Shown here piece by piece: positions 1-56,714 of a stretch of 56,714 nucleotides of DNA. How positions within the stretch are numbered: position 1 is the stretch's first letter; each line of letters begins with the position of its first letter. The position numbers were made by a program, and so were the translations under genes. Under the pieces are notes generated by a model that saw only the letters and a list, made by a program, of their open reading frames with translations, did not search any database and was not told the DNA's origin. The stretch lies in the IMG/VR virus record IMGVR_UViG_3300017917_000721, positions 1 through 56,714 of that record, one strand, 5' to 3'. Origin of the DNA: a virus.

Positions 1-939
1 CAAACAGGTAACTTTACATCTAGCGGTACGCTTCAAGTAACTGGCAATGTTACTTTAACTGGATATCTTGAATTACCAGGAATCAATCTTAGCGATAATA
101 CCATTAGTACAAGAGTTTCTGGCACAGACTTACATTTAACAGCCAACGGTACTGGCGATGTGCTTATTGAAGATCTTGGAATCGAAGGTTCAATAATTAA
201 AAGCACAGTAACAGATGCTAATATAACATTAAAACCGTTAGGAACTGGTTCTGTTATTATTGATAGTAATCAGAGTTTACAGTTGCCAGCTGGTACAACA
301 GGTGATCGTCCGTTAACACCGTCAAATGGTATGATCCGTTATAACACTAGTATCAATCGATACGAAGGATACAATAACGGGTATTGGTTAACATTAGGCG
401 GAGTGCAAGACGCCGATGGTAACACGTATATCAGTGCAGAATTAACACCTGGTGCAAATGACAATACTATTAGATTTTATACCGATGGTAATCTTATGGT
501 TACTATCGATAGCACAAAGTTATTTGCAGAACGTTTACAAACAACAAACTTAGATGTTCAAAACAACACAATAACTCCAATAGCTGCCGATAGCGATATT
601 AACTTAACAGCTACAGGAACAGGTAGTGTAAAATTTGGTAACTTAGCTGTTAAAAATAATACAATTACAAATACAGTCTCAGGAGCCGTTACACAATTTG
701 TACAATCCGGAGATGGATATATAAAGATAGACGGAACAAATGGTGTAGTGTTTCCTAGCGGTACAGATAGCGAACGTCCAGGTATGCCTGTAACAGGTAT
801 GATGCGCTATAACACTCAGCAGGCACTTGTTGAAGTCTATAACGGAGTTATTTGGACTGGTGTTGCAGGATCATCCGGAGGTGTTACATTTACAGAAGCA
901 TCAGATATTGCAATTCAATACGTTTTAGTTTTAGGATAA
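1..939 (+). CDS. Tail fiber / virion structural protein, 3' part only
   Basis: The reading frame is open from base 1 to the stop at 937-939, so this is the C-terminal 312 residues of a gene that begins upstream. An internal GTG at 160 is not a credible start because the frame runs through it with the same composition. The protein is rich in Thr, Asn, Gly and Ser and has repeated beta-type segments: the pattern 'DxxINLTATGTGSVxF' occurs twice, and 'GMIRYNT' / 'GMMRYNT' each precede a short 'YNxxxW' stretch. Repeats of this kind are common in phage fiber shafts. It is followed at 3 bp by a small structural-type gene and lies upstream of two giant fibers. Role: probably a fiber or baseplate-associated adhesin. 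The family is inferred from composition and context, not from a recognised domain. Confidence 0.7.
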   Translation, partial: QTGNFTSSGTLQVTGNVTLTGYLELPGINLSDNTISTRVSGTDLHLTANGTGDVLIEDLGIEGSIIKSTVTDANITLKPLGTGSVIIDSNQSLQLPAGTTGDRPLTPSNGMIRYNTSINRYEGYNNGYWLTLGGVQDADGNTYISAELTPGANDNTIRFYTDGNLMVTIDSTKLFAERLQTTNLDVQNNTITPIAADSDINLTATGTGSVKFGNLAVKNNTITNTVSGAVTQFVQSGDGYIKIDGTNGVVFPSGTDSERPGMPVTGMMRYNTQQALVEVYNGVIWTGVAGSSGGVTFTEASDIAIQYVLVLG

Positions 940-942
940 AAT

Positions 943-1272
943 ATGGCAACCACATTTAATAATGCATTAATTTCAGAGCTAGGAACAACAGAAGAAACAG
1001 CAATTACAGTTGCATCAAACGCTCGTGTAACTGTAATTGGATTAAGTTTTGCTAATCTAACAGAGAGTGTGATTTTAGCCAGCGTTCGTGTAGTTGATGG
1101 TTCAAATAACTCTGCATACTTTTGTAAGAATATTCCGGTGCCACCAAATCAAAGTTTACGAGTAGTCAACGGCGGCGAAAAGTTGATCTTGTCAAGTAGT
1201 ACACTTATGAAAGTTGTAGCTAGTCAGCCCAACAGTCTAGACATGATTGCCAGTTACGTTACTATCACTTAA
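943..1272 (+). CDS. Small beta-rich virion protein, unknown function
   Basis: 109 residues, with ATG 3 bp after the preceding stop and an AGGAT-like ribosome site inside the end of that gene. The sequence alternates hydrophobic and polar residues in the manner of a small beta-sandwich and has no catalytic motif, signal peptide or membrane segment. It resembles in length and layout the 107-aa product at 19725-20048: an N-terminal 'MAT', a central strand-rich half, and a segment ending near 'LxLxxxxxLxxxAS'. The two may be distant paralogs flanking the giant fibers. I infer a small fiber accessory or decoration protein; no family is recognised. Confidence 0.65.
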   Translation: MATTFNNALISELGTTEETAITVASNARVTVIGLSFANLTESVILASVRVVDGSNNSAYFCKNIPVPPNQSLRVVNGGEKLILSSSTLMKVVASQPNSLDMIASYVTIT

Positions 1273-1282
1273 GGAATAAATT

Positions 1283-1651
1283 ATGACATATTATGTTGGA
1301 CAAGTTGGTACAGTTGATTTGCTAGGAGAAGGCAATCCAAGATTTTTCTACGGGTTAAGACGAACTCAAGAAGGAACTTTGTATTTTGAAAAAATTGACC
1401 AAATTGTTGGTACTGAAGCAGTGGTAGTAAATATTCCAGGACCTGCGGCAGAAGACTTTGAAGACTTCGAATATGGAGTTGATTTCTTTGACGGACGTTT
1501 AGCAGAAGATCACAGTCGCCCATACGAAAACTTGAAGTTTGACCAGTATCGTTGGGACCAGCGTAACTGCTATTATTACATCAATACAGCTGGACAATTG
1601 GTAATTAGAATCAATCAAGTTTACGAGTACACTCCAGAACAAATTGTATAA
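1283..1651 (+). CDS. Hypothetical protein in fiber operon
   Basis: 122 residues, ATG 10 bp after the previous stop and preceded by an AAGGAAT ribosome site. The product is acidic and rich in Tyr, Phe and Asp, with 'FEDFEYGVDFFDGR' in the middle and 'QYRWDQRNCYYYINTAGQL' towards the end. No transmembrane segment or enzyme motif is visible. It sits between a 109-aa structural-type protein and the first giant fiber and is read in the same direction. It could be a fiber-associated virion protein or a folding partner; the sequence does not decide between these. Confidence 0.6.
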   Translation: MTYYVGQVGTVDLLGEGNPRFFYGLRRTQEGTLYFEKIDQIVGTEAVVVNIPGPAAEDFEDFEYGVDFFDGRLAEDHSRPYENLKFDQYRWDQRNCYYYINTAGQLVIRINQVYEYTPEQIV

Positions 1652-1678
1652 CATTATAATATTTTAGGAAATAAAAAC

Positions 1679-4600
1679 ATGCCATCAGAGTTTAAAATTA
1701 GTAGATTAAGATACAACTATCTTGGTCAATGGGCTATTAATACATTTTACAATAGAGATGCTGTGGCTACGTTCCACGGAAAAACTTATGTTTGTTTAGA
1801 GCCACATACTTCAAGCACATCTGAAAATACTTTTTATAATGATTTATACTATGTAACTCCTGGTGGCGCACCTCAACCTCGCTGGCAATTAATTGTTGAA
1901 GGACATGAGTGGATTGGACCGTGGACCGGAACAACTTTTTATAGCATAGGAAATATTGTAACTTACGGCGGTTCTGCGTATATTTGTACAGAAGAGCACA
2001 CTAGTGATAGTGTGATTAACCTCAATAAATTTAACTTGTATGCTGAATTTAGAAAATGGCATCCAAGTTGGACAACTAACTATGCCTATGGACTAGGCGA
2101 CGTAGTCAAGTACGGCGGAATTGTCTATTACTGTAACGAAAATCACATAAGTGCTGCCACAGCCTCGCTAGGATTAGAAGCCAATCAATCAAAATGGACT
2201 GAACTAGCAGTTGGTATTGAATATAAAGGCACATGGAGTTCAGCAGGATTTAGATATAAGAAGAATGACATTGTTAAAAACGGACCAGACCTTTGGATTT
2301 CTGGTTCCGGCCACACATCTACATCCGAGTTTGATCAAACAAAATGGACGATCTGGATGCCAGGTATTGAGTATACTGGCAGTTGGAACAGCGGAACAAC
2401 TTATCAAAACGGTGATGTTGTAAAATACGGCGGTTATAGTTACTACAGTTTAACTGCCAACAATATTAACAACGTTCCTTCTATTGACGCAATGGATTGG
2501 CAACTATTAACCACAGGTTACGACTTGATGGGCGATTGGTCGCCTAGTACTGCATATCGTGTAGGTAGTGTTGTTAGAAGAAACGGTAATTCATTCGTAG
2601 CAATACAAAACAGTACAAATCAAGATCCTAGTGCAGCCAGCATTTCTGTAACAACCAACGGTGCAGTATCTGGAAATACTGTAACTTTAACTTCTACCAC
2701 AGGATTAGTTCCAGGTATGGTTATATCTGGAACAGGATTTACTTTAGGACAAACTATCGCTTCTATTGTCAGCTCAACAGAAATTTTAGTAGGACAAGCA
2801 CCCGACGGTGATGTGCCAAGTACAACTTTACTAACCTTCGATGCTCTTAACTACGTGTACTGGGATATAATTACACCTGGTGTAAAATGGATTGGTTTCT
2901 GGCAAATAGATCTTGAATATGTCCCAGGCGACTTAGTTGTTTGGCAAAACAACACTTATAAGTGTATCAAGAAACATACTGCAAGTACTAACGGAGCTAG
3001 ACCAGATCAATCTTTGTATGTCAACTGGGTAATCTTTATTCCGCACGACAGACGCAACGGCCTTGCAACACAAGGCGCAGTTCCGCTTTATAGCAACGGA
3101 ACTCCTACTTCTTTGACTATTGGTACTACAGATCAAGTTTTACGGGTTGTAGAATCTACTTCAAATACACCTGCTTGGAGACAAATCTTAGTAACTCCAA
3201 AAGTGTACTATGTTGCTACCAACGGTGTAGACAGAGAAGATTACGGAGTGACTTGGGACAGACCTTGGAGAACAATCAAGTACGCAGCAGAGTATGTTAA
3301 TAATGGTACACAATTTCCTGGCACCAGAGAAACTTTAAGAAAAAATAAAAATTATCTACTGGCAGAAATGTACCAGTGGATGCTATATCAAAAACAAGAG
3401 TCAATTAGTCCGTTTACTCCAGCAACTACATTCATTCAGTCTAAGACTCTAAGAGATGCCAGCTATATTATTGATGCGTTAATTTACGATGCTAGTCGTG
3501 TTGGTAACAGCCAAACAGTGGCAGCAATACTAGCCTTCTTTAAACCTGATGGAAGTGATTCGTTCTTTAACGAAGAAGTTACTGCCCAGATGCCAGTCTT
3601 TATTGCTGCACTAACATATTTAGAAACATTAATCAACGAATATGTGATGTATGGTAATGCTCCTGCAACCAGCTATCAAGTTTTGATGAATGTTCCGTTG
3701 AATCAGCGTATTGCATTTAACAACAGTTCAAGTGCTGAAGTAGGTGCTAGAGTTGAAATTGCTAGTTTGTTTGCGCTTGTTTTAGACGCATTGTCAAACT
3801 CTACAACACAAAATTTACCTGCTCCAAATCAAGGAATAAGCTCAACAATCTTTGTAAAAACAGGAACATACAGCGAAGAACTACCGATTGTAGTGCCTGC
3901 TCAATGTGCTATTGTCGGCGATGAACTACGCGGTGTAGTTGTTCAGCCTTCTTTAATTATAAACACATTTGCAGTTTCGAGTAATGGAACAAATAACACC
4001 GTCACTGTGTATTCAACAGACGGGCTGTACGGTAACTGCCCAATACAGTTTGTAAAAATATCTAATTTTATTACAAACTTAGACCCATTTGAACCAAATA
4101 TTGTAGCTGGTCAAACTTATTATGTTATCGGCAGTAGTGTAACCAGCACAACATTTCAATTTAGTGAAACACCTGGAGGAGATCCTGTTGAACTTGAAGG
4201 TGATGTTGGATTTATACAATTAATCGGTGGCGATGCACTAAGCGATATGTTTAGGTTACGAAATGCCAGTGGTTTAAGAAACTTAACCTTAACTGGACTA
4301 CTAGGAACATTGACTCCATTGAATCAGTACTTAACTCAGCGTCCAACTGGTGGTACATACTGTGCTTTTGATCCTGGTTCAGGACCTGACGATACTGTTG
4401 CTTGGATTCAAAAACGAAGCCCGTATTTACAAAACGTAACACTATTTGGCGTAGGATGTACTGCTTTAAAAGTCGACGGAGATTTACACAACGGCGGCAA
4501 CAGATCTATGACTGCCAACGACTTTACTTGCATCATTAGTGACGGTATTGGCGCATGGGTTAAAGGAACAGAAAGTAAAGCAGAGCTTATTTCTGTGTTT

Positions 4601-7600
4601 ACTTACTATTGCTACACCAGTTACTTTGCAGAAGATGGCGGAAGAATTCGTGCAGCCAACGGTAATAGTTCATACGGAGACTACGGTTGTATCGCAGAAG
4701 GGTTTGATCAAAATGAAGAACCTATTACTGGTAAAGTTAATAACAGATCAACACAAGCCCAAGCTAGTGTTCAGCAATCTTTTGGTATCGATGCAAACAT
4801 TTTAAAGTTACAATATTCTAATGCAGGTACTGAGTACAATGAAAATACTACCAACTTGTTAAGTTTTAGTAATAATTTTATTGGCGCAGGCTGGACAACA
4901 GATGGTAATATAACACTTGCTCAAAACTTGATTAGTCCTAGCGGTTTTAACGATGGATGGACCTTTGACGGAACAACATCAAATACTGATAGTGCTTACA
5001 TTTATAAAAATATTTCTATTACACCAACAGGTGCAACATATACTAACTTATCAGGATCTAACATCACTGGTTCAGGCTCGGGCGCCGTTTTTGACGTCGT
5101 AGTTAACGCAACTTCTTATACTGTAACAGTTGCAATTGGCAATGATGGCGGAACAGGTTACGTTTTTGGAAACCAAATTACCATTTACGGTAGTCAAGTT
5201 GGCGGTATTGACGGAGTTAATGACATTACTTTAACTGTTAGTCAGCTAGTAGGTAGTAAAATCGTTGCAGTAACTAACACAGGTACTGTTCCTGCTGGTA
5301 GTGCGTTGTATTATACACTGAGTGTACATGTTAAGAAAGGTGATGCACCTTCTTTTGATTTGTACGGAATATACAGCGGTTCTAGTACAAGAAGTAGTTA
5401 CGTGAGATTTGCATTTGATACAGAAACTCTATCTGTTGGTAACGGTGGTGACAACGGTTTAACACCTACACTATACGGTGTACAAAAATTAACAAATGAT
5501 TGGTACAGAGTGTGGATGGCAATATATGACACCAACGCTCTTAACAATAATTTACAATTTAGAATTTACCCAAGAAACAAAACAGGGTTTGCAGGGTTTA
5601 CTTATTTTTACGGAGCACAAGTTGAAATTGGATCTTCACCTCAGTTTTATTTGACAACTACTACCGGTCTATATAGTGCCTATGCTGATTATATTATTAG
5701 CGGTGCTGGCGTAGGTGCAGTTATTGTTGCAGATGAAACAAGATCTCAATCAATTTACGAATCAAGAATTACCGATCCTGGATCAGGAGCAGGTGGTTCT
5801 GGATACTTAACTGCCAGTAACAACGCCCAGGGTGGTACAGAACAATATATTGTACTTTCTGGTGCAGACATTAACACTAGTGCAAACTACAACGGTATGC
5901 GTGTGTTTATTAATAGCGGTACAGGTGCTGGCCAATTTGGATACATCAGTAATTATAATGCAACTAGTAAGATTGCATACGTACTCAAAGAGTCATTTCC
6001 TGCAATTTCAATAACAGCATCAGATACTAACGACGATGTTCTTACACTTGCAGATTCTGCAGACATTAATAGTTTGTATATTAATCAGCCAGTACAATTT
6101 ATTCCGACATATTATAGTACAACAGTTTCAGCAACATCTCAGTCAAACTTAGTAATTACTTCAACTGTAGGTGGAATAACTAACACACTGACAACTGCAA
6201 GTACAGCAGGACTATATTACAATATGGCTGTTACGTTTAGTGGAGGTATACCAGCAACCGCAGGCGTTGTTGCTAATTTTACTTACTATATTTCAGAGAT
6301 TGTAAACACTAACAGTTTTAAAATTGCAGCAAACCCATTTGGTAACTCGATAACACTAACATCGACAGTACCTACAACAACTATGTTTATGAACATACCG
6401 TCAAATACCAGCTATTTGACAGCAGCATCTACTACAAATATGATTGTAAACATGCCAATCCAGTTTACTGGAACAGCATTAGGCGGAATCACAACAGGCG
6501 ACATTTATTATATTAACGATATCATAGATGCAACTAGTTTTACAATATCTAGTTTACTCTTAACTGGAACAGTTACCTTAGCTGACAGCGCATCTAAACG
6601 ACTGTCAGTAAGTTCTACAAGTTCGTTAGTTGCATTGAATCCAATTAAATTTAGCGAAACTGCTATTGGTGGCATTCTAGCAGGAAACACTTACTACATT
6701 AGTAAAATTTGGAACTCAACACAGTTCAGTGTTGCGTCCTCATTACTAACTGCAACAGTAACAGAGACTGAGTTTGGAACAAACTTGATAACTTGTTCAA
6801 GTACAGCAGGATTTGTAGCTGAACAGCCTATTAAATTCACCGGTAATTCATTTGGTGGAATCACAGCAGAAACTACTTATTTTATTCTAGCGGTTAACAA
6901 TGCTACATCATTTACGGTAAGCTCACTGCCTGGCGGATCAGCAGTCAACTTAACTACAGCTTCTGGCGTACTTGTAGCTAAAACTTGCCCTGCACCAGAA
7001 AGTTTAATTGATGAAGCAGGATCAATGCCTTATACAACCACTAGTGCTAAGTTTAGTTTAAGTACTAGTGTTGGTTCAATGAACGCAATTTTCTCAACTC
7101 CAATTTTTGGAAATATAAGTTCAGGAACTACATATTATATAAGATCAATAGAGGCCGGAAGTCCTAACAAGATAACTATTGGTGCAACTGTAGATGCAAT
7201 AAATCCAGTAAATCTTTCTACAGATTCCGGAACTATGCAAATGGGAGAAGTAGGATGGGATCATGTTAATGCAGGAACCCCAATTGAAGTTGCACTAGAC
7301 TCAACTACACTATACTTTATTGAACCTAGATTAACCTTTAACGCTCCGGCATTTAGTCAAACAGCACAAACTTTAACTACAGTTAGTTTAACTACTCCTT
7401 ATGTGAGTATAGCATACGGAGACAACTACTGGATTGCTATTCCTTCGGGAGGTACAACTATCAGCGGCTCACCTAACGGCACAACATGGTCAGGACTAAC
7501 ACTTCCAACATCAACAGCCAACTGGAGTAGTATAGCATACGGAAATACTGCATGGGTTATGACTGCTCGCGATACAACTAGAGTGTTGTACTCGTTCGCC

Positions 7601-9847
7601 AAAGGTCAGAGCTGGAAAACTGGCACAATGCCTAGTGCAGAACCTTGGAGCCGTGTAGTGTACACAGCTGGAACATTTGTTGCGTTGGCTAGCGGCAAGA
7701 CTTACAGCAGTTTATCTGGAACTAATATTATTGGTACTGGAAGTGGAGCAACATTTAATGTTACTGCAACTGGAACATCTTATACAGTTACAGTTGCATC
7801 TTCGGGTGATTCAGCATATCAAGTTAATGACACCATAAGAATCTTAGGTACTGCACTTGGTGGCGCAACGCCTGCGAACGATGCTGTTATTACTGTGTTA
7901 TCAACTAACGTGTTTGGTGGCGGTGTTTCTAGTGCAACAATTACAGGAACAGCCGACTCAGCAGGAAGAGCTGCATATTCAACTAGCTATGGTGCAAGTT
8001 GGACTGGCGTAGCATTGCCAACTACACAAACTACCTGGCAAGACCTAGCAGCCAGTAACGTTCGAGTAGTGGCTATATCAACAAACAGCACAAAAGCAGC
8101 CTACAGTACTACAGCAGGCGCAAGTTGGACAGCTTCAACGCTCCCAGACAACGGAGCTTGGTCAAGTATTGCTTACGGTAATGGAAGATTTGTTGCAGTA
8201 CAAAACGGAAGAAGCTTTGCAGCACAAGGCGGTACAAATGTCAGTGGAACAGGTTCTAATGCTACTTTCTCAGTAACGTCGACCCGAACAAGTTATTCAG
8301 TGACTATTGTAAATCCTGGAACCGGGTACAGTATTGGTAATCAAATTAAAATATTAGGAACTGCACTTGGCGGTGCAACTCCTGCAAACGATTTAATTAT
8401 AACTGTAAGTGCGCTAACTACTGGCATCGGTGATCCAACTTCAATATCAGGTATTACATTCACAGGAACAGCCAAAACTACTAAACCAGCTTACTCGTTT
8501 GACGGAGTAACATGGTATAGTTCAAACTATGACTTTGCTGCTTCAGAAGTTGTCTACGGTAACGGTGTCTTTGTGGCATTGAAGGCCAGCAGCACAGAAG
8601 CATATAGTAGTGAAGATGGAGTATACTGGACTAAACGTACAGTTGCTAATCAACTGTATACTACAGCAGCATTTGGATTTAGTAATACAGATAATATTGG
8701 AGCATTTGTCACAGTAGGCGGCCAAGGAACTGGAAGTAAAATATTTGCAGGATCTACAACCAAAGGACGACCAATTGTTGCCGACGGGATTATAACAGGC
8801 GTTACTGAGTTTGAAACAGGATCAAACTATTCTAGTTTACCTACTATTTCTCTGTTTGATCCTAACGTAACCAGCGTGGCAACAATTACTGCAAGAAGAG
8901 GCAACGGTGTATTAAGTTCTCCAACATTTATTAATAGAGGACAAGGCTACAATACTAGCTCAACCGCAGTTACAGTTAATGGTAGTGGATTTGCAGACCA
9001 ATATCAAGTTGGATTGACTTTGGTGGTTAAGAATCTAAGTCAGTTACCACGTCCGGGCGACGACTTAACAGTAGAAGGCGATCCAGAAATTTATAAAGTA
9101 ACAAATGCAAGGGTACTTGATGGAACTGTACAACCAAATCTTACTGCTGCTATACAAATTTCTCCGTCGATGAGTGTGGCAAAATCGCCAGACCACGATA
9201 CAGACTTATTGATTAGAGAAAAATATAGCCAGGTACGTCTAACAAACCATGACTTCTTGAATGTTGGTTTCGGAAGCCAGCCAGAATCTGGATATCCAAA
9301 TCCTGTTCCTGAAGTTACAACCCTACAATCTCAGAACCAGACTATTGAAAATAACTATGGTCGTGTGTTCTACACCAGTACTGACCAAGACGGTAACTTC
9401 AAAGTTGGTAACTTGTTTGGAGTTGAACAGGCTACTGGTATTGTTACACTTAGCGCCAGTCAGTTTGGATTAGAAGGCTTGACACAGTTGAGCTTAGGCG
9501 GTATCGCAGTTGGCGGATCTAGCGTTGTCGTAACGCAGTTCAGTACAGACTCAACATTTGTAGCTAACAGTGACGCCGTTATCCCAACACAAAAAGCAGT
9601 TAAGTCTTACTTAACATCTCGTTTAAGTCAAGGTGGTTCAAACACATTCACTGGTAATACAACAGCGGGCCAGGTAACTATTGGCGGACCTAACGTCATT
9701 AGTAACACTATTCCACAAGGTACAGTGGGATCTAGTGTACAAATGTTGAATAAAGTAAACATAACTGGCGCCGGTGAAAACGGATTAGTCGATGGGGATA
9801 TGATGGCATTTGATTTCTTCATGAAACACAATTTCAGAAGAACATAA
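1679..9847 (+). CDS. Giant modular tail fiber / adhesin (2722 aa)
   Basis: One uninterrupted frame, ATG preceded by TTAGGAAAT. Modules in order: seven N-terminal repeats (about residues 15-450) of the type 'W..xTxYxxGDVVxYGGxxY' followed by a Cys or Ser and 'HTS', resembling small carbohydrate-binding modules; a pectate-lyase-like beta-helix start near 'YYVATNGVDREDYG' with 'TWDRPWRTIKYAAEYV'; 'GTYSEELPIVVPAQ' and 'GDELRGVVVQP' (a common start of phage beta-helix spikes); a series of 'PIxFxGxxxGGIxxxxxYYI' modules; Asp-box-like turns such as 'YSFDGVTW' and 'YSTSYGASW', typical of BNR/sialidase-type propellers; and a C-terminal region with 'FYTSTDQDGNFKVG'. The ends and several modules are shared with the gene at 9900. 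Role: host-surface binding, perhaps polysaccharide recognition. No hydrolase active site was identified. Confidence 0.85.
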   Translation: MPSEFKISRLRYNYLGQWAINTFYNRDAVATFHGKTYVCLEPHTSSTSENTFYNDLYYVTPGGAPQPRWQLIVEGHEWIGPWTGTTFYSIGNIVTYGGSAYICTEEHTSDSVINLNKFNLYAEFRKWHPSWTTNYAYGLGDVVKYGGIVYYCNENHISAATASLGLEANQSKWTELAVGIEYKGTWSSAGFRYKKNDIVKNGPDLWISGSGHTSTSEFDQTKWTIWMPGIEYTGSWNSGTTYQNGDVVKYGGYSYYSLTANNINNVPSIDAMDWQLLTTGYDLMGDWSPSTAYRVGSVVRRNGNSFVAIQNSTNQDPSAASISVTTNGAVSGNTVTLTSTTGLVPGMVISGTGFTLGQTIASIVSSTEILVGQAPDGDVPSTTLLTFDALNYVYWDIITPGVKWIGFWQIDLEYVPGDLVVWQNNTYKCIKKHTASTNGARPDQSLYVNWVIFIPHDRRNGLATQGAVPLYSNGTPTSLTIGTTDQVLRVVESTSNTPAWRQILVTPKVYYVATNGVDREDYGVTWDRPWRTIKYAAEYVNNGTQFPGTRETLRKNKNYLLAEMYQWMLYQKQESISPFTPATTFIQSKTLRDASYIIDALIYDASRVGNSQTVAAILAFFKPDGSDSFFNEEVTAQMPVFIAALTYLETLINEYVMYGNAPATSYQVLMNVPLNQRIAFNNSSSAEVGARVEIASLFALVLDALSNSTTQNLPAPNQGISSTIFVKTGTYSEELPIVVPAQCAIVGDELRGVVVQPSLIINTFAVSSNGTNNTVTVYSTDGLYGNCPIQFVKISNFITNLDPFEPNIVAGQTYYVIGSSVTSTTFQFSETPGGDPVELEGDVGFIQLIGGDALSDMFRLRNASGLRNLTLTGLLGTLTPLNQYLTQRPTGGTYCAFDPGSGPDDTVAWIQKRSPYLQNVTLFGVGCTALKVDGDLHNGGNRSMTANDFTCIISDGIGAWVKGTESKAELISVFTYYCYTSYFAEDGGRIRAANGNSSYGDYGCIAEGFDQNEEPITGKVNNRSTQAQASVQQSFGIDANILKLQYSNAGTEYNENTTNLLSFSNNFIGAGWTTDGNITLAQNLISPSGFNDGWTFDGTTSNTDSAYIYKNISITPTGATYTNLSGSNITGSGSGAVFDVVVNATSYTVTVAIGNDGGTGYVFGNQITIYGSQVGGIDGVNDITLTVSQLVGSKIVAVTNTGTVPAGSALYYTLSVHVKKGDAPSFDLYGIYSGSSTRSSYVRFAFDTETLSVGNGGDNGLTPTLYGVQKLTNDWYRVWMAIYDTNALNNNLQFRIYPRNKTGFAGFTYFYGAQVEIGSSPQFYLTTTTGLYSAYADYIISGAGVGAVIVADETRSQSIYESRITDPGSGAGGSGYLTASNNAQGGTEQYIVLSGADINTSANYNGMRVFINSGTGAGQFGYISNYNATSKIAYVLKESFPAISITASDTNDDVLTLADSADINSLYINQPVQFIPTYYSTTVSATSQSNLVITSTVGGITNTLTTASTAGLYYNMAVTFSGGIPATAGVVANFTYYISEIVNTNSFKIAANPFGNSITLTSTVPTTTMFMNIPSNTSYLTAASTTNMIVNMPIQFTGTALGGITTGDIYYINDIIDATSFTISSLLLTGTVTLADSASKRLSVSSTSSLVALNPIKFSETAIGGILAGNTYYISKIWNSTQFSVASSLLTATVTETEFGTNLITCSSTAGFVAEQPIKFTGNSFGGITAETTYFILAVNNATSFTVSSLPGGSAVNLTTASGVLVAKTCPAPESLIDEAGSMPYTTTSAKFSLSTSVGSMNAIFSTPIFGNISSGTTYYIRSIEAGSPNKITIGATVDAINPVNLSTDSGTMQMGEVGWDHVNAGTPIEVALDSTTLYFIEPRLTFNAPAFSQTAQTLTTVSLTTPYVSIAYGDNYWIAIPSGGTTISGSPNGTTWSGLTLPTSTANWSSIAYGNTAWVMTARDTTRVLYSFAKGQSWKTGTMPSAEPWSRVVYTAGTFVALASGKTYSSLSGTNIIGTGSGATFNVTATGTSYTVTVASSGDSAYQVNDTIRILGTALGGATPANDAVITVLSTNVFGGGVSSATITGTADSAGRAAYSTSYGASWTGVALPTTQTTWQDLAASNVRVVAISTNSTKAAYSTTAGASWTASTLPDNGAWSSIAYGNGRFVAVQNGRSFAAQGGTNVSGTGSNATFSVTSTRTSYSVTIVNPGTGYSIGNQIKILGTALGGATPANDLIITVSALTTGIGDPTSISGITFTGTAKTTKPAYSFDGVTWYSSNYDFAASEVVYGNGVFVALKASSTEAYSSEDGVYWTKRTVANQLYTTAAFGFSNTDNIGAFVTVGGQGTGSKIFAGSTTKGRPIVADGIITGVTEFETGSNYSSLPTISLFDPNVTSVATITARRGNGVLSSPTFINRGQGYNTSSTAVTVNGSGFADQYQVGLTLVVKNLSQLPRPGDDLTVEGDPEIYKVTNARVLDGTVQPNLTAAIQISPSMSVAKSPDHDTDLLIREKYSQVRLTNHDFLNVGFGSQPESGYPNPVPEVTTLQSQNQTIENNYGRVFYTSTDQDGNFKVGNLFGVEQATGIVTLSASQFGLEGLTQLSLGGIAVGGSSVVVTQFSTDSTFVANSDAVIPTQKAVKSYLTSRLSQGGSNTFTGNTTAGQVTIGGPNVISNTIPQGTVGSSVQMLNKVNITGAGENGLVDGDMMAFDFFMKHNFRRT

Positions 9848-9868
9848 TAGCTGTAGATTAAGTTTTAG

Positions 9869-9876
9869 ATAAATAT
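9869..9876 (+). promoter_or_regulatory. T4-type late promoter motif
   Basis: ATAAATAT matches the T4 late core TATAAATA in six consecutive bases. It lies 23 nt before the ATG at 9900, and a ribosome site (AAAGGAA) lies between. It is one of eight exact copies placed just upstream of late-type genes in the window. Confidence 0.7.
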
Positions 9877-9899
9877 GATTATCAAAGGAAATAGATAAA

Positions 9900-12800
9900 A
9901 TGGCTGAATTTATACTAGGTAGAATTAAGTTTGTATACAGAAACAACTGGGCTACATCTACAGCTTATGTAGTAGATGACGTAGTAACAACCGGTGGTAA
10001 AACTTACATTTGTATATCAAATCATACCTCTTCAAGTTTATTTGGAACAGACTATGATCCAAATCCAAATATTTCTAAATGGAATTTGTTAGCAGACGGT
10101 CAGCAATGGAGAGAGGACTGGACTCCTAGCACATATTACAATACTGGTGACCTAGTAAAGTACGGCGGAATTGTTTATCTGTGTGTAGAACCACATACAT
10201 CGGCAACTTACACTACTCCAACATACTTGGGGTTAGAAGATGATCTTTCTAAGTGGGATGAATTTGCAACATCTTCAAGCTGGCTAGGTGATTGGACTGT
10301 TAGCACACGTTATAAAAAATATGACATGGTATCTTATGGTGGTATCGTGTACATTTGTAACACGCCTCATATTAGTGCAACCACACTAGCATCGGGGCTA
10401 GAGAACGACCTAAGCAAGTGGGATGTATTTAATTCTGGTATTGTTTATAGAAATGAATGGGATGGCGGAAGCGTTCGCTATCGTGCAAACGATGTCGTTA
10501 AGTACGGCGCAGATCTTTGGATCTGTACAGCATTCCATACTTCAAGTGCTAGTTTTGATAACAGCAAGTGGAGCATTTTTATTAACGGCTTTGAGTTTGA
10601 AAGTTCTTGGTCAGATTCAGAAATTTATCAAATTGGTGATGTAGTTACATACGGTGGTTATTCGTATATTGCTAAAACTAATCACACAAACAAAATCCCA
10701 ACTTCTAATCCTTCAGACTGGGCAGTTTATACAACTGGATTTAATTTTGTTGGCGAATGGAGCGACTCAGTAGACTATAGAGTAGGCGATTTAATTAGAC
10801 TAGGCGGTTACTCTTATGTAGCAACTGCTGACAATACAAATCAAGTTCCACCAAATGTTTCATACTGGCAAAGACTTAATAGCGGATTACGAAATACTGG
10901 CTCATCTGTTAGCTATACAGCAGTAGCCGCTACTGCTCAAAGTCCTAGTGTTGGAACTAGTGCAACATTTGATGTAACACGTTCAGGTACTGTGTACAAT
11001 GTTGTAATTAATAACAACGGAGCAAACTTTGTTACAGGCGATACGCTAAAGATTTTAGGAACTAGCGTAGGCGGAATTACACCAGCCAACGACATTACTA
11101 TAACAGTTACTGGCGCCACTGGCGGAGATATAACAGATATTACATGGACTGGCATTTCAGTTACATGGTCATCGGGCACAGATTATGTTCTTGGAGACAT
11201 TGTGTTCTTTGGTGCTAACACTTACACTTGTGTAGCAGCACACACCGCAGGATCATTAAATCGTCCAGATAACGATACTGTAGCAGCATATTGGAATCTA
11301 TTAGCAGCTGGTGCAGAAAGTGCAACACTTACAACAGCTGGCGACACATTGTACTATGGCCCAACAGGACCAACAAGACTGCCAATTGGTAGAGATGGTC
11401 AAGTATTGCGTGTCAAGGACGGATACCCAAGTTGGGAAACATACGGGCATATTTTCAATGCTGTTTATGTTGGGCCAACTGGAGTAGACTTACCTTATCC
11501 AGATGCAGGATTTAGTATTGACAAACCTTGGAAAACAATTAGATTTGCAGCAAGACAAATTGAAGAAGGTTACAGAAATTCAAATGCTAAATTTTTATTA
11601 GAAATTAACAAACAGTTCTTAATCAAAGAAGTTCGTAATTTTATTGACTATACTTACAAAGCATCAGTAACTGGATCAAGTCTCGGAGCATTCACTACAG
11701 CCAGTACAGCTGGTTTGAGTGTTGGAATGCCTATAACATTTGGAACATTAGCTGGAAGTTTAACAATCAGCGGTAATCCAATCAATACTAGTACTGTGTA
11801 TTATGTCAAAACTATCACAACTAACACTAGTTTTACTATCAGTACAACATATCTTGGAGCTACAGTAAATGCAGCTGGCACAGGAACAGCAGTTGCTACT
11901 TTCAGTTATGATGGCGCAAAAGCAGAACGCGATGCAGGCATTATTATTGACGGATTAATTTACGATATTAGTCACGGCGGCACACAGAAAACAACAGCTA
12001 ACACATTGTCTTTCTATGATACTTCTGGTACTGCTTACATTACAGCAAATACTAAGTATCAAATAAATCAATTTATTGGTAGCCATGTATACCTAAGAAC
12101 TATACTTGCTAATGTATTAAACAATACTGCACCAGCTCAGAATTATCAAACACTTAATAGTGTAGTTGATGTAGCAAGCCAGCAAATTAACACTAATTAT
12201 ACAGCTGAAGCAGGTGTAGTTACAGATGCGCAGGCATTAGTTAGTATCCTTATTGACGGACTGTCACAAGGAGACACATCAACTACAGCAGCAGCAATTA
12301 ACCCTAACACATCAATTAACATCAAAACCGGAACATATTCGGAAGTATTGCCAATTGTAGTACCATCAAATACTGCATTAGTTGGCGATGAATTACGCTC
12401 AACAGTTGTACAGCCAAAATCAGCTAACCCAATTTTAGTTAATGACAAAGATAAGACTGTTGGCAGCTTGAACAGAATCAAGGAACTCATTCCAGATTTA
12501 GTGGCTAATACTACAATTACACCTACAACAGGCAATACAGCAACACAGGTAACAACATTACCTGCCGGAGATGCTGGTAGTACTGTAGCCGTTACTAGAA
12601 CAATTTCTAGTGCAAACACAATTTACGACATTGTCAATACAGGATTTGCTGCAATTCCAAGTTTCCAGTTTTCAACACCAACAAACTATAACACAAGTTT
12701 AGTCGATACTGCGTATGCTTCAACTGGATATGCTACAGGAAATACAGCAAACTTTGGAGACGGACGTCAGCAGGTTATTCAAAACTATGACTTTATTGTA

Positions 12801-15800
12801 GCAGATGTTTTGCAATATTATGCTAACGGTGCATATTCTGCGTTGTGGGCTGCTACCACAACAGAAGGCAGAGAAAAGGGCAAACGAGATATTAAGTATA
12901 TCCTAGATGCTATCCAGCACGATATGTTGTATGGTGGTAATTATCAATCATTGATTGCAGGTAGTTCTTACTATAGTTCTTATCTGTTAAACATTAGTGC
13001 TGAAGAAAAGCCTGCATTTATTGATGCATTTGGTTTTATGAAAACACTGATTGGTAAAATTGTTCGTAAAGACGCCATTACCGCACAGTCAGGAAACACC
13101 GTAACAAGAGTTAGTACAGGCACCGCCGGTAGTGCGGCTGCTGGAGCATTTGCTGAAGATCGCATTCAAAACGTTATTGATTGGATCACAAACGGATCTG
13201 GTCCGACAGCAGTTGCACCGTATACTGGTTGGGCTAGTGCAAGTTTACAAACTGCTTATGCAAAAATTGTTAGCAAGAAATCAGAAATTATTGCAGATAC
13301 AACTGGTTGGGTGCAAAAGTTCTATCAAAGTGTTGTTTTAAGTACAGATCTTACAGATAGAGATACTGGTTTACTAGTAGATGCAATCGCACTTGACGTT
13401 GTATTAGGGACAAACTTTAACTCTATGAGTGCCGGCCGTGCTTACTTAAGAGGAACTGAATCAACTGAAAGATTGTTAAACGGTCCAATTAAAGCACCAA
13501 CATTAGGCGCAATTAATTTCTTAAAATATAAGATTAAAAACATTGCCGCGTCTGGTGCAGCAGCACAGATTCAAACAACCATCGATGATATTACAGGAAC
13601 AATTCTAGGAGGAAAAACACCTAGAATTAACTATCCAGATCCTGTGCTGCCAGCAGCTACTTATTCAAATGTTACTGGTACTAACTTATCAGGAACAGGT
13701 TCTAGTGGTGCATTTAATTTTGTAAGGACATCGGTTGGACTTACAGCATCAGTTGCAACTGCTGGTTCAGGATACAGCGCAGGTAATCAAATTAGAATCC
13801 TTGGATCTGATATTGGCGGAGTAACACCAGCTAACGATATTGTTGTTACAGTTGCTTCAGTTTCTACTGGAGGCATTACTGGCGTTACTATATCTACATT
13901 TAAAGATGCTGTTATATTATTAGAAGATAACAGATCGTTTATCTTAGATGAAGTTATTGCATACATTAATTTCACTTATCCAAGTTTAGTTTATAACCAA
14001 TCTTTAACACGTAGAGATGCTGGATATATCCTAGATGCGTTACATTATGATTTGATATACGGCGGAGATTTTGCAAGCCAACAAGCAGGTCAAGCATACT
14101 ACAGTTTTGGTGTAAGTCAAATTTCAACTTACGTTAAAACAGCAACATTAGATGCTATCAGCAGAATCAGTACAGTAGCCCAAGCAGTAGTACAAAATAA
14201 TGCAGTTACACCAACATCAGGTAACTCTACAAGTCAAATATTTAAAGCTACAGTACAAGTAGCTGGCAGTATACTTGCAGGCACTACAATAAGTGGCTTA
14301 GTAACTAAGATTTATAACTATGCTGATTTAGGATTAACCGCAGGCGCACCTTCAATAACAATCACAGCTATTGCAGGCACTGATACATTTACTTCAAATG
14401 CACACGGCCTTGCCAACGGTGATTTAGTTGAAATGTTAGCAAGTTCAACTAACGGACTAGTTCAAGGAACAACATACTATGTTGTAAACTCTGCAACTAA
14501 TACATTTAAACTTGCAAATACACACAGCGGAACAGCATTAACTACGTTTACTGATGGCACTGGCCTTTCAATTAGTGTCCATAAAACTAATCTTCCATAC
14601 ATTGGGTGGGTAGATGCTGATTTACAAACACAATATGAAGTTTTAAATTCAGCTAAATCTACAATTCAAGCTAACGTTGTTGATTTTATTGACACAACTT
14701 ATGCTAACTTAACTTACGATTCAGCACTAGCCAGCAGAGATGCCGGTTTAAATATTGATGCTGTAAGTTTTGACTTTATGTTTAACAGTAATTTTAGAAC
14801 TGTTAAAGCAGGCCAGTCATATCGTCGTCCACAGAGTACTGAGTTAACAGGACGATTACTAGATAGCACACGTGAATCATTAAAATATCTTCAAACACAG
14901 ATTACTGATACAGTTTATGCTAATTCAACAGCCGTAACTAGAGCTAATGTGGGCATGAAAACTGTTATTAATCAGTTAGTATTTGGAGTTGGAGAGACAC
15001 CAGAAACTACTGGTACAACAACCTACAACAACGAGCTATCAACTATTAAAGGTGTAGAGATTCTAAGAGCTAATAAAGAATTTTTGGCCGCAGAAGCTAC
15101 TGCATGGGTAGACAGTTACTATGGCGGAACTGTAACCAGTACAAATGCTACTGGTAATATATTGACAACCAGCGCAACTCACAATCTTACTGTTGGCGAT
15201 CCAATTAGATTCTCATTTACACAGATTAATACAGTAGCAACCGCTGCAGATGCATCAACTAAGAAGATTACACTACAAACCACATCAGGTGTTGTAGTTG
15301 GCATGCCAGTTACATTTACTGGAACATTATTTGGTGGAGTAAGTCAAGCACCAACAGTTTACTATGTAACAAGTGTTGTTGGTAGCGATATTACTATCAG
15401 TTCTACAAATGGTGGAGCTAACTTTGATGTCACAAACGGTTCTGGTTTAATGTCAGTCTCGATTGGTGGTGTTATGGGAGGTGTTAATGCTGATATAATT
15501 TATTATGTCCTAACAACACCAAGTATTACAACATTTACAGTTACCGCAGAACAAAATTCTTCAACAACAGTATCCGTTACTTCAATGATAGGTGCTATGA
15601 AAGTTGGGTATGCTTACGATAAAGAATCATGTAAGCGAGACATGCGTGAGTTTATTAACGCATTAATATACGATGTTCAGCACATTGGAAATTACAAGTC
15701 AAAGAGAGCAGCTGAACTATATCTCAATGCAGTTAACGGTTCACAGTTATCAGACATGTTCCATGTTAGAAATGCCAGCGGTATAAGAAATATGACTATG

Positions 15801-18800
15801 TCTGGACTAATAGGACCACTAAGTGTGCCTAACGAGTACGGTACAAAACGTCCAGAAGGCGGCGCATACACCAGTTTAGATCCAGGATTTGGACCTTACG
15901 ATACAAATGCGTGGGTAAGTTCACGCTCATGCTATGTACAGAACTGTTCACTATTTGGTAACGGTGCTACTGCGTTGAAGATTGACGGTGCATTACACGC
16001 AGGCGGAAACAGATCTATCGTTGCTAACGACTATACAACATTTATCAGTGATGGTATTGGTACATGGTGTACTGGTAGTAATGCATTGACAGAACTTGTT
16101 TCTGTGTTTGCTTACTATTCATATGCAGGTTATATTGCAGAACTTGGCGGGAAGATCCGTGCAACCAACGGTAACAGCTCATACGGTACATACGGTGTAA
16201 TTGGTGAAGGTGTTGATACTTACGAAACACCTTTATATGCTCGACTCAACAACAGAGGCGAAGACGCATTTATTACCAACGTGTTAACCGATGGTGCAGA
16301 CGAAGTTCTTCGCATAGAGTATGCTAACGCTGGTATAAACTATACCAATGCAGACTTTACTATTAGCGGTGCTGGTTTCAACGCAGCGGCAATTGGTGAC
16401 GAATTTAGAGACTATGGTGTGTTTGAAACACGCTTGGTTGACTTGAATGACGGCTACGGTTTTGGCGGAACTGGTTACTTAACTGCCGCAAACGCAGCAC
16501 AGGTCAGCACAATAGGAACAATTACTATTGCTGCATCAGACACTCAATTGAGTACAGCCTATGTAGGCATGCGAATTTTAATAACAGCAGGTACAGGTGC
16601 AGGTCAATATGCCGCAATTTTAACTTACAATAACGGTAGCAAAACTGCACAAGTTTACAGAGAGTTGTTTACTAATTTAACAGTCACAGGCACCGATCTT
16701 TCAACAGATAGATTGACTGTAGCCAGCACAGCAACATTGTTTGCTAACATGCCAATTTATCTAAGTGCTAATATTGGTGGAGCATTAGCTAACACACTAT
16801 ACTATGTTAAAACTATTGCCAGTGGAACAGAGTTTACTATTAGCGAAACTAGCGGCGGCGCAACATTTGATATAACATCGACAACTACAGGTCAAACTGT
16901 AACTTTATATGCAGCTGGATGGGATCATGCTATTCCAGGAAAGACTGTTGCCAACGCATTAGATTTGACTACTACATACATCATCGAACCAAGAGTTACT
17001 TACTCAAGTCCAGGCTATACAGCTTCAGCTAGAACATTATCTAGTTCAGCTACATGGCAAGCTATTACCTACGGTTCTAATACATTCTTAGCAATACCAA
17101 CAGGTAGTGCTGCTACAACATACAGTTCTAACGGAACTACATGGAGTGGCGCCGGCAACTTACCAAGCTCAACAACATGGATTGATGTAGCTTATGGTGG
17201 CGGTGAAGGTGCTACAGCTACAGCAGTTGTAGGCGGCCTAGGAGGTATTGGGGCAGTTCTACAGGCCAATATGGGTACTGGTGTAACTGCTGGCCAGGTA
17301 GTATCTGTGACAGTTGTACAAGGAGGTTTTGGATACCTAACACCTCCAACAATCAGCTTCACTGGAACCGGTGGTAGCGGAACTGTTGCAACAGCAGTAG
17401 TACTAGACGGTGTAATTCAATCAGTTACTGTAACAATTCCAGGTTCTGGTTGGGTTGGAACACCAACTGTTACCGCAAGAACTGATATTATCACTTCGTT
17501 CACTATGAACAGCTGGGGTAAAAACTATACCAGTCCTCCAACAGTTACAGTTAGCGGCGGAGGTAGCACTAATCAAGCAACAGGAACAGCCGTATTAACA
17601 AACAACGGAGTAAGTAGTATTACTGTTGGAAATAGCGGTGGAACTGGTTACACTAGCCAACCAACTGTTTCTGTATTAGATAGCAATGCTAAGTTTATTG
17701 CTATTCCTTCTGTTGCATCAGGCGGAACTACAAAAGCAGCTTATCAGACAGTAGCAGGTGCTGGTACAAACGCAGCGTGGACTGCAAGTACTGGTTCTTT
17801 ACCAAACGGTAGCTATACTTCTATTGCTTATGGCGGTGGCTATTGGGTAGCAGTTGGTGGAGCAAGCTCTGCAACTCGAACAGCAGACGGCAACACATGG
17901 GTATCAGTAACTATCCCAACACTTGGTGCTGGCACATATAGTTCTGTATGCTATGGTAACGGAACATTTGTGGCAATTTCATCAGGTTCTAATGCTACCG
18001 CAATTTCAACTACATCAGGAAATAGCTGGACAGCAGGCGGAACCTTACCAAGTTCTACAACTTGGGTCAGCGTTGCTTACGGTAATGGCAGATTTGTTGC
18101 TATTGCCAGCGGCGGAACAGAAGTTGCATATAGTCTAGACAAAGGCACAACATGGATTGCAAGCTCCGCAGGACTACCGGCAAGTGCATCATGGAATAAA
18201 ATCACCTACGGTCAGGGCTTGTTTGTAGCAGTTGCCGCAGGAACTACTACTTGTGCTACAAGCCAATTTGGTATAAACTGGACAGCACGAACTATGCCAA
18301 GTTCAAGTAACTGGAAAGGAGTAGTGTTCGGAAACCCAACAGTTTCTTCTGTTATAACTCCGATATTTGCAGCAGTTTCAAACACATCTGGACAAGTGGG
18401 TGCAAGTATTAGAACAGGCGCAACACCGTTAGGACGTATGAAGGTTGCATCTAATAAGATTACAGAAATTAGAATGGTTGAACCTGGTTCTGGATTCCCA
18501 AGAGGTGCAGTAACAGCAACAACTACAAGTACAAATGTAATCACTACTAGCGATACAACAAACTTGACAGAGCTACAACCAGTAGAATTTACAGGTTTAG
18601 ATGCTTATGGACTTGTAACAGACACTACTTATTATGTAACTACAGGTAGTATTGTTTCTAATACTTCGTTCAAAGTTTCAACTAGTATTGCACTAGCAAC
18701 CGCAGGAACAGCAGTTAACTTAACTACCGGAACAGGCCTAACAGGCATGTACATGGCAGGCCCAACTGTAACACAAGTTGATCCTAACAAGACACGTACT

Positions 18801-19709
18801 GCACCAACAAGAACACGTATTGGAACAGGCATACTATCTAATCCAACATTTACTAACAGGGGTACTGCAAACACAACTGCCACTGCTACAGTAACTGGGG
18901 ACGGATTCAGTGACTTGTATCAAGCAAGCAGCTTTATTAACGTTTCTAATTTATACGAGTTACCATTAGCAGGTGCTAACGTAGAATTTGCAAGTATACC
19001 AGGACAGTGGTTTAAACTAGTAAGTGTAACCAATCCATTAGGGATACCAGGAAACTATACAGCAACATTCCAAATTAATCCAAGTTTGAGTGTGTTGAAT
19101 GCTCCTGCTCACAACGACTTAATTACTACAAGACTAAAATATAGTCAGGTTCGTTTAACAGGACATGACTTCTTGTACATTGGTACTGGCGGTTTCGCAG
19201 CCACTAACTATCCAGAAGTTAATGTTTCAACAGCTATAACAGCTAATCAAACATTAGGATCAAATGGCGGACGAGTATTCTTTACAAGTACTGACCAGGA
19301 TGGTAACTTTAACGTTGGTGGATTGTTTGGAGTTCAACAATCAACTGGTACTGCTACATTGAATGCATCAGCATTTAACTTGTCAGGCTTGCAGAGCTTG
19401 CAACTTGGTACAGTTTCGGTTGGTGCTGGATCAGCAATTATTACAAGTTTCTCAACAGATCCTTACTTCACTGCTAACAGCGATAACATTTTACCAACTC
19501 AACGTGCTATTAAATCATATATTACAGCACAGATTGGTGGCGGTCAGAGCTCGTTGAACGTAAATACACTGACTTCAGGTGTAATCTACGTGGCTAATAA
19601 TACGATAAGTACTACTAGCGGAGTAGAAATTAAGGTAAAAGCAAAGATGAACTTTGCCGCTGGAATAGACGGTGCACCAGTAGCCCTAGCATACTTTTTA
19701 CAAAGATAA
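9900..19709 (+). CDS. Giant modular tail fiber / adhesin (3269 aa), paralog of the preceding gene
   Basis: A single frame of 9.8 kb with its own late promoter motif and an AAAGGAA ribosome site. It shares its plan with the 2722-aa fiber: seven N-terminal 'GDxVxYGGxxYxC...HTS' repeats, a beta-helix start ('KPWKTIRFAARQIEEGY'), 'GTYSEVLPIVVPSN' with 'GDELRSTVVQP', Asp-box-like turns ('YSSNGTTW', 'RTADGNTW', 'YSLDKGTTW'), and the C-terminal 'FFTSTDQDGNFNVG'. It differs in carrying six spaced copies of a segment of the form 'RDxxYIxDAxxxDxxxGG' (about residues 680, 995, 1155, 1370, 1610 and 1910), of which the smaller paralog has one. Function inferred: host-range adhesin on the distal fiber or baseplate. 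A structural core assignment would need fold prediction. Confidence 0.85.
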   Translation: MAEFILGRIKFVYRNNWATSTAYVVDDVVTTGGKTYICISNHTSSSLFGTDYDPNPNISKWNLLADGQQWREDWTPSTYYNTGDLVKYGGIVYLCVEPHTSATYTTPTYLGLEDDLSKWDEFATSSSWLGDWTVSTRYKKYDMVSYGGIVYICNTPHISATTLASGLENDLSKWDVFNSGIVYRNEWDGGSVRYRANDVVKYGADLWICTAFHTSSASFDNSKWSIFINGFEFESSWSDSEIYQIGDVVTYGGYSYIAKTNHTNKIPTSNPSDWAVYTTGFNFVGEWSDSVDYRVGDLIRLGGYSYVATADNTNQVPPNVSYWQRLNSGLRNTGSSVSYTAVAATAQSPSVGTSATFDVTRSGTVYNVVINNNGANFVTGDTLKILGTSVGGITPANDITITVTGATGGDITDITWTGISVTWSSGTDYVLGDIVFFGANTYTCVAAHTAGSLNRPDNDTVAAYWNLLAAGAESATLTTAGDTLYYGPTGPTRLPIGRDGQVLRVKDGYPSWETYGHIFNAVYVGPTGVDLPYPDAGFSIDKPWKTIRFAARQIEEGYRNSNAKFLLEINKQFLIKEVRNFIDYTYKASVTGSSLGAFTTASTAGLSVGMPITFGTLAGSLTISGNPINTSTVYYVKTITTNTSFTISTTYLGATVNAAGTGTAVATFSYDGAKAERDAGIIIDGLIYDISHGGTQKTTANTLSFYDTSGTAYITANTKYQINQFIGSHVYLRTILANVLNNTAPAQNYQTLNSVVDVASQQINTNYTAEAGVVTDAQALVSILIDGLSQGDTSTTAAAINPNTSINIKTGTYSEVLPIVVPSNTALVGDELRSTVVQPKSANPILVNDKDKTVGSLNRIKELIPDLVANTTITPTTGNTATQVTTLPAGDAGSTVAVTRTISSANTIYDIVNTGFAAIPSFQFSTPTNYNTSLVDTAYASTGYATGNTANFGDGRQQVIQNYDFIVADVLQYYANGAYSALWAATTTEGREKGKRDIKYILDAIQHDMLYGGNYQSLIAGSSYYSSYLLNISAEEKPAFIDAFGFMKTLIGKIVRKDAITAQSGNTVTRVSTGTAGSAAAGAFAEDRIQNVIDWITNGSGPTAVAPYTGWASASLQTAYAKIVSKKSEIIADTTGWVQKFYQSVVLSTDLTDRDTGLLVDAIALDVVLGTNFNSMSAGRAYLRGTESTERLLNGPIKAPTLGAINFLKYKIKNIAASGAAAQIQTTIDDITGTILGGKTPRINYPDPVLPAATYSNVTGTNLSGTGSSGAFNFVRTSVGLTASVATAGSGYSAGNQIRILGSDIGGVTPANDIVVTVASVSTGGITGVTISTFKDAVILLEDNRSFILDEVIAYINFTYPSLVYNQSLTRRDAGYILDALHYDLIYGGDFASQQAGQAYYSFGVSQISTYVKTATLDAISRISTVAQAVVQNNAVTPTSGNSTSQIFKATVQVAGSILAGTTISGLVTKIYNYADLGLTAGAPSITITAIAGTDTFTSNAHGLANGDLVEMLASSTNGLVQGTTYYVVNSATNTFKLANTHSGTALTTFTDGTGLSISVHKTNLPYIGWVDADLQTQYEVLNSAKSTIQANVVDFIDTTYANLTYDSALASRDAGLNIDAVSFDFMFNSNFRTVKAGQSYRRPQSTELTGRLLDSTRESLKYLQTQITDTVYANSTAVTRANVGMKTVINQLVFGVGETPETTGTTTYNNELSTIKGVEILRANKEFLAAEATAWVDSYYGGTVTSTNATGNILTTSATHNLTVGDPIRFSFTQINTVATAADASTKKITLQTTSGVVVGMPVTFTGTLFGGVSQAPTVYYVTSVVGSDITISSTNGGANFDVTNGSGLMSVSIGGVMGGVNADIIYYVLTTPSITTFTVTAEQNSSTTVSVTSMIGAMKVGYAYDKESCKRDMREFINALIYDVQHIGNYKSKRAAELYLNAVNGSQLSDMFHVRNASGIRNMTMSGLIGPLSVPNEYGTKRPEGGAYTSLDPGFGPYDTNAWVSSRSCYVQNCSLFGNGATALKIDGALHAGGNRSIVANDYTTFISDGIGTWCTGSNALTELVSVFAYYSYAGYIAELGGKIRATNGNSSYGTYGVIGEGVDTYETPLYARLNNRGEDAFITNVLTDGADEVLRIEYANAGINYTNADFTISGAGFNAAAIGDEFRDYGVFETRLVDLNDGYGFGGTGYLTAANAAQVSTIGTITIAASDTQLSTAYVGMRILITAGTGAGQYAAILTYNNGSKTAQVYRELFTNLTVTGTDLSTDRLTVASTATLFANMPIYLSANIGGALANTLYYVKTIASGTEFTISETSGGATFDITSTTTGQTVTLYAAGWDHAIPGKTVANALDLTTTYIIEPRVTYSSPGYTASARTLSSSATWQAITYGSNTFLAIPTGSAATTYSSNGTTWSGAGNLPSSTTWIDVAYGGGEGATATAVVGGLGGIGAVLQANMGTGVTAGQVVSVTVVQGGFGYLTPPTISFTGTGGSGTVATAVVLDGVIQSVTVTIPGSGWVGTPTVTARTDIITSFTMNSWGKNYTSPPTVTVSGGGSTNQATGTAVLTNNGVSSITVGNSGGTGYTSQPTVSVLDSNAKFIAIPSVASGGTTKAAYQTVAGAGTNAAWTASTGSLPNGSYTSIAYGGGYWVAVGGASSATRTADGNTWVSVTIPTLGAGTYSSVCYGNGTFVAISSGSNATAISTTSGNSWTAGGTLPSSTTWVSVAYGNGRFVAIASGGTEVAYSLDKGTTWIASSAGLPASASWNKITYGQGLFVAVAAGTTTCATSQFGINWTARTMPSSSNWKGVVFGNPTVSSVITPIFAAVSNTSGQVGASIRTGATPLGRMKVASNKITEIRMVEPGSGFPRGAVTATTTSTNVITTSDTTNLTELQPVEFTGLDAYGLVTDTTYYVTTGSIVSNTSFKVSTSIALATAGTAVNLTTGTGLTGMYMAGPTVTQVDPNKTRTAPTRTRIGTGILSNPTFTNRGTANTTATATVTGDGFSDLYQASSFINVSNLYELPLAGANVEFASIPGQWFKLVSVTNPLGIPGNYTATFQINPSLSVLNAPAHNDLITTRLKYSQVRLTGHDFLYIGTGGFAATNYPEVNVSTAITANQTLGSNGGRVFFTSTDQDGNFNVGGLFGVQQSTGTATLNASAFNLSGLQSLQLGTVSVGAGSAIITSFSTDPYFTANSDNILPTQRAIKSYITAQIGGGQSSLNVNTLTSGVIYVANNTISTTSGVEIKVKAKMNFAAGIDGAPVALAYFLQR

Positions 19710-19724
19710 TACGGAGAATTTTAA

Positions 19725-20048
19725 ATGGCAACAGGAAGATTATATACCCCAACACAGTTGGGAACAGGAAATACAACAATTTACATTGTTCCTACCGGGT
19801 ACTACTCTGTGTGCAACGTGTCTTTAACAAACACAGGCACCGCGGCAGTAACCATAAGACTGGCGATTTCAACCAGTGCAACACCAAGTGCAGCAGAGTT
19901 TATTGAATATGACACAAACATTGTTGGTAAAGGTGTTTTTGAACGTACCAGCTTAGTTCTGCAAGCAGGCTACTATCTAGTAGCATCGGCAAGCGTTGGT
20001 TCTGTAATCAATGCTAATGTGTACGGTATTGAAACCAGTACAACTTAA
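19725..20048 (+). CDS. Small beta-rich virion protein
   Basis: 107 residues, ATG preceded by 'CGGAGAATTTTAA', 15 bp after the giant fiber. Alternating hydrophobic strands ('YYSVCNVSLTNTGTAAVTIR') and a Gly/Ser/Thr-rich composition suggest an Ig-like or small beta-sandwich fold. Such short proteins follow fiber genes in many aquatic T4-like phages. It may be distantly related to the product at 943-1272. No enzyme motif is seen. Likely a fiber-associated structural component, by context only. Confidence 0.6.
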   Translation: MATGRLYTPTQLGTGNTTIYIVPTGYYSVCNVSLTNTGTAAVTIRLAISTSATPSAAEFIEYDTNIVGKGVFERTSLVLQAGYYLVASASVGSVINANVYGIETSTT

Positions 20049-20071
20049 TAAGATCTAAGTGAGGAAATAAC

Positions 20072-20710
20072 ATGCCACGATATAATACAGTAGCACCAAC
20101 CACAACAGTTGCAACAGCATCTACTATTGCAGCTCCTCAAACTGGTCTACTAACAACATTAACTGGAACACCGCCTTACACAATTACCTTAGCTAACCCA
20201 GCACTTTTTGTTGGACAAACTCAGGCGTTTTGGAATACAACCGGTGGCGCAGTTACATTAAGTTTAGTAGGTGTAACAGGTAGCCCTACTATTAAAGGAC
20301 CAAACGTTAACAGCTCAACAACTTACGTGATGAACGGTAACCAAGTTGTAGCATTAACATCTGACGGAACTAACTACGTGATAACAGGTATCACTGGTGT
20401 TGTTGGTCAATTTATTCATGTGGATGTTTCTGGATCTTATACCGCTTCAGCTAGCCAATGTTTATGGGTCAATACAACTGCAAGTGCAGTTACAGTTACA
20501 TTGCCAGCGGCTCCGACAAGAGGCGATACTATTAGAATTGTAGATGTTGCAAATACATTTAACACCAACAACCTTACAGTATCTAGAAACGGCCAACCAA
20601 TTATGAGCGATACAGGACCAACAGCAAACTTAACAGTTGCTACTCAAGGTGCAGCATTTGATATGATTTATTATGATGCAACTAGAGGTTGGAGAATCTT
20701 CACAATCTAA
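20072..20710 (+). CDS. Fiber-associated structural protein
   Basis: 212 residues, ATG after 'AAGTGAGGAAATAAC', a good ribosome site. The protein is almost entirely Thr/Ala/Val/Gly-rich strand-forming sequence. It has an internal two-fold look: 'TLANPALFVGQTQAFWNTT' with 'AVTLSLVGV' in the first half, and 'SASQCLWVNTTASAVTVTL' followed by 'RGDTIRIVDVANTF' in the second. It ends in 'YYDATRGWRIFTI'. This type of beta-repeat segment is frequent in short tail fibers and spikes. It stands between small structural genes and the three C1q-like fibers. Specific role unknown. Confidence 0.6.
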   Translation: MPRYNTVAPTTTVATASTIAAPQTGLLTTLTGTPPYTITLANPALFVGQTQAFWNTTGGAVTLSLVGVTGSPTIKGPNVNSSTTYVMNGNQVVALTSDGTNYVITGITGVVGQFIHVDVSGSYTASASQCLWVNTTASAVTVTLPAAPTRGDTIRIVDVANTFNTNNLTVSRNGQPIMSDTGPTANLTVATQGAAFDMIYYDATRGWRIFTI

Positions 20711-20719
20711 GGATAATAA

Positions 20720-21670
20720 ATGGCAACATATTCTAGTTTTAAGAAAATAGACACTGATGCTGTAGTTGATGGCTCAATTGTATCTGCGGACATTGCTGCA
20801 GATACTATTCCGGCCGCTGACATCTTAGCCAATAATGTTCCTCAGGCAGCGTTTAGTGGGACTGTGACTTCAGCAAAACTAGCTTCTACTATTGATTTAA
20901 GTGCTAAAACAGTAACATACAGACCAATTGTAAACGGAGACATTTCTGCGTCAGCGGCTATTGCTGGTACTAAACTGGCATCTGGCGCTGCTGTAAACAA
21001 TATAGGCTATACTCCAGTTAACCAAGCAGGCGACACTATGTCCGGTCAGCTGGTTTTGCCAGTAGGTAACGCAGCTGCACCTAGTATTGCTCGAGACGGT
21101 GCAACAAATACAGGTATTAACATTAGCGGAAATAACGTGTCAGTTGTTGTATCAGGAACTACCGGCCTTAATGTTGACGGTAACGGATACATAACTAGAC
21201 CAAACCACCCAGCATTTGCCGCAGTTGGACAAAACGGATGGTATTATGTAAACACTTGGGGTGCGCCTTCAAGAGAAGTTGAATTAGATAACAACTGGAA
21301 CTGGACTGTTTCTCACCAATACGGCGGCAGTAATTTTAGTACTAACGGGTTTGGTAGATATACTGCTCCGGTAGCAGGTCACTATGCTTTCCACACTTGG
21401 TGGTACATGTTAAATGATGCAAACACACCGCCAAATTATGTACACTTGTTTATTAGAAAGAATAACAGTAGAGCATGGACCGCAGGCGGCAGAAGTCCTT
21501 ACATTATTCATATGCATCAAAACACCAACAGCTACGACGACGGGTGGAGCCAATCAGCAGTTATAAATTTAGCAGCAGGTGACTTTGTAAGTTGTGGCGT
21601 TGTATGGCACGGTAATAGTAGTCGATTACACTCAGGGCATCAGACATTCTGTGGCTGGCTAATAGGATAA
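20720..21670 (+). CDS. Short tail fiber with C1q/TNF-like C-terminal tip (copy 1 of 3)
   Basis: 316 residues, ATG 9 bp after the previous stop with an AAGGAT ribosome site. The N-terminus 'MATYSSFKKIDTDAVVDGS' and the segment 'KTVTYRPIVNGDI' are shared with the two following genes, as is 'YTPVNQAGDTMSG', a shaft-type motif. The C-terminal ~140 residues contain 'RYTAPVAGHYAFHTWWYML', a late 'NLAAGDFVSCGVVW' strand and a terminal 'FCGWLIG'. This pattern matches the C1q-like jelly-roll found at trimeric fiber tips. The first in a tandem triplet. Role inferred: receptor-binding fiber with a shared anchor and its own tip. Confidence 0.75.
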   Translation: MATYSSFKKIDTDAVVDGSIVSADIAADTIPAADILANNVPQAAFSGTVTSAKLASTIDLSAKTVTYRPIVNGDISASAAIAGTKLASGAAVNNIGYTPVNQAGDTMSGQLVLPVGNAAAPSIARDGATNTGINISGNNVSVVVSGTTGLNVDGNGYITRPNHPAFAAVGQNGWYYVNTWGAPSREVELDNNWNWTVSHQYGGSNFSTNGFGRYTAPVAGHYAFHTWWYMLNDANTPPNYVHLFIRKNNSRAWTAGGRSPYIIHMHQNTNSYDDGWSQSAVINLAAGDFVSCGVVWHGNSSRLHSGHQTFCGWLIG

Positions 21671-21673
21671 ATT

Positions 21674-22648
21674 ATGGCATCATATTCAAGTTTTAAAAAA
21701 ATAGACTCTGAAGCTATTTTAGATAGTGCTGTTACAGGTGCAGTTTTAGGCGCAGACAGTATAAGAACAGCAGCCTTTTCTAGTGCCAGCGTAAGAACCG
21801 CAGATATTCAAGATGGGGCAGTTGGTACAAGCCAACTAGGGTCAACTATTAACCTTAGCACTAAAACAGTAACCTATAGACCAATTGTAAATGCTGATAT
21901 TGCTAACTCTGCTGTTACAGGCGGCCAGTTAGCTAGCGGAGCAATAACCAGTAACTTAGGTTACACACCTACAAACCGTGCTGGCGATACAATGACCGGT
22001 GCATTAGTTGTACCAGCGGGTAGTGCGTCTGCTCCGTCTATTGTGTCTAGCGGTAATACTAATACTGGCATTTATTTTCCTAGTACTACAAACGTATCTA
22101 TTAGTACAACCGGCGGAAACGTTAATCAATTTTCTCTAAATACAGCAGTAAACCACTTGCAACCAAATTTACCAATTTTTATGGCCAGCGGCAACGGTGG
22201 ATGGTATTACGGAAACAGTTTTGGTGGTTGCGGACGCTGGGCAGAAATTAATAACTTACAACCAGGAAGCGGATTTACTTGGCAAATTACAAGCCAAACA
22301 GGCGGCAGTAACTTATCTTCTAATGGAAGATTTACAGCACCAGTTGCAGGTTGGTATTGGTTTTATGCTCAAACATATTTTTACAATGATACCAACAACA
22401 GCCAAGGATATATTCACTACAATATTGGTTATAATGGTAGTCCTAGTACTGATAGAGCAACTGGTAGAACTCCCCATACATTATACGGACACCAAGTTAG
22501 TGCTAACTACGTTCCAGGTATAGCCACTTGTTTACAAATGTATCTAAATGCTTCAGATTACACAATACCCCAACCATATTTTGGAGGCGGCTGTACAGGA
22601 CGTATGCACGGCGATCACAGTTTATGGTGCGGATATTTAATAGGATAA
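21674..22648 (+). CDS. Short tail fiber with C1q/TNF-like tip (copy 2 of 3)
   Basis: 324 residues, starting 3 bp after copy 1. The same N-terminal anchor ('MASYSSFKKIDSEAILDS') and 'KTVTYRPIVNADI' segment are present, followed by 'TPTNRAGDTMTGALVVP'. The tip differs from copy 1 in the central half but keeps 'GRFTAPVAGWYWFYAQTYF' and the ending 'LWCGYLIG', so the jelly-roll frame is conserved while the putative receptor surface diverges. Copies 1 to 3 are read as one unit with no room for separate promoters. Confidence 0.75.
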   Translation: MASYSSFKKIDSEAILDSAVTGAVLGADSIRTAAFSSASVRTADIQDGAVGTSQLGSTINLSTKTVTYRPIVNADIANSAVTGGQLASGAITSNLGYTPTNRAGDTMTGALVVPAGSASAPSIVSSGNTNTGIYFPSTTNVSISTTGGNVNQFSLNTAVNHLQPNLPIFMASGNGGWYYGNSFGGCGRWAEINNLQPGSGFTWQITSQTGGSNLSSNGRFTAPVAGWYWFYAQTYFYNDTNNSQGYIHYNIGYNGSPSTDRATGRTPHTLYGHQVSANYVPGIATCLQMYLNASDYTIPQPYFGGGCTGRMHGDHSLWCGYLIG

Positions 22649-22654
22649 TTTATA

Positions 22655-23623
22655 ATGGCAACGTATAATAGTTTTAAAAGAATTGCTACAGATTCATTTG
22701 TTTCAGGAAGTTTAACAAATTCTGACATTGCCGCCGGAGCAGTAATTAGTGGAAAACTAGCAACAGACGCTGTTACCAGTGCTAAAATAGCCACAGGAGC
22801 AATTGGAACAAACGAGTTAGCTGGAACAGTTGACCTTAGCACTAAAACAGTAACTTATCGAACAATAGTTAACGGAGATATCAGCGGCTCAGCTGCAATA
22901 GCAGCCAGCAAACTTGCAACAGGAGCTGCTACAACAAACTTAGGCTATACTCCACTAAACAAAGCTGGCGGCACAATGTCTGGAGTCCTACAGACTACTG
23001 CTGGTTCTGCAGCAACACCTGCTATTGGAGTAAACGGTAATACTAATACTGGTATCTTCTTTGGCAATGACAACACAGTTCGAATAACAACAGCTGGTAC
23101 AGAGCGTGCTAGATGGGATCCTAGCGGTCGATTCTTGCAAGGTACTAGCCAATCAGCAGGATCCCCAATGTTCCAAAGTCACGGAACAGGCGGTTGGTTG
23201 TATAATAATCAATTAGGATCTGGCACAGGCTGGCAACAGCTTAACAGCAATTTTGGCTGGACAGGCTATCAACGTAACGGTAGCGGATTTAATTATACTA
23301 ACGGTACATATACAGCACCAGTTGCAGGACACTATAATTTCATGTGGCTAACATACTGCCATAATGACACCAGTTGGAATAGTGCAACTGGACACATTCA
23401 CATGAGTTGCGCTAAAAATGGTAGCCCTGGCGCTATTGGCGGGAGAACACCTCATGGAATTTGGGCTCACGGAAACGGAAGCCCTTATCCACATGGAATT
23501 ACATGGATGCAGACATTCTATATGAATGCAGGGGAATACGCCAGCGTCATTACTTACTGGACTAATAACAACAATAGATTCCATTCATCACACTCGTTCT
23601 TTAACGGATACCTAATTGGATAA
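22655..23623 (+). CDS. Short tail fiber with C1q/TNF-like tip (copy 3 of 3)
   Basis: 322 residues, starting 6 bp after copy 2. N-terminal 'MATYNSFKRIATDSFVSGS', then 'KTVTYRTIVNGDI', 'YTPLNKAGGTMSG' and a tip containing 'GTYTAPVAGHYNFMWLTYC', 'MNAGEYASVITYW' and terminal 'FFNGYLIG'. These positions align with the other two copies. It is the last gene before a late promoter motif and the 217-aa gene, so it closes the fiber triplet. Assignment rests on the shared anchor and the 'APVAGxY' C1q-type strand. Confidence 0.75.
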   Translation: MATYNSFKRIATDSFVSGSLTNSDIAAGAVISGKLATDAVTSAKIATGAIGTNELAGTVDLSTKTVTYRTIVNGDISGSAAIAASKLATGAATTNLGYTPLNKAGGTMSGVLQTTAGSAATPAIGVNGNTNTGIFFGNDNTVRITTAGTERARWDPSGRFLQGTSQSAGSPMFQSHGTGGWLYNNQLGSGTGWQQLNSNFGWTGYQRNGSGFNYTNGTYTAPVAGHYNFMWLTYCHNDTSWNSATGHIHMSCAKNGSPGAIGGRTPHGIWAHGNGSPYPHGITWMQTFYMNAGEYASVITYWTNNNNRFHSSHSFFNGYLIG

Positions 23624-23625
23624 CA

Positions 23626-23633
23626 ATAAATAT
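23626..23633 (+). promoter_or_regulatory. T4-type late promoter motif
   Basis: ATAAATAT, 18 nt before the ATG at 23652, with a CGGAG ribosome site between. Same octamer as at 9869, 39211, 48626, 50935 and 54205. Confidence 0.65.
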
Positions 23634-23651
23634 AGCGGAGACTAGAAAAAA

Positions 23652-24305
23652 ATGCCTCAATTTTCGATTTACCTAACTGAATTACAAGATAAACTACTCA
23701 AACATACAGTAGCCAACCCAACAGAGTGGATTGACAATCTTGTTGAATGGCGAGTTAGAATTGCACAAGACGATTATCTTCCTACAGCTATTGCACAGCT
23801 TCAAGAAAAAGGAGCAACGTCAATTCCTGGAACACGGGACGAAATTATTATGGCGGCAGATCTGCCTCCTAAGAATCCTAACTGGACTCCAGTAGAAATA
23901 GACGATCCAAACGACGACAGAACTGTACTGTATACCTTTGATTTAGAAGAAGATGATTTAAAAATGTTAGCTTGGATGTATGAAAATCCACACGAGCACA
24001 TCATACAATGGGTAGTTGAAAGATGTGAAATTGCATTAAAAGAAAAGGCAGAACAGGTTAAGAAAGAGTTACTAGCTGATCCAACTTGGACTGATCCAAT
24101 TCCATTAGATCCTATAGCACTTATGGATCTTGTTCACCTACGCAGCGTAGAAGATATCATGGTAGAAAGTCAAGAAATTATTACTAACATGGTTGCAGAA
24201 ATGGCAGAAGGAAAAGAAGGATATGTTCCGCCAGCTCCAGTTAACGTAATCTATAAGCACAGAGAAGAAGGAGCACCGCCAGCTCCACCAGGCGCTCCAG
24301 TATAA
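23652..24305 (+). CDS. Unknown protein with two-fold internal repeat, possible fiber assembly factor
   Basis: 217 residues, its own late promoter motif and a CGGAG ribosome site. The N-terminal segment 'LLKHTVANPTEWIDNLVEWR' (residues ~14-33) aligns with 'MLAWMYENPHEHIIQWVVER' (~107-126), so the protein appears to contain two copies of a helical unit separated by an acidic Pro-rich linker. The C-terminus is Pro/Ala-rich. There is no signal peptide or enzyme motif. Being the last gene of the fiber unit, next to the short fibers, it could be a fiber chaperone or a minor virion protein. Function is not established. Confidence 0.6.
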   Translation: MPQFSIYLTELQDKLLKHTVANPTEWIDNLVEWRVRIAQDDYLPTAIAQLQEKGATSIPGTRDEIIMAADLPPKNPNWTPVEIDDPNDDRTVLYTFDLEEDDLKMLAWMYENPHEHIIQWVVERCEIALKEKAEQVKKELLADPTWTDPIPLDPIALMDLVHLRSVEDIMVESQEIITNMVAEMAEGKEGYVPPAPVNVIYKHREEGAPPAPPGAPV

Positions 24306-24331
24306 AAAAAGCACCGCAAGGTGCTTTTTTT
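24304..24331. terminator. Bidirectional intrinsic terminator
   Basis: Stem GCACC/GGTGC (24311-24315 with 24320-24324) around a GCAA tetraloop, preceded by seven A and followed by seven T, so it can work for both converging units. It separates the + strand fiber genes from the - strand cassette and overlaps the stop codon of the halogenase ending at 24330. Confidence 0.85.
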
Positions 24332-25946
24332 ATGGTTTACCTTTGTATATTTTTTCTTTTAAATATTGGTAATGTGTAGGACACTTATCCGCAACTAATT
24401 TATTTCTTATTTTCTTTTGATTCCAATATTGAAGTGTTGAGTCTTTTAACACTACAAGTGCTTCGCCCTTGTTCCATACACCGTGATCGTATTTAATTTT
24501 TTCGTAGGCCATTCTATTAATAGGACTCAAATGATTGCCAACGAAAATATCTGGTATTCCGCCTTGATCGTTACCTAACTTATGATCTGATAGTAGACTG
24601 ATTGATAAATCAGCAGCCATTGTTTTAATTTCTTTTAGATTCTTATCAACCATTCGCCAATCAAGCTCTATATTTTCAGTTACATGACGCCAGTAAGGAG
24701 TATCTTTTCTTCTAGACATTAAGTAGTGTAAGGCAACAAATACTTTAAAACTTTCCATTGTCAAGTTAGCCATGTAATTAAACTGATCAACTTGTGCTCG
24801 GGCGATAAATTCTCTATCCAGCATTTGATACAACAAAATTAGCATTTCTTGAACGCTGTATAATCCAGTGCTTTCTAACGGCTCAATAAATGCATAACTT
24901 AGTCCAACACCAACGACATTCTTCTCCCAGCACTTGGCATGACATCCGTTTTTAATTTTTACTAGTTTAAATTCTAAACTGTCAGCCCTGTTAGGATCAT
25001 AGTAATCCATTTTTTCGCTATTTAAATATGCTTTATATTCTTCTAATGCATCTTCAACACTGATAAACTTAGAGCTGAAAACATATCCACTGCCAATTCT
25101 ATTGTACAGAGGAATATTCCATACCCATCCGTTATTATACGCAGTACAATTAGTGACATTTTTCATCTCTAATTCTTTGTCATGATACGGTACATGGCAA
25201 GTCCATGCATGATCATTTGGTAATAACTCGTTAAAGCTGGTAAATTCTACACCCAATGCCTGTTCTAATAACATAGATTTAAATCCAGTGCAATCAATGA
25301 ATAAATCACCGTATATAGTATTTCCGTCTTTTAACAATAGATGATCAACATAGCCATCTGCGTCAAGTTCAACGCTGGTTATGTGTTCTTCTATGTGTTC
25401 AACACCGTTAGGTATAGCAAATTTATTTTTTAAAAACTGGCCAAATTTAATAGCATCCATGTGATAGGCGACGTCATTGCCAAAATGAAATCCGTCTAAT
25501 TTATGTGTAGTATTGTCGCATATTTTATTTTGATAAATCAACGGCATATTACTGTAGATACATTCGTAAAAATCATTCCACGGAGTTTCAGGATGGAATA
25601 ATTTTTTAAAATACCAGTCATTGATACCATTAACTGTATTGCGTACATCTTTTGTGCCAAACGGATAGTAAAACGTTTCTCCAAGCTGGTGGAAATCAGT
25701 AAACTGAATGCTTAACTTATGAGTTCCGTTGACGTGTTCCATCCATTCTTCATCTTTTAAATCTAATAAAGACAAAAATAAATTTAATGTTCCTAGCGTT
25801 GATTCGCCTACACCAATAACTGGCTGATCTGGCGATTCAACTAAGGTAAATTTATAATTAGGAAACTTTTTAGACAGTAGTGCTGCAGCCATCCACCCAG
25901 CCGACCCACCGCCTACTATTACTATTTTTTCAATTTGTTTTTTCAT
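24330..25946 (-). CDS. Flavin-dependent (tryptophan-type) halogenase 1
   Basis: 538 residues, the usual length for the PrnA/RebH-type halogenase family. Visible landmarks: FAD-binding 'GGGSAGW' (residues 12-18); 'GVGESTLGT' (45-53), a family motif near the flavin; Lys77 in the position of the catalytic lysine (Lys79 in PrnA); 'GWVWNIP' (273-279), which contains the WxWxIP signature that sets halogenases apart from monooxygenases; and 'EPLESTG' (355-361), which supplies the catalytic Glu and the Thr-Gly of the halide site. The reaction expected is FADH2- and O2-dependent halogenation of an electron-rich substrate; the family also includes the cyanophage enzyme VirX1. Substrate unknown. It resembles halogenase 2 closely and lies 3 bp downstream of a 2OG oxygenase. 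No flavin reductase is seen nearby, so a host one would be needed. Confidence 0.9.
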   Translation of the reverse strand: MKKQIEKIVIVGGGSAGWMAAALLSKKFPNYKFTLVESPDQPVIGVGESTLGTLNLFLSLLDLKDEEWMEHVNGTHKLSIQFTDFHQLGETFYYPFGTKDVRNTVNGINDWYFKKLFHPETPWNDFYECIYSNMPLIYQNKICDNTTHKLDGFHFGNDVAYHMDAIKFGQFLKNKFAIPNGVEHIEEHITSVELDADGYVDHLLLKDGNTIYGDLFIDCTGFKSMLLEQALGVEFTSFNELLPNDHAWTCHVPYHDKELEMKNVTNCTAYNNGWVWNIPLYNRIGSGYVFSSKFISVEDALEEYKAYLNSEKMDYYDPNRADSLEFKLVKIKNGCHAKCWEKNVVGVGLSYAFIEPLESTGLYSVQEMLILLYQMLDREFIARAQVDQFNYMANLTMESFKVFVALHYLMSRRKDTPYWRHVTENIELDWRMVDKNLKEIKTMAADLSISLLSDHKLGNDQGGIPDIFVGNHLSPINRMAYEKIKYDHGVWNKGEALVVLKDSTLQYWNQKKIRNKLVADKCPTHYQYLKEKIYKGKP

Positions 25947-25949
25947 AAT

Positions 25950-26492
25950 TTACCTAAACTCAGGTCCGTATATCCACCCCACAATTACATGTCTAGTTCC
26001 TTGTGTAACCGGAGTAACTCGATGTGTGGCATAAGACGGGAATACAGTAATGTATCCCTTCTTTCTTATTTTTGAATCTTTGATAGCAGGCATGAATTCT
26101 AAATCTCCGCCTTCATACTCGTGATCGTCATTAAGTTGTAAACTAAAAGACAATTTTCTTACCTTATCTCCTGAGATAGAATCCGTGTGCCATACATAAT
26201 GATCACTACGATCCTCTGAATATTTAAAAACTAAAGGAGGATCTTTTGGATTATAACCTTCTAGGTGATATCTAAATGTTTCAGAATTAAGTAAAAAAAC
26301 AGTTTTAAAAATCTTATCTAATAAGTCTTCTGGCAACGGTTCGTTACAAATTTGAACACTTCTAAAAGATTTGTTTACAAGGTACTGCCCAAATTTATGT
26401 ACAGTACCTTCTATCCATTTAGACGAATTGTTGACAATAGAATCGCATTCTTCAGCTGTCAACAACGGTATTGATATCGACCTTGAGGGCAT
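25950..26492 (-). CDS. 2OG-Fe(II) oxygenase, PKHD hydroxylase-like
   Basis: 180 residues. The double-stranded beta-helix metal triad is visible as H102-x-D104 in 'YVWHTDSISGD' and H157 in 'FPSYATHRVTP', with R167 in 'QGTRHVIVGW' placed to bind 2-oxoglutarate. 'YEGGDLEFMP' between them is typical of prolyl-4-hydroxylase-like and PKHD-type members. The reaction is O2- and 2-oxoglutarate-dependent hydroxylation of an unknown protein or small molecule. It is sandwiched between two similar halogenases with gaps of only 3 bp, which argues for a shared pathway. Confidence 0.85.
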   Translation of the reverse strand: MPSRSISIPLLTAEECDSIVNNSSKWIEGTVHKFGQYLVNKSFRSVQICNEPLPEDLLDKIFKTVFLLNSETFRYHLEGYNPKDPPLVFKYSEDRSDHYVWHTDSISGDKVRKLSFSLQLNDDHEYEGGDLEFMPAIKDSKIRKKGYITVFPSYATHRVTPVTQGTRHVIVGWIYGPEFR

Positions 26493-26495
26493 TTA

Positions 26496-28118
26496 TCATT
26501 CTTTGCCGTTATAGATATTTTCTCTCAAATACTGATAGTGAGACGGCGCAGATTCAATTAAAGAATTAATATATTCTTTCTTCTGGTCCCAATAATCTTG
26601 AATTTGAGAGTTGTAAAACTCAGGAACTTGACCATGTCTTGCCATAATAAGCATCTTAACAATTTCTAATTGAGTAGAATTTACTGGCAAGGTGTTCATA
26701 CCTACTAATATATCAGGCATACCTCCCATAGATGCATCGCCCGGCATTACGTGAGTTTGTAGCAACTTTACAGCTAAGTCTGAAGCAGCTGTAGGAATTT
26801 GATTTAGTTTGGGATCTAACATCAAAGGATCCATTTCTACTGCTGTTGTCATGTGTTGCCAATAAGGAGTATCTCTTCTAGATGAAAATACATAGTGATA
26901 AGTTACAAAGTTTCTAAAACTATCCATGACATAATTACAGATGTAGTTAAAATGATCAATGTGTATTTTGTTTACCTGTCTATTGTGTAATGTTTCGCAA
27001 AGTTTTAGTAACATTTCTTGTACACTTAAAAGCCCTGTACTTTCTAATGGTTCAACAAACGCATAACTTAGTCCAATAGCAACACAGTTTTTAACCCAAG
27101 CACGCTCGTGAGATCCATTTTTGATGTCAATTAGTCTGTATTCACAGACTTTGCTTCTCATAGGATTTCGAACAACCATTTTATCACTGTCTAAGAAATC
27201 TTTGTATTCTTGTAGTGCTGCTTCTTCACTAATAAACTTAGTGCTGAAAACATATCCACTACCAATCCTGTTGTATAGAGGAATATTCCACACCCAACCG
27301 TTGTTAATAGCAGTACAGTTAGTAACGTTTTCAATTTCTAACTCTTTGTGAGCATATGGGATATGTGTAATCCAGGCTTTGTTATTTGGTAGCCAGTCAC
27401 TGTAAGAATTAAACTTTACGCCTAGTGTTTGCTCTAATAGTAAAGAGCGGAAACCAGAACAATCTATGTACAAGTCTGCTTCAAGGGTATCGCCGTTGGC
27501 CAGTTTAAGACCTGAAATGTACCCGTCTGTTGGGTCTGTTAACACTTCATCAATATGCTCTGATACATGAACAACACCGTTTGGAATACAGATTTTTTCT
27601 TTTAAGAATTCGCCAAATAGCGTTGCATCCATGTGATATGCAGCATCGTTTGTAAAACTAAAGCCAGGCAACTGTCCATCTTTGTTATCAAATATTTTTG
27701 ATTTATAAATCATTGGCATTGAGCTGTAAAACGATTCATAAAAGTCATTATTATCTAAATCTGGATTTGATACTTTCTTTACGTACCAGTCAGCTGTGCC
27801 TTGTTGCGTATTTTGTAAATCTTTGATGCCAAATGGATAGTAAAATGCTTTTCCTTTTTCATAAAAATCAGTAAATTTAATTGCTAACTTATAGGTAGCA
27901 TTACAATAGGCCATCCAGTCTTCATCTTTTAATCCTAGTAAGCCTAAGTACTGATTAATTGTTCCTAGTGTTGATTCGCCTACACCAATAATTGGAACAT
28001 TTGGAGATTCTACTAGAGCGATTTCAATATTAGGAAATTGTTTAGATAGCATAGCCGCTGACATCCAGCCAGCAGATCCGCCACCAACAATGATAATTCG
28101 TTCAATAGGTTTTTTCAT
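26496..28118 (-). CDS. Flavin-dependent (tryptophan-type) halogenase 2
   Basis: 540 residues. Landmarks at nearly the same positions as in halogenase 1: 'GGGSAGW' (12-18), 'GVGESTLGT' (45-53), Lys77 as catalytic lysine, 'GWVWNIP' (274-280) and 'EPLESTG' (356-362). Much of the N-terminal 85 residues is identical by eye to halogenase 1, so the two look like a duplication that has diverged, now separated by an oxygenase gene. It has its own ribosome site (AAGGAT) and a late promoter motif 21 nt before the start codon, so it can head a three-gene subunit (halogenase 2, 2OG oxygenase, halogenase 1). Substrate unknown; all core catalytic residues are present. Confidence 0.9.
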   Translation of the reverse strand: MKKPIERIIIVGGGSAGWMSAAMLSKQFPNIEIALVESPNVPIIGVGESTLGTINQYLGLLGLKDEDWMAYCNATYKLAIKFTDFYEKGKAFYYPFGIKDLQNTQQGTADWYVKKVSNPDLDNNDFYESFYSSMPMIYKSKIFDNKDGQLPGFSFTNDAAYHMDATLFGEFLKEKICIPNGVVHVSEHIDEVLTDPTDGYISGLKLANGDTLEADLYIDCSGFRSLLLEQTLGVKFNSYSDWLPNNKAWITHIPYAHKELEIENVTNCTAINNGWVWNIPLYNRIGSGYVFSTKFISEEAALQEYKDFLDSDKMVVRNPMRSKVCEYRLIDIKNGSHERAWVKNCVAIGLSYAFVEPLESTGLLSVQEMLLKLCETLHNRQVNKIHIDHFNYICNYVMDSFRNFVTYHYVFSSRRDTPYWQHMTTAVEMDPLMLDPKLNQIPTAASDLAVKLLQTHVMPGDASMGGMPDILVGMNTLPVNSTQLEIVKMLIMARHGQVPEFYNSQIQDYWDQKKEYINSLIESAPSHYQYLRENIYNGKE

Positions 28119-28139
28119 GTCAAATCCTTAAATATACCG

Positions 28140-28147
28140 ATATTTAT
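28140..28147 (-). promoter_or_regulatory. T4-type late promoter motif inside the halogenase cassette
   Basis: Read on the - strand as ATAAATAT, 21 nt before the ATG of halogenase 2, with an AAGGAT ribosome site between. It lies in a 38-bp intergenic gap, one of only two gaps of this size in the cassette. Confidence 0.65.
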
Positions 28148-28156
28148 CGGGTGGTT

Positions 28157-28789
28157 TTAAATGAGATTACGATCCTGAACAGGTAAATCAGTCCAGTAGT
28201 CTCGTTGAAAGTTAAATGATACTGATATTCTTGTACTGTCAGTAGTGTTTGCTGCAACACAATGCTCTAACCAACCAGGGAATAATAGTATTGTTCCTAC
28301 TTGGGGACGCATTTCAACAGTCCTAACAGAAATATTTCCAAAAGGAAACAGTTCTTGTTTTAGCTGAGGAACAGGGGTTTGAATACCAAACACTCCATCG
28401 TTTCCAGTAGTCTGGTAATAGTAAACACCGGAAATCATTGCGTCTTGATGTTGATGCCATTCTTGGCCTTCACCTTTGTCTGTTTTGTTAAACCAACTAT
28501 GCACTAGTCCAATTTTAACAGGATGCCATGTTTGCGCTTTATCAATGTAATGCTTAACATGTGTTTCGATATATCTTTGTAGATTCGTCATTTTAAAATC
28601 TACAATAGTGTTATGACGAGATTTGATATTAGTTCTTACGCCACCGGTCCATCCGTCCGGACGTACAAATGCATCTTGGCTTTCTATTAAAGGCAACGTT
28701 CTTTTAATTTCATCTTGAACCAGGAAAATTTCATCCATTGTTCCCTTATGTTCATATATTAGAGTTGGGAATAATGCATGTATCTTCAC
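28157..28789 (-). CDS. Putative 2OG-Fe(II) oxygenase (phage SGVYY type)
   Basis: 210 residues. 'EWHQHQDAMISGVYYYQ' (110-126) holds His112, His114 and Asp116 as candidate metal ligands, and the 'SGVYY' strand is a hallmark of the phage 2OG-Fe(II) family often annotated in T4-like viruses. The distal His176 in 'FPGWLEHCV' and Arg187 in 'STRISVSFNF' complete the site. Its 3' end lies 38 bp before halogenase 2, and its first bases overlap the preceding 230-aa gene by 4 bp, suggesting translational coupling. Substrate unknown. Confidence 0.8.
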   Translation of the reverse strand: MKIHALFPTLIYEHKGTMDEIFLVQDEIKRTLPLIESQDAFVRPDGWTGGVRTNIKSRHNTIVDFKMTNLQRYIETHVKHYIDKAQTWHPVKIGLVHSWFNKTDKGEGQEWHQHQDAMISGVYYYQTTGNDGVFGIQTPVPQLKQELFPFGNISVRTVEMRPQVGTILLFPGWLEHCVAANTTDSTRISVSFNFQRDYWTDLPVQDRNLI

Positions 28790-29478
28790 AGGCCTTTATC
28801 CTTTAAAATTTTCTTTCTTTTAAAATACGCACCTTGGAATGAAAATGTATATGTATTTAGGCGATCGTATTCTATTGAACTAACAGTATGCATTTTAATT
28901 TTTACATCTGATTCAGATAACGGAATGACATGAGCAAGTTCTTTGCCTGCTGGAATAGTGAGTGTTTTAGGAAACATTGTTTTAGGCACTAACATATTAA
29001 CACTGGTGGTGTACTGATATTTGTAATCAACTATGCCGTTGACGACAGTTGGTTTAAATTCGTCATCGTGCCAGAAACAATTAGTAAAAAGAAAATTTAC
29101 TCCAGTTTTTTCTTTAATTCTCCACGGACTAATTAGCTTTAAGTGATGATAACTTTTTAAATATTCTCCCCACTGTTTAGAGTTATGCTGTTCAGCCATG
29201 TTTTCAGGATGCCATCTAAAGTTGTTGTCTTCGGTACTTATAGCATAGTCGTGCCAATTTTGCAGTATAAATCCTGTCTTAAATAGTGTTCCTATTCCAG
29301 GACAAGTTCTTACGGTACCTCTATTAATACCAAAATGATTTACTGTTGGAGAAAGTTTCTTCCAAAACGGTGGCAGTCTTTCTTCTGCGGGTACAATAGG
29401 AAACAGCGTTTCTAACTCAGGTACATAAGTAACACAATCAAGTACTAGTGTTGGTCTTTTAAAGAAAAAATTAAACAT
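28786..29478 (-). CDS. Unknown protein, member 3 of a three-gene paralog family
   Basis: 230 residues. Landmarks shared with the next two upstream genes: near the N-terminus 'LFPIVPAEERLPPFWKKL'; then a Cys-containing 'RTCPGIGTLFKTGFILQNW'; later 'LISPWRIKEKTGVNFLFTN'; and a C-terminal 'TIPAGKELAHVIPL'. The last pattern (beta-rich, 'PAGxxLxxVIP') is reminiscent of a cupin or jelly-roll. The overall plan recalls the DUF6065-type family, but I cannot confirm that without a profile search. It is the most divergent of the three. Function unknown; membership in the halogenase/oxygenase cassette suggests a scaffold, substrate-binding or enzymatic role. Confidence 0.7.
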   Translation of the reverse strand: MFNFFFKRPTLVLDCVTYVPELETLFPIVPAEERLPPFWKKLSPTVNHFGINRGTVRTCPGIGTLFKTGFILQNWHDYAISTEDNNFRWHPENMAEQHNSKQWGEYLKSYHHLKLISPWRIKEKTGVNFLFTNCFWHDDEFKPTVVNGIVDYKYQYTTSVNMLVPKTMFPKTLTIPAGKELAHVIPLSESDVKIKMHTVSSIEYDRLNTYTFSFQGAYFKRKKILKDKGL

Positions 29479-29479
29479 A

Positions 29480-30187
29480 TTATTTGTAACTCTTTTTGTG
29501 ATGGAACATCTTTTGATAAAATCCTGCCCAGTAGGTGCTTAGTCGATATTTGAAACTAGACGCTGACCAGTCTTCTTTTAGTGTGCTGGCTTTAATATCC
29601 ATCTTCCAATCTTCTCTTTTAAACGGAAACACTACTACTAACGGATCGCCAGGTCGTATAATAAAGTCAGATTCTTTTACTAGCCCAACAAGCCCAATTG
29701 GTTCGTCGTGGACATCGGTATCAACAATACCAGGAAATATGTCAAAAGTGGATCTCATTTCATAATAAGGATCGTATAAAAGACAACTGTAACCAGGTGG
29801 TGTTGTAATCTTCCAAGGCTGGTTAATTTTTAAATAGTGATTCTTTTTGCCATCAACAGTTAAATGTGCTTGATGCCATGGGTGCTTGCCTACATGTCTT
29901 TCAGTATTACGACACTTATAATCAAAACTTGTAAAATTTCCTTCGTCTACGTACTGTCTAATGTGTATCTCGTAAGTTGCTCTTATAATATATCCAGAAG
30001 TCAAATAATCTAATACAGGAACACATCTCTTTATAGTAGGAGTATGTGGTTTAGTCCACTGTCCAATTTCTGGAACTTCGATAGGAGTATCTTTATACCA
30101 CTCAGGCACAACTTTTCCAGCTGGAACCGGCGGAAACATTTCTATAGCTTCTAAATCGCTGCTTGTAAAGGTTATTAAATTTGTCAT
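29480..30187 (-). CDS. Unknown protein, member 2 of a three-gene paralog family
   Basis: 235 residues, overlapping the upstream paralog by 4 bp. Shared marks: 'MFPPVPAGKVVPEWYKDT', 'IKRCVPVLDYLTSGYIIRAT', 'INQPWKITTPPGYSCLL', 'IFPGIVDTDVHDEPI' and 'RPGDPLVVVFPFKREDW'. Alignment by eye with the 241-aa paralog is good across the whole length, especially at 'TSGYIxRATYE', 'TPPGYSCL' and 'GDPLxxVxPFKRxxW'. No Rossmann, P-loop or 2OG triad is evident. The conserved Cys, Trp and Gly-Tyr positions suggest a beta-barrel-like fold. Function unknown. Confidence 0.75.
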   Translation of the reverse strand: MTNLITFTSSDLEAIEMFPPVPAGKVVPEWYKDTPIEVPEIGQWTKPHTPTIKRCVPVLDYLTSGYIIRATYEIHIRQYVDEGNFTSFDYKCRNTERHVGKHPWHQAHLTVDGKKNHYLKINQPWKITTPPGYSCLLYDPYYEMRSTFDIFPGIVDTDVHDEPIGLVGLVKESDFIIRPGDPLVVVFPFKREDWKMDIKASTLKEDWSASSFKYRLSTYWAGFYQKMFHHKKSYK

Positions 30188-30909
30188 TTAAAAAATTTCT
30201 CAGTGTGAAATAATCTCTTGTAAGCGTTGTACAGGAAAAATTTTGATTTTTGTATAATCTTATTACTGGTTAATTCAGCTTCCCAAGAGTCACGTTTAAA
30301 AGGTATAACTTGTAGTAAAGGATCACCTGCTGTAAATCGTGCTTCCTCTAAATTGTTTAAGTATCCAACGACAGGAATTTTTTCATGGAACTTATCAGTA
30401 TCAATTATTGCAGGTAATATATTAATTTGCGGATTGTAAAAATAGTAAGGTTGAATAACTAAACAACTGTATCCTGGAGGTGTTTCTATGGTCCATTCGG
30501 TGTTAAACCTAAAATAATTACCAAACTTCTTGTTTTTCATAGGACAAGTTTCTTCTGCGTAAATGCTGGCAGAATTATTAGGATGCAGTCCTTGATGGTC
30601 GTCAGTCTTTTCAGGATTGTTAATCTCGTTTCTAAAGCCAGATGCAGTAATAATCGTCATAGACGGAGTAAAATTGACTATTTTTTCTTTAACACGAACT
30701 TCATATGTTGCTCTTAAAATATAGCCAGATGTTATAAAATCATTTACAGGCATGCAAGCCTTGACACTTTTTAAAGATGTTTCATCAAACCGATATCCGT
30801 CTTTGGCCGCTGGAAGTTTATTATACCACTCAGGGAGGTAATCTTTAGCTGGTATCACGGGCCAATGCTTCAAAGCTAATTGATCGTCAATATTAAATTT
30901 AATTTTCAT
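30184..30909 (-). CDS. Unknown protein, member 1 of a three-gene paralog family
   Basis: 241 residues, the first of the three paralogs in transcription order, overlapping the upstream oxygenase by 11 bp. Marks: 'HWPVIPAKDYLPEWYNKLP', 'VKACMPVNDFITSGYILRAT', 'TEWTIETPPGYSCLVIQPYY', 'ILPAIIDTDKFHEKIPVVGY' and 'TAGDPLLQVIPFKRDSW'. The strong conservation with the 235-aa neighbour shows both are real and under selection. No known catalytic motif is recognised. A weak resemblance to DUF6065-like proteins is possible but unverified. Confidence 0.75.
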   Translation of the reverse strand: MKIKFNIDDQLALKHWPVIPAKDYLPEWYNKLPAAKDGYRFDETSLKSVKACMPVNDFITSGYILRATYEVRVKEKIVNFTPSMTIITASGFRNEINNPEKTDDHQGLHPNNSASIYAEETCPMKNKKFGNYFRFNTEWTIETPPGYSCLVIQPYYFYNPQINILPAIIDTDKFHEKIPVVGYLNNLEEARFTAGDPLLQVIPFKRDSWEAELTSNKIIQKSKFFLYNAYKRLFHTEKFFK

Positions 30910-31495
30910 GTGTCTCTTCTTCTAACAACCATGTTGTTAGAATATACTTGTCTGTTTTTCCTATAGGAGGATTACCTCTATGAGTATGTGTCCAGTCTGC
31001 TGGCCAAATTAACAGTTTATTTTTCTTTGGCACTATTCTTTTATTTTGGTATAAAAACTCAGTCTCGCCTGCTTCGTCTACATCATTCATATATAACTGT
31101 ACCACTAGTCTACGTTTTGAGTCATCTCCTAACGCTTCATAGTGCCACTGATGAAATCCGCCGCCAGGCACTATTTTTTTCATTTTAATTTGCTCAACCT
31201 TATAGGATTTTTCCTGTAAGATACTAAATTTTTCAGCATATACTGGAAATATTTTTTTCCATAATACGTCTAAAAAATGATTTACAAACATCGGATCTAA
31301 TGTCTTGACCACAGATGGATGTAAAAAATATAACTGCTCGTCATCCTTCCAATGCTTAGGCACTGTATCTTGTTGGTGTAAAGATAACGAGCTTAACTTA
31401 TCGTAATGTCGTATAACGTCTTGAAAATAAGAATTGTTGAAATAGTTTTCAAAAACTCCTATAAATCCTATGAATTCGTGTTTTTCAAAGTTCAT
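30899..31495 (-). CDS. Putative 2OG-Fe(II) oxygenase with HxE motif
   Basis: 198 residues. 'GGFHQWHYEALGDDSKRRLV' contains H118-x-E120 where most members have HxD. The downstream strand 'VVQLYMNDVDEAGETEFLYQ' and 'LLIWPADWTHTHRGNPPIGK' with His170/His172 match the fold of prolyl-4-hydroxylase-like oxygenases, and Lys180 or Lys183 could bind 2-oxoglutarate. HxE is a permitted metal motif in this superfamily but is less common. It overlaps both neighbours by 11 bp, consistent with coupled translation in one message. Substrate unknown. Confidence 0.75.
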   Translation of the reverse strand: MNFEKHEFIGFIGVFENYFNNSYFQDVIRHYDKLSSLSLHQQDTVPKHWKDDEQLYFLHPSVVKTLDPMFVNHFLDVLWKKIFPVYAEKFSILQEKSYKVEQIKMKKIVPGGGFHQWHYEALGDDSKRRLVVQLYMNDVDEAGETEFLYQNKRIVPKKNKLLIWPADWTHTHRGNPPIGKTDKYILTTWLLEEETHEN

Positions 31496-32168
31496 GTTTT
31501 TTAACTATCTCAAGTCTAAAATTTCCAGCTACAGATACTCTTACTCCATCCGAACTATAAAACGGATACACTTGGTGATATAAGTCTGAAGGAAAAACAG
31601 CTATAACTCCTTCAAATTTTCTATCAACTGGTAAAGTATGGCTACTGATTTTTCCTAGAGAATCTGTGTAAATGAACTCAAAGTTTCCCTGTCTACTTTT
31701 AATTAAATCTTGATTTACGACTAGGTCTTTTTCAGCAGCCATATCAAACGGCACATAGACCCAAATAACAAAACTGTAAACACCTGTGTGATTATGTAAA
31801 GGTAAAAATTCTCCAGGACTTTGAAAGTTAGTCCAGATTCTTTCCAGTGCTAACTGTAGCTCGCAACCTTCTACATTGACTGTAAAATTAAAAATTTTAT
31901 CGAAATAATTAAACTTACCTTCTAGTTGCTCTATGTGTTTGAGAACTTCTTTTTTTAAGTCCTCAACTAGTTTTTCTGAAAGGGTATAATCAGAAGAATA
32001 TCCAGCTTTTCTTTTATGAAACTGTCTTAACAAATCATGATTCTTGTCGCCGTCGCCCTTTTGATAGTCTTCTATAAAAACAGCAACTTCTTGTCGAAGG
32101 CGCTGAAATAGAAAAGGGTTTAGTTTTTCTAACAAAAATCCAACATTAGGAAGGTCAATCATACTCAT
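31485..32168 (-). CDS. Putative 2OG-Fe(II) oxygenase
   Basis: 227 residues; ATG at 32168, with a second in-frame ATG two codons later. 'FLPLHNHTGVYSFVIWVYVP' gives His125 and His127 as candidate metal ligands, 'VIAVFPSDLYHQVYPF' gives the distal His198, and 'SDGVRVSVAGNFRL' gives Arg210. This H-x-H...H...R layout with 'FPSDLxHxV' is that of the phage 2OG-Fe(II) oxygenases, although the usual 'SGVYY' strand is altered to 'YSFVIW'. It follows halogenase 3 after a 37-bp gap. Substrate unknown. Confidence 0.72.
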   Translation of the reverse strand: MSMIDLPNVGFLLEKLNPFLFQRLRQEVAVFIEDYQKGDGDKNHDLLRQFHKRKAGYSSDYTLSEKLVEDLKKEVLKHIEQLEGKFNYFDKIFNFTVNVEGCELQLALERIWTNFQSPGEFLPLHNHTGVYSFVIWVYVPFDMAAEKDLVVNQDLIKSRQGNFEFIYTDSLGKISSHTLPVDRKFEGVIAVFPSDLYHQVYPFYSSDGVRVSVAGNFRLEIVKKHEL

Positions 32169-32205
32169 ACTGTTAATTATCTAGAAAAACAGCACGATTA
32201 TGCGA

Positions 32206-33729
32206 TTATGACTTTAGGTTTTTACGTAGCAATTTGGTTAATTCTGTGAACTTCATGGCATTAGAATGCATGACTCCTACAGAATATTCATACTCATCGA
32301 CGATAGTCGAGACTTGTTTGTCTTTGCCTATTATAAATTGAGCATCATTAAGTGCCAGTTGGGAAATACTAGGAGATAAGTGCCCAGTTCCTGCCAGTAT
32401 AGGTAACCAAAGACCTATGTCAGGTTCGCCAAACCCAGGAGTTAAATCTCTGTTTGAAGGAAATCTATTTTTACAACTTTCCAGCATGTCAAAAACAAAT
32501 GGAGTTCGTGTTGCACCGGATGCAATGTATCTCCAAAATTCGCTGTCAGTGCGTCCGCCCATATAGTGTGCAACTAAAAACTCTTTGGTCATATCATACA
32601 GCCTGGCAGTCTGTCTGTTATAGCTGTTGATAGATCCGTGATTGCAGGTTTCTTCAACTGTATTTTTTAAGAATTCAAAGTTAAAAGAAAGTAATTGTGT
32701 AACCGTTGTGTGAATACTAGTTGCTTCTAAAGGTTCTGCAAACGCACTGGCTAACCCTATGGCTAAACAATTTTTAGTCCAAACTTTTTCTAATCGCCCT
32801 GTATCAAATTTTAATACACGAATAGGATCAATAGGTCTGCCCAGTGTTGTTTCTATTTCTTCTTGTGCTTTCTCTGGAGTTATAAACTCGTCGCAAAATA
32901 CATAGCCGCAACCCTGTCTAGTCATAGTAGGAATTTTCCACATCCATCCAGAACTTTGCGCCCAAGCGGTGGTATAAAGTTCTGGATCTTCGCCTTCCTT
33001 ATAGTCTAACAAGAACGGCATAGCCGAATTCACCGGCAAGTTATCTTTATAACTTACCCATTTAACTCCTAACTTTTTAACTAAAACTTGTCTGAAGCCA
33101 GATGCGTCAATGAAAAAGTCACCGTCGATCTTTTTTCCTGACTTCAACAATAATTCTGAAATATAACCTTGCTCGTTTAATAATACATCTACTATCTCGT
33201 CGTCAACATGCGTCACTGTTCCGTTTTTCATTGTGACTTTTTTAAAATATTTTCCAACAGCATGTGCATCAAAGTGCAGGGCTGTTTCAAATTTATCAAA
33301 CTTAAAGTTATTAAGATTTAACGGAGTGACTCCTTTTTCTATAGCCCATCCAAGATCACTAGTTCTGTGCAACTGGTCTGGATGATTTACATGATAGTGA
33401 GCAAAAATATAATCAATGATGTTATTCTGACTAGGACTACCACCAATAGGACCGTAGTAATCTACGCCAACCTCTCTCCAGCTCTTGTGTAGTATGCCAT
33501 ACTTTAAACTTGCACCAGTCTCTTTAAAAAAGTCCATTAAATCACAGTCAAAGTTCCAAAAACTATTTTTTAATATAGACGTTAATAACCCAGTTGATCC
33601 CTCACCAGCACCAACAATGCCAATAGACGATGATTCAATAACAGTCAATTCGTGTTCTGGATGTATTTTGTGCAACATCAGTGCAGCCAGCCATCCAGCA
33701 GTTCCGCCTCCAACTACAACAATTTTCAT
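32206..33729 (-). CDS. Flavin-dependent (tryptophan-type) halogenase 3, divergent
   Basis: 507 residues, about 30 shorter than halogenases 1 and 2. Present: FAD-binding 'GGGTAGW' (7-13), the flavin-loop 'GAGEGSTG' (40-47), Lys76 in 'GASLKYGI' as catalytic lysine candidate, and 'GWMWKIP' (261-267), the WxWxIP signature. The halide-site region reads 'EPLEATSIH' (332-340): the catalytic Glu335 is kept, but the Ser-Thr-Gly that follows in PrnA-type enzymes is Ala-Thr-Ser, so the residue matching the halide-binding Gly is Ser338. This could alter halide preference or indicate a different reaction. The start codon overlaps the upstream oxygenase stop (ATGA), indicating coupling. Confidence 0.88.
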   Translation of the reverse strand: MKIVVVGGGTAGWLAALMLHKIHPEHELTVIESSSIGIVGAGEGSTGLLTSILKNSFWNFDCDLMDFFKETGASLKYGILHKSWREVGVDYYGPIGGSPSQNNIIDYIFAHYHVNHPDQLHRTSDLGWAIEKGVTPLNLNNFKFDKFETALHFDAHAVGKYFKKVTMKNGTVTHVDDEIVDVLLNEQGYISELLLKSGKKIDGDFFIDASGFRQVLVKKLGVKWVSYKDNLPVNSAMPFLLDYKEGEDPELYTTAWAQSSGWMWKIPTMTRQGCGYVFCDEFITPEKAQEEIETTLGRPIDPIRVLKFDTGRLEKVWTKNCLAIGLASAFAEPLEATSIHTTVTQLLSFNFEFLKNTVEETCNHGSINSYNRQTARLYDMTKEFLVAHYMGGRTDSEFWRYIASGATRTPFVFDMLESCKNRFPSNRDLTPGFGEPDIGLWLPILAGTGHLSPSISQLALNDAQFIIGKDKQVSTIVDEYEYSVGVMHSNAMKFTELTKLLRKNLKS

Positions 33730-34370
33730 AAACCTTCTCCTTGGCCGTCATCAACGGACAGCATAACATTTATTGGAACGACGATTCTTAAACTCCCGTC
33801 AGTATGAGCGGGTGTATGATGGTCTAGCCAAGACGGAAATGCAACTATATCTCCCTCTTCAACGACAGCACTTACTGGCGGCGGCATGTATATTTCAGGT
33901 AACAAATTTCTATTTTTAGTAGGAGTTACACCTTTTATCATTCTAGAATTAGGATTGACAAACACCGTTCCAGCAGTTTCTGGATTATCTACTTTTACAT
34001 AATGCACCATTGACCATTGTATAGTAGTTGGGCCGCCGGTATGATCGTGTACAAATTGTGCAGTAGTGTTAGTCATAAGCGCATACCAACAGCGTATCTT
34101 GAACTGCCAGCCTTGACCAAAATCAATTCCAGTATGTTCAAGAAATTGTTTTATATCTTCATAGTAAAATTTTTCTAAAATTTGCCAAGGAACTTTTGTT
34201 GCTCCGGGTACATAATCAGTATAAGCCTGTGCTAATTTGTCATTGACACCGTTTTTAAGAAACTGGGGGTAGACGTTATCTAACATGTATTTTTTAATTT
34301 TATCGTGATTGCTGGCCTTAAATTTAAACACAGGCACAGGAAACAACGGCATGTTAGTTACACTGGTCAT
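33726..34370 (-). CDS. Putative 2OG-Fe(II) oxygenase
   Basis: 214 residues from the ATG at 34370. I prefer this to a GTG 12 bases upstream (34382) because it gives the ATGA overlap with the preceding stop that other genes here show. 'AQFVHDHTGGPTTIQWSMVH' holds His108 and His110 as metal ligand candidates; 'GDIVAFPSWLDHHTPAHTDG' gives His184/His185; 'SLRIVVPINVML' gives Arg195. The pattern matches the phage 2OG-Fe(II) family with the distal 'FPSWLxH' strand. It lies directly before halogenase 3 and is translationally coupled to it. Confidence 0.78.
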   Translation of the reverse strand: MTSVTNMPLFPVPVFKFKASNHDKIKKYMLDNVYPQFLKNGVNDKLAQAYTDYVPGATKVPWQILEKFYYEDIKQFLEHTGIDFGQGWQFKIRCWYALMTNTTAQFVHDHTGGPTTIQWSMVHYVKVDNPETAGTVFVNPNSRMIKGVTPTKNRNLLPEIYMPPPVSAVVEEGDIVAFPSWLDHHTPAHTDGSLRIVVPINVMLSVDDGQGEGL

Positions 34371-35044
34371 CGGTCTTCCCACGCAGAATTATTATCAACA
34401 TGCGGATATTCAAACTCGTATTTGTCTATAAAAAATAACACAGATCTTCTTGGTTCACCGCAAAGCGTTTTAAAATTATTAGGTCTATGATAAAGTTTGG
34501 CATCGTAGGCGACTAGTCTATTAAACACGTTACCAACTCTTATAGTTTCTTCAAAGTGTTTATGATTTTCTGCTAAGTCTTGCAGATATTGTTCTGAAGA
34601 TTTTGCCGTTAAATTAAATTCTTTCCTTGAAGGAAAATCACCTGCATTGAATTCTCCTTCCGTTATCTTGTAAAATACGCTAGTCCCACTAGAAAAACTT
34701 CTTTCAGTTGGATTAAGGTATACTAGTCCTGCAAGGGTAACATCATCATTATGAATCCATCCGTTATTTGCTTCATCATCATCGTACGTGTCGTTGATAT
34801 GAAAACAAATGTGTGTTACAAATTGACTGATGCCTGGAAAAACTTCTCTTGCTATTTTTTTAGCAAAGTAGATGGCAAATTGTTTAGCAGCCCAGTTGTT
34901 CGATGTTAACAGATTTTCAGTCCGTTGTCCAGGAAAGTTTGCTGCCCTTTCGTATTTTAAATTAAGGGATAAATTATAAACTTTTAATGGGTTGTTAAAA
35001 AAATTATTTTTAACATGAAGATAATCAACTAATGGATGATTCAC
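34367..35044 (-). CDS. Putative 2OG-Fe(II) oxygenase (DUF6445-like)
   Basis: 225 residues. 'NGWIHNDDVTLAGLVYLNP' gives H98-x-D100 followed by the 'GLVYLNP' strand common in 2OG-Fe(II) proteins; 'GTSVFYK' follows. 'NRLVAYDAKLYHRPNNF' supplies distal His186, and 'GEPRRSVLFFID' supplies Arg199/Arg200. The arrangement recalls the DUF6445 group of 2OG-like proteins, which I cannot verify here. Both ends overlap neighbours by 4 bp. Substrate unknown. Confidence 0.72.
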   Translation of the reverse strand: MNHPLVDYLHVKNNFFNNPLKVYNLSLNLKYERAANFPGQRTENLLTSNNWAAKQFAIYFAKKIAREVFPGISQFVTHICFHINDTYDDDEANNGWIHNDDVTLAGLVYLNPTERSFSSGTSVFYKITEGEFNAGDFPSRKEFNLTAKSSEQYLQDLAENHKHFEETIRVGNVFNRLVAYDAKLYHRPNNFKTLCGEPRRSVLFFIDKYEFEYPHVDNNSAWEDR

Positions 35045-35586
35045 AACTTTTTGTTCCTTTGTAAATCAAATGCATGAAAATAATTTGGACCAAAGATTTT
35101 AACATAATGCATAAATGCCTGTATGCATTCGTTGCCATCAAACCGTTCTCTCCAGTGCAACGATTTTATGCCTTTATAGATAACAGCATCTCCAGGAGTA
35201 AGAGTGACCCCAACAGATTCCCCATTAGGTTTTGTAAAATATATTGGCCACGGATCTCCCATTAAATTTAGTGTAACACTTATTTCACATGGTTCCACAT
35301 CAATATGTGGTTTAAGTTCAGCACCTTTCTTATACCAACGACCATAACAATATGTAGGATACAATCTCTCGCCTACTAGATCATTCATAAAGAATATTTT
35401 AGAAAGCATTAAGTGAGTAACTATTGGATGCCCGTACAACGCAGGCGATCCAGGAACATGAGTATCTGCTTTGGCAAACGACTCAATGCAACTTTTTCTA
35501 AAATCTTTACCAATGTCTATAGCAGTATTATAATGTAAAAAATCTTTTACTACTACATAATTGTCCTGGTCCAGTGCTTCATTCAT
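35041..35586 (-). CDS. 2OG-Fe(II) oxygenase
   Basis: 181 residues. 'LKPHIDVEPCEISVTLNLMG' (91-110) contains the H94-x-D96 ligands and the following strand typical of phage and cyanophage 2OG oxygenases; 'DPWPIYF' and 'LTPGDAVIYKGIKSLHWRER' (129-148) give the distal His144 and a nearby Arg. It is the first gene of the oxygenase cassette in transcription order, overlapping the 3' end of the GroES-like gene by 8 bp, so chaperonin and cassette are on one message. Substrate unknown. Confidence 0.82.
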   Translation of the reverse strand: MNEALDQDNYVVVKDFLHYNTAIDIGKDFRKSCIESFAKADTHVPGSPALYGHPIVTHLMLSKIFFMNDLVGERLYPTYCYGRWYKKGAELKPHIDVEPCEISVTLNLMGDPWPIYFTKPNGESVGVTLTPGDAVIYKGIKSLHWRERFDGNECIQAFMHYVKIFGPNYFHAFDLQRNKKL

Positions 35587-35884
35587 CTTTTTCTATCACA
35601 CACCATACATCTGACTCTGGCATACACCAGTATGTGTTTCCGTCTGCGGTAACTCTTGAACCAGCAGCTGGGTGACATAAAATCTCGTCACCTGGTTTGA
35701 CAGTCATAGGTATTAAAATTGCTGTTTTTTCTGAATACTTTCCAGGACCTACTGCAACAACAGTCGCTCTTGAAGTTCTTTCATCGTCAGCTGTACTAGT
35801 AAGCACAATTCCGCCCGATGTCACTTGTTCTGGCTCGTGACGCTTAACTAAAATTCTATCATGTACCGGTTTTAATAATGGCAT
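35579..35884 (-). CDS. GroES-like co-chaperonin (role of T4 gp31)
   Basis: 101 residues, close to bacterial GroES (about 97) and T4 gp31 (111). The Cpn10 pattern is clear: 'KPVHDRILVKR' at the N-terminus, a mobile-loop segment with 'GGIVL' (24-28) whose Ile-Val-Leu is the GroEL-binding tripeptide, 'ATVVAVGPGKY' (40-50), 'VKPGDEILC' (62-70) and the final 'ESDVWCVI'. It should cap host GroEL to help fold phage proteins, as gp31 does for the T4 capsid protein. A strong ribosome site (AAGGAGATAAC) lies in front. Adjacent genes suggest its clients could include the cassette enzymes, but that is inference. Confidence 0.92.
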   Translation of the reverse strand: MPLLKPVHDRILVKRHEPEQVTSGGIVLTSTADDERTSRATVVAVGPGKYSEKTAILIPMTVKPGDEILCHPAAGSRVTADGNTYWCMPESDVWCVIEKDE

Positions 35885-35894
35885 TGTTATCTCC

Positions 35895-36344
35895 TTAAAT
35901 TAATTCAACTATATCAAATACCGTTTGTAATTTGGTTCTAATAATTTTATTTGAAAAACTATTTCTTAACCCTTGGTGTAACGGTTTTGGCGGGTAATCG
36001 ATATTGATCCATGCCCAAGCACGATGCTCGTCGCTTAACACTGGGATGAACTCGGAGTTTACTACACAAAGATATGTGTGAAAGTTGAAAACTTTATCGT
36101 TGCTGACAAAAGTTTCTAGGGGAATTGTTTTAAGAACTTCTGGAGAATTGCCAATCTCTTCTTGGATTTCTCTTTGAAGACCTTGCCAAGGGTTTTCGTT
36201 TTGAAGGTTAGTGCCGCCCACTAACCCCCAAGTTCCGCTGTGTTTTCCGTTAGATTTTTGTAACAGTAATATTCTTCGTGTAGATTTAGCGTAGAACAAT
36301 GCTCCGCTACATACTATACGATCTGTTACAACTCTAGTCTCCAT
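35895..36344 (-). CDS. Nudix hydrolase
   Basis: 149 residues. The Nudix box GX5EX7REUXEEXGU is complete: Gly44 to Glu50 ('GTNLQNE'), then 'REIQEEIGN' (58-66). 'GTWGLVGG' before the box is also typical. These enzymes hydrolyse nucleoside diphosphates linked to another group (oxidised dNTPs, NAD-type compounds, sugar nucleotides, or capped RNA ends); the box does not tell which. It overlaps the 3' end of gp15 by 19 bp, and the GroES-like gene starts 10 bp after it, so it belongs to the same leftward unit. Confidence 0.9.
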   Translation of the reverse strand: METRVVTDRIVCSGALFYAKSTRRILLLQKSNGKHSGTWGLVGGTNLQNENPWQGLQREIQEEIGNSPEVLKTIPLETFVSNDKVFNFHTYLCVVNSEFIPVLSDEHRAWAWINIDYPPKPLHQGLRNSFSNKIIRTKLQTVFDIVELI

Positions 36345-37786
36345 TCGCCTGCCCTATACTCACCTTCAAAAGATTTTGCCCAATAAACACCGTTCCATAC
36401 GTACTGGACTCCAGTGTATATATTCGTTTGATAGATAAGCGTGTCAGATTCTTGAGTAGAATTAAAAATAACATACCAGTTGTTACCGTCAAATTCTATA
36501 ATATCGTTGGCCATGGCAACTAAACTACCCCAGGTAGCAGCCGGTTGATCGTTAGCTTCATTGCCAATATCTTCGACTATAAGATATCTTGTACCCGCAG
36601 TAGGCCCTTCAGGGTTATAAGTTAACGGATTAATTATAGCATCAAATGTTCCAGGACTAGATGATCTTAGATTATTTGTACCGTATCCCGGATCAGTGTC
36701 TAAATTTCCATCACTATCAATACCAGTATTTGTGTTAAGTGTGTCAGCATCCCATGAAACTTGCAGTATAGTTGGGTCTAACGGGCTAATTGCTACCGTT
36801 CCAATAACTTCAGTGCCGTTAGACTGTGTTAGGTACAGACTGCTTGAACCAGCTGTGTATTTTCCAGGATACTTGTCAAACAGCGATTGCCACTCGATAG
36901 GTGTACCTTGCCTTACTGGAATGTCCAAGGTTGGTTCGCGAGGAACACTACTTTCAGACTTTGCCAGCAGAATTGCCTGATTATTATAAACTTGTAAATT
37001 ATAATCTGATATTGTAACTGTTTCTCTAGTTAACAGTTGTCCCATGACAGTCTCTGGACCTGCCAAAGGCTGTCCTAGTCCTTCAATATACGTATTTGCA
37101 TTAGTAGTTGCACCTTCGTATAAGCTGGTGATAATTTTTGTAATAACACCAAGATGCTTGACCTTAACCGGAGGACTGATCCATATTGGTGTTTCTAATT
37201 GCAAGGTTGCAATATCAATTGGCGTGTCAGTTCCAACAGGAACAGAGCGACTGGACCAAGTAGTTTGTGTTAAATTTAACACAGATAAACTAGTCCAATC
37301 AATGTAATTATCAGTAGTCTGTAACTCAAGACTTGGATTAAATAACACAAGTATTTGCTCTAACAGTTGTAATTTCTGTTCAGTGTTTGCTGTCCAAATG
37401 TCACACTTCATAGTTAATTTGAAAGGTGTTGGCATCAGGCGTTCGACAGTATAGTTACGACCTTGACCTGTAGTATAAACCGGATTATTAGGGTCAGCGT
37501 TGTTTATTTCTCGTTCTCTAACGTGTACTTTTCCAACAAAGGTTGAGTCGCTCAATCTTGCTGTGTCTAATTCTAAACCACTGATATAAACAGCAATACG
37601 AGGAACGCTGTTAACTTTGTTTTCACTGTTTTGACGAACAATACTAGCTGCTTGTCTGTCAGCATCGCCATACATAACTGGAACACGTACGAGTGTTCCG
37701 TCACCGTACTTAACTGTAAAATTACTTAATACACGAATTGTCTGTGTTAAGTATCGTCTTATTTGTCCGTCATAAAAAAATTGCAT
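36326..37786 (-). CDS. 15: Proximal tail sheath stabilisation protein, T4 gp15-like
   Basis: 486 residues against 272 in T4. The N-terminal half matches the gp15 pattern: 'FFYDGQIRRYLTQTIRVLSN' followed by 'RVPVMYGDADR', 'SVPRIAVYISGLELDTAR', 'PTPFKLTMKCDIWT' and 'LLEQILVLFNPSLELQ'. In T4, gp15 forms the terminator ring that caps the tail tube and sheath and joins the neck. The extra C-terminal ~220 residues include 'FDGNNWYVIF' and 'YVWNGVYWAKSF' segments of beta type. The start overlaps the stop of gp14 by one base. It pairs with gp14 as the neck and tail-top module. Confidence 0.85.
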   Translation of the reverse strand: MQFFYDGQIRRYLTQTIRVLSNFTVKYGDGTLVRVPVMYGDADRQAASIVRQNSENKVNSVPRIAVYISGLELDTARLSDSTFVGKVHVREREINNADPNNPVYTTGQGRNYTVERLMPTPFKLTMKCDIWTANTEQKLQLLEQILVLFNPSLELQTTDNYIDWTSLSVLNLTQTTWSSRSVPVGTDTPIDIATLQLETPIWISPPVKVKHLGVITKIITSLYEGATTNANTYIEGLGQPLAGPETVMGQLLTRETVTISDYNLQVYNNQAILLAKSESSVPREPTLDIPVRQGTPIEWQSLFDKYPGKYTAGSSSLYLTQSNGTEVIGTVAISPLDPTILQVSWDADTLNTNTGIDSDGNLDTDPGYGTNNLRSSSPGTFDAIINPLTYNPEGPTAGTRYLIVEDIGNEANDQPAATWGSLVAMANDIIEFDGNNWYVIFNSTQESDTLIYQTNIYTGVQYVWNGVYWAKSFEGEYRAGEWRLEL

Positions 37787-39192
37787 TATAAATCTGCCTT
37801 TGGTCGTAAAGCCTTAGACAGGCTTTGTCGTTGTGCTTCTCTATTATTACATAGGCTTAACTTCCAAGTGCCTGTGTAAGGAATTATTTGTTGTTCATTG
37901 TTAATAATTGGAAGATTAACATGAACTTTTCCGCCTACGTTAGTTATGATTCCAGTGTAATCTGCTACGGTGAATGCAATTTCTGTTGTTTCTAATTTTA
38001 AAACAAGATACAATCCTGTAATTGTGTAGTCAATATTAGTGTCAAACTCTTGATTGCCTTCTACGAGTTTGATCCAATCAATTGCTGTAGCTTCATTGTA
38101 AATGTAGGTGTTATTATTAATAAATCCAGTTTTAAGTGTTTGACGACTATCATTATTAGTCATGTTCATACGTACAGCATCTTCTACTTTGATCCATCGA
38201 GCACCGTCAAATCTAAACAGTCTATTAGGCATAAAGTCTGTGCGTAAAAAGAAATCGTCAGGACCTGGCGCATCAGGAAATTGTATTCCGTGTCCAAAGT
38301 CGTATCCATTTTGTGGAAAGCCGTCACCAACAAGATAACCAGTATATCCAGTTCTTACTGGTCGTGCGTTACTTTCGAGCGCAGTAACTGATGTTATTGA
38401 TGCATCAAGTGTTTCTGCATCCGCAGTATTTAATACAGTTTTTCCAGTCGTGTCAACTGCTAGAGTATAAAACTGTCTAGTTTCGTATCCGCTCTTAGGA
38501 GCATCTGCTTCTGCCTGTTGAATTACTGTATCATTAATTTGAAGTTCTGTTGACCTCATGCTGAGTAAATCACGTAGGCTCATGTCGCTTGGATTTCCGT
38601 CAGCATCTATAGCTGGCTTATCTAAGATATCTGCAAACTGTTGAGCATCTAGTAATTTCTTACAACGTAATCTGTAAAGGTGCGGATACCATGTAGCACT
38701 AAATCCTTCGCTGGCACGCCCAACATCTTCAATTACATAATAACGAGGCAATGCTATGTCGTAATCATTTAAAGCAAACTGATCTCTTAAATGCGGTAAT
38801 TCTAGTACATCGCCACTTAGCGGTTTACGTCCAACATATTTGATAAAATCATTAATATGCACAGTCATAAACACAATGTCATTATCAATGAACAATCCAA
38901 ACTGACTTAGGTTAAAGTCAATGTTTTGAACATTATAAATTCCTCGTATCTTGTAAATTTCTTCGCTGTATTTTCTATCGCGATTTTCTAAAAATAGTAA
39001 ATCTTGAATGTTTGTTTCTTTAACAGCATCGTATACAGGCTGATCCGCAGTTCCTTCGTCTTTTAACTTAGGTCCTAGATATTTGTGCAGATATAAGTCT
39101 GTGCCGCCAAGCTGAAACATCTCAGAAATCTGGCGATCCATGAATTTGTAGTCTTGCCCACGCTCGGGCTTGTATAAGGATAATCGTGGCAT
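37786..39192 (-). CDS. 14: Neck protein, T4 gp14-like
   Basis: 468 residues against 256 in T4. The N-terminal ~200 residues follow the gp14 pattern of marine T4-like phages: 'GTDLYLHKYLGPKL', 'LFLENRDRKYSEEIYKIRGI', 'FGLFIDNDIVFMTVHINDF', 'GRKPLSGDVLELPHLRDQF' and 'RYYVIEDVGRASEGFSATW'. gp14 forms part of the neck between head and tail. The ATG at 39192 has no Shine-Dalgarno sequence; the late promoter octamer lies 4 nt upstream of it, so the message may be leaderless. It starts the long leftward unit and diverges from gp13. Confidence 0.82.
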   Translation of the reverse strand: MPRLSLYKPERGQDYKFMDRQISEMFQLGGTDLYLHKYLGPKLKDEGTADQPVYDAVKETNIQDLLFLENRDRKYSEEIYKIRGIYNVQNIDFNLSQFGLFIDNDIVFMTVHINDFIKYVGRKPLSGDVLELPHLRDQFALNDYDIALPRYYVIEDVGRASEGFSATWYPHLYRLRCKKLLDAQQFADILDKPAIDADGNPSDMSLRDLLSMRSTELQINDTVIQQAEADAPKSGYETRQFYTLAVDTTGKTVLNTADAETLDASITSVTALESNARPVRTGYTGYLVGDGFPQNGYDFGHGIQFPDAPGPDDFFLRTDFMPNRLFRFDGARWIKVEDAVRMNMTNNDSRQTLKTGFINNNTYIYNEATAIDWIKLVEGNQEFDTNIDYTITGLYLVLKLETTEIAFTVADYTGIITNVGGKVHVNLPIINNEQQIIPYTGTWKLSLCNNREAQRQSLSKALRPKADL

Positions 39193-39196
39193 ATTG

Positions 39197-39204
39197 ATAT
39201 TTAT
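39197..39204 (-). promoter_or_regulatory. T4-type late promoter motif for leftward unit (4 nt from start codon)
   Basis: Read on the - strand as ATAAATAT, separated from the ATG of gp14 by only CAAT. It forms the left arm of an inverted repeat with the motif at 39211-39218. Confidence 0.6.
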
Positions 39205-39210
39205 CGCTAG

Positions 39211-39218
39211 ATAAATAT
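39211..39218 (+). promoter_or_regulatory. T4-type late promoter motif for gp13
   Basis: ATAAATAT, 16 nt before the gp13 ATG at 39235, with TAGGAGA as ribosome site in between. It is the right arm of the inverted repeat. Confidence 0.7.
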
Positions 39219-39234
39219 ACTAGGAGAACTGAAA

Positions 39235-40029
39235 ATGGCAGATAATTACCCACAAGATCCTGGGCTTTCCGATAGCACATTAGAGCGTAATAAGGTGTTT
39301 GATTATGTTCGAAACATGCTGGGCGACGGCATGGTTGAAGTTGAATTAGACCCTAAACATTACGAAACTGCACTGGATCGTGCATTAGCAAAGTTTCGTC
39401 AACGTAGCAGTAACGCTGTCGAAGAATCATACATGTTTCTTGAACTAATGCAAGATGTTAACGAATATCGTCTGCCTGATGAAGTTATTGAAGTTCAAAG
39501 TATTTTTAGACGTGCAGTAGGCAGTCGTAGCGGTTTAGGTGCAGGCGGAACATTGTTCGAGCCGTTCAACTTGGCGTACACAAACAGTTACCTGTTAACT
39601 GGTAGTATGATGGGTGGTCTAGCAACCTACGAAATGTTTGCTGGATATCAAAAATTAGTAGGACGTATGTTTGGTGCATATATTGAATTCAAATGGCGTC
39701 AAAGTAATCACATACTTACAATACTGCAACGTCCTTTTGCACAAGGCGAACAAGTTCTATTAAGAACTCACAACTACCGTCCTGACTTTGTTCTGCTTCA
39801 AGACATTTATGCAAAACAATGGTTGTATGATTACACGTTGGCTGTATGCAAATTAATGTTAGGCGAAGCACGTAGTAAGTTTGCCAGCATTGCAGGCCCT
39901 GGTGGATCAGGTATTCAGCTTAACGGTACAGCATTAATGACAGCCGGCAATACAGAAATTGAAAAACTTGAAAAAGAAATTAATGATATGGTACCAGGCG
40001 GAACACCGCTTACATTTGTAATAGGATAA
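39235..40029 (+). CDS. 13: Neck protein, T4 gp13-like
   Basis: 264 residues, close to the usual gp13 size (309 in T4). The pattern of marine gp13 homologs is evident: 'NKVFDYVRNMLGDGMVEVEL' near the N-terminus, 'HYETALDRALAKFRQRSSNA', 'YRLPDEVIEVQSIFRR' and 'QWLYDYTLAVCKLMLGEARS' with 'EIEKLEKEINDM' towards the end. gp13 joins gp14 in the neck that closes the filled head. Late promoter and TAGGAGA ribosome site are upstream. The gene is divergent from gp14, whereas in T4 gp13 and gp14 are collinear. Confidence 0.85.
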   Translation: MADNYPQDPGLSDSTLERNKVFDYVRNMLGDGMVEVELDPKHYETALDRALAKFRQRSSNAVEESYMFLELMQDVNEYRLPDEVIEVQSIFRRAVGSRSGLGAGGTLFEPFNLAYTNSYLLTGSMMGGLATYEMFAGYQKLVGRMFGAYIEFKWRQSNHILTILQRPFAQGEQVLLRTHNYRPDFVLLQDIYAKQWLYDYTLAVCKLMLGEARSKFASIAGPGGSGIQLNGTALMTAGNTEIEKLEKEINDMVPGGTPLTFVIG

Positions 40030-40032
40030 TTC

Positions 40033-42150
40033 ATGGCAATTAAAGTAACCGAACTGCCAACACTAACGGTTGTTGACGGAACTACATTGTTAGCAGTTGT
40101 AGACACCGCCGGCGCATCAACTAGTAAGCAGACAACAATTAATACTGTAAAAACACACATACTAGCTGGCAACGCCGCTACCGCAACTAAATTAGCAACT
40201 CCGGTTACTATCAACGGCAACTCGTTTGACGGTAGTGCAAACATTACAATTACTGCTACACAAGTTGGTTTAGGTAATGTTACCAACGAAAGCAAAGCCA
40301 CAATGTTTACCAGTCCAACTTTTACTGGTACTGTTACTATTCCAGCTGGTGCAAGCATTTCAGGATTTGCACCGTTAGCTAGTCCAGCATTTACCGGAAC
40401 TGTTACTGGTGTAACAAAAGCAATGGTAGGGTTAGGCAACGTAGAAAATACTGCACTAAGCACTTGGGCTGGTAGTGGAAATATAACAACCATAGGCAAT
40501 GTCACATCAGGAAGTGCACCAGCAAGTGACGTTTATACGTGGGCTAAACAACCTACTAAACCAACATACTCTGCTTCTGAAATTGGCCTAGGTAACGTCA
40601 CCAACGAATCAAAAGCTACGATGTTTGCTAGTCCAACATTTACTGGAACAGTCACAGTCCCAACACCTTTAGCAGGTAGTAATACTACAGCTGCAGCCAG
40701 CACAGCATTTGTTAATACGGCGATATCAACTGCGGTTAGTAACTTAATTAATGGTTCTGGATCGGCATTAGATACGTTAAAAGAATTAGCAGATGCACTT
40801 GGCAACGATGCTAATTTTGCTTCTACTGTTACAACTAACCTTGCATTGAAAGCACCGTTGGCTAGTCCTACGTTTACTGGAACTGTTACTATACCAGCAG
40901 GCGCTAGTATTTCAGGATATGCATTACTAAACAGTCCAAGTTTTACAACGCCAACTTTAGGTGTTGCAACTGCAACAACCATCAACAAATTAACAATTAC
41001 TCCTCCATCAGTGGGGTCAACATTGACTATTGCTAATGGAAAAACATTCAGAGTAAACAATACTATTGAATTAACTGGCACAGATTCAACATCGTTTAAC
41101 TTACCAAGCACATCTGGCACATTACCTTTAGACAATCAAAATTTTTATATTGGAACTACACAGGTTGCCATTAACAGAACTAGTGCTAGTCAAACATTAA
41201 ACGGTGTAAGTATTGACGGTAATGCTGCAACTGCTACCAGTGCAGGCAAGAGCACAAACTTAATTGGTGGCAATAATACAACACTACTGGGTGCGATTGG
41301 TTATCAAAGCGATACTGATACTACTACTTTATTAAGCCCTAACACATCTACTACTAAAAACTTTCTAACCATGACTGGTACTGGTAGTAATGGAGCAGCA
41401 CCTGCATGGGGAACGTTATCTGCTAGTGATATACCTGCATTTAATTTAGGCACTACAAGTATTACATTTAATAGAGCTAGTGCTAGTCAAACGTTAAATG
41501 GTGTAAGCATTGACGGCAATGCCGCAACTGCCACCAAGAGCACAAATTTATCAGGCGGTAACAATACTACATTATTAGGCGCTATTGGTTATCAAAGTAA
41601 CACTGACACTACAACACTACTAAGTCCTAACACAACAACTAACAGAAGATTTTTACGACAAACAGGCGACGGAACCAACGGAGCAGCTCCTGCTTGGGAT
41701 TCCGTGACTGCAACAGATGTTGGCTTAGGTAATGTAACCAACGAAAGCAAAACGACAATGTTCGCTAGCCCAACATTTACTGGCATGGCAACGTTTGCTG
41801 GACAAACTGAAACAATGACAGCAGTTAGTTGGGCCAGTACACTTGGGTGTGATTCGAGTCTAGGTAGTGTATTTTATGTAACCGGCCTGGCCGGTAATTT
41901 TACTGCCAATTTTACAAACATTGCTGCATCTGGAACTAAAACTGTGACCTTTACGCTAATATTAATACAAAGCGGTACAGGTTATATGATGACTGGAGTA
42001 CAAGTAGCTGGTGTAAGTCAGTCTATAAGTTGGGTTGGAGGCACTGTTCCAACTGGTGCTTCTAGTAAAGTTGATGTGATTAATGTGTCCATTATGTACA
42101 ATGCTGGCTCTATTCTAAGAGTCTTAGCTAGTGTGGCTACTTACGGATAA
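40033..42150 (+). CDS. Tail fiber protein with 'VGLGNVTN' repeats
   Basis: 705 residues, ATG 3 bp after gp13. The repeat 'VGLGNVTNESKATMF' with 'SPTFTGTVT' occurs near residues 78, 185 and 562, and a related 'VGLGNVENT' near 133; 'SASQTLNGVSIDGNAATAT' and 'LLGAIGYQSxTDTTTLLSPN' each occur twice in the second half. These are classical phage tail fiber shaft repeats. The last ~120 residues, from about 'FAGQTETMTAV', form a non-repetitive beta-rich end. Together with the following gene it sits between neck and nucleotide-metabolism genes, apart from the main fiber region, so it may form a separate fiber type. Repeats are also visible at DNA level. Confidence 0.82.
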   Translation: MAIKVTELPTLTVVDGTTLLAVVDTAGASTSKQTTINTVKTHILAGNAATATKLATPVTINGNSFDGSANITITATQVGLGNVTNESKATMFTSPTFTGTVTIPAGASISGFAPLASPAFTGTVTGVTKAMVGLGNVENTALSTWAGSGNITTIGNVTSGSAPASDVYTWAKQPTKPTYSASEIGLGNVTNESKATMFASPTFTGTVTVPTPLAGSNTTAAASTAFVNTAISTAVSNLINGSGSALDTLKELADALGNDANFASTVTTNLALKAPLASPTFTGTVTIPAGASISGYALLNSPSFTTPTLGVATATTINKLTITPPSVGSTLTIANGKTFRVNNTIELTGTDSTSFNLPSTSGTLPLDNQNFYIGTTQVAINRTSASQTLNGVSIDGNAATATSAGKSTNLIGGNNTTLLGAIGYQSDTDTTTLLSPNTSTTKNFLTMTGTGSNGAAPAWGTLSASDIPAFNLGTTSITFNRASASQTLNGVSIDGNAATATKSTNLSGGNNTTLLGAIGYQSNTDTTTLLSPNTTTNRRFLRQTGDGTNGAAPAWDSVTATDVGLGNVTNESKTTMFASPTFTGMATFAGQTETMTAVSWASTLGCDSSLGSVFYVTGLAGNFTANFTNIAASGTKTVTFTLILIQSGTGYMMTGVQVAGVSQSISWVGGTVPTGASSKVDVINVSIMYNAGSILRVLASVATYG

Positions 42151-42154
42151 TGCT

Positions 42155-43108
42155 ATGGCACGAATGGGCTGTATCTCAAGACCAGGAGTTAAACATAACC
42201 CCTACTGTTCAGTATCTGTTAATAGAACAGTTATAGCAGAAAATGGTGGACTGTTTCCGCAAAGTTATGGAATGCTTACTCTCAATGATGCCAACGCTAA
42301 GTTTGGATATTACACAGACGATTTTACTATCTCAATCAGTGGTAGGACCAACGGCGAAGATTTATACTATGAAATAACTGGCCCTGGTGCTGTTACTGCC
42401 AGATTTTATCAATCGTCTACTGGTCGAAGCGGAGTACAAGGCAGCTGGAGTATTAACCCAGACGGTAGCTCAGCTACAGTTACTACCTTAACTGGCCGCA
42501 TAGGAAACATACACAGCACCAGTTGGACTAAAGCCGCATTCGCAAGCCCAACAACATCTAATACTAACGATTCAGCAACATCAACTACTTTTTCTATTAA
42601 CATACGAACAAGAAATGCAACTACAGGTACAATTTTAGCTACCTCGCCAACAATTACCTGTTACAGATTTAGATTTGTTATTGATGCGTATGTTGACGGA
42701 TCTGCTGGCGTTTATCAAAATGCCACCACTACAATTCCTTCAGAAACAGGAACAACACCAAACTCTCGCAACTATTATTGTCGAATACTTTTACCACTCA
42801 ATACTGTTTATAATGTTCTTAATTTGTTTAATAACATTGCTAATAATGGAGTTGTACAGGTTGTTGCTCCTTCTACCGGAACTGCTGCTACTCCAGGCAG
42901 TGACTTAAACACTTTTATGTCGTGGAACGGTTGGTGGGATGCATACGGCGGCCAGTATATTTGGGCAGCTGGCGGTGTACAAAGAGATGCTATAACAGAG
43001 CCTATTGAATATTTTAGATACCAACTTAACTGGACTGCTTATTACGGATTACAGGCCAACGGTTGGACCGTAAGTCAAGACCACGCAATTGCCGCCAACA
43101 CAACATAA
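42155..43108 (+). CDS. Probable fiber-associated structural protein, unknown family
   Basis: 317 residues from the ATG at 42155, 4 bp after the fiber stop. An upstream in-frame GTG at 42131 would overlap the fiber gene and is less likely. The N-terminus 'MARMGCISRPGVKHNPYCSV' is Cys/Arg-rich; the remainder is Thr/Ser/Asn-rich and strand-forming ('SGVQGSWSINPDGSSATVTT'), ending in a Trp/Tyr-rich part ('YFRYQLNWTAYYGLQANGW'). No known domain is recognised. Its tight linkage to the 705-aa fiber suggests a distal tip or an adhesin. Confidence 0.6.
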   Translation: MARMGCISRPGVKHNPYCSVSVNRTVIAENGGLFPQSYGMLTLNDANAKFGYYTDDFTISISGRTNGEDLYYEITGPGAVTARFYQSSTGRSGVQGSWSINPDGSSATVTTLTGRIGNIHSTSWTKAAFASPTTSNTNDSATSTTFSINIRTRNATTGTILATSPTITCYRFRFVIDAYVDGSAGVYQNATTTIPSETGTTPNSRNYYCRILLPLNTVYNVLNLFNNIANNGVVQVVAPSTGTAATPGSDLNTFMSWNGWWDAYGGQYIWAAGGVQRDAITEPIEYFRYQLNWTAYYGLQANGWTVSQDHAIAANTT

Positions 43109-43118
43109 TGTTTTTAAA

Positions 43119-43370
43119 ATGGATACACAACAGTTTATCAACGAAATTTTAAACAAACACTATACCGAACGAGCCAAAGCTAAAGAAGAAAAGATTGCAA
43201 AACAGCAGGACGAAAAAGCTGAAAACAGTCCAATTGGTAAGCCTCGTTTGGAAATATGTAAGTCTTGCGAACATTACAATCATACCTATCGTGTTTGCAA
43301 AGAGTGTCACTGCATAATGCCAGTTAAAGTGATACTGCCCTTCGTCAAGTGTCCAGTTGGCAAATGGTAA
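43119..43370 (+). CDS. Small Cys-rich (zinc ribbon-like) protein
   Basis: 83 residues from the ATG at 43119; a GTG at 43089 would overlap the previous gene. The N-terminal half is a charged helix rich in Lys, Glu and Gln. The C-terminal half carries C47xxC50, C60xxC63xC65 and C78 ('ICKSCEHYNHTYRVCKECHC' and 'KCPVGKW'), consistent with one or two bound metal ions. Small proteins with a 'CPxGKW' end are common in T4-like aquatic phages and have no assigned role. A DNA- or protein-binding function is possible. Confidence 0.7.
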   Translation: MDTQQFINEILNKHYTERAKAKEEKIAKQQDEKAENSPIGKPRLEICKSCEHYNHTYRVCKECHCIMPVKVILPFVKCPVGKW

Positions 43371-43385
43371 TTGGTTAAAAAAATC

Positions 43386-43414
43386 TTGACCCCGTAATAA
43401 AATTGTTATATACT
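43386..43414 (+). promoter_or_regulatory. Sigma70-like promoter for dNMP kinase
   Basis: TTGACC at 43386-43391, a 17-bp spacer, and TATACT at 43409-43414, ending 22 nt before the ATG at 43437 with a CGGAGGA ribosome site between. This is a near-consensus host-type promoter, unlike the late octamers of neighbouring genes, and suggests early expression. Confidence 0.75.
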
Positions 43415-43436
43415 AGAGTTATCAGCGGAGGACTCT

Positions 43437-44120
43437 ATGATTATTGGTGTGTGCGGTTTTATTGGATCCGGCAAAGATACGATTGCCGATTACCTAGTTA
43501 ATTTCCATGGCTTTAGAAGAGAAAGTTTTGCCAACAGCCTAAAAGATGCTGTAGCTCACGTATTTGGGTGGGATCGAACATTATTAGAAGGCCGCACAAA
43601 ACAAGCCCGAGAATGGCGCGAACAAGTAGACTCGTGGTGGGCAGAACGTCTTGGAATGCCTAATTTAACTCCTAGGCTTATGCTCCAACTATGGGGCACA
43701 GAAGTTTGCCGCAAAGGCTTCCACGACGATATATGGATTGCCAGTTTAGAAAACAAACTACGCAATTCTACAGATGATATTGTTATCAGCGATTGCCGTT
43801 TTCCTAACGAAATTAAATCAATACGCGATGCTGGCGGTATTATTGTTTGGGTAAAACGCGGAGAATTGCCTGAATGGTACGAGTGGGCTCTAAGCGCCAA
43901 TAAAGGTGAAGTACAAAATTTTACCTGGTCTACCAGCAAAGCTAGATTAGAAAAAGCTGGAATTCACGCCAGCGAAACTGCATGGGTTGGAACTAAATTT
44001 GATGCTGTTTTAGACAACGATGGCAGCATAGACGACCTCTACGCTAAGATTAGAGATCTGGTGTCAGATCCCCTTGACGCCAGCGAACGCCCTCTTTATG
44101 CAGGACTCGTTGGCAATTAG
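43437..44120 (+). CDS. 1: Deoxynucleoside monophosphate kinase, T4 gp1-like
   Basis: 227 residues (241 in T4). P-loop 'GFIGSGKDT' (7-15); 'TPRLMLQLWGTEVCR' (78-92) and 'DDIWIASL' (97-104), which match the substrate-binding part of phage dNMP kinases; and 'ISDCRFPNE' (117-125). It phosphorylates dNMPs for phage DNA synthesis, including modified bases in T4. It has its own sigma70-like promoter. Its last 71 bp overlap the 3' end of the HNH-like gene on the opposite strand. Confidence 0.9.
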   Translation: MIIGVCGFIGSGKDTIADYLVNFHGFRRESFANSLKDAVAHVFGWDRTLLEGRTKQAREWREQVDSWWAERLGMPNLTPRLMLQLWGTEVCRKGFHDDIWIASLENKLRNSTDDIVISDCRFPNEIKSIRDAGGIIVWVKRGELPEWYEWALSANKGEVQNFTWSTSKARLEKAGIHASETAWVGTKFDAVLDNDGSIDDLYAKIRDLVSDPLDASERPLYAGLVGN

Positions 44121-44376
44121 CACATACTGTTTTTAAATTCGTATGACGGCAGTTATTCAAATCGCCGTCTACATGAAACACATTAAACACCTCTTTGTGT
44201 GAGCTTTTAAACCCACACTTATCGCAGGTGTTTTTTATTTTGTAGCCAGCACTTTGCCATCTAGGTGCTGTTATACCTCGTAAACAAAAGCCACAACGTT
44301 TTCTATAAAACGTTTTTCCTTCTTTATAGTAATTAATGGCTACTGGGTGTCGTCCGCAGGAACATAAAGGTCTCAT
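44050..44376 (-). CDS. HNH-like / zinc-ribbon protein, convergent with dNMP kinase
   Basis: 108 residues on the opposite strand to its neighbours. Cysteine pairs C5/C7, C28/C31, C51/C54 and C85/C88 suggest two zinc-binding units. 'FHVDGDLNNCRHTNLKTVCA' (67-86) has the His, Asn and second-Cys layout of HNH-type nucleases, and 'NTCDKCGF' precedes it. Such genes occur in many aquatic T4-like phages. The 3' ends of this gene and the kinase overlap by 71 bp, so both frames are constrained there. It could be a nicking nuclease or a regulator; activity is not proven. Confidence 0.75.
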   Translation of the reverse strand: MRPLCSCGRHPVAINYYKEGKTFYRKRCGFCLRGITAPRWQSAGYKIKNTCDKCGFKSSHKEVFNVFHVDGDLNNCRHTNLKTVCANCQRVLHKEGVRWRQGDLTPDL

Positions 44377-44442
44377 ACAATTATTTAAGCCTTTTTACAA
44401 CCTTTTTCGCGGTGGTTAACCTAGATAAAAAGCCAAATTACA

Positions 44443-44450
44443 CTAAATAC
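44443..44450 (+). promoter_or_regulatory. Possible variant late promoter for gp18
   Basis: CTAAATAC keeps the TAAATA core of the late octamer but differs at both ends. It lies 31 nt before the gp18 ATG, inside the 105-bp gap between the HNH-like gene and gp18. Confidence 0.4.
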
Positions 44451-44481
44451 AATTAGGAATAGTATTCATGGAGATCATACG

Positions 44482-47400
44482 ATGGCTCAACTTAATTCAC
44501 CAGGCGTAAGCGTAACAGTTATAGATGAAAGTTTTTATACATCTGCTGCACCTGGAACAACACCTTTAATTATTGTAGCGTCTGAACAAGACAAAGCAAA
44601 TGGTTCTGGAACTGGAACTGCTACAGGAACAACTGCCGCTAATGCAGGCAAGGTTTTCTTGTTGACTAGTCAGAAAGACTTGGCAGATACCTTTGGTACT
44701 CCAGTATTTAAAACAGATGCAAACAACAACCCAATTCACGCTGGAGAACAAAACGAATATGGTCTTCAAGCAGCTTACAGCTATTTAGGCGTAAGCAATC
44801 GTGCTTATGTAGTACGTGCTGACGTTGACCTAGGTCAATTAGAAGCCAGTGCAGAAGCACCAGCAGGTGATCCAGCTGATGGAACATTATGGTTTGACAC
44901 CAACAGTACTAACTTTGGTATTTTCCAGTGGAACAGCGCAGAAGCAACTGTGACAGGCGGACAATCATTCAGCAATAAAATACCAACAGTTATTACAGAT
45001 GCAAACGATATTACTAGTGGCGCACCTAAGTCAAGAATTGGTGCAGTAGGCGATTACGCCATTGTACTAGAAGATGGTGTTTACACACTATTCTTTAAGA
45101 AAGGTAACACAGGCCAAGGCCCTGGCCAACTTGCTTCAGGATCATGGGTAGTAGTTGGGTCTCCAGAATGGATTCAAAGCTGGCCAGCAGCACAGAGCTT
45201 GGCTACTCCAGATTCTTTATCAAGCGGTCCAACTCTTACAATCACAGTCAACGGCAATACTAATACTTACTCTGGTAATACAACACTATCTGGGCTAGTA
45301 ACTGATATTAACACAACTAGTCAAGGCGTTGGAGACGAAACAGATGCACACGGTATTACAGCAGCAATTATTAACGGCAGACTAGAGCTTTATACATCTG
45401 GTGCTAACTTTACAGTCGGTGGTGCTGCTGCAGCTGCGTTAAAACTTGTGCCGGACGGCACTGGTGGTTGGGCAGAAGACGGTGATTTTGTTGCACCAAC
45501 ACTACAAATTACTCCTCACTATACTGTTCCTACATGGAAGCGTTCAGATAACAACGCATCGGTTCAAGGATATCCAACAGGTTCTTTATGGATCAAAACA
45601 ACTGAACCAAACTTAGGTGCTCGTTGGAGAGTAAAAGTTTATAACGAAGGAACTGCCAGCTGGACTGAAAAATCAGCATTGCTGTTTAGTTCAAATGCGG
45701 CAGCACTTAAAGGTTTAGATCCAACTGGTGGCGGCATCAACTTAACTCAAAGCTCATTGTATGTAAAAACAAACAATACTGAAGAACTTAATGCACAAGA
45801 CAATCCAGTCAGAGCTAACTTCAAAGTTTATGCTCGTAAATCTTCTGGCGCAACAGAAATTGTATCAAAGAGTTCTTTTACAACATTTACTGCTTCAGGT
45901 AGCAATCAATTTACTATTCAAGAAACAGTCAAAGGAAAGACAAATCTGTCACAGCCGTTAACTGTACAATTTACAGGCACTGGCGGCGTTGATGCATTTG
46001 TTACTGCATTATCAGCTGCTCTGGCAGATGCAACATACAGATCAGATCCTGCAGACCCATTAACTGAAGTGCCAATTACTAGCCGCGTTACAGTTTCTAA
46101 GACAGCAACTGGTAATGTTACAATTCGACATAACGACGGTGGCGACATTCACTTTGTAGACTCAACAGGTAGTGCTATTGAAGACTTATTTACTCCTTAT
46201 ACAGTTGGAGGAAACGGAGTTGGCATTGGTACTGTAAACTTCTATACAGATGTTGACAGCGCACATGACTTTATTGCTACACTATGGAGTCCATATCCAG
46301 CTATTGAAACTAGTGCCAGCGCACCAACAACAGAAGCTGCAGACGGAAGACTATGGTACAATTCTATGGTTGATGAAGTTGATGTACTAGTACACAACGG
46401 CCAAACTTGGGTAGGATTCCAATATGACGGTACAGGAATTTCTAACGTACCTTCTCCATTCTACACTGGTGTAGACGAAGACAAGACAGACCCAGCAGGT
46501 CCAATTGTCAGTGCTACTAAACCAAAAACACAAAGCGATGGTACTAATTTAGTCACTGGCGACCTATGGGTTGACACTAGCGATTTAGAAAATTATCCAT
46601 CATTGTACAAATATAACGCTGATTTAGGCAAGTGGATTCCTGTAGATACCAGCGACCAAACAACTGAAGAAGGTATCATTTTTGCAGATGCACGTTGGGC
46701 AACCAGTGGTGACAAAGAAACTGCATCTACAATTCCTGAATTGCTAGAAAGCGATTTCTTAGACTTTGACGCACCTGATCCTGCACTATATCCACGTGGT
46801 ATGTTGCTATGGAACTTACGTCGTTCAGGTTTTAACGTCAAGCGTTTTGTACGCAACTACGTAGACCTAACAGCAGACAATCCTCGCCAAGATGGCATTG
46901 GTATGTCTGGATACTATCCAAATCGTTGGGTTACAGAAAGCGGTAACCAGACCAACGGTGCTGGAACATTTGGCCGTAAGGCACAGCGTAAAGTTGTTAT
47001 CCAAGCACTACAGAAGTTAGTCAATAGCAATCAACAAATTCGCGATGAAGAAAGTCGCGTGTTCAACTTGTTAGCTTGCCCAGGATATCCTGAGCTAATT
47101 GGCGAGCTATTGAACTTGAACTACGATCGTGGTTTAACAGCATTTGTAGTTGCTGACACACCGGCTCGTTTAACTCCAGACGCTACAACGCTAAACAACT
47201 GGGGCAAGAACGTTGCAGGTGCATTAGAAGACAACGATGACGGTTTAGTATCAAGCGACGAATACTTAGGTATTTTCTATCCATGGGGCTACACCAGTGA
47301 CAACATTGGCAATAACATTGTTGTTCCTCCAAGCCACATGATTTTAAGAACTATCGCCCTAAACGATCAAGTTAGCTATCCATGGTTTGCACCAGCAGGC

Positions 47401-47916
47401 ACACGTCGTGGTGGAATTACAAATGCAACAGCAGTTGGTTACGTAACTAGTGAAGGCGAATTCCAGTCTGTGTCATTGAACACTGGACAGCGCGATACTT
47501 TAGCTGATAGCAAAATTAACCCAATTACATTTATTACAGGAACGGGTCTTGTAAACTACGGACAGTACACTCGTGCTAAGAACGCCAGTGCATTGGATCG
47601 CATTAACGTTGCACGTTTAGTTGTTTATCTACGTCGTCAATTTGCACTATTGGCAAAACCATATGTGTTTGAGCCAAACGACAAAGTAACAAGAGACGAG
47701 CTAAAAGGTGCTGTTGAAAGCCTATTACTAGAACTGGTAGGACAACGTGCTCTATATGACTACATTGTAGTTTGCGACACTAGCAACAACACACCTGCAA
47801 GAATAGATCGTAATGAACTTTACCTAGACGTTGCGATTGAACCAGTTAAAGCAGTTGAATTTATCTACATTCCACTACGCTTGAAGAACACTGGCGAGAT
47901 CAAGGGCCTAGCATAA
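44482..47916 (+). CDS. 18: Tail sheath protein, T4 gp18-like
   Basis: 1144 residues against 659 in T4. The N-terminus 'MAQLNSPGVSVTVIDES' is the classic sheath start, followed by 'ASEQDKANGSG' and 'LTSQKDLADTFGTP'. The conserved C-terminal part has 'DEESRVFNLLACPGYPEL', 'YPWGYTSDNIGNNIVVPPSH', 'WFAPAGTRRGGI', 'QFALLAKPYVFEPND' and 'FIYIPLRLKNTGEIKG'. The centre carries large insertions with four copies of a 'GxLWxxT' unit ('DGTLWFDT', 'TGSLWIKT', 'DGRLWYNS', 'TGDLWVDT'; about residues 135, 365, 620 and 693). It polymerises around the tube and contracts to drive infection. GGAGAT ribosome site upstream. Confidence 0.93.
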   Translation: MAQLNSPGVSVTVIDESFYTSAAPGTTPLIIVASEQDKANGSGTGTATGTTAANAGKVFLLTSQKDLADTFGTPVFKTDANNNPIHAGEQNEYGLQAAYSYLGVSNRAYVVRADVDLGQLEASAEAPAGDPADGTLWFDTNSTNFGIFQWNSAEATVTGGQSFSNKIPTVITDANDITSGAPKSRIGAVGDYAIVLEDGVYTLFFKKGNTGQGPGQLASGSWVVVGSPEWIQSWPAAQSLATPDSLSSGPTLTITVNGNTNTYSGNTTLSGLVTDINTTSQGVGDETDAHGITAAIINGRLELYTSGANFTVGGAAAAALKLVPDGTGGWAEDGDFVAPTLQITPHYTVPTWKRSDNNASVQGYPTGSLWIKTTEPNLGARWRVKVYNEGTASWTEKSALLFSSNAAALKGLDPTGGGINLTQSSLYVKTNNTEELNAQDNPVRANFKVYARKSSGATEIVSKSSFTTFTASGSNQFTIQETVKGKTNLSQPLTVQFTGTGGVDAFVTALSAALADATYRSDPADPLTEVPITSRVTVSKTATGNVTIRHNDGGDIHFVDSTGSAIEDLFTPYTVGGNGVGIGTVNFYTDVDSAHDFIATLWSPYPAIETSASAPTTEAADGRLWYNSMVDEVDVLVHNGQTWVGFQYDGTGISNVPSPFYTGVDEDKTDPAGPIVSATKPKTQSDGTNLVTGDLWVDTSDLENYPSLYKYNADLGKWIPVDTSDQTTEEGIIFADARWATSGDKETASTIPELLESDFLDFDAPDPALYPRGMLLWNLRRSGFNVKRFVRNYVDLTADNPRQDGIGMSGYYPNRWVTESGNQTNGAGTFGRKAQRKVVIQALQKLVNSNQQIRDEESRVFNLLACPGYPELIGELLNLNYDRGLTAFVVADTPARLTPDATTLNNWGKNVAGALEDNDDGLVSSDEYLGIFYPWGYTSDNIGNNIVVPPSHMILRTIALNDQVSYPWFAPAGTRRGGITNATAVGYVTSEGEFQSVSLNTGQRDTLADSKINPITFITGTGLVNYGQYTRAKNASALDRINVARLVVYLRRQFALLAKPYVFEPNDKVTRDELKGAVESLLLELVGQRALYDYIVVCDTSNNTPARIDRNELYLDVAIEPVKAVEFIYIPLRLKNTGEIKGLA

Positions 47917-47935
47917 TAACAACGGAGCATATAAA

Positions 47936-48559
47936 ATGGCAATCGCAAGTTTATCAAAATTCACAGTACCTTTAGCAACTGACCAATCAGCCAGTGCTCA
48001 AGGTATGTTGATGCCCAAGCTCAAGTATCGCTTTAGAGTGATGTTTGAGAACTTTGGTGTATCAACTCCAACAACAGAATTAACCAAACAGGTTAGCGAA
48101 GCAGCTCGCCCAACAGTTAGTTTTGACAACCAGACTATCATGGTCTACAACAGCACAATTAACTACGCAGGCCGTCCAAAATGGAACGAAGTTACTATTA
48201 AACTACGTGACGATGTTACCGGACAAGTATCTAAGTTAGTTGGCGAACAGATGCAAAAGCAATTTGACTTCTTTGAACAGTCAAGTGCAGCATCAGGCGG
48301 TGACTATAAGTTCTTAATGCGTGTTGAAATGTTAGACGGTGGTAACGGCGCACAAACTCCAAACGTACTTGAAACATGGGAGTGCTATGGATGCTATGTA
48401 CGCCAGGCTAACTATAACACATTAAGCTATGGTACACAGGAATTGTTAACCATTGACTTAACAATTCAACCAGATAACTGTATTCAAACTTCAGGCGGAG
48501 CAAGTGCTCCAACTTCAAGAAGACTTGGTACAGCAGCAACAGCATCTGGTGCAAGATAA
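47936..48559 (+). CDS. 19: Tail tube protein, T4 gp19-like
   Basis: 207 residues (163 in T4). 'LKYRFRVMFENFG' near the N-terminus, 'EAARPTVSFDNQTIMVYNST', 'PKWNEVTIKLRDDVTG' and 'LETWECYGCYVRQANYNTLS' match the gp19/Hcp-type tube subunit of marine T4-like phages. It builds the rigid tube inside the gp18 sheath. The order gp18-gp19 is as in T4. CGGAG ribosome site; a terminator follows at 48567. Confidence 0.9.
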   Translation: MAIASLSKFTVPLATDQSASAQGMLMPKLKYRFRVMFENFGVSTPTTELTKQVSEAARPTVSFDNQTIMVYNSTINYAGRPKWNEVTIKLRDDVTGQVSKLVGEQMQKQFDFFEQSSAASGGDYKFLMRVEMLDGGNGAQTPNVLETWECYGCYVRQANYNTLSYGTQELLTIDLTIQPDNCIQTSGGASAPTSRRLGTAATASGAR

Positions 48560-48566
48560 TAAAACT

Positions 48567-48589
48567 GGCCTACTTAGTAGGCCTTTTTT
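48567..48589 (+). terminator. Intrinsic terminator after gp19
   Basis: Stem GGCCTAC/GTAGGCC (48567-48573 with 48577-48583), a 3-nt loop, then six T. It ends the gp18-gp19 unit just before a new late promoter motif at 48626. Confidence 0.88.
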
Positions 48590-48625
48590 ATAGGTTTTCA
48601 TTAACTACTCAGTTAATACCCATAG

Positions 48626-48633
48626 ATAAATAT
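48626..48633 (+). promoter_or_regulatory. T4-type late promoter motif (4 nt from start codon)
   Basis: ATAAATAT followed by TTGT and then the ATG at 48638. No ribosome site is present between or before it. Directly follows the gp19 terminator. Confidence 0.65.
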
Positions 48634-48637
48634 TTGT

Positions 48638-49627
48638 ATGGCATTCACCCCTAACAATTTTTTATATACGCCCGGCAACGTTACGTTGAAAGATTATCAA
48701 CACGCTGCTCGTATTTTTGCAGACGATCAGTTTAGACTAGCACCTAAACACAAATTCTTATTTCATGTGGCATTTAATATTAATCCTGCTGCACTAAAGA
48801 ATATTGATTTAGTTGAGCGTTATAAAAATGAAATTAATGTATTAGTAAAAGCTGTTGATCTTCCAAACTATAAAGTAACTACTGAAAGTTTGAACCAGTA
48901 TAACAGAAAAAAAGTTATACAGACAACGCACAAATACGAAGCAATCAATATCACGTTCCATGATGACAACATGGGTCTTATTAATCAACTGTGGCAGAGT
49001 TACTACAGCTACTACTATGCAGATCCAACTAGCGCAAATACAGCAGGTGCCTATAGAAGAAATGCCACAAGGAACTCAAACTTTATTACAACTCCTTATG
49101 GTTTAGATAACGGCAGCACAACACCGTTTTTTAATTACATAACAATCTACCAAATGGCTAGACACGAATATGTCAGCTATACTTTGGTAAACCCAATTAT
49201 TAATAGTTTTAATCACAACAAACTAGACAGCACACAAGCAGGTATTCATGACTTTACCATGAACGTTGCCTACGAATCTGTAGCATACAATTATGGAAAC
49301 GTCACAAAAGGTGACCCAGAAGGATTTGGCTTTGGACATTATGATCAAACACCTAGCAGTTTACAAAGCGGTGACGGAACAACACAACAAGGTCCTACAT
49401 TTAATGAGAGGACTAATTTAGAACCTAGTCAACTTTTAGATACTGTTAGTAAACAACTTAACACTTATCAAAATACAAAAGAAAATCAAAATGTAGGAAC
49501 TTTAAAGTCCTTGACCACTCCTCAACCTTTACAAAATACAAACGGATTGCAGGGCTTTGCATTTCCATCCGCTTCTGCAACTAATACACAAACTGTATCT
49601 GCAATACCATCACAGGTAGGAAAATAA
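48638..49627 (+). CDS. Tail-tube-related structural protein (possible tube-baseplate junction)
   Basis: 329 residues. 'KHKFLFHVAFNIN', 'EINVLVKAVDLPNYKVTTES', 'HKYEAINITFHDDNMG' and 'FTMNVAYESVAYNYG' follow the order of strands seen in gp19-like tube folds, and the gene follows gp19. T4 gp54, the tube-initiating baseplate protein, is of similar length (320 residues) and has a tube-like domain, so this could be its counterpart; that is inference. The C-terminal ~100 residues are Gln/Thr/Asn-rich and look disordered. The ATG has no Shine-Dalgarno sequence, and the late octamer ends 4 nt before it. Confidence 0.7.
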   Translation: MAFTPNNFLYTPGNVTLKDYQHAARIFADDQFRLAPKHKFLFHVAFNINPAALKNIDLVERYKNEINVLVKAVDLPNYKVTTESLNQYNRKKVIQTTHKYEAINITFHDDNMGLINQLWQSYYSYYYADPTSANTAGAYRRNATRNSNFITTPYGLDNGSTTPFFNYITIYQMARHEYVSYTLVNPIINSFNHNKLDSTQAGIHDFTMNVAYESVAYNYGNVTKGDPEGFGFGHYDQTPSSLQSGDGTTQQGPTFNERTNLEPSQLLDTVSKQLNTYQNTKENQNVGTLKSLTTPQPLQNTNGLQGFAFPSASATNTQTVSAIPSQVGK

Positions 49628-49628
49628 T

Positions 49629-49997
49629 ATGGCAACAAATTTACCAATGAACTACACAGCTGGTTCAGCACTTGAAGTGGGACAATTCTTTGACAAGTTT
49701 TATGTTAATCAAATTAGTTTCCCAAGCAATCAAATTGATGCTGTCGTTGGATTTTTTGAAAAGAATGGCTTTGATACTGAAAGTGCAAGAAGCACTAGCA
49801 TTGTACTGTTAAATCAAGCAAGAGAAGATAACGTTGATGTTTTTCAACTGATTGATACACTAAAAACTCTCTCTGATGTACAACTTAGTCAAGTGGTTGC
49901 ACAGGTACTAAATGCCTATAGAGAAAAAACCAGTGTGTTAGGATATCGTGTTGCGTCTACAGAAGACTCATACGAAAGTAGAAATATTTTAGTATAA
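49629..49997 (+). CDS. Hypothetical protein between tube-like protein and gp4
   Basis: 122 residues, starting 1 bp after the previous stop. The N-terminal ~30 residues ('TAGSALEVGQFFDKFYVNQI') look extended; the middle ('IDAVVGFFEKNGFDTESARS') and 'VFQLIDTLKTLSDVQLSQVV' are helical. The stop overlaps the gp4 start by one base. It is conserved in position in related aquatic T4-like genomes to my recollection, with no function. Likely a minor virion or assembly protein. Confidence 0.6.
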   Translation: MATNLPMNYTAGSALEVGQFFDKFYVNQISFPSNQIDAVVGFFEKNGFDTESARSTSIVLLNQAREDNVDVFQLIDTLKTLSDVQLSQVVAQVLNAYREKTSVLGYRVASTEDSYESRNILV

Positions 49998-50422
49998 TGA
50001 AATTTGCTCGTGGAAAATTTAATATGAAACACCCAGAAAAGTATGTAGGAACAAAGAGTCCTACATACCGTAGCAGCTGGGAATTCAGTTTCATGAATTT
50101 TTGCGACACAAACGAAAGTGTGCAAAAGTGGGCCAGCGAAGCAATACAAATTCCTTATAGAGATCCGTTGACCGGCAAGCAAACAGTATATGTGCCAGAT
50201 TTTTTCATACAGTACGTGGATAAATTTAACAAAACTCACGTGGAACTGGTAGAAATTAAACCTGCTAGCCAGACTATTTTAGAACGTGTGGGAAAAAACA
50301 AATACAATCAAGCACAGTTTGTTAAAAATCAAGCCAAGTGGGCAGCAGCTAATATTTGGTGCCGCCAACAAGGTATTAAGTTTCGCATCATTAACGAAAA
50401 TGATATGTTCCACCAAGCATAA
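49997..50422 (+). CDS. 4: Head completion protein, T4 gp4-like (PD-(D/E)xK fold)
   Basis: 141 residues (150 in T4). 'SPTYRSSWEFSFMNFCDTNE' at the N-terminus and 'KWASEAIQIPYRDPLTGKQT' match T4 gp4, which finishes the head after packaging and protects DNA ends. A TnsA-type nuclease core is visible: Glu29 in 'SWEF', Asp68 in 'VPDFF' and Glu86-x-Lys88 in 'LVEIKP'. The residues needed for a PD-(D/E)xK site are therefore intact. Located just upstream of the terminase genes. Confidence 0.88.
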   Translation: MKFARGKFNMKHPEKYVGTKSPTYRSSWEFSFMNFCDTNESVQKWASEAIQIPYRDPLTGKQTVYVPDFFIQYVDKFNKTHVELVEIKPASQTILERVGKNKYNQAQFVKNQAKWAAANIWCRQQGIKFRIINENDMFHQA

Positions 50423-50429
50423 GTAATAT

Positions 50430-50924
50430 ATGACCAAAAAACTTGAAGAACTATTAAACCTCCCTGATAGTAAAAAGCTCATCAAGGACGAAGAGAAGAA
50501 ACAGGCCAAGGCGGAAATGGCTAAAGCGCCGCCTTTACTTAGAGATGTGTCAGAATTTGATAAAATCGCTGCCGCACTACCACAAGTTAAAGGACTAGGC
50601 GATGCCAGCGATAGCGAGTTCGATGCACTGGCACAACGTGCCACAGATGCCTACGATGATCTAATGGATTTAGGCATGAACGTAGAAGCACGTTACAGCG
50701 GGCGTATTTTTGAAGTTGCACAGGCGGCACTTAAAAATGCCATAGATGCAAAAGCCGCTAAAATTGACAAAAAACTCAAGATGATTGAGCTACAGCTTAA
50801 GAAACAAAAGCTGGATCAAGATTCTATGGGTAACGACGATAATGCTATTAATTTAAATGGGGACGGTGTAATTATAGCTGATAGAAACAGCCTCATCGAA
50901 AAGTTAAAGCAAATGAAAAACTAA
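50430..50924 (+). CDS. 16: Terminase small subunit, T4 gp16-like
   Basis: 164 residues, exactly the T4 gp16 length. The N-terminal part is charged; a central helical region ('EFDALAQRATDAYDDLMDLG') is followed by long helices ('AAKIDKKLKMIELQLKKQKL') typical of the gp16 ring-forming coiled coil. It recognises the packaging substrate and stimulates the gp17 ATPase. It starts 7 bp after gp4. Unlike T4, where gp16 and gp17 overlap, three other genes separate them here. Confidence 0.8.
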   Translation: MTKKLEELLNLPDSKKLIKDEEKKQAKAEMAKAPPLLRDVSEFDKIAAALPQVKGLGDASDSEFDALAQRATDAYDDLMDLGMNVEARYSGRIFEVAQAALKNAIDAKAAKIDKKLKMIELQLKKQKLDQDSMGNDDNAINLNGDGVIIADRNSLIEKLKQMKN

Positions 50925-50934
50925 CCATATTTAA

Positions 50935-50942
50935 ATAAATAT
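50935..50942 (+). promoter_or_regulatory. T4-type late promoter motif
   Basis: ATAAATAT, 17 nt before the ATG at 50960. A weak GGGAT lies between the motif and the start codon. Confidence 0.65.
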
Positions 50943-50959
50943 AATATCGGGATTGTACC

Positions 50960-51583
50960 ATGAAATCATTCACAGAATACTTAACGGAAAGCAAGAAAGT
51001 TTACGAATTTAAAGTAAAACTAGCTGGCGACTACGAAAAAGCTGCAGAAGCTATTAAACTAGCTCTTGCACCTTATAAAGTGGAAAGTTGCTCTGCTGGC
51101 AAGCGTTTGCCTATTGCAGAAACACATGCAGATTTTCCAAATCATAAAAATACAAACGTTACTATTTTTGACGTATGTACTGCTTACCCAACAAATAGCG
51201 CAACAGTACGTGCTCTAATTGCTGATAAATGTCGTTGCACACTAGAAAGTGTAAAAGTACGCACACCAATGGAAGAAGCAGAAATCGCACTTAATCACGC
51301 TCATGACGAAAAATCAGGAGAAGCATTATTAGGCAAAGATTACGATAGTGCAACAGAAGGACAAAAATTAGTTGGTGAAAAACAAAAAATGAGTTTGTTA
51401 AAGTCACTGACAAAAGATAGAAAAACACTTGAACAATACTCAAGTGTTAACGATGCGATACTTGCAAAAAACTCACCTAAGGGTGAAGCAGGATCAGCAG
51501 ACGTTGCAAAAATTAATTCAAAGAGCCCCGTTGGCAGTAGCAAAGTTAAAAAGCCAACAGCTAAAACTGTTGGAGTAAAATAA
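50960..51583 (+). CDS. Unknown protein between gp16 and gp17 (1 of 3)
   Basis: 207 residues with its own late promoter motif. The N-terminal 'MKSFTEYLTESKKVYEFKVK' starts a ~105-residue mixed alpha/beta domain ('VTIFDVCTAYPTNSATVRAL'); the second half is Lys/Ser-rich, low complexity and basic, ending in 'KVKKPTAKTVGVK'. Proteins with this N-terminus occur in related marine T4-like phages at the same place, from memory, and are presumed structural. A capsid or internal role is possible; no motif settles it. Confidence 0.65.
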   Translation: MKSFTEYLTESKKVYEFKVKLAGDYEKAAEAIKLALAPYKVESCSAGKRLPIAETHADFPNHKNTNVTIFDVCTAYPTNSATVRALIADKCRCTLESVKVRTPMEEAEIALNHAHDEKSGEALLGKDYDSATEGQKLVGEKQKMSLLKSLTKDRKTLEQYSSVNDAILAKNSPKGEAGSADVAKINSKSPVGSSKVKKPTAKTVGVK

Positions 51584-52095
51584 TGAATTTCCAAGATCTA
51601 TTAGAAAAAATCAAATCAATTGAGGAAGCAGGACAAGGTGTGATGGCTGCTCCTAGCGAACCAGAGTTGCCAGAATGTGGTGACGGTCCAATGGAGCCAA
51701 GCAAGATGCCCAATGACGGTGAACTGCTAACTGGCGAATGTGGCGGAATGATGAGCATGGGTGCTCCTAAACAAAGCGATTCAGTGACTATGAATGTCAG
51801 CATGAACGGTAGCGGATCAGGCGGTATTAAAGATCTGTTAGATATCTTACGTAACTTAGAAAAAGGCGGAGATGTTGATCATGACCACGATGTGCTAGTT
51901 GGCATGGAAGACTTTGACGACGCAACAACAAGACCAGACCCACAAACCGCAGGCATAGGCGCTGTTACTCCAACTGGTAACGACATGCATAGTAAAGGTA
52001 AAGAAGCACCTAAAGTTAATGGCGGCGGCAATCCAATGCGCGAAGCTTTAATTGCTCGATTATCAGAAAAATATCAAGCAATTAAAGGAAACTAA
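51583..52095 (+). CDS. Unknown acidic protein between gp16 and gp17 (2 of 3)
   Basis: 170 residues; its ATG shares one base with the previous stop (TAATG). Acidic, Gly/Met/Asp-rich, with 'EDFDDATTRPDPQTAGIGAV' and a C-terminal helix 'PMREALIARLSEKYQAIKGN'. The middle ('SMNGSGSGGIKDLLDILRNL') looks partly flexible. No enzyme motif. Tight coupling with the 207-aa gene suggests a shared complex, perhaps virion internal proteins. Function unknown. Confidence 0.6.
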   Translation: MNFQDLLEKIKSIEEAGQGVMAAPSEPELPECGDGPMEPSKMPNDGELLTGECGGMMSMGAPKQSDSVTMNVSMNGSGSGGIKDLLDILRNLEKGGDVDHDHDVLVGMEDFDDATTRPDPQTAGIGAVTPTGNDMHSKGKEAPKVNGGGNPMREALIARLSEKYQAIKGN

Positions 52096-52096
52096 A

Positions 52097-52555
52097 ATGA
52101 GCACATTATCAGATCAAATTCGTGAGCTACAGCTTAAACTAGAAGCAATTCAAGAAGCCCCTGATGATGCCGCAGTGGCAATGGCAAATGCAGCCAGCAA
52201 TACATCTGCCGCCCCTGCTGACGGTACATCAGGTGGTGTACAAGGAGATTTTGCTCCAGTCCCAGCAGATCCAAATCAAATCCCAACTATTGAAGCTGCA
52301 ACGTTTTCACAAGCATACGCACAGGCTAAAAAACAAGGACTTAAGAAATTTAAATGGTGCGGAATCTATGCAGTTAAAGATCCAGTAAGACCGCAACCTG
52401 CCCCAGCGAGCAATGTACAGCCTAGATTCTACAGTCAAGGCCCGAGCGATGCTGTATTAAAGGATAAGTTTGGAAGACCGTTACCAAAAGCAAATCAAGA
52501 TCTTATTCGCAAATCTTACGACGATTCGTCTAGCGCAGGCGGCGCGGCTGGCTAA
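52097..52555 (+). CDS. Unknown protein between gp16 and gp17 (3 of 3)
   Basis: 152 residues from the ATG at 52097, one base after the previous stop; an upstream in-frame start at 52052 would lie inside the preceding gene. An N-terminal amphipathic helix ('STLSDQIRELQLKLEAIQEA') is followed by an Ala/Pro-rich linker, then 'FSQAYAQAKKQGLKKFKWCG' and 'IYAVKDPVRPQP'. The ending is Ser/Gly/Ala-rich. It is the last gene before a terminator. Likely structural; no family recognised. Confidence 0.6.
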   Translation: MSTLSDQIRELQLKLEAIQEAPDDAAVAMANAASNTSAAPADGTSGGVQGDFAPVPADPNQIPTIEAATFSQAYAQAKKQGLKKFKWCGIYAVKDPVRPQPAPASNVQPRFYSQGPSDAVLKDKFGRPLPKANQDLIRKSYDDSSSAGGAAG

Positions 52556-52570
52556 TAAAATATTACTGTC

Positions 52571-52598
52571 AAAAGGGGCTCTTTGGAGCCCTTTTTTT
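52571..52598 (+). terminator. Intrinsic terminator before gp17
   Basis: Stem GGGCTC/GAGCCC (52576-52581 with 52586-52591) around TTTG, followed by seven T and preceded by AAAA. It separates the gp16 cluster from gp17. Confidence 0.85.
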
Positions 52599-52600
52599 AT

Positions 52601-52608
52601 GTAAATAA
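52601..52608 (+). promoter_or_regulatory. Variant late promoter motif for gp17 (4 nt from start codon)
   Basis: GTAAATAA keeps the TAAATA core and differs from the octamer at two outer positions. AGTT separates it from the gp17 ATG at 52613, the same spacing as at 48626 and 39197. It follows a terminator directly. Confidence 0.5.
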
Positions 52609-52612
52609 AGTT

Positions 52613-54205
52613 ATGGCAAAATCATTAGAAGGCGTCTTAGTTAAAAAAGCGCATAAACAGGAAAAGTTTACTGAATCGCAAGTTCAAGACTTGCTGATAT
52701 GCTCTGACCCCGTAGAAGGTTATATGCATTTTGTCAAAAACTTTTTTCACATACAGCATCCTACTAAAGGTAAGATTAAGTTTGAACCTTTTGAATATCA
52801 GCATAGGTTGTTGCACAGCTATCACGATTATCGTTTTAACATTAATATGATGCCACGTCAAAGTGGCAAGACTACCTGCGCCGCTGGCTATTTGCTATGG
52901 TATGCAATGTTTCACCCAGATCAAACAATTCTAGTTGCCGCGCACAAATACACAGGTGCTCAAGAAATTATGCAACGTATTCGTTACGGATATGAATTGT
53001 GCCCTGATCATATTCGTTGTGGTGTTACCAGCTACAATAAAGGTTCAATCGAATTTGATAACGGGTCACGTATCGTAAGTCAAACAACTACTGGTACAAC
53101 AGGTCGCGGTATGTCTATATCATTACTATACTGCGACGAGTTTGCATTCGTGCAACCTAATATTGCTGAAGAGTTCTGGACTTCTATTTCGCCTACACTG
53201 GCAACTGGTGGTAAAGCGATTATCACAAGTACTCCTAACAGTGACGAAGACACATTTGCTAATATTTGGAAAGACAGTCAGGATCTGTACGACGAGTACG
53301 GTAATGCTAAAGAAGATAATATTGGACGCAACGGCTTCCACGGATTTAAAGCAGAATGGTTCGAGCATCCTGATCGAGATGAGGAATGGAAGCGCAACGA
53401 AATGGGCCGTATTGGAGAAGAACGATTCCGTCGAGAATATGGTTGCGAGTTTCTAGTATTTGATGAAACATTAGTTAACTCGCTTAAACTTGTTGACATG
53501 AATGGACGAGATCCGTTGTTTAAAATGGGTCAGGTTAGATGGTACAAAAAGCCAGTGCCAGGAATGTTGTATCTTGCAGCATTAGATCCTTGTCTAGGAA
53601 CAGGCGGTGATTATGCAGGTATTCAAGTGTTTGAACTGCCTAGTTTTGTTCAAGTGGCAGAATGGCAACATAACATAACACCCATACAAGGACAAGTTAA
53701 GATATTTAGAGATGTACTAAAATATATTTTAGACGAAATAGGACAAGATAACAGCAATAGCATCTACTACAGCGTTGAAAACAACACAGTAGGCGAAGCT
53801 GCATTAGTTGTTATACAAGATCTAGGTGAAGAAACGTTTCCAGGAATGTTTGTCAGCGAACCCCAAAGAAAAGGGCATGTGCGAAAGTTCCGCAAAGGGT
53901 TTAACACTACACATTCTTCTAAAATTAGTGCCTGTTCTAGATTAAAATATCTTATCGAAGAAGATAAGATGAAAATTAACAGTAGAGCCTTAATTAGCGA
54001 ATTAAAAACATTTATTGCCCAAGGAATCAGCTTCAAAGCCAAAGAAGGGCAACACGACGACTTAGTAGCCGCTCTTTTACTAGTTGTGCGTATGAGTGTA
54101 GTACTGGCAGACTGGGATCCTAAGGTTTTTGAACTTATGAGCGTAAGCGACGAATTCAACGATGACTGGGAGCCTCCGCTGCCAATATTCGTTTCTGGTT
54201 TGTGA
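52613..54205 (+). CDS. 17: Terminase large subunit, T4 gp17-like
   Basis: 530 residues from the ATG at 52613 (610 in T4); an upstream start at 52583 lies inside the terminator hairpin and is rejected. ATPase part: Walker A 'PRQSGKTT' (81-88), Walker B 'LLYCDEF' (171-177), and coupling motif 'ITSTPNS' (204-210). Nuclease part: Asp325 in 'LAALDPCLG', 'SVENNTVGEA' and 'GQHDDLVAALLL', giving the RNase H-like acidic triad. It drives DNA packaging and cuts the concatemer at headful. There is no Shine-Dalgarno sequence upstream. Confidence 0.95.
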   Translation: MAKSLEGVLVKKAHKQEKFTESQVQDLLICSDPVEGYMHFVKNFFHIQHPTKGKIKFEPFEYQHRLLHSYHDYRFNINMMPRQSGKTTCAAGYLLWYAMFHPDQTILVAAHKYTGAQEIMQRIRYGYELCPDHIRCGVTSYNKGSIEFDNGSRIVSQTTTGTTGRGMSISLLYCDEFAFVQPNIAEEFWTSISPTLATGGKAIITSTPNSDEDTFANIWKDSQDLYDEYGNAKEDNIGRNGFHGFKAEWFEHPDRDEEWKRNEMGRIGEERFRREYGCEFLVFDETLVNSLKLVDMNGRDPLFKMGQVRWYKKPVPGMLYLAALDPCLGTGGDYAGIQVFELPSFVQVAEWQHNITPIQGQVKIFRDVLKYILDEIGQDNSNSIYYSVENNTVGEAALVVIQDLGEETFPGMFVSEPQRKGHVRKFRKGFNTTHSSKISACSRLKYLIEEDKMKINSRALISELKTFIAQGISFKAKEGQHDDLVAALLLVVRMSVVLADWDPKVFELMSVSDEFNDDWEPPLPIFVSGL

Positions 54206-54212
54206 TAAATAT
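54205..54212 (+). promoter_or_regulatory. T4-type late promoter motif (3 nt from start codon)
   Basis: ATAAATAT overlapping the last base of the gp17 stop codon, followed by AAC and the ATG at 54216. No ribosome site is present. Confidence 0.65.
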
Positions 54213-54215
54213 AAC

Positions 54216-56474
54216 ATGGACTCAAATTTAAACAAAATAGCGCAAGATCTGTATGGAAAGATACAGACCCGCTTTAAAAACATCAACATTGGCGACGAAA
54301 ACGCCGAAGTGCTGAGTAAAAAGGAAGACATTCCTAGAGCTCGTTTTTTCGAGTTTGAATACGAAGAAGACGGCGAAGCACTGGGCACTATTGCTATAAC
54401 CCTTGATCCTCAAGACGGCATTGTTATGCAGGTCAGCGGAGATTTAGTAGACGACGAAGATAAAACTACTAGACACAAAGCGTTTCAGTTTATCAGGGGA
54501 TTTAGACAATTTGCCAAAGATAGACTTTTAAATTTTGATGTTCAAAATATTGGAAAAAGTAATCTAGACAAACGAGATTATGAGTTTCAGGCTAAACGTA
54601 AGGAAATGCCAATTATGCCCGCAATTATGGAAAATAAACTTTATGGTAACAATAGAGTCAGTTACCAAGACTTAGGCGAAACACGCCTTATTATTAAACA
54701 CAGCAGACCAATTAATATTGAGTTACCTGCTGGCAGAACCATGCATATTGAAAGCATTTACATTGAAAACAGTCAAGGAGAAAGATTTAAATATCCTTTT
54801 AGACATATCAATGGGGCTCGTGCGCTGGCAGAACATATTGCACACGGCGGCAATCCTTACGATAATATTGGTCAACATATTTGCGGACTAAGCGAAGAAC
54901 TAGCAGGCCTGAGAAAATTCAAAGGTTATGTTAGCCGTCAAGAACAACTAAGCGAAGCAATGGCTAATGTTACTGTTCGAGTAGCAGAACGTATTGAAGA
55001 AATTAAAGACACTATCAGTAAACTACAAAAAACTTCTTATTACGAATCGTTTGTTGAATCATTTGAAGATTCTGAAGAAGTAATGATCCCAGAAGAAATT
55101 CAAAATGATTTAATTGATCGTTTGACTATACGCACATTCAATGAAGAATTAAAATCAGTATTTCCTTATATCTATAAATTTGTTGACGAAAGCGAATTAC
55201 CGGTTGTTGATTTGAACGCAGACGATTTACTTGGAGAAAAGCAATTAGACGAACGTGCAACTCCAGAATGGCTTGCATTAAGAGCAAAGGCAACAGAACT
55301 ACTTCAAAGAGGTATGTCAGTAGAGCAAGTAGCTCAACAATTAGGAGTACAAGGCCCTAATAACGGTATGGCTGGGACAATGGGCGGACAGTGGGGTGCA
55401 ATCAATGCCGCTGAACGAGACCTTAAACAGCAACAACGTCCTGCATTTGAATCACCAGAAGATCAGTTTGAATCTTTCCTTGATGACATTATTAGCGAAA
55501 ACAAAAACGAAATACTAAGTCCTAATGAAGGTGCAAAATCTGCTGCAATTGAAAAACTAAATGATATTCTTTCACAGAACATGCAAGTAGGTCCTAACGG
55601 TGATAACGCTATTATGACTCTGAAAGGCCTAATTGACGATCCTTCGTTTGTTGAAGCAGTAAAAGCTGTTCCTGCAGAAACAGATTTAAATGATATTGTC
55701 AGAGGATGGATTGAAACAAATCATCAAGAGCTGTTAGATGAATTATCTTTCCCAGCTGACGAGAACGCGGCAAAAGAGCCAACTGAACCAATGCCAGAAC
55801 CTCCAGCTGAACCCGCAGCTGCTGCACCTGAGGCAACTCCTCCAGCTGAACCTGCTGCTCAACCAGCACCTGTAGCAGAGACAAAAAATGATGATCCTCC
55901 GTTTGATCCTGATCCAAAACCTCGTGGCAAAACAACACCTGGCAAACACGGACAAGGATATAGTCAAGCTCGTCACTTAGCACGTCAGGGCATGGCTAAG
56001 GCGATTGAAAAAGCTAAAAAAGCAGGCGCAACACTAGAAACAATGATTGGCGAAAAAACATTAGCTGAGTTAATTGATGAGTGCGGCATGAAACCTGCAG
56101 ACTTTGGTTTTGAAATGCCACAGCAAGACGGCTTAGAAGGTATGTTAAAATTTGTCAGCGGTTTCTATAACAAAGACAAAGGAAATTTCCCACTAGGCGG
56201 AATGCGTATCAAGATTAAAGTTAAGAAAGAATTTGAAGATGGCAATTTTGGCGGCGCATCAGAGCAGGACCTGATCAAAGTATTAAAATTCATTGACATG
56301 AAAGACCCTAGCGGTGGCGAACAGGGTGTACTCAGTCACAAGCACGAACAAATGACTCCAAGCCACGATATTGGTGCTTTAGAAACACAATTACAAACTA
56401 TGGCTCCAAGTTTTCAAGAATCTGTAGCATATGATGAAGTGCAAAGACTGGTTAATTTGATACATTATAGATAA
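54216..56474 (+). CDS. Large unknown phage protein (752 aa), probably virion-associated
   Basis: 752 residues from the ATG at 54216. An earlier in-frame ATG at 54162 would lie inside gp17 and add 18 residues unlike the rest; the late promoter motif also favours 54216. The N-terminal ~200 residues are mixed alpha/beta ('RARFFEFEYEEDGEALGTIA', 'PINIELPAGRTMHIESIYIE'). A long helical part follows ('VRVAERIEEIKDTISKLQKT'). Residues about 518-580 are Pro/Glu/Ala-rich and likely disordered. The C-terminus has 'TLAELIDECGMKPADFGFEM' and a basic 'MRIKIKVKKEF'. No catalytic motif is recognised. Position between gp17 and gp32 is conserved in related phages as I recall. Confidence 0.7.
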   Translation: MDSNLNKIAQDLYGKIQTRFKNINIGDENAEVLSKKEDIPRARFFEFEYEEDGEALGTIAITLDPQDGIVMQVSGDLVDDEDKTTRHKAFQFIRGFRQFAKDRLLNFDVQNIGKSNLDKRDYEFQAKRKEMPIMPAIMENKLYGNNRVSYQDLGETRLIIKHSRPINIELPAGRTMHIESIYIENSQGERFKYPFRHINGARALAEHIAHGGNPYDNIGQHICGLSEELAGLRKFKGYVSRQEQLSEAMANVTVRVAERIEEIKDTISKLQKTSYYESFVESFEDSEEVMIPEEIQNDLIDRLTIRTFNEELKSVFPYIYKFVDESELPVVDLNADDLLGEKQLDERATPEWLALRAKATELLQRGMSVEQVAQQLGVQGPNNGMAGTMGGQWGAINAAERDLKQQQRPAFESPEDQFESFLDDIISENKNEILSPNEGAKSAAIEKLNDILSQNMQVGPNGDNAIMTLKGLIDDPSFVEAVKAVPAETDLNDIVRGWIETNHQELLDELSFPADENAAKEPTEPMPEPPAEPAAAAPEATPPAEPAAQPAPVAETKNDDPPFDPDPKPRGKTTPGKHGQGYSQARHLARQGMAKAIEKAKKAGATLETMIGEKTLAELIDECGMKPADFGFEMPQQDGLEGMLKFVSGFYNKDKGNFPLGGMRIKIKVKKEFEDGNFGGASEQDLIKVLKFIDMKDPSGGEQGVLSHKHEQMTPSHDIGALETQLQTMAPSFQESVAYDEVQRLVNLIHYR

Positions 56475-56525
56475 TTGGTAAAAAAATACCACATTTTAGG
56501 CAAGATTACTCTTGCAGAACTAAAT

Positions 56526-56557
56526 AAAAACGCATACAATAACATGTATGCGTTTTT
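56526..56557 (+). terminator. Intrinsic terminator before gp32
   Basis: Stem ACGCATAC/GTATGCGT around AATAACAT, extended by five A on the left and six T on the right. It ends the late unit upstream and isolates gp32, which then needs its own promoter; I could not identify one in the 61 bases that follow. Confidence 0.88.
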
Positions 56558-56618
56558 TGTTGATAGGTTTCAACAAATAAAGGCAAATAAAAAACAAAGG
56601 CTAATATAGGAGAACATT

Positions 56619-56714
56619 ATGGCAACTTTGGCTGAAATTAGAGCAAAACTTAAGGCATCTGAACAAAAAGGTTCAGGAGAACGTACAGGCGGTGATAATT
56701 CAATTTACCCGTTC
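56619..56714 (+). CDS. 32: Single-stranded DNA-binding protein, T4 gp32-like (5' part)
   Basis: Only the first 32 codons lie in the window. ATG preceded by ATAGGAGAAC, a good ribosome site. The N-terminus 'MATLAEIRAKLKASEQK' followed by 'GGDNSIYPF' is the start seen in gp32 of marine T4-like phages, where 'DNxxYPFWNIPEG' begins the core. gp32 coats ssDNA in replication, recombination and repair. The isolated position behind a terminator fits an early or middle gene next to late genes. Assignment rests on a short segment. Confidence 0.72.
   Translation, partial: MATLAEIRAKLKASEQKGSGERTGGDNSIYPF

Follow-up and report, generated by a model that had tools for sequence, protein, structure and literature searches.

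The closest described counterparts of the locus studied here are in cultured T4-like cyanophages. VirX1, a flavin-dependent halogenase (FDH) from cyanophage Syn10, has a broad substrate range, prefers iodide and has an open active site that accommodates large substrates (PMC8407142). The Syn10 locus contains two adjacent FDH genes and an array of at least eight oxygenase genes, so that a single halogenase, taken as the known viral state in an earlier, sequence-only reading of the DNA analysed here, does not describe the source of VirX1 itself. Genes of the same types are present near the tail-fibre genes of syn9, Syn10, S-CREM1, S-RIM44 and P-RSM6, contrary to the view that no phage system of such composition had been described. 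These halogenase-oxygenase arrays lie downstream of genes for tail fibres and for tail-fibre assembly, several arrays immediately preceding neck genes, and FDH, phrog_7084 (here called U), phrog_1644 and phrog_2954 genes are found together there, downstream of or beside fibre genes. In the accessible parts of three papers (PMC3037559, PMC9964418, PMC9602691), cyanophage genes of these types are tallied as metabolic genes, as are the ten oxygenase genes of S-CREM1 (PMC9964418). Our literature search found neither a paper tying these cyanophage genes to fibres nor a natural substrate for VirX1 or the ocean cyanophage oxygenases; the genes were listed singly. The same kind of block was already known, unexplained, in cultured ocean cyanophages. 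New here are a PA5oct-related, probably jumbo, lineage with such a cassette, a predicted dUTPase fold for the U proteins, and the common position by the fibres.

We analysed a 56,714-nucleotide stretch of viral DNA (the window), in which a large bacterial virus carries a conserved 13-gene block adjoining its tail-fibre tip genes. All 13 ORFs at 24330-35586 were confirmed on the (-) strand, comprising three FDHs, seven 2OG-Fe(II)-oxygenase-type proteins (OX1-OX7) and three predicted dUTPase-fold paralogs (Table 1). Profile searches returned the gene families as called in the sequence-only reading, which had correctly recognised a coherent conserved enzyme cassette of halogenases and oxygenases beside fibre genes. 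Overlaps are present at 7 of the 12 junctions, but measure 4-16 bp and not 1-11 bp as first given; the other five junctions are gaps of 1-38 bp. The shared terminator was found as a hairpin separating the cassette from the fibre module. The apparent transcription unit is longer than had been thought, with 17 genes reaching 39192 (the cassette, GroES, nudix and two neck/tail genes), and lies among genes for sheath, tube and terminase. Substitutions in the cassette genes fall mainly at third codon positions. This bias, together with the same gene set in 20 related loci, argues against a chance assembly.

Table 1. Features of the window, in order of position.
Feature	Position	Strand	Evidence or remark
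Two giant tail-fibre genes (2722 and 3269 aa), same fibre module	1679..19709	+	phrog_9851 tail fiber, E 2e-134 and 9e-156
Three paralogous 'c' fibre proteins, predicted C1q/TNF-like heads, candidate substrates	20720..23623	+	model of 22655-23623; PF00386
'a' gene, between fibre module and cassette	23652..24305	+	once or twice in 20/20 window-like loci
Bidirectional intrinsic terminator	24301..24334	.	15-pair hairpin AAAAAAAGCACC-GCAA-GGTGCTTTTTTT, A/T tails
FDH1, VirX1-clade flavin-dependent halogenase (538 aa)	24330..25946	-	PF04820 7.8e-110; best PDB match VirX1 6qgm over 4-535; motifs intact
OX1, prolyl-4-hydroxylase (P4H)/PiuC-like 2OG-Fe(II) oxygenase	25950..26492	-	PF13640 4e-14; H102/D104/H157/R167 (HxD...H...R)
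FDH2, VirX1-clade flavin-dependent halogenase (540 aa)	26496..28118	-	PF04820 1e-112
OX2, PF13759-type putative oxygenase	28157..28789	-	PF13759 5e-19; H112/H114/H176/R187 (HxH...H...R)
U1, predicted dUTPase-fold paralog (phrog_7084)	28786..29478	-	phrog_7084 2e-20
U2, predicted dUTPase-fold paralog	29480..30187	-	phrog_7084 5e-43; AF2 model pLDDT 92
U3, predicted dUTPase-fold paralog, DUF6065-like	30184..30909	-	phrog_7084 7e-35; PF19541 0.0027, under cut-off
OX3, P4H-like 2OG-Fe(II) oxygenase	30899..31495	-	PF13640 1.7e-10; HxE...H; H118, H172 conserved
OX4, PF13759-type putative oxygenase	31485..32168	-	PF13759 2.2e-8; H125/H127/H198/R210 (HxH...H...R)
FDH3, second-clade flavin-dependent halogenase (507 aa)	32206..33729	-	PF04820 3e-91
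OX5, PF13759-type putative oxygenase	33726..34382	-	PF13759 3.9e-11; H112/H114/H188/R199 (HxH...H...R)
OX6, DUF6445/phrog_1644, probable 2OG oxygenase	34367..35044	-	PF20043 1.2e-6; H98, D100, H186, R199 invariant
OX7, phrog_2954, probable 2OG oxygenase	35041..35586	-	phrog_2954 1.6e-51; H94, D96, H144, R146 invariant
Upstream part of cassette transcription unit	35579..39192	-	PHROGs; every gap <=10 bp
GroES	35579-35884	-	PHROGs
Nudix	35895-36344	-	PHROGs
Tail-sheath-stabiliser-like	36326-37786	-	PHROGs
Virion structural protein	37786-39192	-	PHROGs

The window shares with Syn10 and syn9 (Kyanoviridae) adjacent VirX1-type halogenases, U, and a PF13640, PF13759, phrog_1644 and phrog_2954 array, which in those phages lies downstream of tail-fibre genes. 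Unlike the window, with three FDH and three U genes, these phages have two FDHs and one U, and their array is on the fibre strand. They are T4-like cyanophages, whereas sheath and terminase place the window phage in the PA5oct-related lineage (54% terminase identity), where it is probably a jumbo phage; the same two proteins ruled out a T4-like cyanophage. S-CREM1 is similar in having an FDH, a U, eight genes annotated as 2OG-Fe(II) and one as JmjC in a row, but its FDH is single and a collagen-like protein gene adjoins. No psbA-type gene was found in nine related or U-bearing contigs, which are possibly fragments.

By family and motifs, FDH1-3 are flavin-dependent halogenases (PF04820, E about 1e-91 to 1e-112). 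The FAD GxGxxG, Lys77, WxWxIP and catalytic Glu358 (FDH1 numbering) are kept in all three, as first read, and the active-site Lys is conserved in 96/96 aligned relatives. FDH2 is 55% identical to FDH1 and 38-43% identical to cyanophage halogenases over its full length. FDH3 shows 26-29% identity to the other two, forms its own clade (tree support 0.98) and is nearer to Trp halogenases such as the PyrH-type Trp 5-halogenase; an FDH3-based scan of viral contigs found no relative. By sequence, FDH1 is a homolog of VirX1 (PDB 6qgm, its top full-length PDB match), though not identical to it. It aligns with VirX1 to residue 535, and with most Trp halogenases to ~420-450 of 538; some FDH3 alignments to Trp halogenases extend further. 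FDHs are classically natural-product enzymes, and the cassette could, as suggested earlier, encode a multi-step small-molecule pathway, with a host metabolite halogenated and oxidised to an antibiotic or signal that shields the infected cell or suppresses competitors. Antibiotic protection has been put forward for cyanophage prnA, admittedly as speculation, in the accessible parts of PMC2984593 and PMC9964418. We consider such a pathway unlikely, given that no scaffold-building, transport/export or resistance gene was seen among the cassette genes inspected, that the cassette is placed in a virion gene block with neck genes, and that FDH1 matches VirX1 throughout but Trp halogenases only in part.

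Five of the seven oxygenase calls were above Pfam cut-offs, while OX6 and OX7 were called from remote evidence. The His/Asp(Glu)...His layout reported for all seven was present in OX1, OX3, OX6 and OX7, with the 2OG-Fe(II) signature (HxD/E...H plus Arg/Lys) seen as HxD...H...R in OX1 and OX6, and its iron triad as HxE...H in OX3. OX2, OX4 and OX5 lack the HxD/E...H triad, having H-x-H...H...R instead, conserved across the PF13759-type set. The PF13759-type profile aligned to P4H-like enzymes at 98%, which makes use of 2OG by these three proteins plausible. OX1 resembles bacterial and animal prolyl/lysyl hydroxylases and PiuC in its apparent fold family and HxD...H...R motif; its family profile matched PKHD hydroxylases, P4H and procollagen lysyl hydroxylase, with protein hydroxylases at 1e-11 to 1e-20 and Tet-like enzymes at 3e-6. 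OX6 passed only DUF6445 (PF20043) in Pfam, and OX7 had no Pfam match; they aligned to the P4H-like profile with 60% and 87% probability, respectively (hhalign for OX7). HxD...H is invariant in OX7, where the sole invariant Arg, R146, is two residues past the distal His. Given the conserved HxD...H, we regard the database names 'ferrochelatase' (OX7) and 'minor coat protein' (OX6) as misnomers.

The three paralogs first listed as of unknown function indeed form a single family, phrog_7084. Foldseek with the U2 model returned dUTPases (prob 1.00, best E 8e-4, TMt ~0.6, ~135 of 235 residues), and hmmsearch of U against dUTPases gave 0.009. From the predicted structure we assign U1-U3 a dUTPase/dCTP-deaminase fold (PF00692-type), which ruled out degenerate 2OG enzymes. 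The dUTPase catalytic motifs 1 and 2, with the motif-1 Asp and PRSS as yardstick, were missing from the aligned U sequences, which retain GIVDTD- and G-x-P-x-x-Q-like motifs. Scans of genome contigs turned up cellular relatives of U in no more than a single short MAG contig, and a literature search on DUF6065 found no paper. The fold and the retained motifs would suit modification of nucleotides or DNA, with U, oxygenases and halogenases working on pyrimidine nucleotides; U adjoins a ribonucleotide reductase gene in halovirus VOLN27B, and one VirX1-clade contig is near a DNA methyltransferase gene. However, the missing Asp and PRSS, the far better fit of OX1 to protein hydroxylases than to Tet-like enzymes, and the location among virion genes make this reading very unlikely.

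Across the terminator, the three 'c' proteins are predicted to end in C1q/TNF-like heads; the predicted structure of 22655-23623 matched C1q domains (E 2e-7, TMt 0.75), and the 'c' gene at 20720 matched PF00386 at 0.004. The fibres had been described as Trp- and Tyr-rich, which their composition did not bear out (W 1.3-3.2% and Y 3.3-5.9%; sheath, 1.8% and 3.8%). Collagen-like fibres as oxygenase substrates were also rejected, Gly-X-Y runs being <=3 in all window proteins checked.

Close relatives keep the cassette genes together, not scattered. Twenty non-redundant related contigs hold the cassette beside the fibre module, with 1-4 FDHs, 3-4 U paralogs and up to 11 oxygenases. In all 20 the cassette converges on the a-c fibre module, the 'c' genes staying beside it, and c, t and T genes come next wherever the contig is long enough. 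Uncultured L132 has the order T-t-c-c-c-.-H-U-...-m-m-q-q-q-f, and in four contigs (L131, L135, L140, L149) the neighbours are virion structural or tail genes. Scoring of fibre association in other lineages is weak because models derived from the window fail to recognise their fibres; PHROGs helped partly.

Modification of virion proteins, also raised in the sequence-only reading, suits this neighbourhood better than a small molecule does. From gene content, motif integrity, conservation, position and predicted folds we infer, at about an even chance, a virion-tailoring module for late post-translational modification of tail-fibre adhesins. The cassette would be transcribed late with the neck/tail genes; before or during fibre assembly, side chains of the tail-fibre proteins that the phage itself encodes would receive hydroxyl groups from the 2OG oxygenases and halogens from the VirX1-type halogenases. 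The likeliest targets would be the three 'c' adhesins with their predicted C1q heads and/or the adjoining giant fibres. The U proteins have probably lost dUTP hydrolysis and may act as binding or adaptor subunits, and the likely payoff would be changed adhesin stability or receptor specificity. Consistent with tailoring are the position beside fibres in the 20 loci, the cyanophage arrays, L132 and the four flanked contigs; the close junction, on one strand, with genes for GroES, a sheath-stabiliser-like protein and a virion protein; the predicted receptor-type C1q heads next door; the solved-structure relatives of OX1, which include prolyl and procollagen-lysyl hydroxylases; and the end-to-end match of FDH1 to VirX1, whose open site takes large substrates (PMC8407142). 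That no scaffold, export or resistance gene was seen in the cassette also supports it. Against it stand the fibre composition, FDH genes away from fibres, the chance that the stretch between fibres and neck is just a place where cargo genes collect, and the virion proteomics of S-CREM1 (14 proteins), for which the accessible part of PMC9964418 reports no such modification, none evidently having been sought. That at least two distinct phage lineages halogenate and hydroxylate their own receptor-binding tail-fibre proteins, using dUTPase-fold adaptors, is a more tentative and rather doubtful extension. Viewing the arrays as one cassette across distinct lineages predicts modified fibre tips, which ordinary proteomics of cultured phages could check; if true, halogenation would join the ways in which phages change their host-binding proteins.

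Such enzymes could serve on proteins of any kind, and the arrays differ in size (up to 11 oxygenases, 1-4 FDHs) as though substrates differ. The targets could be proteins on the host surface or inside the cell, perhaps modified to block superinfection, or virion proteins other than fibres, but this would not by itself explain the consistent fibre-side position, and we judge it quite unlikely. The FDHs away from fibres are those of S-PM2, the third FDH of S-RIM44, and contigs L141-L148, in which FDH and oxygenase genes are scattered (one neighbour is sulfotransferase-like). The scattered FDH genes of S-PM2 and S-RIM44 and the highly variable oxygenase count (24 genes in S-SCSM1; PMC9602691) would suit cargo genes gathered at one site. 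An insertion hotspot of unrelated functions, such as a draw on 2-oxoglutarate that tunes host nitrogen metabolism (PMC3037559), nevertheless seems the least probable explanation: halogenases do not use 2OG, the motifs are under constraint, and an ordered conserved core, including U-U-U and H genes, is present in the 20 loci.

Thirteen minus-strand ORFs occupy positions 24330-35586 of the window, which is the 56.7-kb record of an uncultivated virus. The cassette seen there earlier is real, with all thirteen genes on one strand and, as had been noted, a terminator at its end. The same-strand block extends past the cassette with all gaps of 10 bp or less, and neck, sheath, tube and terminase genes lie farther out. 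GroES shares 8 bp with the cassette gene that comes first, and in several relatives it likewise adjoins the cassette.

Coordinates of features in the window and in related loci (L)
Feature	Position	Strand	Remark
Upstream block members: GroES, nudix, tail-sheath-stabiliser-like gene, virion structural gene	to 39192	-	
GroES co-chaperonin gene	35579-35884	-	
Bidirectional hairpin terminator	24301-24334		block end, facing fibre genes
Gene a	23652-24305	+	
Short halogenase paralog	L020:14233-15444		
Short halogenase paralog	L021:14257-15468		
Short halogenase paralog	L119:10710-11924		
Short halogenase paralog	L094:12188-13396		
Lone U-family protein	L007:7908-8741		Halorubrum virus VOLN27B
c proteins	L132:6600-9176		

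All three flavin-dependent halogenases (FDH1-FDH3) matched PF04820 (E 1e-91 to 1e-112) with complete catalytic motifs (3/3), bearing out the sequence-only reading of them. FDH1 and FDH2 share 55% identity; FDH3, at 26-29% to either, was placed in a different clade. VirX1 was the top solved-structure match of FDH1 (residues 4-535 aligned), and alignment of FDH1 with most Trp halogenases stopped at about residue 420-450. An additional paralog of ~403 aa (402-404) adjoins FDH1 in four contigs; it has Ser for the catalytic Glu and Phe for the second Trp of WxW, retains the FAD site and Lys, and sits on a very long branch.

Five of the seven oxygenase-type proteins passed Pfam cut-offs. Those starting at 25950 and 30899 are prolyl 4-hydroxylase (P4H)-like, and the family of 25950 matched PKHD hydroxylases, prolyl 4-hydroxylases and procollagen lysyl hydroxylases. 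In 34367 (DUF6445) and 35041 (named ferrochelatase in PHROGs) HxD...H is invariant; the sole invariant Arg of 35041, R146, a possible 2OG ligand, lies two residues beyond the distal His. The His/Asp(Glu) layout claimed for the oxygenases fails for the PF13759 proteins 28157, 31485 and 33726, since these carry His-x-His...His...Arg, kept across aligned relatives. The PF13759 profile still aligns with the P4H-like family (98%); profile support for this relationship is weaker in 34367 (60%) and 35041 (87%).

The three paralogs (U1-U3), correctly grouped before, form a single family, phrog_7084, distantly related to DUF6065. A structure predicted at pLDDT 92 from a 67-member alignment gave dUTPases and dCTP deaminases as top PDB matches (Foldseek: probability 1.00, best E 8e-4, TMt ~0.6), and the sequence profile independently picked dUTPases (E 0.009). 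The alignment has neither the Asp of motif 1 nor a PRSS motif; it partly retains the motif 3 and 4 region, with one invariant Cys and one invariant Gly. We infer a binding role other than dUTPase. That the cassette modifies nucleotides or DNA is very unlikely. U homologs were found in 54 phage records, the majority haloarchaeal viruses, and the lone protein of VOLN27B adjoins a ribonucleotide reductase gene. Four loci (L063, L073, L078 and L086) carry two U genes and six P4H-type oxygenases without a halogenase, several directly after a fibre gene.

In its terminase the window shares 54% identity (99% coverage) with Pseudomonas phage PA5oct and relatives, and the nearest sheaths are those of Atu_ph07, PA5oct and Phosso, a group of ~290-490 kb phages. 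These matches place the window phage as a relative of this group, probably a jumbo phage, and rule out a T4-like cyanophage. The organism groups tallied for halogenase matches included no Agrobacterium, Pseudomonas or Sinorhizobium phages. Among 110 non-redundant loci, 20 were window-like, with 1-4 FDHs, 3-4 U genes and 2-11 oxygenases, the lowest oxygenase counts coming from incomplete contigs; in 20/20 the cassette faces the a, c, t and T genes of the fibre module, as far as contigs reach. Third-position changes predominate in all thirteen cassette genes.

The composition, thought to be undescribed in phages, is already present in cultured cyanophages: in Syn10 and syn9 a pair of FDHs, a single U and eight or more oxygenase-type genes run consecutively downstream of tail-fibre genes, and similar arrays occur in S-CREM1, S-RIM44, P-RSM6, S-WAM1, S-SZBM1 and Sf-CH11. 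Since VirX1 comes from Syn10 (PMC8407142), it is not the single viral halogenase it was taken for. Gene counts have been recorded (PMC3037559, PMC9602691 and PMC9964418), and proposed roles are antibiotic protection (PMC2984593) and 2-oxoglutarate/nitrogen effects (PMC3037559). A cassette-fibre link was not found in the literature that could be searched. New here are the phage lineage, the fold assigned to the paralogs and the reading that ties the cassette to fibres. From fibre side to neck side, the window and syn9-type phages share the order halogenases, U, then phrog_1644/phrog_2954 genes, although the cassettes are oppositely oriented with respect to the fibres and that of the window has a third halogenase deeper inside. 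The shared order may reflect a common origin of the cassette or its exchange. That the genes are mere hotspot cargo is scarcely probable.

Across the terminator lie gene a and the genes for two giant fibres and for three c proteins that are paralogs of one another. We consider the chances evenly balanced that the cassette serves to tailor fibres, its enzymes modifying the fibre proteins encoded nearby. Arguing for this are its position by fibres in distinct lineages and in a block with neck and tail genes, the resemblance of the 25950 protein to protein hydroxylases together with the VirX1-like halogenases, and the fact that no scaffold or transport genes were seen in the cassette. The last point also counts against a small-molecule pathway, which we regard as unlikely; action on other protein substrates is more doubtful still. 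Some FDHs lie away from fibres, including on contigs L141-L148, and these exceptions count against fibre tailoring. Modified residues on the fibres are a proposal that may equally prove right or wrong. One c protein was modelled (pLDDT 76 overall, the C-terminal half better) and matched C1q/TNF heads (E 2e-7, TMt 0.75). Gene a has no family match and, in 1-2 copies, always separates cassette from fibre module. The L132 c proteins have the N-terminal part in common with those of the window, and their C-termini are Gly/His-rich, not C1q-like heads.
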